DNA of 25,498 nucleotides from positions 1 through 25,498 of IMG/VR virus record IMGVR_UViG_3300025128_000297; one strand, 5' to 3'. A program made the position numbers and the translations under genes. Under the pieces are notes generated by a model. That model saw only the letters and a program-made list of their open reading frames with translations. It ran no database searches and was not told the origin of the DNA. Shown here piece by piece: positions 1 to 25,498 of this stretch (positions within the stretch are counted from its first letter, which is position 1; each line of letters opens with the position of its first letter). The stretch comes from a virus.

Positions 1-2
1 AG

Positions 3-1274
3 CAAAGAGGTGTCAGAGTAAAAGATGATGCCGCAAATATACAACCAGGAGAATTTAAAGATGTTGACACTCCAGGTGGTAATCTAAAAGATGCTTTCGT
101 ATTCTTACCTTACAAAGAACCATCAGCAACTTTATTACAGTTGATGGGAATTGTAGTTCAAGCAGGACAAAGATTCGCGTCCATTGCTGACATGCAGGTT
201 GGGGACGGAAATCAACAGGCCGCTGTTGGTACGACCGTAGCTCTTTTAGAACGTGGTTCAAGAGTAATGTCAGCAATTCATAAAAGACTTTACGTAGGTC
301 TAAAACAAGAATTTAAAATACTTGCCAAAATATTTGGTGAGTCATTACCACCAGAATATCCTTACGATGTTCCTGGTGCATCAAGAAATATTAAAGCAAC
401 AGATTTTGATGACAGAGTAGATATTTTACCTGTGGCTGATCCTAATATATTTTCTATGAGTCAGAGAGTATCTTTAGCACAAGAACAATTAAGATTAGCA
501 ACTTCTAATCCACAAATGCATAACATGTATATGGCATACAGAGGAATGTACGAGGCAATCGGTGTAAAAGATATTGATAGAGTGTTACCACCACCTCCAC
601 CTAACATGCCAAAAGATCCAGCCTTAGAACACATTGATGCAATGGCCGGTAAACCTTTTCAAGCTTTTCCAGGTCAAGATCACAGAGCACACATTACAGC
701 TCACTTAAATTTTATGGCAAGTAACTTTGTTAGAAACAATCCTAGCATTACTGCAGCGTTAGAAAAAAATATTATGGAGCACATATCATTGATGGCACAA
801 GAACAGGTACAATTAGAATTTCCACAAGAAATGCAAATGCTACCACAAATGCAACAAATGGCTGTACAGAATCCACAAATAAAACAACAGCTACAACAAA
901 TATCTCAAAAGATAGAAGCTAGAAAAGCTTTATTGATTGCTGATATGACTGAGGACTTTATGAAAGAAGAAAAACAAATAACTTCTCAGTTCGATCACGA
1001 TCCATTACTTAAATTAAAACAAAGAGAAGTTGATTTAAAAGCTATGGAAACAGAACGTAAGATCAATGAGGACGAAGCAAGAATTAATCTTGATAGAGCT
1101 AAGATGGTACAAGCAAAAGATCTAAACGAACAAAAACTTGAACAAAACGAAGAATTAGCTAAATTAAGAGCTGATACAGCCATTGAAAAATCAATGATGT
1201 CTGCAGATGTTAAACTAACATCAGACGCTATGAAGGCTAGAGACGTAAATGTCTTGAAAGGGCCGAAAAGATAG
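3..1274 (+). CDS. Portal protein, C-terminal part (5' end outside window)
   Basis: The reading frame is open from base 3 to the stop at 1274, giving 423 residues with no start in the window, so the N-terminus is missing. Portal proteins form the dodecameric ring at the head vertex through which DNA is packaged and ejected. The visible part has a mixed core (LQLMGIVVQAGQRFASIADM, then QQAAVGTTVALLERGSRVMS). This resembles the wing/stem region of P22-like portals seen in many marine podovirus-like phages. A long Gln/Met/Lys-rich helical tail follows, with coiled-coil character over roughly the last 170 residues, reminiscent of the barrel of P22 portal. Position just upstream of scaffold and capsid genes agrees. 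The first ATG (141) is internal and should not be used as the start. The portal call is inferred from sequence recall and context. Confidence 0.82.
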   Translation, partial: QRGVRVKDDAANIQPGEFKDVDTPGGNLKDAFVFLPYKEPSATLLQLMGIVVQAGQRFASIADMQVGDGNQQAAVGTTVALLERGSRVMSAIHKRLYVGLKQEFKILAKIFGESLPPEYPYDVPGASRNIKATDFDDRVDILPVADPNIFSMSQRVSLAQEQLRLATSNPQMHNMYMAYRGMYEAIGVKDIDRVLPPPPPNMPKDPALEHIDAMAGKPFQAFPGQDHRAHITAHLNFMASNFVRNNPSITAALEKNIMEHISLMAQEQVQLEFPQEMQMLPQMQQMAVQNPQIKQQLQQISQKIEARKALLIADMTEDFMKEEKQITSQFDHDPLLKLKQREVDLKAMETERKINEDEARINLDRAKMVQAKDLNEQKLEQNEELAKLRADTAIEKSMMSADVKLTSDAMKARDVNVLKGPKR

Positions 1275-1298
1275 TATAATAACAATTAGGAGAAAATT

Positions 1299-1508
1299 AT
1301 GAAGGACCCAAAAATAACAAAACCAGTTGGAGTAAACAAAGACGGTTACGCTAGTGGCGGAGTGCAAATAGAAGTACCCTCTCAAAACTTACAATTAGAT
1401 CCAAGATCTAAAACAAGTATCAGAGGACAAAACTATGTTGCTCAAGGTGACACTGTAACTGTTAAAGGTACAAAAACTAGAAAACCTGTTAAGGCTACTT
1501 GGTACTAA
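1299..1508 (+). CDS. Small hypothetical protein, 69 aa
   Basis: A 69-residue basic protein follows the portal gene by 24 bases, with a clear Shine-Dalgarno site (aggaga, 1288-1293) ahead of the ATG. It is polar, with no membrane segment and no recognisable catalytic motif. Its middle (VQIEVPSQNLQLDPRSKTS) and its C-terminal half, rich in Val/Thr/Lys, look like short beta strands. It sits between the portal gene and a membrane-protein gene whose ATG lies one base past its stop, so the two are probably co-translated. I do not recognise a function. A small virion or head-completion protein is possible from position only. Confidence 0.75.
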   Translation: MKDPKITKPVGVNKDGYASGGVQIEVPSQNLQLDPRSKTSIRGQNYVAQGDTVTVKGTKTRKPVKATWY

Positions 1509-1509
1509 C

Positions 1510-1896
1510 ATGTGGTTGTCGGCAATAAAATTAGCCGTATCTGCTGGAAGTAAAATTTACGCTAACAAGCAGAAAACAAAAATGGCTATGTCAGAAGCAC
1601 AGCTTATGCATGCAACTAAGATGGCTCAAGGTGAGGAAGCTTACCAAGGCAAATTATTAGAGGCAAGGCAATCGGACTGGAAGGACGAGGCCGTTTTGAT
1701 AATTCTAAGTTTGCCCGTGTTGGTGCTTGCTTGGGCAGTGATATCGGATGATCCAACAGCGATGGACAAGGTAAAATTATTTTTTGATATGTTCTCTCAG
1801 CTGCCGTCATGGTTTACAAATTTGTGGATCCTTGTAGTGGCTTCGATATATGGTATAAAAGGAACTCAAATTTTTAGAAACGGAGGAAAAAAATGA
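1510..1896 (+). CDS. Putative holin-like membrane protein, 128 aa
   Basis: The N-terminal 55 residues are a charged amphipathic helix. A DWKDEAVL segment then leads into a hydrophobic stretch (about residues 61-78), a short polar loop, and a second hydrophobic stretch near the end (about 100-117), followed by a basic tail. Two membrane spans in a short phage protein with a charged tail fit a holin or holin-like protein. The pattern 'helix, KDE, membrane span, F..LP.W, membrane span' resembles proteins I recall from marine phages that are often labelled hypothetical or holin-like. No endolysin is visible next to it, so the lysis role is inferred. Its stop overlaps the next start (ATGA), and a GGAGG Shine-Dalgarno site lies just before that ATG. 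Confidence 0.6.
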   Translation: MWLSAIKLAVSAGSKIYANKQKTKMAMSEAQLMHATKMAQGEEAYQGKLLEARQSDWKDEAVLIILSLPVLVLAWAVISDDPTAMDKVKLFFDMFSQLPSWFTNLWILVVASIYGIKGTQIFRNGGKK

Positions 1897-2123
1897 GACA
1901 AAACGGAGTAAGATCAGGTGTTAGATTTCCAACTGGAGCGTCTGGCATGAAAAAAGGTGGATCTGCTAAAAAGAAAAAGCAGGGCTACAAAGATAGAAAA
2001 GACGAATCTATCGCTATGAGAATTAAAAAGAAAAGAACTAAGAAACAATTAAAAGATTCAAGAGATGAGTCTTATGGTAAGTTCGGTTCTAAAGCGAAGA
2101 AGTCTGGTAAAATAAACAAGTAA
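1893..2123 (+). CDS. Lysine-rich basic small protein, 76 aa
   Basis: The start ATG at 1893 overlaps the upstream stop and has a strong Shine-Dalgarno site (ggagg, 1882-1886). The protein is overwhelmingly Lys/Arg with many Gly and Ser, lacks hydrophobic segments, and repeats KKKxxYKDRKDES-like and RDESYGKFGSK-like patches. Such composition suggests nucleic-acid binding or packing against DNA inside the capsid. That is an inference from charge only, because I recognise no folded domain. It is the first of a run of very basic small proteins between the portal and scaffold genes. Its TAA stop shares a base with the next ATG. Confidence 0.72.
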   Translation: MRQNGVRSGVRFPTGASGMKKGGSAKKKKQGYKDRKDESIAMRIKKKRTKKQLKDSRDESYGKFGSKAKKSGKINK

Positions 2124-2317
2124 TGTTTAAAAAGTTAAAACATTTTATTTGCAAATTATTTAACATCAAAGCATGTATGTGTGATGAAGTTGATGAGCAT
2201 ATAGAATATTTTACAGAAATACCTGAACCGGATGTACCGGTTCACAAACCAAAACATTGTGGATCGCATACAAGATTTATAAAGTCTTGCCATCAATGTC
2301 TTGCAATAACACAATAA
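2123..2317 (+). CDS. Cys/His-rich small protein, 64 aa
   Basis: This 64-residue protein starts on the last base of the previous stop (TAATG). It has a basic amphipathic N-terminus (MFKKLKHFICKLFNIK), an acidic middle, and Cys/His spacings that could hold a metal: CMC near residue 18, KHCGSH near 45 and CHQC near 56. The KHCGSH...CHQC pair could form a small zinc site. It contrasts with its neighbours in not being lysine-saturated throughout. I do not recognise a family. Function is unknown, and a zinc-binding regulatory peptide or a virion peptide is equally possible. Confidence 0.65.
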   Translation: MFKKLKHFICKLFNIKACMCDEVDEHIEYFTEIPEPDVPVHKPKHCGSHTRFIKSCHQCLAITQ

Positions 2318-2326
2318 GGAGAAAAT

Positions 2327-2494
2327 ATGCCTGGACTAAAAAAAATGATGATGATGAAAAAAGGTGGAAAAGCTAAGAAGAAAAGTAAATTTCCAGATCA
2401 TTCAGGTGATGGTAAAATCACTAAAAAAGATATCTTAATGGCAAAAGGAATTATTCCTAAAACCAAAAAGAAAATGAAAAAAGGTAAAAAGTAA
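2327..2494 (+). CDS. Basic microprotein with EF-hand-like loop, 55 aa
   Basis: A clear Shine-Dalgarno site (aaggag, 2316-2321) precedes the ATG at 2327. The 55-residue product is poly-lysine at both ends, with MMMM near the N-terminus. It carries a central segment, DHSGDGKITKKD (residues 25-36), that matches the 12-residue EF-hand calcium loop: Asp at loop positions 1 and 5, Ser at 3, Gly at 6, Ile at 8 and an acidic residue at 12. Flanking sequences could form short helices. A single loop may bind calcium only as a dimer, as in dockerin-like or orphan EF-hands. The stop overlaps the next start (TAATG). I recall similar 'TGDGKxTKKD' peptides in marine phages. The function is not known to me. 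Confidence 0.78.
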   Translation: MPGLKKMMMMKKGGKAKKKSKFPDHSGDGKITKKDILMAKGIIPKTKKKMKKGKK

Positions 2495-2679
2495 TGGCTA
2501 AACTTTGTCCAAAAGGAAAAGCAGCAGCGAAGCGAAAATTCAAAGTGTACCCTTCGGCGTATGCGAACATGTACGCATCAGCAGTTTGTTCTGGTAAAGT
2601 AACACCAGGTGGAAAAAAGAAACGTAAGAAAAAAGCTGATGGTGGCATTATAGACATGACTAGAATGTCGATGGTGTAA
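2494..2679 (+). CDS. Small basic conserved phage protein, 61 aa
   Basis: This is a 61-residue protein translationally coupled at both ends through TAATG junctions. It has a conserved-looking core (CPKGKAAAKRKFKVYPSAYA, then NMYASAVCSGK) with two Cys residues that could pair or bind metal, a Lys-rich linker, and a C-terminal tail GGIIDMTRMSMV. I recall similar KFxVYPSAYANxxAS proteins in marine phages, where they are usually unannotated. The C-terminal tail recurs almost unchanged in the next gene, which is unusual because the rest of the two proteins differs. No function is assigned. Confidence 0.75.
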   Translation: MAKLCPKGKAAAKRKFKVYPSAYANMYASAVCSGKVTPGGKKKRKKKADGGIIDMTRMSMV

Positions 2680-2978
2680 TGGCTGAAAAAGGTTTACGAG
2701 CTTGGGTTAAAGAAAAATGGGTTGACATAGGTGCGCCTAAAAAAGATGGTAAGTATCAACCTTGTGGAAGATCAAAAGGATCTAAAAGAAAATATCCAAA
2801 ATGTGTACCACTTGCTAAAGCAAGTAGAATGTCTAAAGGACAAAAAGCATCTGCAGTAAGAAGAAAAAGAGCTGCTGGAAATCCTGGTGGTAAACCTACA
2901 AATGTTTCAACTTTTGCAAAAAGAAAAAAAGCAATGAATGGTGGATTAATCAACATGACTAGAATGGTAAATGTATAA
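2679..2978 (+). CDS. Conserved basic phage protein, 99 aa (DUF5872-like)
   Basis: The 99-residue product starts on the last base of the previous stop. Its N-terminal half reads like a compact domain with Trp and Cys positions (WVKEKWVDIGAPKKDGKYQP, then CGR, then KYPKCVPLAKA). This is what I recall as DUF5872, found in phages and giant viruses. The name is from memory and should be verified. The second half is a Lys/Arg/Gly-rich tail ending in GGLINMTRMVNV, nearly matching the tail of the preceding 61-residue protein. The high positive charge suggests binding to DNA or to an acidic protein such as the scaffold. The biochemical role is unknown. Confidence 0.75.
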   Translation: MAEKGLRAWVKEKWVDIGAPKKDGKYQPCGRSKGSKRKYPKCVPLAKASRMSKGQKASAVRRKRAAGNPGGKPTNVSTFAKRKKAMNGGLINMTRMVNV

Positions 2979-3265
2979 TGGCTGATAATCCTATTAGAAG
3001 AACTACTGGTAAAGGTGGTAATTATAGAAAAACAAAATCTGGAGCAGGTATGACTAAGAAGGGTGTCGCTGCTTACAGAAGAGCAAACCCTGGAAGTAAA
3101 CTAAAAACAGCCGTGACCGGAAAAGTGAAGAAAGGGTCCAAAGCTGCTAATCGTAGAAAATCATACTGCGCTAGATCATTAGGCCAATTAAAAAGGTCTT
3201 CAGCAAAAACACGTAACGATCCTAACTCACGAATCCGTCAAGCTAGAAGGAGATGGAAATGTTAA
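2978..3265 (+). CDS. Conserved basic phage protein, 95 aa (DUF6321-like)
   Basis: The 95-residue product is very basic and carries a well-conserved motif set. GAGMTKKGVAAYRRANPGSK (residues 22-41) is followed by LKTAVTG, a GSKAANRRKSYCARSLGQLK stretch and a RNDPNSRIRQARRRWKC C-terminus. I recall this arrangement as the DUF6321 family in large phages and giant viruses, of unknown function. Conserved Cys residues and the basic RRKSYCARS patch suggest nucleic-acid contact. The start is coupled to the previous gene by TAATG. Its 3' end overlaps the next small gene by 7 bases, and the GAAGGAG inside its coding sequence serves as that gene's Shine-Dalgarno site. Confidence 0.8.
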   Translation: MADNPIRRTTGKGGNYRKTKSGAGMTKKGVAAYRRANPGSKLKTAVTGKVKKGSKAANRRKSYCARSLGQLKRSSAKTRNDPNSRIRQARRRWKC

Positions 3266-3402
3266 AAAAGAAAAAAATAAAAGGTGTAATTAAAGGTTTA
3301 AAAAAAGCTTCTAAGTTACATGCTAAACAAGCTAAAACATTAAAAGGAGTATTACGTGGAACCAGAACAAGTACTAGATCAACTAAACAAAAGAATAACT
3401 AA
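3259..3402 (+). CDS. Lysine-rich microprotein, 47 aa
   Basis: This short ORF starts at ATG 3259, behind a strong Shine-Dalgarno site (agaaggaga, 3244-3252) inside the preceding gene. It encodes 47 residues that are mostly Lys, Thr, Arg and Ala with no acidic residue. It is another highly basic peptide of the run that begins at 1893. The last 47 bases overlap the following gene in a different frame. It may be a DNA-binding or capsid-internal peptide, inferred from charge only. The strong ribosome-binding site is the main reason to accept it as real. Confidence 0.6.
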   Translation: MLKKKKIKGVIKGLKKASKLHAKQAKTLKGVLRGTRTSTRSTKQKNN

Positions 3403-3598
3403 CAGAGTAAAACAGTTAGCCATATCTGTCACATCGGGTGGTGTTGACAACATGGAAACTTATAAGTATATCATAGGACAGATTAATGCACTGGAATCAG
3501 TGCGTCAGGAAATCTCTAACCTGCAACAAGATGAAGGAGCACAAAATGAAAACACAGGAACAGTCGTCGACCTCAAAGGAAGAAGTCCCAAAAATTAA
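3356..3598 (+). CDS. Small helical protein, 80 aa, GTG start
   Basis: The start is a GTG at 3356 with aaaggag (3342-3348) upstream. It overlaps the previous gene by 47 bases and the next by 53. The product begins MEPEQVLDQLNKRITNRVKQ, continues through a DNMETYKYIIGQINALESVR helix and ends in an acidic, Asn-rich tail. It looks like a two-helix, coiled-coil-forming small protein. Position between the basic protein cluster and GroES/scaffold suggests a morphogenesis role. I recall similar small proteins preceding the co-chaperonin in marine phages but no established function. Confidence 0.72.
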   Translation: MEPEQVLDQLNKRITNRVKQLAISVTSGGVDNMETYKYIIGQINALESVRQEISNLQQDEGAQNENTGTVVDLKGRSPKN

Positions 3599-3989
3599 AG
3601 AAGGTCTACTAGACAAATACGAGAAAGAACCAGTAAAAGAAGTTACTAGAGAAGCAACTAAGTTACCCAAACCAACAGGTTGGCGTATGTTAGTTTTACC
3701 ATTTAGAATGAAAGAAAAAACTGATGGTGGACTTTTACTAGGAACTGAAACAATTGATAGACAACAAGTTGCATCGCAATGCGGAAACGTTCTTGCAATG
3801 GGACCTGATTGTTACAACGATCCAAAAAGATTTAGCGATGGTCCGTGGTGCAAGGTAGGAGACTGGGTAGTCTTCGCACGTTACGCCGGATCACGAATAG
3901 AGATTGAGGGTGGGGAAGTTCGTCTTCTTAATGATGACGAAGTATTAGCAACTGTACAGGATCCAACAGATATCCTGCACAAATTTTAA
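3546..3989 (+). CDS. groES: Phage GroES-like co-chaperonin, 147 aa
   Basis: GroES proteins cap GroEL and release folded clients. Phage versions such as T4 gp31 replace or supplement host GroES, especially for folding the major capsid protein. After a charged N-terminal extension of about 40 residues comes a GroES-type fold: PTGWRMLVLPFRMKEKTDGG with the expected mobile-loop region (GGLLLGTETIDRQQVASQ), then VLAMGPDCYNDPKRF, CKVGDWVVFARYAG, and a closing RLLNDDEVLATVQDP strand. The start chosen is ATG 3546, with aaggag at 3534-3539. An earlier in-frame ATG at 3486 has no ribosome site and lies deep in the preceding gene. No GroEL is in the window, so it presumably works with host GroEL. It lies four genes upstream of the capsid gene. 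Confidence 0.87.
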   Translation: MKTQEQSSTSKEEVPKIKEGLLDKYEKEPVKEVTREATKLPKPTGWRMLVLPFRMKEKTDGGLLLGTETIDRQQVASQCGNVLAMGPDCYNDPKRFSDGPWCKVGDWVVFARYAGSRIEIEGGEVRLLNDDEVLATVQDPTDILHKF

Positions 3990-4004
3990 CATAGGAAGGA
4001 CACT

Positions 4005-4970
4005 ATGCCAGAGGAAGAAAAAAGAAAAGGACTAGGTGATATACCTGTTGATATAGATACATCGGGACCAGAGGTTGATGTAACTTTAGAAGACAGTAAA
4101 GAAGAAGCTGTAACACCACAGCCGGAACAAGAACAAGGAACAGACAAGACATATGAAAATGAAAGAGAAACAAAGTTAGAAGAAAAAAAGGAAGATGAAA
4201 AATTAGAAGACTACAGTAGAGGAGTGCAATCTAGAATTGCTAAACTTACACGTAAGATGAGAGAAGCAGAACGTAAAGAAGCTGCCGCTCTTCAATACGC
4301 TGCTGCAGTCGAAGCACAAAGAAAAAAAGATCAGGAAAAATTTAATAAAGTTGATTCTGATTATAATGCTAAATTTGAGGAAACTGTTAAGTCTGGTATG
4401 GAGATGGCACAAAAGCAATTAGCTTCAGCCATTGAAGCAGGTGATGCAAATGCTCAAGTTGAAGCAAATAAAAAAATTGCTGAATTAGCTTTCGAGAACG
4501 CTAAAATTAAGCAAAGAAAAGAAAGACCGGTTGAGCAGGAAGAAACACCTGTAAGACTATCTGACGGTGGACAATTACCAAATGAAACCCCTCAACAAAT
4601 GCCTCAAGCTGATCCTATGGCTGAAGATTGGGCTGCAAGAAATAAATGGTTTGGAACAGATAGAGCCATGACATTTACTGCGTTCGAAATTCACAAAGAT
4701 TTAGTAGAAAAAGAAGGCTACGATCCTAAATCAAACGAATATTACGAAGAGATTGATAAAAGGATTAGAGTTGACTTCGGACACAAATTTGATAATAATG
4801 AAACTAAGCAAACGAACAGGGCCGTTCAGTCGGTAGCTTCGGCTAACAGAAGCTCAAAACCTGGTCGCAAACAAGTGAGACTCACATCGTCTCAAGTAGC
4901 AATAGCTAAAAAATTAGGTGTGCCACTCGAAGAATATGCAAAACAATTAAAACTCACGGAAGGAGCATAA
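4005..4970 (+). CDS. Putative capsid scaffolding protein, 321 aa
   Basis: The protein is highly acidic over its first 65 residues, then becomes a long Lys/Glu/Ala-rich coiled coil (about 65-175). It ends in a basic helical region (RKQVRLTSSQVAIAKKLGVP, then LEEYAKQLKL). Acidic disordered N-terminus, central coiled coil and basic C-terminal helix are the typical layout of phage scaffolding proteins, whose C-terminal basic helix binds the capsid protein. It lies between the portal/GroES genes and the capsid gene, the expected place. A Shine-Dalgarno site (aggaagg, 3993-3999) precedes ATG 4005. No protease domain is visible, so scaffold removal is more likely by exit than by proteolysis here. 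No sequence-family match was tested. Confidence 0.75.
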   Translation: MPEEEKRKGLGDIPVDIDTSGPEVDVTLEDSKEEAVTPQPEQEQGTDKTYENERETKLEEKKEDEKLEDYSRGVQSRIAKLTRKMREAERKEAAALQYAAAVEAQRKKDQEKFNKVDSDYNAKFEETVKSGMEMAQKQLASAIEAGDANAQVEANKKIAELAFENAKIKQRKERPVEQEETPVRLSDGGQLPNETPQQMPQADPMAEDWAARNKWFGTDRAMTFTAFEIHKDLVEKEGYDPKSNEYYEEIDKRIRVDFGHKFDNNETKQTNRAVQSVASANRSSKPGRKQVRLTSSQVAIAKKLGVPLEEYAKQLKLTEGA

Positions 4971-4974
4971 GCAT

Positions 4975-5433
4975 ATGAAAATAGAAAACGAAAAAGTAAC
5001 TTCTCGTGCGGCTGGAACTCGGTCAAAAACTGAAAGACCAAAAGAGTACAAGCCCCCATCATCTCTAGATGCACCACCAGCGCCTGATGGATTTAGGCAC
5101 AGATGGATAAGAGCTGAATCAATGGGTTTCAATGATTCCAAGAACATTCATGGAAGATTGAGATCTGGTTATGAGTTAGTGAGAGCTGACGAATACAAAG
5201 ATGCAGACTATCCTGTTGTCATAGACGGTAAATACGCTGGAGTCATTGGAGTAGGTGGCCTTCTCCTGGCAAGGATACCTGAAGAACTCGCACAGTCTCG
5301 TATGGACTATCAGAAAAGACAAACTGAAGGTCAAGACGAAGCAGTGGAAAACGACTTACTGAAGGATCAGGACAGACGAATGCCGATGAAATTCGAGCGT
5401 TCAAGCAAAAACTTCGGTGGTACAAAGAAGTAA
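4975..5433 (+). CDS. Conserved marine-phage head-module protein, 152 aa
   Basis: The 152-residue protein starts 4 bases after the scaffold stop, with a GGAGC ribosome site inside the scaffold 3' end. It has a disordered, Pro-rich N-terminus, then a compact domain around RHRWIRAESMGFNDSKNIHG, GYELVRADEYKDADYPVVID and a hydrophobic GVIGVGGLLLARIPEELAQS. A charged helical tail follows. I recall 'HRWVRxE..G..D..N...R...G' proteins beside capsid genes in marine podovirus-like and pelagiphage-like genomes. The role is unproven, and a head assembly or minor capsid protein is the natural guess from position. Confidence 0.72.
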   Translation: MKIENEKVTSRAAGTRSKTERPKEYKPPSSLDAPPAPDGFRHRWIRAESMGFNDSKNIHGRLRSGYELVRADEYKDADYPVVIDGKYAGVIGVGGLLLARIPEELAQSRMDYQKRQTEGQDEAVENDLLKDQDRRMPMKFERSSKNFGGTKK

Positions 5434-5461
5434 TTCTTAAACATCGAAATAATATCAACCC

Positions 5462-5492
5462 GAACTGGAGGCCGTTTTACGACGGCAGGTTC
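5462..5492 (+). promoter_or_regulatory. Leader hairpin ahead of decoration/capsid genes
   Basis: In the 75-base gap before the decoration-protein gene, GCCGT (5471-5475) pairs with ACGGC (5482-5486) around a short loop. An outer GAAC (5462-5465) can pair with GTTC (5489-5492) across a small internal loop. The aaggag Shine-Dalgarno site (5495-5500) lies just beyond. It may stabilise or process the mRNA for the highly expressed capsid genes, or attenuate upstream transcription. It lacks a T tract, so I do not call it a terminator. Confidence 0.4.
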
Positions 5493-5508
5493 ATAAGGAG
5501 TAATAACT

Positions 5509-6099
5509 ATGGCAAATAGAAACACACAAGGCTTTGGTTTGATTCCACAAGGTACGATCGGTTCTACACCGGCTACTGGTGGACAAGGCAAATACCTTAT
5601 CGATGCTGGCTATAATGCTGATTTGTTCCAAGGTACAGCTGTAAAAAGCTCTGCTGGTTACATTATCACTGCACAAGCTGCCATCACTAACACTTGTATA
5701 GGTGTGTTGAATGGAATATTCTACAACGACGCTACTACTAAGAAGCCTACGTTCGCGAATTTCTACAACCAACCTATTACTCCAGCTAATAGCGAAGACA
5801 TTACTGCATTTGTAATTGACAATCCTAATCAACTTTTTGTTGGTGCGATTGATGCAGCAGCAGCTCAAGCTGAATATGGTAAAACATATGGCTTAACTGT
5901 AACTGCAGCTGGTTCAGATTTATCTGGTCAGTCAAGTTCAACTTTAACGTACGCTACTAGACATGCAACGAACAATCAATGGAGATTGGTAAGAACTGCA
6001 GAAGACCCTGAAAACAACGATATCGCAGCAGCGAATTGTTCAGTGGTTGTTGCACACAACTTAAACCAATACTTCACTGGTGCCGTTTCATGGGCATAA
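5509..6099 (+). CDS. Putative capsid decoration/structural protein, 196 aa
   Basis: A strong Shine-Dalgarno site (aaggag) precedes ATG 5509. The product is beta-rich, Ala/Thr/Asn-rich and low in charge, beginning MANRNTQGFGLIPQGTIGST. It includes a segment NGIFYNDATTKKPTFANFYN and a C-terminal TGAVSWA. Compact beta proteins encoded just upstream of the major capsid gene are commonly decoration (cement) or head-fibre proteins. I recall this family upstream of capsid genes in many uncultured marine phages. Structural function is inferred from composition, position and expression signals. Confidence 0.72.
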   Translation: MANRNTQGFGLIPQGTIGSTPATGGQGKYLIDAGYNADLFQGTAVKSSAGYIITAQAAITNTCIGVLNGIFYNDATTKKPTFANFYNQPITPANSEDITAFVIDNPNQLFVGAIDAAAAQAEYGKTYGLTVTAAGSDLSGQSSSTLTYATRHATNNQWRLVRTAEDPENNDIAAANCSVVVAHNLNQYFTGAVSWA

Positions 6100-6118
6100 T
6101 CGAATAGGAGATTAAATT

Positions 6119-7039
6119 ATGGCAATATCAAGAGCACAGCTAGTTAAAGAACTAGAGCCAGGTTTGAATGCACTATTCGGCCTGGAGTACAAAAGGTATG
6201 AAAATCAGCATGCTGAGATTTATACTACAGAATCATCTGACAGAGCTTTCGAAGAGGAAGTAATGTTAAGTGGTTTTGCAAACGCAGACGTAAAAGCAGA
6301 AGGTCAAGGAATTGCGTACGACGACGCGCAAGAAACTTACACTGCTAGATACACAATGGAAACGATCGCTTTAGCTTTCGCTATCACAGAAGAAGCAATA
6401 GAGGACAACCTTTATGACAGACTTTCTTCTAGATACACAAAAGCTTTAGCAAGATCTATGTCTAATGCTAAAGAAGTTAAAGGCGCAGCAGTCTTGAACA
6501 ATGGTTTACCGGGTATAGCCGCGGGAACTGCTTTTCAAACAGGTGACGGCGTTAACTTAATGGCTACTAATCACCCGACTATCGCGGGTACTGTAAGCAA
6601 TACTTTAGCAACACAAGCAGACTTAAACGAAACTTCATTAGAGCAGTCTTTGATTGACATCGCTGCAATGACTGATGAAAGAGGTTTAAGAATCGCAGCT
6701 AAAGGAGTTAAAATGATAATTCCTTCTGCGAATCAGTTCACTGCTGAAAGACTTATGAAGTCTCAAGGTAGAACTCAAACTGCTGATAATGACATCAATG
6801 CAATCAACAGCATGGGAATGATTCCTCAAGGTTACAGAGTGAATAATTTCTTAACTGACCCTGATTCATTCTACATTATCACTGACGTTCCAAACGGTAT
6901 GAAAATGTTCTCAAGAGCTCCATTGACAACTTCAATGGAAGGAGACTTTGATACTGGTAACGTAAGATACAAAGCTAGAGAAAGATACGCTTTCGGCGCA
7001 TCTGACTTTAGAGGTATCTTCGGTGTTGAAGGTGCGTAA
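6119..7039 (+). CDS. Major capsid protein (HK97-fold, Mu gpT-like), 306 aa
   Basis: The 306-residue protein shows the order expected of a HK97-fold capsid protein without an N-terminal prodomain. A helical N-arm (QLVKELEPGLNALFGLEYKR) leads to an E-loop region and a TYTARYTMETIALAFAITEE segment followed by EDNLYDRLSSRYTKALARSM (spine helix). Later come GVKMIIPSANQFTAERLMKS and an NNFLTDPDSFYIITDVPNGM A-domain strand. The segments around 'FAITEEAIEDN..YDRL' resemble the Mu-like gpT capsid family. It has a Shine-Dalgarno site (aggag, 6106-6110) and noticeably higher GC than the fibre and accessory genes, consistent with a highly expressed core gene. A hairpin follows directly. Confidence 0.88.
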   Translation: MAISRAQLVKELEPGLNALFGLEYKRYENQHAEIYTTESSDRAFEEEVMLSGFANADVKAEGQGIAYDDAQETYTARYTMETIALAFAITEEAIEDNLYDRLSSRYTKALARSMSNAKEVKGAAVLNNGLPGIAAGTAFQTGDGVNLMATNHPTIAGTVSNTLATQADLNETSLEQSLIDIAAMTDERGLRIAAKGVKMIIPSANQFTAERLMKSQGRTQTADNDINAINSMGMIPQGYRVNNFLTDPDSFYIITDVPNGMKMFSRAPLTTSMEGDFDTGNVRYKARERYAFGASDFRGIFGVEGA

Positions 7040-7057
7040 GCATAACTAAGTAATTTT

Positions 7058-7080
7058 GTGGCCGGACATAGTTCGGCCAC
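7058..7080 (+). terminator. Hairpin after capsid gene, possible terminator
   Basis: GTGGCCG (7058-7064) and CGGCCAC (7074-7080) form a perfect 7-bp GC-rich stem with a 9-base loop, 19 bases after the capsid stop. The following bases (atttaaaaaataa) carry only a short T run, so termination on this strand would be weak or partial. It may instead protect the 3' end of the capsid message. The stem is clearly visible; the role is inferred. Confidence 0.6.
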
Positions 7081-7106
7081 ATTTAAAAAATAACATGGTG
7101 GGATTC

Positions 7107-7367
7107 ATGAAAACATTCACAGTTACAATATGGGCATACGATCATTACGCAAAATTTAATGTTTCTGCGGAAGATAATGCTATTTCTCTTGAAAAAGCAA
7201 TCCTTGACAAACTAGGAGAAAAAAGTATAAACTGGGAATATCTTGGTAATTCATATGATAACCGAGTAAACAGAATAACCTATGAGGAGGTTGTTGATGA
7301 TACAAGACCTATACAAACAAAAAAGGTCCTTGGAGTTGAAGTGGGAACAGGAGCATCTGGATCATGA
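7107..7367 (+). CDS. Hypothetical protein, 86 aa
   Basis: I take ATG 7107 as the start because ggtggga lies just upstream. The in-frame ATG at 7095 has no ribosome site, and a TTG at 7056 would lie in the terminator hairpin. The product begins MKTFTVTIWAYDHYAKFNVS, reads as a small alpha/beta domain through NWEYLGNSYDNRVNRITYEE, and ends in a Gly-rich tail. The last 71 bases overlap the next gene in another frame. It sits between capsid and virion protein genes. I do not recognise a family. The 'TVTIWAYDHYAKF..SAED...' pattern resembles small accessory proteins of marine phages but gives no function. Confidence 0.62.
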   Translation: MKTFTVTIWAYDHYAKFNVSAEDNAISLEKAILDKLGEKSINWEYLGNSYDNRVNRITYEEVVDDTRPIQTKKVLGVEVGTGASGS

Positions 7368-7506
7368 CAGATACACTCTTGAGATGGTCAGAATCGATGA
7401 CAAAGTTAAAGAAGTCATCACAAAGATCAAGCTGGAAGAAGCAGCTATTGCCCATAGACAGAATACTGTTGAAGGTGCAACTCCACAAGTTTCTGTAGCT
7501 TCTTAA
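7297..7506 (+). CDS. Short coiled-coil protein, 69 aa
   Basis: ATG 7297 follows a strong Shine-Dalgarno site (gaggagg, 7284-7290) by 6 bases, so I prefer it over the ATG at 7282, which lies in that site. The 69-residue product is a charged helix (MIQDLYKQKRSLELKWEQEH through KVKEVITKIKLEEAAIAHRQ) with coiled-coil heptads, then a short disordered tail. It overlaps the preceding gene by 71 bases in a different frame. The function is unknown. A small head-completion or chaperone-like coiled-coil protein would fit the position. Confidence 0.62.
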   Translation: MIQDLYKQKRSLELKWEQEHLDHDRYTLEMVRIDDKVKEVITKIKLEEAAIAHRQNTVEGATPQVSVAS

Positions 7507-7664
7507 TCAAAAGCTACATCGCTGAAATTGCATAAATACCTTAGGCTCTCTTGCACTCTACTAAAATCTAATATATAACTCTTATAACTATACAATTAAA
7601 TAGAGCACAGACGCGTATAGTCGACGGCCTAGAGACTGTGTTCGGAAACTAGGAGGATATAATT
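7507..7664 (+). promoter_or_regulatory. Intergenic region with promoter and structured leader
   Basis: This 158-base gap is the longest non-coding stretch in the window. It contains TTGCAC (7551-7556) and TATAAC (7574-7579) separated by exactly 17 bases, a plausible sigma70-type promoter with a good -10 and a weak -35. Downstream, AGCACAG (7604-7610) and CTGTGTT (7636-7642) can pair into a 7-bp stem, with one G-T pair, enclosing about 25 bases that include the palindrome GTCGAC. An aggagg Shine-Dalgarno site (7651-7656) then precedes ATG 7665. The transcript would thus have a structured 5' leader. Promoter use is inferred. Confidence 0.5.
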
Positions 7665-8069
7665 ATGGCAAATACTACATTCACAGGACCAGTCCGATCG
7701 GAAAATGGTTTTGAAAACGTAACAAAAAACACAACTACAGGTGCATTTACATCTAATGCAGCTTATGGAAAAACTATTAGAGGCGGTGTTCAATCTTTAT
7801 CAGGAGCAGGTGCAGTTGATCTAACTAACCTAATAACTGAAGTAACTACTACTGGAGCTGATGCATTAACTTTAGCTGATGGTACAACTTCAGGACAAAT
7901 CAAAATCATTAACATGATTGTTGATGGTGGAGATGGAACTTTAACTCCAGCTACTTTTGCAAACGGAACTACAATTACTTTCGATGCAGTAGGAGAGTCA
8001 GCTACTTTAGTTTGGAACAGCACTGTTGGTTGGGTTGCAACTTCGACAGTTGGTGCAACAATAGCGTAA
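7665..8069 (+). CDS. Small virion structural protein, 134 aa
   Basis: A 134-residue, low-charge, Thr/Gly/Ala-rich beta protein has a strong aggagg ribosome site and its own predicted promoter, implying high expression. The N-terminus (MANTTFTGPVRSENGFENVT) and the C-terminal SATLVWNSTVGWVATSTVGA are patterns I recall from particle-associated proteins of marine phages. The product may be a head fibre, decoration or whisker-like protein. No enzymatic motif is seen. A UUCG hairpin follows the stop, so this gene may form its own transcription unit. Confidence 0.72.
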   Translation: MANTTFTGPVRSENGFENVTKNTTTGAFTSNAAYGKTIRGGVQSLSGAGAVDLTNLITEVTTTGADALTLADGTTSGQIKIINMIVDGGDGTLTPATFANGTTITFDAVGESATLVWNSTVGWVATSTVGATIA

Positions 8070-8081
8070 TAATTAATTTAG

Positions 8082-8099
8082 TGTGGGCTTCGGCCCACA
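8082..8099 (+). terminator. UUCG-tetraloop hairpin, possible terminator
   Basis: TGTGGGC (8082-8088) and GCCCACA (8093-8099) form a perfect 7-bp stem closed by the extra-stable C(UUCG)G tetraloop, 12 bases after the stop of the preceding gene. It is followed by taaatttta, a short and imperfect T tract. This looks like an intrinsic terminator or an mRNA 3'-end stabiliser. The structure is certain; termination efficiency is not. Confidence 0.68.
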
Positions 8100-8121
8100 T
8101 AAATTTTAGGAGAATAAAATT

Positions 8122-8451
8122 ATGTCAATAACATCAAAAGTTAGACAATCAGTAATTCTAGCAGCAGATGGACAAGTACAGGCATTAGTAGGTGGTTCAG
8201 CAGCCAACATTACTAAAGCAAATATTATGACTGTGTTTGCTCAATCAAGTGCAGCTGATGCTGAAATTAAACTTTACAATGAAATAGGAAGTGGTGTAAC
8301 TGCTTCTAAATTAATTTTTCATGGTAAGTTTGGTACAGCAGCTAATCATGTGCATGAATTTAAATTACCAGGAGCCGGTATTTATGCTGACACTGGAATA
8401 TATGCAGATTTAACTAACGTAGACTTTTTCTATATAGTCGGAACATTTTAG
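8122..8451 (+). CDS. Small structural protein, 109 aa
   Basis: This gene has a taggaga Shine-Dalgarno site (8107-8113) ahead of ATG 8122. The 109-residue product is beta-rich: SVILAADGQVQALVGG, NIMTVFAQSSAADAEIKLYN, KLIFHGKFGTAANHVHEFKL, and a C-terminal LTNVDFFYIVGTF. It resembles a compact jelly-roll or Ig-like virion subunit. A second small beta protein of similar size, with comparable segment order (strand, AADxE-like turn, strand), lies at 24595-24930, so the two may be distant relatives. The role is inferred from the neighbourhood of capsid and neck genes. Confidence 0.68.
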   Translation: MSITSKVRQSVILAADGQVQALVGGSAANITKANIMTVFAQSSAADAEIKLYNEIGSGVTASKLIFHGKFGTAANHVHEFKLPGAGIYADTGIYADLTNVDFFYIVGTF

Positions 8452-8462
8452 AGGATTAGCCA

Positions 8463-9266
8463 ATGGCGAATACTACTTCCTCATCATATTCATTTGATCA
8501 GGATTTCTCAATAGATGAAATAATTGCAGATGCGTATGAACGTTTGGGTCTTGTAGGAACAGCAGGACACCAAATTAAAACTGCAAGAAGATCACTAAAT
8601 ATTTTATTTCAAGAATGGGGTAATAGAGGAATACATTTTTGGGAAGTAGGAAATACTAATGTTAACTTAGTTCAAGGTTCAACAACTAATATTGATGCTA
8701 CAGCTGAAGGATCTGGTGTTTACACTTTTTACAGAAATGCTACAGATGTGCCTGGAGGTGGTGAACCACCACAAGCTACAACAGTTCCAACAGCAAACGT
8801 TTATGGTATTTCAGATATCCTAAATGTTTCTTACAGACAAAACTATAACACAACAAATCAATCAGATATTGGATTAACTAAAGTTGCAAGAGATGCATAC
8901 GCTGCGACTGCAAACAAAGCATCGAGTGGAACACCATCACAATTTTGGGTACAAAGATTTATAGATAAAGTTACACTAACTATTTATCCTTTACCTAACT
9001 CAACTGCTGCATCAAATTTTTTAAATGTTTATTATGTTAGAAGAATACAGGATGCAGGAGCATATACTAACGCAAGTGATACACCTTTTAGATTTGTACC
9101 ATGTATGGTTTCAGGACTATCATATTATTTATCTATGAAGTTTGCACCACAAAGAACACAGGAGATGAAGTTGTTGTACGAGGATGAATTAGCTAGAGCA
9201 TTATCTGAAGATGGTTCTGCAGCTAGCACATTTATCACTCCGAAGACATACTATCCAAACGTATAA
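8463..9266 (+). CDS. Head-tail adaptor, P22 gp4-like, 267 aa
   Basis: The N-terminal part (SIDEIIADAYERLGLVGTAG, then ARRSLNILFQEWGNRGIHFW) matches the layout of P22-type tail accessory factor gp4. That layout has an initial helix with 'A..RLG', a loop, then a 'LN.L..EW...G' helix. These proteins bind beneath the portal and close the packaged head. The middle is beta-rich (NVYGISDILNVSYRQNY, FWVQRFIDKVTLTIYPLP). The C-terminal helical part (FVPCMVSGLSYYLSMKFAPQ, then EMKLLYEDELARALSEDGSA) is also typical of adaptor proteins. A gaggatt Shine-Dalgarno site precedes ATG 8463. Family assignment is from recalled pattern, with good contextual support. Confidence 0.74.
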   Translation: MANTTSSSYSFDQDFSIDEIIADAYERLGLVGTAGHQIKTARRSLNILFQEWGNRGIHFWEVGNTNVNLVQGSTTNIDATAEGSGVYTFYRNATDVPGGGEPPQATTVPTANVYGISDILNVSYRQNYNTTNQSDIGLTKVARDAYAATANKASSGTPSQFWVQRFIDKVTLTIYPLPNSTAASNFLNVYYVRRIQDAGAYTNASDTPFRFVPCMVSGLSYYLSMKFAPQRTQEMKLLYEDELARALSEDGSAASTFITPKTYYPNV

Positions 9267-9835
9267 TGGCTAGATTTGCAAAAGGTAGTAGAGCATTAGC
9301 AATATCTGATAGATCAGGAGCCGCATTTCCATATAGAGAAATGGTAAAAGAATGGACTGGTGCTTGGGTACATATTTCTGAATTTGAACCTAAACAACCA
9401 CAATTAGAACCACATCCTGTAGGAGCGGACCCACAAGGATTACAACATGCAAGACCTGCAAGAGTAGAATTTCCTGTTTTAGATATTTTACCGAATAATC
9501 CTTTTCAAACATATCAAGTAGGTTCACCTATTGTAAACGTTTTGTTACCTGGTCATGGTTATGAAACTGGTGATGTAAAAAGATTTAGAGGTTCACCAGG
9601 AACAGCAGGTACTTTTAGTACTCCAAAAGGAGTAGGAGGAATAACAGGATCTACAATTGCAAAAGCTGCTGGATATACTATAACTGTAGGAAAATATATT
9701 AATGGTGCTATAAATACCAATGGAACAAACGGAACAGATTGGTTTCATTTTAGTGCTGACACAAACGCAACAAGTGTTGTAAACGGAGGAGGAGGATATC
9801 CAGTCTCAGTTGGACCGGTAACCTTAGAAGCATAA
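9266..9835 (+). CDS. Conserved virion protein, 189 aa
   Basis: The start ATG shares a base with the upstream stop. The product begins MARFAKGSRALAISDRSGAA and continues FPYREMVKEWTGAWVHISEF. I recall this opening from a conserved structural protein of marine phages that lies between two adaptor genes. The next stretch is Pro-rich, followed by NNPFQTYQVGSPIVNVLLPG and Gly/Thr/Asn-rich beta repeats to the end. This region could be an exposed loop or collar ornament. No enzymatic motif is seen. It is likely part of the neck or tail. Confidence 0.7.
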   Translation: MARFAKGSRALAISDRSGAAFPYREMVKEWTGAWVHISEFEPKQPQLEPHPVGADPQGLQHARPARVEFPVLDILPNNPFQTYQVGSPIVNVLLPGHGYETGDVKRFRGSPGTAGTFSTPKGVGGITGSTIAKAAGYTITVGKYINGAINTNGTNGTDWFHFSADTNATSVVNGGGGYPVSVGPVTLEA

Positions 9836-10569
9836 TGGCAGGATATACATACGCAACTTTAACAGATGATATTAGAAACTACACAGAAGTAGATGCAAAC
9901 GTATTTACCGCTGCTGTTATAAATAGATTTATAGAAAACGCAGAACACAGAATTAATTTAGATGTTCCTATGGATTCTGATAGAATTATGGCACAAGGAC
10001 AGTTTGCACAAAACTTTAATAGTATAACAGTGCCAACAAAAACTTTATTTGTTAGAGGTGTGCAAGTATTTAATTCAACATCCGCTACTACTGATCAAGG
10101 ATTTTGGTTAGAGAGACGTGATCAAACTTTTATTACTGAGTATGTTGGAGAAGCAACAGGTCCCTCAGGTGGATCTACAGGACAAAATGTTAAAGGATTA
10201 CCTAAATATTATTCTATGTTTGGTGGTGCTACTACAGGAGTAGACACAGCCACTTCTGGGGCTATATTTGTAGCTCCAACACCTGATCAAAATTATCAAT
10301 ATATTATCCATTATAATGCTCAACCTACAGGTCTAGAAACTAATACAGCTGGTACGTATGTTAGTAATTACTTTCCACAAGGATTATTATATGCATGTTT
10401 AGTAGAGGCATTTATGTTTTTAAAAGGTCCAACAGATATGTTGACACTATACGAAAATAGATATAAAACAGAGTTACAAAAGTTTGCAGCAATGCAAATT
10501 GGAAGAAGAAGACGAGACGATTACACGGATGGTACACTAAGAATTCCAATCGAGTCACCGCCTCAGTAA
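9835..10569 (+). CDS. Putative tail/neck adaptor protein, 244 aa
   Basis: The gene is translationally coupled to the preceding one (TAATG). The N-terminal helix pattern (TLTDDIRNYTEVDANVFTAA, then VINRFIENAEHRINLDVP) and the C-terminal helices (FPQGLLYACLVEAFMFLKGP, then LYENRYKTELQKFAAMQIGR) resemble head-tail adaptor or tail tubular proteins of podoviruses (T7 gp11-like or P22-neck-like). A beta-rich middle lies between them. The basic GRRRRDDYTD motif near the end could contact the portal or DNA. Position directly after the gp4-like gene supports a neck role. The exact family is uncertain. Confidence 0.68.
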   Translation: MAGYTYATLTDDIRNYTEVDANVFTAAVINRFIENAEHRINLDVPMDSDRIMAQGQFAQNFNSITVPTKTLFVRGVQVFNSTSATTDQGFWLERRDQTFITEYVGEATGPSGGSTGQNVKGLPKYYSMFGGATTGVDTATSGAIFVAPTPDQNYQYIIHYNAQPTGLETNTAGTYVSNYFPQGLLYACLVEAFMFLKGPTDMLTLYENRYKTELQKFAAMQIGRRRRDDYTDGTLRIPIESPPQ

Positions 10570-10585
10570 TTAGGAGAAAAATATT

Positions 10586-11023
10586 ATGGCAATAACATCG
10601 GCAGTATGTAACAGTTTTAAAACAGAAGTTTTACAAGGCTTACATAATTTTACAGCGTCGTCTGGAAACACTTTTAAAATAGCTTTATACACAAGTAGTG
10701 CTACTTTAAATAAATCAACTACAGCTTACAGTACATCAAACGAAATTACTAACACATCAGGTTCAGCTTATAGTGCAGGTGGTGCAACACTTACAAGTGT
10801 AACTCCAGCTTTATCAACTGACACAGCTTGTTGTGATTTTGCAGACGTTAGTTTTACTTCTGCTTCATTCACAGCAAACGGATGTTTAATTTATAATGAT
10901 ACAAACTCTGATAGAGCAGTTTGTGCAATCGCATTTGGTGGAGACAAAACTGTATCAAGTGGAACTTTTACAATTCAATTTCCAACAGCAGACGCATCTA
11001 ACGCAATCCTTCGTATAGCATAA
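10586..11023 (+). CDS. Structural protein, 145 aa, beta-rich
   Basis: A 145-residue protein lies behind a taggaga ribosome site (10570-10576). It opens MAITSAVCNSFKTEVLQGLH, then TFKIALYTSSATLNKSTTAY, and continues with Ser/Thr/Ala-rich beta strands. Cys-Cys in TACCDFADVSF and further Cys residues could form disulfides, although phage proteins fold in the cytoplasm. I recall 'FKIALYTSSATL...TTAYSTTNE' proteins across many phages as tail or virion components. I assign a structural role only. Confidence 0.7.
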   Translation: MAITSAVCNSFKTEVLQGLHNFTASSGNTFKIALYTSSATLNKSTTAYSTSNEITNTSGSAYSAGGATLTSVTPALSTDTACCDFADVSFTSASFTANGCLIYNDTNSDRAVCAIAFGGDKTVSSGTFTIQFPTADASNAILRIA

Positions 11024-11036
11024 GGAGGAATTCCTT

Positions 11037-12041
11037 ATGTCTACATCAGTTTGGGGTGGAGATAGTCCTTCAGTAGCCTGGAATGAAAATTCTTGGGAAT
11101 CTAACGTTCTTACTGTTACTTTAACTGGTGTATCAACTACATCTAGTGTAGGTGAATTAACAGCATTTCCAGAACAAGGTTGGGGTGGAGCCCAATGGGG
11201 AAATGATGGTTGGGGTGTAAATTATTCTGTTTTACCTACGGGTTTAAATATTACTTCAAGTCTTGGAACTGTTTTAGCAGAACAATTTATAGACGCTCCA
11301 TTAACAGGTCTTAGTACCACATCTTCTTTAGGATCACTAACTTTTGATTTAAACACTATTGCAGCACCAACAGGTGTTAACGCAACAACAGAACTTGGAA
11401 GTTTTGACAATGCCGGTACTTTAGTTGGTTGGGGTAGAAATGGTTGGGGTGAAGAACCTTATGGAGATTCATTTAATAAATTAGAACAACCAGCCGGAGT
11501 TAGTGCAACAGGTAGTGTTGGTTCTTTAGGTTTTGATTTAACTTCTGTAATATCTACAACAGGAGTTAGTGCAACAACCAGTATTGGTTCTTTAACTTTT
11601 GTTATAGATTCTACACCTGTCATAACAGGTGTTACCACAACTGCTAGTGTAGGAAGTATCGCTCCAGCCGATGTTATGGGATTAACTGGAGTATCCGCAA
11701 CTGCTAGTGTAGGAAGTATCGCTCCAGCCGATGTTATGGGACTAACAGGAGTGTCTGCAACATCTTCTATAGGAGATGTAGAAATAACAAGAGAGGAAAT
11801 TGTAATTCCTACGGGACAATCTTTAACAAGTAATTTAGGTTCTCTTACATTAGAAATAGGAGTCCCATTAACAGGAGTCTCATCAACAGCAAGCACAGGG
11901 TCTATTACACCTGCAGATGTTGTGGGATTAACAGGAGTACAAGCAACAACAAGTGTCGGTGATTCTGGATTAATTCTTCAATATTACAGAACATTAACAC
12001 CTAAAGTTAGCTCAGGTTATACAATAAAAACACCTGCATAA
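11037..12041 (+). CDS. Repeat-containing tail protein, 334 aa
   Basis: The gene has an aaggagg ribosome site (11022-11028) upstream. The protein has about a dozen copies of a short unit of the form TGVSATTSVGS, spaced mostly 18-22 residues apart from about residue 30 to 309, likely beta-strand repeats. Interspersed are three Trp/Gly-rich segments: SVWGGDSPSVAWNENSW near 4-20, GWGGAQWGNDGWGVNYS near 48-64, and GWGRNGWGEEPYGDS near 131-145. Residues about 201-240 contain a near-exact duplication of a 20-residue block. The ordered beta repeats suggest an extended tail or fibre shaft. It is upstream of two fibre genes. No catalytic motif is seen. Confidence 0.68.
   Translation: MSTSVWGGDSPSVAWNENSWESNVLTVTLTGVSTTSSVGELTAFPEQGWGGAQWGNDGWGVNYSVLPTGLNITSSLGTVLAEQFIDAPLTGLSTTSSLGSLTFDLNTIAAPTGVNATTELGSFDNAGTLVGWGRNGWGEEPYGDSFNKLEQPAGVSATGSVGSLGFDLTSVISTTGVSATTSIGSLTFVIDSTPVITGVTTTASVGSIAPADVMGLTGVSATASVGSIAPADVMGLTGVSATSSIGDVEITREEIVIPTGQSLTSNLGSLTLEIGVPLTGVSSTASTGSITPADVVGLTGVQATTSVGDSGLILQYYRTLTPKVSSGYTIKTPA
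11641..11760 (+). repeat. 60-bp tandem duplication within tail repeat gene
   Basis: Bases 11641-11700 and 11701-11760 are two adjacent 60-bp units. The first 41 bases of each are identical, and only a few third-position-type changes occur in the remaining 19. The unit encodes 20 residues (VGSIAPADVMGLTGVSATAS in circular register), so the reading frame is kept. Near identity at the DNA level points to a recent duplication rather than selection on protein alone. Confidence 0.9.
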
Positions 12042-12047
12042 TTATAA

Positions 12048-12076
12048 TTGACTTTATAATAAATAGATAATATAAA
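12048..12076 (+). promoter_or_regulatory. Sigma70-like promoter ahead of fibre gene
   Basis: TTGACT (12048-12053) and TATAAA (12071-12076) are separated by exactly 17 bases, each differing from the consensus at one position. They lie in the 61-base gap before the S74 fibre gene, followed by a taggag Shine-Dalgarno site (12088-12093). This is among the best promoter matches in the window. AT-rich sequence can give such matches by chance, so use is inferred. Confidence 0.62.
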
Positions 12077-12102
12077 ATAACACTTATTAGGAGTATAAAA
12101 GT

Positions 12103-13125
12103 ATGGCATCAACATTTTCAGACTTAGGAATAGAACTAATGGCAACCGGCGAAAACGCTGGTACATGGGGAACAAAAACAAACGCTAATTTAAATCTTAT
12201 AGAACAACTTACAGGTGGTCACCTAGAAGTATCAATTGCAGGTGGTGCACAAACTACAGCCTTAGATATAGATAATGGTGCTTTAACAGGTACTGCTCAA
12301 CAAAGAGTTTTAGAATTAACAGGAACAATTACAGGAAATCAAATTGTTACATTTCCTGTTAACACAGAAAATTTTTATTTTATAAAAAACGGCACTTCAG
12401 GTGCTTACACAGTACAATTGAAAGCAGCATCAGGAAGTGGTGCTACAGTTACTTATTCAACAACTGATAAAGGTTGGAAAATTATTTATCTTGATGGTGT
12501 TGCAACAAATACTGGACTTTATCAACTTAATGATAATTTATCAGGTTTAAAAGTTGGAACAGATGTACAAGCCTATGATGCACAATTAGCCGACGTTGCG
12601 GGTTTAGCTGTAACTGACGGAGGTTTTATTGTTGGTGACGGTTCTAATTTTGTTTTAGAAACTGGCGCTACTGCAAGAACTTCAATAGGGTTAGGTACTT
12701 CTTCAGATGTTCAATTTAATGATCAACAAGTAGATTCTTTAGGAGTAGGAACTGCTGCATCAGGAACTACTGGAGAAATAAGAGCTACTAATGACGTAAC
12801 AGCTTTCTATTCTTCTGACATTGCACTTAAAGAAAATATTACAAACATACCTAATCCATTAGACGCACTTAAAAAGTTAAATGGAGTTTTATTTGATTGG
12901 AAAAAAGAATACATTGATAACAGAGGTGGTGAAGATGGCTACTTCGTTAGAAAAAAAGATGTAGGTGTTATAGCTCAAGAAGTAGAAAAAGTTTTACCTG
13001 AAGCGGTTGCACAAAGACCGGATGGTGTTAAAGCAGTTAAATATGACAGACTTACTTGTCTATTGATTGAAGCAGTAAAACAATTACAAGACAAGGTAGA
13101 CAGTTTATCAAATAAGGGGAAATAA
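12103..13125 (+). CDS. Tail fibre with S74 intramolecular chaperone, 340 aa
   Basis: The N-terminal 150 residues (SDLGIELMATGENAGTWGTK and on) match a fibre/baseplate attachment region common in marine phages. A beta-rich shaft follows. The last ~100 residues are a peptidase S74 intramolecular chaperone domain: SSDIALKENITNIPNPLDAL with Ser238-Asp239 at the predicted self-cleavage site, then KLNGVLFDWKKE, DVGVIAQEVEKVLPEAV, VKYDRLTCLLIEAVKQLQDK. In endosialidase, K5 lyase and similar fibres this domain drives trimer folding and is then cut off before the Ser. The catalytic Ser-Asp and the LKxN motif are present, so cleavage is likely. It has its own predicted promoter. It would be a host-recognition protein. 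Confidence 0.88.
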   Translation: MASTFSDLGIELMATGENAGTWGTKTNANLNLIEQLTGGHLEVSIAGGAQTTALDIDNGALTGTAQQRVLELTGTITGNQIVTFPVNTENFYFIKNGTSGAYTVQLKAASGSGATVTYSTTDKGWKIIYLDGVATNTGLYQLNDNLSGLKVGTDVQAYDAQLADVAGLAVTDGGFIVGDGSNFVLETGATARTSIGLGTSSDVQFNDQQVDSLGVGTAASGTTGEIRATNDVTAFYSSDIALKENITNIPNPLDALKKLNGVLFDWKKEYIDNRGGEDGYFVRKKDVGVIAQEVEKVLPEAVAQRPDGVKAVKYDRLTCLLIEAVKQLQDKVDSLSNKGK

Positions 13126-13126
13126 T

Positions 13127-14188
13127 ATGGCTGTCCCTAGTAACCCTAAATTATCAGACATTCAAACAGAATTTGGTGGGTCTAATCCAATAGAACTTAC
13201 AGAATATTATTCTGGAGGACCTTTAGTTCCTGCAACTACACCTGCTCCTAATGGACCAATTGCAAGTTCAGGTGCAATCACTATGGGATCTTTTAGAGGA
13301 GCTGAATTAGTAACTTTTTTAAGTGCTTCTGGTGGAACAGTAACAACATCAGGAGATTTTAAAATTCATACGTTTACAGGACCAGGTACTTTTTCAGTTT
13401 CATCCACATCGAATTCAGCACCATTAAATGAAGTTTCTTATATGATCGTTGCCGGAGGCGGCGGAGGAGGAACTTCAGAAAACCCGGGTAACTGGGAAAA
13501 CGGTGGCGGCGGTGGCGCAGGTGGTTACAGAGAACGTAGAGCAGGTAATGATAGTTTTTCAACCTCTCCAAAAAATGGAGCAACACCAATTACAGTTTCA
13601 GCAACAAGTTATCCAATAAGCATCGGCGGTGGCGGTGGCGGCGGTAATCCTGGTAATGGTACTACTAGAGGAAGTAGCGGCGGAACTAGTTCTGCATTAG
13701 GACAGTCAGGCACTGGCGGTGGCGGTGGTGGGGGTAACCACGCTCCACAAGAAAATGGTAGTTCTGGTGGATCTGGCGGCGGCGGTGCTGGTGCTGGTGG
13801 TTCAGGAGGCGGTGGTAATTCACCTCCAAGAAACCCACCTCAAGGAAATAGTGGTGGTACCGGTAACACAGGAAACCCAAGACCCGGCTCTGGAGCTGGC
13901 GCGGGAGGCGGTGCAAATGGTGGTGGTGGTAGCGGATCTAATCAACAAGGTGGCTCCGGTGGTAGTGGCGCAACATGTTCAATAACCGGTAGCGGTGTAT
14001 CACGATCAGGTGGTGGCGGCGGATCTGGAGGTAATCCAGGAGGAGGATCTTCTGGAGGAGGAAATGGAGCAAATAGTAACGGAGGAAATGGAAGTTCAAA
14101 CAGAGGTGGCGGCGGTGGTGGCGCTGAACTTAGCGGCGGTGGAAACGGCGGTTCTGGTATAGTAGTAATAAGGTATAAGTATCAATAA
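13127..14188 (+). CDS. Polyglycine-rich tail adhesin, 353 aa
   Basis: The first ~65 residues (PKLSDIQTEFGGSNPIELTE ... AITMGSFRGAE) are an attachment module I recall from many marine phage fibres. A second domain follows (TVTTSGDFKIHTFTGPGTFS, then VSYMIVAGGGGGG). From about residue 110 to 335 the sequence is dominated by Gly runs with Ser, Asn and Ala. It ends in GGNGGSGIVVIRYKYQ, the usual closing strand of Gly-rich domains. In S16/T-even gp38 adhesins such runs pack as polyglycine-II helices with variable receptor-binding loops at the tip. This protein likely has a similar fold and role. Its Gly-coding DNA makes this a local GC-rich patch. It starts 1 base after the S74 fibre stop. Confidence 0.85.
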   Translation: MAVPSNPKLSDIQTEFGGSNPIELTEYYSGGPLVPATTPAPNGPIASSGAITMGSFRGAELVTFLSASGGTVTTSGDFKIHTFTGPGTFSVSSTSNSAPLNEVSYMIVAGGGGGGTSENPGNWENGGGGGAGGYRERRAGNDSFSTSPKNGATPITVSATSYPISIGGGGGGGNPGNGTTRGSSGGTSSALGQSGTGGGGGGGNHAPQENGSSGGSGGGGAGAGGSGGGGNSPPRNPPQGNSGGTGNTGNPRPGSGAGAGGGANGGGGSGSNQQGGSGGSGATCSITGSGVSRSGGGGGSGGNPGGGSSGGGNGANSNGGNGSSNRGGGGGGAELSGGGNGGSGIVVIRYKYQ

Positions 14189-14189
14189 T

Positions 14190-14618
14190 ATGGCACACTT
14201 TGCAAAAATAAATGATGAAAACGAAGTTATTAATGTTTTACATGTTGATAATGACAATATTCAAAATGATCAAAATATAGAAACTGAATCAGTAGGACAA
14301 ACTTATTTAGAAACACATAATAATTGGCCTGCAGATAAATGGATTCAATGTTCTTATAACACAGTAGCTAACACACATAAATCTGGCGGAAGTCCTTTTA
14401 GAGGTAATTACCCATCTATTGGATTTACTTGGGACTCAACAAATAATATATTTTGGCCACCAAAACCTTTTGCTTCTTGGGTAAAGCATATTGAATCAGC
14501 AAAATGGAAATCTCCTATAGGAGATCCTCCTGCATTAACAAATGAAGAAGAATCATCTGGTAAATACTACGATTGGAATGAAACTGATCAAACTTGGAAT
14601 TTAATAAACCCCACGTAA
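14190..14618 (+). CDS. Conserved fibre-region protein, 142 aa
   Basis: It begins MAHFAKINDENEVINVLHVD and contains NPFR-like, YPSIGFTWDSTNNIFWPPKP and FASWVKHIESAKWKSPIGDP segments. I recall this pattern ('MAHFAKL..NNxV..V..V' ... 'G.TYD...D.F.PPKP..SW.L') from a very common small protein in cyanophages and other marine phages, encoded near fibre genes. It may be a fibre-associated or tail-tip subunit. It follows the adhesin stop by 1 base, apparently by translational coupling, because no good ribosome site is seen. It is the last gene before the oxygenase cassette. Confidence 0.8.
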   Translation: MAHFAKINDENEVINVLHVDNDNIQNDQNIETESVGQTYLETHNNWPADKWIQCSYNTVANTHKSGGSPFRGNYPSIGFTWDSTNNIFWPPKPFASWVKHIESAKWKSPIGDPPALTNEEESSGKYYDWNETDQTWNLINPT

Positions 14619-14646
14619 TTGACATTTTATAACATCTGTGTATATT
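14619..14646 (+). promoter_or_regulatory. Predicted promoter of the oxygenase cassette
   Basis: A perfect -35 box, TTGACA (14619-14624), overlaps the end of the preceding gene's stop region. TATATT (14641-14646) follows after 16 bases and differs from the -10 consensus at one base. Transcription would start about 6-8 bases later, at or next to the ATG at 14653, so the first message may be leaderless. No Shine-Dalgarno site lies before that ATG. The match is direct; function is inferred. Confidence 0.62.
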
Positions 14647-14652
14647 GTTTAT

Positions 14653-15156
14653 ATGCAGAAGAAAGTACTAACAGAACAAGCAATATATTACGGTGATGTT
14701 AAAATGCCTGATGGCTGGGAATTAAGTCAAGAACAGTTTACAAGTGACATATTAGAATCAAAATATACTAGAAATCAATTTAAATTTTCTAAAAACCATG
14801 ATCGATTAAATTCATATATAATTGAACATATAAATTTAAAATATAAAATCCCTCTTTGTCAAATAGAAACTTGGGGAAATATATATAAACCTAAAGAAGT
14901 GACTAAATTAATGTTAGAAGCAGATTTAATGAATCTAAAATCATCTCCTGATTTTGTTGTTTTATATGGTGTTAAAGTAAAAGATTGTATTGTTCACATT
15001 AATTATGATGACAATAGGAAGAAAGACAACATTTGGTCTATACCATTAACTGATAATCAATTTATAATGTTTCCTTCTACAAATACTTACCATATCGAAA
15101 ACAATCAAAACGATTCGTTAAATTTTATACAAGTAATTACATATACTTTAGATTAA
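14653..15156 (+). CDS. Degenerate 2OG-Fe(II)-oxygenase-like protein, 167 aa
   Basis: I take ATG 14653 rather than an in-frame GTG at 14638 that lies in the promoter. The C-terminal half has the order of a phage 2OG-Fe(II) oxygenase double-stranded beta-helix: CQIETWGNIYKPKEV, LEADLMNLKSSPDFVVLYGV, DDNRKKDNIWSIPL, FIMFPSTNTYHIENN, then a FIQVITYTL strand. The proximal HxD motif is replaced by Glu89-Ala-Asp91, and no Arg is seen at the usual 2-oxoglutarate site. His147 matches the distal His. It may be an inactive scaffold, may use a different ligand set, or may be cupin-like. It heads the cassette and ends 3 bases before the carbamoyltransferase ATG. Confidence 0.6.
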   Translation: MQKKVLTEQAIYYGDVKMPDGWELSQEQFTSDILESKYTRNQFKFSKNHDRLNSYIIEHINLKYKIPLCQIETWGNIYKPKEVTKLMLEADLMNLKSSPDFVVLYGVKVKDCIVHINYDDNRKKDNIWSIPLTDNQFIMFPSTNTYHIENNQNDSLNFIQVITYTLD

Positions 15157-15159
15157 TAC

Positions 15160-16809
15160 ATGCGAATTTTAGCATTTAATACTACGCACGACAGTTCTGT
15201 ATGCTGTGTAAATAACGGTGACATAGAGTTTTTCTGTAAAGAAGAAAGATTAACTAGAATTAAAAGAGACAATAATCCTTTCAAATCATTAGATTTATTT
15301 AAATCTCAAAATACAAAACCTATTGATCATATACTTTTTTGTACTCCATCTAATAGAGAAGGTGACGTTCAATATATCTACGATCAATATATTAGAAAAC
15401 TATTTAATGTAGAGATGGAAAACTTTTCTTTCTTAACACATCATCTGTGTCATGCTTCTTCTGCATTTTACAATAGTGGATTTAAACAAGCTTTATCATT
15501 TGTAATAGATAGAAATGGTTCTATTGTTTTTAACAATAACACTGACTCATGTAGAGAGGCAGAAAGTGTTTTTATTTGTAGCTATCCAGATGATATAAAA
15601 CCAATATATAAATCTTTTTGGACAAATAATTTAATTGCTATTGATAAGGATAATTTAAAAATACATTTGAAAAACATATATCCAAGTATAGATATAAATA
15701 TTGACAATGAGTATTCTATAACAAAAGTCTACGAAGCAGCAACTACTTTAATAGGACAAAACATTTTAGAAAATGGAAAAACAATGGGTCTGTCATCATA
15801 TGGTTTAAATAAAAAGTATGAGTCTTTATTTTTAAATGGAAACCCTATTACTAATTATTTTAATCATTCATATAAAGATAACGACAATGTTGTAACTTTT
15901 AATGGATTAGAAGATAAAATTACAAACTACATAACACAAGAAAATTATCAATTCTATGCAGACAAAGCAAAACATGTTCAACTAGAAACTCAAAGAGAAA
16001 CACTTACATTAATAAAAAAATATGTAGAAAAAACAAAAATAACAAACGTATGTATATCGGGTGGCTATGGTTTAAATGTGGTTGCAAATAATTTTTACAT
16101 AAAAAATCTACCTAATGTTAATTTTTATTTTGAACCATTATCTGATGACACAGGTATTTCTATTGGGGCGGCATATCTAAAATATAGAAACGTAACTAAA
16201 GATAATAAAATTAAAACACCTAAAAATAATTTTTATCATTACTATAAAGACACTAAAATAAATAAAGGAACAAAAGCATCAATAAAAGATATTTGTAAAT
16301 TATTAAATAATCAAAAGAGCGTAGCTATTTTTGAAGGTTGTGCTGAAGCAGGACCCAGAGCATTAGGACACCGATCAATATTATTTGATGCAAGAAATAA
16401 AGACTGTAAGAATTTAGTTAATAAAATTAAAAATAGAGAGTGGTATAGACCGTTTGCAGGAGTAATACTTAAAGAACATTTTAAAAAATATTTTAATACT
16501 TTAGGTTTAAATGAATCTAAAGACATGACTATTAATTTTGAATGCCATAAAGACACTTTAAAATTAGTTCCTGGTATAGTTCACGTAGATAAAACATGTA
16601 GAGTTCAAACAGTTGAATCTGGTTTTATGTATCAGTTACTTACAGAATTTAATAAATTAACAAAATGTCCTATGTTATTAAATACAAGTCTTAATCTAGC
16701 AGGACAACCATTAGTAAATACAAAAGAAGAAGCATGTGAATTATTGAATAATAGTAAATTAGATGCTATATATTTTGTAGACGACAAAAAAATTTTATAC
16801 AGAAAATGA
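15160..16809 (+). CDS. NodU/TobZ-family carbamoyltransferase, 549 aa
   Basis: These enzymes move a carbamoyl group from carbamoyl phosphate, through carbamoyl-adenylate, to a hydroxyl of a sugar or other acceptor (NodU, TobZ, CmcH families). The N-terminal Kae1-like domain has MRILAFNTTHDSS, the metal motif HHLCHA (His94 and His98), KTMGLSSYG, CISGGYGLNV (from 298) and EPLSDDTGISIGAA (from 325). The C-terminal YrdC-like domain has GCAEAGPRALGHRSIL (GPRALG at 398), YRPFAGVIL and LLNTSLNLAGQPLVNT. Length is near the family norm, and all key motifs are present, so it should be active. The stop overlaps the next gene start (ATGA). No ribosome site is visible. The acceptor is unknown. Confidence 0.93.
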   Translation: MRILAFNTTHDSSVCCVNNGDIEFFCKEERLTRIKRDNNPFKSLDLFKSQNTKPIDHILFCTPSNREGDVQYIYDQYIRKLFNVEMENFSFLTHHLCHASSAFYNSGFKQALSFVIDRNGSIVFNNNTDSCREAESVFICSYPDDIKPIYKSFWTNNLIAIDKDNLKIHLKNIYPSIDINIDNEYSITKVYEAATTLIGQNILENGKTMGLSSYGLNKKYESLFLNGNPITNYFNHSYKDNDNVVTFNGLEDKITNYITQENYQFYADKAKHVQLETQRETLTLIKKYVEKTKITNVCISGGYGLNVVANNFYIKNLPNVNFYFEPLSDDTGISIGAAYLKYRNVTKDNKIKTPKNNFYHYYKDTKINKGTKASIKDICKLLNNQKSVAIFEGCAEAGPRALGHRSILFDARNKDCKNLVNKIKNREWYRPFAGVILKEHFKKYFNTLGLNESKDMTINFECHKDTLKLVPGIVHVDKTCRVQTVESGFMYQLLTEFNKLTKCPMLLNTSLNLAGQPLVNTKEEACELLNNSKLDAIYFVDDKKILYRK

Positions 16810-17429
16810 ATTTATATAACTCATATTATTATTTTAAAAGCGCCTTATCACATAGATTTTGTGACGAAGTAATAAAACATGCTTTGCAAAAGAAAGAAAC
16901 TTTAGGTTTGACAGGTGAATATCAAGACGACGAATTAAATAAAAAAAATTTAAAGAAACTTAGAAAAATAAGAAATTCTGATTTAGTTTGGTTAAATGAC
17001 AATTGGATTTACAAAGAAATTAAACCATATGTTAATATAGCTAACAACATGGCTGGTTGGAATTTTCAATGGGATTTTTCTGAAGAAATACAATTTACAA
17101 AATATAAACATAATCAATTTTACGATTGGCATTGTGATAGTTGGATCAGACCTTATCATAAACCAGATAGTCCACAACAACATGGTAAGATTAGAAAACT
17201 ATCTATGACATGCCAATTAACAGATAGTTCAGAATACAAAGGAGGCGAATTAGAATTTGATTTTAGAAATAGACACCCTAAAGAAAACACCGTACATCAA
17301 TGCAATGAAATATTACCGAAAGGATCTATTATTGTTTTTCCTTCTTTTGTTTGGCATAGGGTAAGACCAGTCACAGCCGGCACTAGATATTCTCTTGTGC
17401 TTTGGAATTTAGGAAATTCTTTTATATAA
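16806..17429 (+). CDS. 2OG-Fe(II) oxygenase, prolyl-hydroxylase-like, 207 aa
   Basis: These enzymes use Fe(II), O2 and 2-oxoglutarate to hydroxylate substrates. The iron triad is visible: His109-Cys-Asp111 (YDWHCDSW) and distal His184 (FVWHRVRP). Arg194 (TAGTRYSLVLW) is at the expected place to bind 2-oxoglutarate. The KLSMTCQLTDSSEYKGGELE strand is typical of PKHD/prolyl-4-hydroxylase-type members. The first 100 residues form the usual N-terminal helices (FCDEVIKHALQKKE). It overlaps the carbamoyltransferase by 4 bases, so the two are probably translationally coupled. The substrate is unknown. Of the cassette's oxygenases it most resembles the PKHD-type enzymes. Confidence 0.9.
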   Translation: MNLYNSYYYFKSALSHRFCDEVIKHALQKKETLGLTGEYQDDELNKKNLKKLRKIRNSDLVWLNDNWIYKEIKPYVNIANNMAGWNFQWDFSEEIQFTKYKHNQFYDWHCDSWIRPYHKPDSPQQHGKIRKLSMTCQLTDSSEYKGGELEFDFRNRHPKENTVHQCNEILPKGSIIVFPSFVWHRVRPVTAGTRYSLVLWNLGNSFI

Positions 17430-17433
17430 AAAT

Positions 17434-17898
17434 ATGCAAAAAATAACTATACTAGATAATTTTTTAACAGATAAACAATGTGATAGTTTAATTAACTTTT
17501 ACAATTCTAAACCTCAGCCATCAAAATATCTTACAACACATCCTCTAAATCTATCTATTAATGATCATAAAACATTAACTAAAAAAATAAATAAAATAGG
17601 TATTGATATAAATAAGTCTATCATTGATTGGTTTCAAATAGTTAAGTGGCCTTTTCCAAACGTGGGTATGGATATGCATATAGATGATGCTTCTATTAAA
17701 ACTACTTTAAGCGCTGTAATATATTTAAATGATAATTATCTAGGTGGTTATACTCATTTTAATTGCAGGACTCATATAGCTCCAGTTAAAGGTAGAGCAA
17801 TTTTTTTTGATGGAAAAAAATATAAACATGGGGTTTCTATTATTGATAAAGGAGAAAGATACACAGTAGCAGCATGGTTAAAAAATGAAAAAAAATAA
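17434..17898 (+). CDS. 2OG-Fe(II) oxygenase, 154 aa
   Basis: This is a compact oxygenase with an intact triad: His82-Ile-Asp84 (MDMHIDD), distal His132 (KKYKHGVS) and Arg142 (DKGERYTVAAWL). The core strands TTLSAVIYLNDNYLGGYTHF and THIAPVKGRAIFFDGKKYKH match the double-stranded beta-helix, with the 'G(G)...G.a..F' pattern before the distal His. It begins QKITILDNFLTDKQCDSLIN, the usual start of P4H-like proteins ('i.dnfLt...Cd.li'). Only 154 residues long, it lacks lid insertions, so it may accept large or exposed substrates. It is 4 bases after the previous stop and has no ribosome site. Confidence 0.88.
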   Translation: MQKITILDNFLTDKQCDSLINFYNSKPQPSKYLTTHPLNLSINDHKTLTKKINKIGIDINKSIIDWFQIVKWPFPNVGMDMHIDDASIKTTLSAVIYLNDNYLGGYTHFNCRTHIAPVKGRAIFFDGKKYKHGVSIIDKGERYTVAAWLKNEKK

Positions 17899-18373
17899 AT
17901 TAAAAATAAAAAAGAATTTTTTAAGAAAAGATTTATATCTTGCTATGAAAAGTATGATTACTGATAGTAATTTTAGTTGGTATCTACAACATGGTATTAC
18001 TTATAAATATAATAAAGATATTTTTTTTACTCATAATTTTTTTACTGAATATGGTATTAATAGCTCTTACTATGAAGATATAGTAATTCCTTTTGTTGAA
18101 AAATTAAAAATAAAAAAATTATTAAGAGCAAAATTAAATCTTTATACAAAAACAAATAAAGAAATTATACATGGTTTTCATACAGATAGAGAAGATGATC
18201 ACATGGTTGCTTTGTTTTATTTTAACAAAAACAATGGACATACTTTATTTAGAAAAGATAAAGTAAAACCAGAAGATAACAAAATTGTAATGTTTGATGG
18301 TTCGTTAGAACACACTAGTACGAGTTGTACAGATGAAGATTATAGAATAACTTTAAATATAAATTATGTCTAA
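17885..18373 (+). CDS. 2OG-Fe(II) oxygenase, 162 aa
   Basis: The protein carries His99-Thr-Asp101 (HGFHTDRED), His143 (GSLEHTSTS) and Arg154 (DEDYRITLNINY), so the metal and 2-oxoglutarate sites are complete. The strand before the distal site reads NKIVMFDGSLEHT, as in phage oxygenases from cyanophages. The start overlaps the previous gene by 14 bases. The N-terminus is Lys-rich and poorly conserved. AT content is extreme, with many A runs. I recall similar 'fHtDreD....vlYlN..nG.T.f' proteins in marine phages with unknown substrates. Confidence 0.87.
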   Translation: MKKNKLKIKKNFLRKDLYLAMKSMITDSNFSWYLQHGITYKYNKDIFFTHNFFTEYGINSSYYEDIVIPFVEKLKIKKLLRAKLNLYTKTNKEIIHGFHTDREDDHMVALFYFNKNNGHTLFRKDKVKPEDNKIVMFDGSLEHTSTSCTDEDYRITLNINYV

Positions 18374-18989
18374 AAATATATTACCTAACGAAACAGCATA
18401 TATAAAAAGTAAATTAAATAAAGAAGCTATGGATAAATTAAAATCTTATATAAAAAATAAAAAAAGCACCTATAACTATAGATTAGCTGGAAATATATCC
18501 AATTCTTTTTTATTAGAAGATAAAGATAATTGGTTTTTTAATAATGTTTTATTAAAATTAATGAGTGAATATGACGGAAAAGATATATCAGCAATTGTAC
18601 CCTCTGTTTTAACAAAAAATTGTGCGTTTGTTTTAGATAATTTTTGGGTTAATTTTCAAAATAAATATGAATTTAATCCACTTCATCATCATGATGGTGT
18701 TTTTTCTTTTGTAGTATGGATGGAAATTCCATCTAGTTATAAAAAAGAAAAAGAATTAAAATTTGCAAAAGACTCTAATTCACCAAACCCAAATACTTTT
18801 GAATTTGTTTATACAAATATATTTGGTAGAATACGTGTAGAAAAATTTAATTTAGAACCAAAAGATAAAGGAACCATTTTATTGTTTCCTTCATATTTAT
18901 CACATCAAGTCTATCCTTTTTATTTATCAAATAAAAAACGAATAAGTATTTCTGGAAACATAAAATTAGACCCAACAAAACATGTATAA
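18366..18989 (+). CDS. 2OG-Fe(II) oxygenase, 207 aa
   Basis: The core has LHHHDGVFSFVVWMEIPS with His108-His-Asp110 as the probable metal pair (His107 and His109 are adjacent). LLFPSYLSHQVYPF supplies the distal His180, and NKKRISISGNI supplies Arg192. The 'FPSyL.H.V.P.....R.SIS.N' ending is typical of the 2OG-FeII_Oxy_5 type. Between strands there is a long insertion (KKEKELKFAKDSNSPNPNTF and on, ~40 residues) that may form a substrate lid. It overlaps the preceding gene by 8 bases (ATGTCTAA) and is followed by another 8-base overlap. The substrate is unknown. Confidence 0.86.
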   Translation: MSKNILPNETAYIKSKLNKEAMDKLKSYIKNKKSTYNYRLAGNISNSFLLEDKDNWFFNNVLLKLMSEYDGKDISAIVPSVLTKNCAFVLDNFWVNFQNKYEFNPLHHHDGVFSFVVWMEIPSSYKKEKELKFAKDSNSPNPNTFEFVYTNIFGRIRVEKFNLEPKDKGTILLFPSYLSHQVYPFYLSNKKRISISGNIKLDPTKHV

Positions 18990-19584
18990 AGATTTTTTAA
19001 TTGTAGACAATTGGTATAATCAAAAAGAACTAGATTCTATTTATAAAGAACTAGATTTTTTATCTTTAGAAATGTCTAGTTCTGAACAAGTCAAAGGACC
19101 TGCCTTAGATGAAAATAATAAACCTAAATTAAAAGGTTTTAGAATATATCCTTACGATATCTATTCAGAAAAAGGTATTGAATATTCACCTATTTTAAAA
19201 TCAGTTAATAAATTTAAAGACAAAGACTTTCACAAAAAAGTAGAAAAAACATTTAAAGATACAGGCACAGCTTTGTTTGAACAATTTACGGGAACAAATT
19301 ATTCTCAGACATTAATTAATTATTTTGAAAATGATAATTATTATAAAGAACATTATGATGGTTTTCAATTTACAGCATTAATTTTTATTTTTAAAGAACC
19401 TAAATCTTTTACAGGAGGTGATTTTTATTTTACAAGAATAAATAAAAAAATAGAATGTAAAAATAATAGATTGGTTTTATTTCCATCTTTTTATTATCAT
19501 GGAACAAATGAAATTAAATCTAAATTAAATAAAAAAAATCACGGTAGGTATTCAATAGCTACTTTTTTTTCAACGAGGACGTAA
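18982..19584 (+). CDS. 2OG-Fe(II) oxygenase, 200 aa
   Basis: The motif set is His124-Tyr-Asp126 (YYKEHYDGF), a FTGGDFYFTRINKKIECKNN core, distal His173 (FPSFYYHGTNEI) and Arg189 (HGRYSIATFF). The N-terminal half begins YKDFLIVDNWYNQKELDSIY, a P4H-like opening. The 'GGDFYF..INK' hairpin is what I expect of prolyl-hydroxylase-like members. It overlaps the previous gene by 8 bases (ATGTATAA). Its 3' end contains GAGGA (19574-19578), which serves as the Shine-Dalgarno site for the next gene, the only convincing one inside the cassette. Confidence 0.86.
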   Translation: MYKDFLIVDNWYNQKELDSIYKELDFLSLEMSSSEQVKGPALDENNKPKLKGFRIYPYDIYSEKGIEYSPILKSVNKFKDKDFHKKVEKTFKDTGTALFEQFTGTNYSQTLINYFENDNYYKEHYDGFQFTALIFIFKEPKSFTGGDFYFTRINKKIECKNNRLVLFPSFYYHGTNEIKSKLNKKNHGRYSIATFFSTRT

Positions 19585-19586
19585 GC

Positions 19587-20138
19587 ATGTTTAATATTTT
19601 TAGTTCTTATTTATCAGTAGATACTTTTAAATTTGATGTAAAAAAATATAAAAAAGAAATCCTAGACTTTAAATCTATAAATAATACTGTTATTAAAAGT
19701 AATTATGGAGGATGGCAAAGCGATAGTTTTAAAACAGTGCCTAAAAATTTTTTAGGTCTATTTAAAAAAATTAATTCTAATGTTAAAAAAATAGAAAAAA
19801 AGTTATCTCTTTCAAAAAAATTAAAATTAAGTAATTTATGGTATAATGTTAATGGTTTAAGTTCATTTAATAGACCACATGACCACAAAGGATCTGTTAT
19901 ATCGGGAGTATATTATATTTCAATTCCTAAAAATTCAGGATCTATAGTTTTTTTAGGTAGAGATATTGATACATTTTACACTTCAGTGGATTCATATAAT
20001 CATTATAATTCATCAATTTGGAAAATAGAACCAGAGGAAAATATATGTATTTTATTTCCCTCTTATTTAAAACATTATGTTGAACCTAATTTAAATAAAA
20101 AAGAAAGAGTAAGTATAAGTTTTAATTATGTCTTTTAA
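19587..20138 (+). CDS. 2OG-Fe(II) oxygenase with HxH motif, 183 aa
   Basis: The core matches a TIGR02466-like family (2OG-FeII_Oxy_5): LWYNVNGLSSFNRPHDHKGS, VISGVYYISIPKNSGSIVFL, ILFPSYLKHYVEPNL and ERVSISFNYVF. The metal motif is His98-Asp-His100 rather than HxD, a variation I recall as normal in this family. Distal His163 and Arg174 are present. It starts 2 bases after the previous stop with a GAGGA ribosome site. AT content is extreme, with about 7 G/C in the 60 bases from 19741. The enzyme is predicted active, and the substrate is unknown. Confidence 0.87.
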   Translation: MFNIFSSYLSVDTFKFDVKKYKKEILDFKSINNTVIKSNYGGWQSDSFKTVPKNFLGLFKKINSNVKKIEKKLSLSKKLKLSNLWYNVNGLSSFNRPHDHKGSVISGVYYISIPKNSGSIVFLGRDIDTFYTSVDSYNHYNSSIWKIEPEENICILFPSYLKHYVEPNLNKKERVSISFNYVF

Positions 20139-20757
20139 AAAAAATAAATACATAGTAATTAGAAAAGCAATATCAAAAGATTTAGCAATTTTTGTCGCTA
20201 ATTATTTTAATATGAAAAAACAAGTCTTTGATACTTTTAAAAAGTATAGATATATTTCTCCTTTTGAAAATTCTTTTGGATACTATGAAAATGAAAATGA
20301 ACAAATACCAAATACATATTCACATTACTCTGACATAGCTATGGAAACTCTTATGTTAAAATGTCAACCAAAAATGGAAGAAGTCACTGGATTAAAATTA
20401 TATCCAGCTTACACTTATGCTAGAATTTATAAAAAAGGTGATCAACTCACAAGACACAAAGATAGATTTAGTTGTGAGATATCTACTACTATGAATCTTG
20501 GTGGCGACCCTTGGTCTATCTATTTAGAGCCATCTGGTAAAGAAGGTAAGAAAGGTATTAAAGTAGATTTAAAACCAGGAGATATGTTAGTTTATTCTGG
20601 TTGTGATCTAGAACATTGGAGAGAAAAATTTAAAGGTGAAGAATGTGTACAAGTATTCTTACACTATAATAATATTAAAACACCGGGAGCTAAAAAAAAT
20701 ATGTTTGATAAACGCTTACATTTAGGTTTACCCAGTTGGTTTAAAATAAATGAATGA
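20128..20757 (+). CDS. 2OG-Fe(II) oxygenase, 209 aa
   Basis: The segment LYPAYTYARIYKKGDQLTRH ends in the proximal His110-Lys-Asp112, followed by EISTTMNLGGDPWSIYLEPS. LKPGDMLVYSGCDLEHWREK provides distal His163. The usual Arg ten residues after that His is not evident: the strand reads CVQVFLHYNN. Arg165 or another residue might bind 2-oxoglutarate, or the cosubstrate site differs. I recall this subfamily ('R.Y.kGd.l.rH.DR..cE.S.T..L') from cyanophages and eukaryotic algae. It overlaps the upstream gene by 11 bases and the downstream gene by 8. The substrate is unknown. Confidence 0.86.
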   Translation: MSFKKNKYIVIRKAISKDLAIFVANYFNMKKQVFDTFKKYRYISPFENSFGYYENENEQIPNTYSHYSDIAMETLMLKCQPKMEEVTGLKLYPAYTYARIYKKGDQLTRHKDRFSCEISTTMNLGGDPWSIYLEPSGKEGKKGIKVDLKPGDMLVYSGCDLEHWREKFKGEECVQVFLHYNNIKTPGAKKNMFDKRLHLGLPSWFKINE

Positions 20758-21280
20758 TTGGGTTATACATACAAAAATAGATATTACAGGTTGTAAAAAA
20801 ACTTTAGATAATATAATAAAAAAAATATCTCCTTTATCAGTAGAACATAGAAGCACCAAAGGCATTAATTCAAAACAATATTTACTTGATAAATATCAAA
20901 ATAAATTTTTAAAAATACAAGAGGATGTAAAAAAACAAATTAAAACACACATCAATATTAAAAATAATTTAAATTTAATAGCGGCATGGACTGTGTTAGG
21001 TTATGAAAATAGTTATCATTCTGTGCATAATCATAATGACCCTACCAATCACGTAGCCTCTGTTTTGTACTTAAAAGTACCTAAACCTAAAATAAATAAG
21101 GGAGGACAATTTTATTTTTTTATTAGGGATAAAAATTTAAATATTACGTATCATGAAATTAAACCAAAAGAAGGAAGTTTAATAATTATGCCCATACATA
21201 TATTTCATGGTGCTTATCCTCAAGCAAAAGGTTTAAGACAAACTCTTAACATGGATTTTGAAATTGAAAAACTTTGTTAA
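20750..21280 (+). CDS. 2OG-Fe(II) oxygenase with HNH motif, 176 aa
   Basis: The core reads YENSYHSVHNHNDPTNHVAS with His93-Asn-His95 in the place of the HxH motif of TIGR02466-type enzymes. His95-Asn-Asp97 would be an alternative HxD register. VLYLKVPKPKINKGGQFYFF, IKPKEGSLIIMPIHIFHGAY (His153) and GLRQTLNMDFE (Arg163) complete the site. This is the last oxygenase of the cassette. It overlaps the previous gene by 8 bases (ATGAATGA) and is overlapped at its end by the next small gene. The N-terminal 75 residues are Lys/Asn-rich helices. Confidence 0.84.
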   Translation: MNDWVIHTKIDITGCKKTLDNIIKKISPLSVEHRSTKGINSKQYLLDKYQNKFLKIQEDVKKQIKTHINIKNNLNLIAAWTVLGYENSYHSVHNHNDPTNHVASVLYLKVPKPKINKGGQFYFFIRDKNLNITYHEIKPKEGSLIIMPIHIFHGAYPQAKGLRQTLNMDFEIEKLC

Positions 21281-21599
21281 TTATTTAACTGATCCTGTAT
21301 TAGCTACACCTGAACAACAAAAAAATGAAATATGGGATGTAGAAGGTAGACTTAAAAATGCTAATCAGTCTTTTAAATTTGACATAAGACCTTTAAGATC
21401 TGTAAATAACAGAGCAGAAAAAACAGGTTATTTTAAAACTAAATCAGATAAAATGGTTTTTGAAACTATTGACCAATGGGTTATATTTGATACGGAAGAG
21501 TTAAACGAATATGTTAAATCTACGAATAAAAAAGACTTTAATATAGAAGAATTACTAAATAATTTATCTTGGAATTTGATAATTGATAAAGTAGAGTAG
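21258..21599 (+). CDS. Small conserved protein, 113 aa, TTG start
   Basis: No ATG is available at the start. TTG 21258 gives MKLKNFVNYLTDPVLATPEQ, and TTG 21264 is an alternative. Translation probably re-initiates from the oxygenase gene it overlaps by 17-23 bases. The middle reads FKFDIRPLRSVNNRAEKTGY, then FKTKSDKMVFETIDQWVIFD and TEELNEYVKSTNKKDFNIEE. It is a charged, probably folded alpha/beta protein. I recall 'VNNRAEK.GYF.TKADKMVFE..DQW' proteins in marine phages near virion genes but not a function. It marks the return from the oxygenase cassette to the structural module. Confidence 0.7.
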   Translation: MKLKNFVNYLTDPVLATPEQQKNEIWDVEGRLKNANQSFKFDIRPLRSVNNRAEKTGYFKTKSDKMVFETIDQWVIFDTEELNEYVKSTNKKDFNIEELLNNLSWNLIIDKVE

Positions 21600-21603
21600 T
21601 ATT

Positions 21604-23823
21604 ATGCTACAAAAATTAGGATTTTTACCAGGTTTTAACAAACAAGTTACATCTACAGGAGCTGAGTCACAGTGGACAGACGGGGAAAATGTACGTTTTA
21701 GATATGGTACACCTGAAAAAATAGGTGGGTGGTCTCAATTAGGCTCTGAAAAACTAACAGGTGTTGCAAGAGGTTTACATCATTTTGTTAATAAAAATTC
21801 AATTAAATATGCTGCTATTGGAACAAACAGGATTTTATATGTTTATTCTGGTGGTGTGTATTATGACATACATCCTCTAGTTAATCCATCAGGCACAGCT
21901 ATTACAAATGCATTTAGCACGGTTAATGGATCACCTACTGTCACTATAAGTTTTGCTGGAGCACATGGTTTTATAGCAGGAGACATAATTTTATTTGGTG
22001 ATACAACAACTTTTAGTGCTATTACTGATTCTAATTTTACAGCCACAGATTTTGCTGATAAAAAATTTATGGTGACTTCTGTAATAGACGCTCTCACAAT
22101 TACAATTACAATGCCTAGTAACGAAACAGGAAGTGGAGCCAGTACTTCTGGAGGTATAACTTATTTTAGATATTATCACGTAGGACCCGCAGAACAAGCA
22201 GGTGCTTATGGTTGGGGTATATCTTTATGGGGTGGAAATGTTACTGGACCAATAACAACTACTTTAAATGGATCACTAAGTGCTAATGCATTTGGTACAG
22301 GTGGTTCAGGAACAAGTATCACACTGACAAGTACAGTAGGTTTTCCAACTACTGGAACAAACTTTATACAAGTTGGAACAGAAGAAATTTCTTATACAGG
22401 TGTATCAGGAAATGATTTAACTGGTATTACTAGAAATGTTAGAGGAACTACAAACGCATCTCATTCAAGCGGAGACACGGTAACAAACACATCTAGTTTT
22501 ACAGGATGGGGTTCTGCTGCGGTTAATACCGATTCAGTATTAGATCCTGGTCTATGGTCTTTAGATAATTTAGGAAGTACCTTGATTGCTTTAATACATA
22601 ATGGTGAATGCTTTCAATGGAATGGTGATTTAACTAATGCAACTGCAACTCGTGCAACTATTATCAGTGGTGCACCAACAGCGTCACGTGATATGTTAGT
22701 GTCCACACCAGATCGTCACTTAGTTTTCTTTGGAACAGAAACAACTATTGGTGATAAAAATACACAAGATGATATGTTTATCAGATTTTCTTCTCAAGAA
22801 GATATTACAGACTACACACCAACAGCTGAGAATAGTGCTGGTACACAAAGACTGGCCGCCGGATCACGGATCGTGGGTGCTAAACTTGGTAGAAATGCAA
22901 TATATATTTGGAGTGACAATTCTTTATTTACTATGAGATTTGTTGGAACACCTTTTACGTTTGCGTTTGAACAAGTTGGTACTAACTGTGGATTAATAGG
23001 ACAGAACGCAGCTGTCGAAGTTGATGGTGCTGCGTATTGGATGTCTGACAATGGTTTCTTTAGATACACCGGTAAACTAGAATCTATGGATTGTTTGGTT
23101 GAAGACTATGTTTATGAGGATTTAAATACTTTATCTAGTCAATTAGTTTATGCAGGTATTAATAATTTGTTTGGTGAGGTTACTTGGTTTTATCCAACAG
23201 CTACATCCAATAGTGTTAATAGAGCGGTTACTTATAGTTATCTAGATTCTACACCTAAACGACCTATATGGTTTACAAACGCTAGTGGTTTATTTGCTAG
23301 AACAACTTGGGTAGATTCTGCTGTGTTTGGTTTACCACACGCAACCCAATACGATGCAGATGATGATACTTCGTTTGATGTAATTGGAAACACAGAAGGT
23401 ATTACCTACTACTATGAACATGAAACAGGAGTTAATCAAATAAGAGGAGGAGCTACAACAGCTATTCCAGCTAATATAACATCTGGTGATTATGACATCA
23501 CACAAAAAGTTGTTAGAGGGGCAGCAACTAGTTTAGGTGATCTTAGGGGTGATGGTGAAAATATTATGCGAGTTAGTAGAATTATACCTGACTTTATTTC
23601 TCAACAAGGAAACGCTATCATACAACTAGATTTAAGAAATTATTCTAATGATGCAGCAACAAGCTCATCATTAGGTCCTTTTACTGTATCATCTTCTACT
23701 GATAAAGTAGACACACGTGCAAGAGGAAGAGCAATAGCTCTTACTATATCTAATACTGCGGTAGATAGTAGTTGGAAACTAGGAACTTTTAGGTTAGATA
23801 TACACGCTGGAGGAAGACGATAA
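21604..23823 (+). CDS. Tail-hub/DNA-stabilisation-like protein (P22 gp10-like), 739 aa
   Basis: The protein starts QKLGFLPGFNKQVTSTGAES and continues WTDGENVRFRYGTPEKIGGW. It then alternates Trp/Gly-rich blade-like repeats (YGWGISLWGG, FTGWGSAAVN, LDPGLWSLDNLGSTLIALIH) with beta strands. An inserted region near 75-170 (SPTVTISFAGAHGFIAGDII) and one near 235-300 (ITLTSTVGFPTTGTNFIQVG) look like small Ig or beta domains. The central part (RDMLVSTPDRHLVFFGTETT, FIRFSSQEDITDYTPT, AIYIWSDNSLFTMRFVGTPF) resembles the beta-propeller of P22 gp10-type hub proteins, which plug the tail and hold DNA in the head. The gene order (gp4-like earlier, this after the fibres) is rearranged. Assignment is by pattern and needs a profile search. 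Confidence 0.7.
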   Translation: MLQKLGFLPGFNKQVTSTGAESQWTDGENVRFRYGTPEKIGGWSQLGSEKLTGVARGLHHFVNKNSIKYAAIGTNRILYVYSGGVYYDIHPLVNPSGTAITNAFSTVNGSPTVTISFAGAHGFIAGDIILFGDTTTFSAITDSNFTATDFADKKFMVTSVIDALTITITMPSNETGSGASTSGGITYFRYYHVGPAEQAGAYGWGISLWGGNVTGPITTTLNGSLSANAFGTGGSGTSITLTSTVGFPTTGTNFIQVGTEEISYTGVSGNDLTGITRNVRGTTNASHSSGDTVTNTSSFTGWGSAAVNTDSVLDPGLWSLDNLGSTLIALIHNGECFQWNGDLTNATATRATIISGAPTASRDMLVSTPDRHLVFFGTETTIGDKNTQDDMFIRFSSQEDITDYTPTAENSAGTQRLAAGSRIVGAKLGRNAIYIWSDNSLFTMRFVGTPFTFAFEQVGTNCGLIGQNAAVEVDGAAYWMSDNGFFRYTGKLESMDCLVEDYVYEDLNTLSSQLVYAGINNLFGEVTWFYPTATSNSVNRAVTYSYLDSTPKRPIWFTNASGLFARTTWVDSAVFGLPHATQYDADDDTSFDVIGNTEGITYYYEHETGVNQIRGGATTAIPANITSGDYDITQKVVRGAATSLGDLRGDGENIMRVSRIIPDFISQQGNAIIQLDLRNYSNDAATSSSLGPFTVSSSTDKVDTRARGRAIALTISNTAVDSSWKLGTFRLDIHAGGRR

Positions 23824-24443
23824 TGGAACAACTAGTAATGGCTATAGCGTTGCCACTAGCTAAACAATACGGCATGAATAAAGCTTTAGATATAGCTTAT
23901 GAAAGGTTGGGTATAGCCTCTCCTGAAGAACAGAATCCATTAATTTTTGGAATGAATCAACCTTTTGCTGCTGGTAATATAGGTGATTCTATAAAAAGAA
24001 GTTTACTTAGAAAAGGAGTTGGTACTGTGTTTAACAGTATGCCTTCAGGTGTATTACCTATTCTTGGATTTACGGGCGTAGCAAGTTTAGCAAATAAATA
24101 TAGAAAACAACTTACTGGTTATGATACACAAGCTGCTTATGAAGCAGCTCGACAGGAACGAATAGCAAATAAAAGATTAGATAACATTACAGATAGAATG
24201 CTTGATGGTAAAGATTATGCAAACTATGAAGATGCATTACTAGACAGTGGTGCAGGTGCTATAAAAATTGATGATACTATTTACTCAGGTCCTGATTATC
24301 AAGGTACTAATGAACGTGATGGTGGTCAAGATATTGGTCCAACAACAAGTTCTAGTGTAGGATATACGAGTAAAGATGCAGACAGAGAAAGCTATAGAGG
24401 TAGATTTTCTGAAGGAGGCATTGCAAGTTTATGGCAAAGATAG
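23823..24443 (+). CDS. Virion-associated hypothetical protein, 206 aa
   Basis: Its ATG shares a base with the stop of the hub-like gene. It starts with an amphipathic or hydrophobic helix (MEQLVMAIALPLAKQYGMNK), has a moderately hydrophobic middle (MPSGVLPILGFTGVASLANK), then a charged helical stretch (AAYEAARQERIANKRLDNIT) and a Ser/Asp/Gly-rich tail ending FSEGGIASLWQR. The terminal GGI motif recurs in other short proteins of this genome. It may be an ejected internal protein or a tail-end protein that touches membranes. That is an inference from composition and neighbours. Confidence 0.65.
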   Translation: MEQLVMAIALPLAKQYGMNKALDIAYERLGIASPEEQNPLIFGMNQPFAAGNIGDSIKRSLLRKGVGTVFNSMPSGVLPILGFTGVASLANKYRKQLTGYDTQAAYEAARQERIANKRLDNITDRMLDGKDYANYEDALLDSGAGAIKIDDTIYSGPDYQGTNERDGGQDIGPTTSSSVGYTSKDADRESYRGRFSEGGIASLWQR

Positions 24444-24595
24444 TTCAAACACTAACAAGAGCAAGCGCTGAGTACGAAGAAGATGTAGCTCACTCATTAG
24501 TTAGAGATTTAGATGCAGTATTAGAAAAATTAAACACAACATTTCAAGAAGAATTAAAACAAGAGATAGAAGCTAGAAGCTTCTTTTTAGATTAA
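24431..24595 (+). CDS. Short acidic helical protein, 54 aa
   Basis: The ATG at 24431 lies inside the end of the previous gene (13-base overlap), 12 bases after a GGAGG (24414-24418). The 54 residues (MAKIVQTLTRASAEYEEDVA, HSLVRDLDAVLEKLNTTFQE and on) form one long charged helix with coiled-coil heptads, then SFFLD. The stop shares a base with the next ATG (TAATG). Tight coupling on both sides and good codon structure support a real gene. No function is recognised. Confidence 0.65.
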   Translation: MAKIVQTLTRASAEYEEDVAHSLVRDLDAVLEKLNTTFQEELKQEIEARSFFLD

Positions 24596-24930
24596 TGGCA
24601 GTAGTAAACCAATATAAATTTGTAGGTATAGATAACAGCACAAGCGGTGGAGCACTTACACCTTTAGGTTCTGGTATTCCTGCAGTCAATGAAACAATAG
24701 TTATTAAATCAATACTTGTTACATCAGCCGGAACACCGTCTGTAACTGTTACAAACAACAGTATTACAGCTATAAAATCAGCGGCTCTTACAGCCAATGT
24801 TACAACAGAATTACTAACCCAACCTTTAATAGTTGAAGGTGGTAAAGCTTTTACAGTGCAATCAAGCACTGCAGATTCGTTTGATGTAGCTATTAGCTAT
24901 CTAAATATTAAGAAAGAGGTAACAACATAA
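24595..24930 (+). CDS. Small beta-rich structural protein, 111 aa
   Basis: The product begins MAVVNQYKFVGIDNSTSGGA and continues as alternating Val/Ile/Thr strands (VNETIVIKSILVTSAGTPSV, TVTNNSITAIKSAALTANVT) ending DSFDVAISYLNIKKEVTT. It is of the size and style of a small jelly-roll or decoration subunit and resembles the 109-residue protein at 8122-8451 in layout. TAATG coupling exists at both ends. A virion role is inferred. Confidence 0.68.
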   Translation: MAVVNQYKFVGIDNSTSGGALTPLGSGIPAVNETIVIKSILVTSAGTPSVTVTNNSITAIKSAALTANVTTELLTQPLIVEGGKAFTVQSSTADSFDVAISYLNIKKEVTT

Positions 24931-25097
24931 TGAAAGTATACAACGCAAAAATAGAAGAAACATATAGACACAAGAAAACAGGAGAGGTTTTTAAGGAAAG
25001 AAAAGACTGGGAAGTCAAAGGTTACAAGCCAGAGGAGATGGCTCAGGACGTAAAAGTTATTATGCCACCTCTTGATTTGTTCTCAAAAACAAAGTAA
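24930..25097 (+). CDS. Small conserved phage protein, 55 aa
   Basis: This short gene is coupled to its upstream neighbour by TAATG. The 55 residues (MKVYNAKIEETYRHKKTGEV, FKERKDWEVKGYKPEEMAQD, then VKVIMPPLDLFSKTK) are charged, with no membrane segment. The pattern 'HKKTGEVF..RKDWE.KGY.PEDM..DV.V.MP.LDLFSKTK' is one I recall in marine phages near the end of the structural module. The function is unknown. Confidence 0.7.
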   Translation: MKVYNAKIEETYRHKKTGEVFKERKDWEVKGYKPEEMAQDVKVIMPPLDLFSKTK

Positions 25098-25109
25098 AGT
25101 AGCAAAACC

Positions 25110-25498
25110 ATGGGAATAGAAGATATACAAATTTCAGAAGAATTAGAGACTAACGCACCATCTATAAAGTATAGAGGTAACGAAGGTCCTAAATCTCCAC
25201 AAGAAATGCAACAAAAAACTGAGTATGATATGCAAGAATATATAATAGAATTTGAAAATGCATTTCCTGAAATGAAAGAATTACGAGGCACTGAAGAATA
25301 CATGGATATGTTAAAAGATTATTTTAGAAGTCTAGCTGGCGGTCAACCATTACCAGAAGATCCAACAAAACCTATCAATCCTTTTCAACCAAAACCAATA
25401 GGACCATTACCAGATAAAAGACAGATGGCAGCGTATGGTGGTATCATGGGTCTAGATGGTAGAAAAAAATATGGACTAGGATCATGGTTTCAAGAAAA
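25110..25498 (+). CDS. N-terminal part of larger virion protein (cut by window)
   Basis: The frame opens at ATG 25110 and is still open at the window end, giving 129 residues. It is acidic at first (MGIEDIQISEELETNAPSIK, then PQEMQQKTEYDMQEYIIEFE) and then Pro-rich (GGQPLPEDPTKPINPFQPKP). The segment QMAAYGGIMGLDGRKKYGLG then leads into the missing part. 'AYGGI..LDGR..YG.GS' is a motif I recall near the N-terminus of large internal or tail proteins in marine podovirus-like phages. A long ejected or tail-associated protein is likely. No ribosome site is visible. Confidence 0.65.
   Translation, partial: MGIEDIQISEELETNAPSIKYRGNEGPKSPQEMQQKTEYDMQEYIIEFENAFPEMKELRGTEEYMDMLKDYFRSLAGGQPLPEDPTKPINPFQPKPIGPLPDKRQMAAYGGIMGLDGRKKYGLGSWFQE

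Follow-up and report, generated by a model that had tools for sequence, protein, structure and literature searches.

Introduction

Marine phages carry few 'auxiliary' genes more often than those for 2-oxoglutarate (2OG) oxygenases. For the cyanophage enzymes a metabolic role, affecting nitrogen or redox state, was proposed by Sullivan et al. 2010 (PMC3037559). In the HTVC023P-type pelagiphages, Wittmers et al. 2022 (PMC9599517) described eight non-orthologous 2OG families, often beside 'ferrochelatases', and DNA-hypermodification genes also occur in phages of this type. The 'ferrochelatase' family of that study is probably phrog_2954, which is treated as a ferrochelatase in PMC11561400. O-carbamoyltransferases of the TobZ/NodU/NolO kind include cyanophage members (phrog_1601), and a phage enzyme of the NodU/TobZ family produces 5-carbamoyloxymethylcytosine (Yang et al. 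2021, PMC8670742).

Here we analyse a 25,498-nucleotide stretch of viral DNA (the window) in which genes of these kinds form one cluster. The phage group is that of Wittmers et al., and the gene type labelled ferrochelatase, g9 in our numbering, always adjoins an oxygenase. In their report the genes are near one another but non-adjacent and a carbamoyltransferase is unmentioned, whereas in the window all are adjacent and both a carbamoyltransferase and a pseudo-oxygenase are present.

Results

Source of the DNA and Anatomy of the Cluster

The genes recognised on the 25.5 kb window are mainly virion genes, and no replication gene was recognised on this fragment. The closest named relatives are the Pelagibacter phages HTVC023P and HTVC027P, together with phage 023Pt_psg01. 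Virion genes and gene order are common to the window, HTVC023P and HTVC027P, and the virion structural/stabilisation protein stab (21604..23823, + strand, phrog_3287) is 45-46% identical to its counterparts in these two phages, in which the position of the slot that it bounds is the same. By these sequence comparisons the virus is a relative of the HTVC023P-type pelagiphages (SAR11 podoviruses), and its host, judged from those relatives, is probably SAR11, the most abundant bacterium of the ocean.

Ten contiguous ORFs occupy positions 14653-21280 on the + strand, and neighbours either overlap or are separated by no more than 4 bases. They encode one TobZ/NodU-type carbamoyltransferase (g2), eight proteins with a 2OG-oxygenase fold and metal ligands (g3 to g10) and one such protein without ligands (g1). 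A first-pass annotation had described ten consecutive genes on one strand, comprising eight 2OG oxygenases, one degenerate relative and one carbamoyltransferase, and this anatomy is borne out. The same annotation had named misassembly as a result that would undo the cluster. Two contigs, each from another metagenome, reproduce the gene order in DNA more than 99.9% identical to the window (L004, 99.98% over 14617-25498; L083, 99.99% over 10905-20734), which rules this out.

On the 5' side, the + strand gene t14190 (14190..14618), for a small tail-associated protein (phrog_7759), lies directly before g1, and is preceded by a gene for a Gly-rich tail/adhesin-like protein (13127..14188, + strand; PF21722 Gly_rich_2, E=3e-9), which belongs to the same syntenic unit. 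On the 3' side the slot ends at stab.

The Carbamoyltransferase g2

The product of g2 (15160..16809) matches PF16861 (E=3e-49) and PF02543 (E=7e-23), both above cut-off, and aligns over its full length to phrog_1601 (E=4e-123). It has an N-terminal Kae1-like and a C-terminal YrdC-like domain, an HxxxH/Asp metal site (H10, H94, H98, D117, D330) and the GPRAL motif, all of which have assigned roles in TobZ. Domains, invariant His/Asp residues and GPRAL are common to g2 and the TobZ/NodU/NolO enzymes, cyanophage phrog_1601 included, in agreement with the earlier reading of g2 as a complete NodU/TobZ-type enzyme. Its closest relatives lie on other viral contigs, followed by cyanophage enzymes, to which the phage clade of g2 is 33-39% identical. 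Such related cyanophage carbamoyltransferases sit among genes for nucleotide-sugar epimerases, glycosyltransferases or phosphoheptose isomerase. As to a cellular origin, no clear SAR11 locus was found among the best genome-bin matches; these are mostly below 50% identity, and several are on short contigs with phage-like neighbours.

The phage 5-hydroxymethylcytosine (5hmC) carbamoyltransferase of Yang et al. (PMC8670742) is also phage-borne and of the same superfamily, but it is 23% identical to g2 and reads GPRALCNTT where g2 has GPRALGxRS. No thymidylate synthase gene adjoins g2. An assignment of g2 as a 5hmC carbamoyltransferase is unsupported on both the residues after GPRAL and the neighbourhood.

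Eight Divergent Oxygenases

Pfam's own cut-offs are passed by six of the nine non-carbamoyltransferase proteins. Three belong to PF13640: g3 (16806..17429; H109, D111, H184, R194), g4 (17434..17898; H82, D84, H132, R142) and g7 (18982..19584; H124, D126, H173, R189). Three belong to PF13759: g6 (18366..18989; H107, H109, H180, R192), g8 (19587..20138; H98, H100, H163, R174; also TIGR02466) and g10 (20750..21280; H93, H95, H153, R163). The g5 product (17885..18373; H99, D101, H143, R154) falls under the Pfam cut-off, and hhalign links its profile to the families of g4 (96.6%) and g8 (89.1%). A double-stranded beta-helix fold is thus indicated by Pfam for g3, g4 and g7, by profile for g5, and by a structure model with a Foldseek search for g9 (20128..20757; H110, D112, H163, R165). 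The PHROG label 'DNA endonuclease' for g4 and the label 'DNA endonuclease V' for g5 (phrog_274) are doubtful, and we reject them on Pfam, profile and ligand evidence for oxygenases.

The ligands of all eight proteins are near-invariant within their own families, which for g7 and g10 means two distinct sequences each. An HxD...H arrangement is found in g3, g4, g5, g7 and g9, and is near-invariant across 10-80 homologues for g3, g4, g5 and g9. Seven proteins have a clear distal Arg, as had been noted before, g9 being the exception. In g6, g8 and g10 the 2-His-1-carboxylate triad is replaced by HxH...H while membership of PF13759 holds, and these three may carry out non-standard 2OG chemistry. 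The g8 protein aligns with the solved structures 2rg4 and 3bvc (TIGR02466/PF13759; E=6e-9), which have the HxH motif in common with it and are themselves uncharacterised, with no assigned reaction. Dependence of turnover on 2OG and Fe(II) is predicted for the cluster oxygenases.

Pairwise identity among the nine oxygenase-fold proteins is at most 28% (median 19%). They did not, therefore, arise by recent duplication, and an origin by tandem duplication was rejected. Values of dN/dS are low in most genes of the cluster, g1 included.

Structure models were made for two proteins, g1 and g9. The first-pass annotation would have been contradicted by models in which several of the eight departed from a 2OG fold; the two models made match 2OG-type folds. 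The AlphaFold2 model of g9 has a pLDDT of 95.4, and its top PDB matches are prolyl-4-hydroxylases (E=1.4e-8, Foldseek) and other 2OG oxygenases. The closest solved fold is the Pseudomonas putida prolyl-4-hydroxylase (4iw3, 4j25; TM ~0.6, E=1e-8), at 13% identity, and the substrates of the two proteins may differ. The P. putida structure was solved with EF-Tu.

The g9 protein belongs to phrog_2954, labelled ferrochelatase in PHROGs and in GenBank records, and its HTVC023P homologue is annotated 'putative ferrochelatase'. It has no Pfam match, and a ferrochelatase domain is absent at E<=1. H110, D112, H163 and R165 are conserved in the family. We reject the ferrochelatase assignment on domain and fold; by modelled fold and ligands g9 is a 2OG oxygenase, an assignment that is new relative to the label in PHROGs and in the two papers (PMC9599517 and PMC11561400). 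If phrog_2954 were renamed as a 2OG oxygenase, these papers would lose the basis of two claims, the idea of a 'ferrochelatase partner' and the seasonality reported for ferrochelatase.

The Conserved Pseudo-Oxygenase g1

The model of g1 (14653..15156; pLDDT 86.8) is a 2OG-type barrel with a weaker fold match (E ~2e-5), the best structures being TlxI, 3bvc, 2rg4 and PHD2, and its profile is linked to that of g8 at 73%. No conserved His is present in the family among 16 homologues, and the metal triad is therefore missing. IMG/VR contains at least 570 relatives of the protein, and dN/dS lies between 0.06 and 0.45; on these grounds we reject a decaying pseudogene. Purifying selection on g1 indicates that its metal site was lost long ago and that the protein is in use. 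The 'degenerate relative' recorded earlier thus keeps its description as a fold without the triad, while the implication of decay gives way to a widespread family; on sequence comparison g1 is a pseudo-oxygenase that purifying selection has conserved, a finding new in this analysis.

The surroundings of g1 were read in 103 loci chosen by similarity to g1, that is, a sample of best matches. The t14190 gene directly precedes g1 in 98 of the 103 copies, and the Gly-rich tail protein family is found two genes 5' of g1 in 85 of 92 readable loci (79 scored Gly-rich). On the 3' side g1 is followed by g3 in 62 loci, by a carbamoyltransferase gene in 20 and by a different oxygenase gene in 16.

A Slot Bounded by Tail Genes and stab

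About 110 mapped loci place the cassette in a fixed position, with tail genes on one side and stab on the other. Three to eight oxygenases occupy this slot in 25 of the 26 stab-anchored relatives whose DNA reaches far enough upstream, counts that are lower bounds from non-independent lineages. Loci were labelled by HMMER searches, both single-sequence and iterated, on short contigs, many of which end inside the slot. Eight oxygenases in a row, singled out in the first reading of this DNA, hold as a count but not as an isolated case. The cassette is on the opposite strand in about half of the relatives, the cultured HTVC027P among them, and the block running from the Gly-rich tail gene through t14190, g1 and g3 to g9 recurs despite different tail gene order elsewhere, the cultured HTVC023P included. 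The Gly-rich protein was not seen in the region examined at 28 of 35 stab-anchored loci, and 27 of those 28 have oxygenases.

The contents of the slot vary. Relatives carry Trp halogenases (PF04820), sulfotransferases, a sulfotransferase-Asp/Arg-hydroxylase fusion, JmjC_2 proteins, O-methyltransferases and extra carbamoyltransferases, and the majority have no carbamoyltransferase of the g2 type. Two contigs 93-95% identical to the window in DNA (L084 and L085) do not have g7; the loss runs from ATG to ATG, and the g6 stop codon is re-made by the next gene. In L084, g10 has an internal deletion. The precise loss of g7 and the deletion in g10 indicate that genes enter and leave singly. New with respect to earlier reports is the fixed slot between tail genes and stab with exchangeable contents.

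Candidate Promoter and Operator

The 34-nt spacer before g1 holds a candidate sigma-70 promoter, TTGACA-16-TATATT (14619..14646, + strand), just 3' of the t14190 stop. It is the joint best promoter match (11/12) in the 12-24 kb region, although promoter-like matches across this region as a whole show no excess over chance. TTGAC is present in 11 of 13 distinct long spacers of relatives (mean of shuffles 0.63, largest 4). In 71 of 98 loci the spacer before g1 is short, and these are presumably transcribed by read-through from the tail genes; in some members of the family a candidate promoter lies ahead of the cassette. One weak match to an intrinsic terminator was found, below chance expectation.

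In relatives a palindrome, TTGATCTAGATCAA, precedes TTGACA; it fits the FNR/CRP-type consensus and is a candidate operator of that type. A blind IMG/VR scan for TTGATCTnnATCAA followed by 12-20 nt and TTGACA returned at least 120 stretches. Over all loci examined there are at least 122 TTGATCTnnATCAA-TTGACA sites, at least 93 of them spaced by exactly 15, and among the matches listed 86 of the 104 sites with a readable downstream ORF lead into g1. Many relatives would thus have a candidate FNR/CRP-type operator 15 nt upstream of the promoter. The palindrome is absent from the window's own g1 spacer; the one exact match in the window, at 20886 inside g10, belongs to a class of matches not above chance. 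No useful information on an FNR-type regulator in SAR11 came from a search of the literature.

Discussion

The linkage to tail genes is the strongest clue to function. Because of this synteny, the tailoring repertoire of the slot and its modular turnover, we favour, with a probability of roughly 0.38, a modular tailoring cassette acting on the phage's own tail proteins or adhesin, or on their glycan. Several of the enzyme families in the slot act on proteins, as does the P. putida hydroxylase that is the best fold match of g9, and the gene-precise loss of g7 together with low dN/dS fits selected, modular enzymes. Host RNA polymerase would transcribe the cassette from its own promoter, from the tail operon, or from both. 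The oxygenases would add hydroxyl groups to the side chains or sugars of a protein encoded nearby, likeliest the Gly-rich tail adhesin or t14190, g2 would carbamoylate a hydroxyl, and the halogenases, sulfotransferases and methyltransferases of sister cassettes would attach other groups. The g1 protein, kept after loss of its metal site, may bind the substrate or serve as a partner subunit, and single-enzyme swaps would alter the chemistry of the receptor-binding surface. The more specific proposal of a post-translational system that decorates the receptor-binding adhesin, is centred on the dead g1 and in many relatives stands under an FNR/CRP operator seems to us rather doubtful.

Several observations speak against a tail target. 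The tail synteny may reflect hitchhiking that is linked to recombination in a hot spot, and the oxygenases at 27 of the 28 loci where the Gly-rich protein was not seen mean that this protein cannot be the sole target. Carbamoyltransferase and sulfotransferase families are often sugar-directed, and glycosyltransferase genes lie downstream of the slot and stab in HTVC023P and HTVC027P. The last two points agree with a modified host envelope, in which hydroxylation, carbamoylation, sulfation and methylation of LPS or another surface glycan would alter the receptor, curbing superinfection or the re-adsorption of progeny to debris. Sugars are the typical substrates of NodU/TobZ-type carbamoyltransferases, sulfotransferases and TylF-type methyltransferases, and the sugar-related neighbours of the cyanophage carbamoyltransferases point the same way. 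However, sugar-nucleotide or glycosyltransferase genes were not recognised in the window's slot, the Trp halogenases and Asp/Arg hydroxylase of sister cassettes fit sugars poorly, and the tail linkage is left unexplained, which makes a host-envelope target possible but rather unlikely.

Hydroxylation of host proteins such as translation factors or ribosomal proteins, favouring phage protein synthesis and leaving the carbamoyltransferase a separate task, would accord with the EF-Tu-bound hydroxylase matched by g9 and with the JmjC_2 domains (YcfD ribosomal oxygenase type) in the slot. A fold match does not transfer substrate, though, eight divergent enzymes with fast turnover are a misfit to conserved targets, and halogenases and sulfotransferases go unexplained; we consider this improbable. 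Equally improbable in our view is a shift in host nitrogen or redox state through 2OG turnover or small-molecule synthesis, as published for cyanophages (PMC3037559): the candidate FNR/CRP-type operator before the cassette in many relatives would suit it, but mere consumption of 2OG would not require so many divergent, ligand-conserved families in fixed synteny with tail genes, and the slot showed no core enzyme of biosynthesis (NRPS, PKS, aminotransferase). DNA hypermodification, with oxygenases yielding hydroxymethylated bases for g2 to carbamoylate, has a precedent enzyme (PMC8670742) and hypermodification genes in the phage group (PMC9599517) on its side. We regard it as very unlikely given the divergence of g2 from the 5hmC enzyme in overall identity and in the residues after GPRAL, the absence of thymidylate synthase or deaminase neighbours here, and a Tet_JBP profile (PF12851) that stays below cut-off in the oxygenases (best 12.6 bits vs 34.9).

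The favoured tail-directed cassette also differs from the single linear pathway with one capping step that the first-pass annotation had suggested. That idea is weakly supported, for members come and go singly and most relatives do without g2; by its gene content the locus looks more like a modular tailoring set than a fixed pathway. The tail-linked slot, its exchangeable enzymes and the pseudo-oxygenase make the tail proteins of the virion a testable target, and the related phages HTVC023P and HTVC027P are already cultured on HTCC1062. If the more specific proposal of an adhesin-decorating system is true, tailoring of the adhesin with hydroxyl, carbamoyl, halogen, sulfate or methyl groups would be a chemical route to diversity in host-recognition surfaces.

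Promoter before the cassette in relatives

In relatives of the window, the promoter of g1, the pseudo-oxygenase gene that opens the cassette, has a conserved layout. The stop codon of t14190, the small tail-associated gene upstream, is followed directly by the perfect palindrome TTGATCTnnATCAA, then by 15 nt and TTGACA. The palindrome matches the consensus of FNR/CRP-type sites and is a putative operator. The arrangement is found before g1 in L135 (948-982), in L141, L150, L185 and L192, and in about 80 loci from an IMG/VR scan. That scan was blind, and among the matches listed g1 was the downstream gene in 86 of the 104 readable ones. A second palindrome, GATGTATATATTACATC or elsewhere CCTTTATAAAAGG, lies in the spacer before g1 and overlaps the -10 region in L185, L192 and L278.

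The tail protein at 11037-12041 of the window contains internal near-repeats, GVSATASVGSIAPADVMGL-like units, which appear as DNA self-similarity at 11623-11761.

Cassette content, annotation and divergence

Tryptophan halogenase-like genes (PF04820) occur on either strand within sister oxygenase cassettes (L086, L087, L089, L057, L109, L005, L054 and L014), and in L041 the cassette slot holds a sulfotransferase fused to an Asp/Arg beta-hydroxylase domain (1752-3017). In some relatives the carbamoyltransferase consists of two adjacent ORFs, an N-domain and a C-domain (L014, 7384-8792; L068, 7492-8923; similarly L212, L218 and L220).

A carbamoyltransferase in GenBank PQ898602 is annotated there as a 2OG oxygenase. 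The 2OG oxygenases g4 (17434-17898) and g5 (17885-18373) are matched by phrog_2297 and phrog_274, PHROG families labelled 'DNA endonuclease (V)', apparently by mistake. When g5 was compared with its counterpart in L084, a close relative, dN (0.049) exceeded dS (0.024), a pattern from which the neighbouring genes differ and which possibly reflects fast evolution or recombination.
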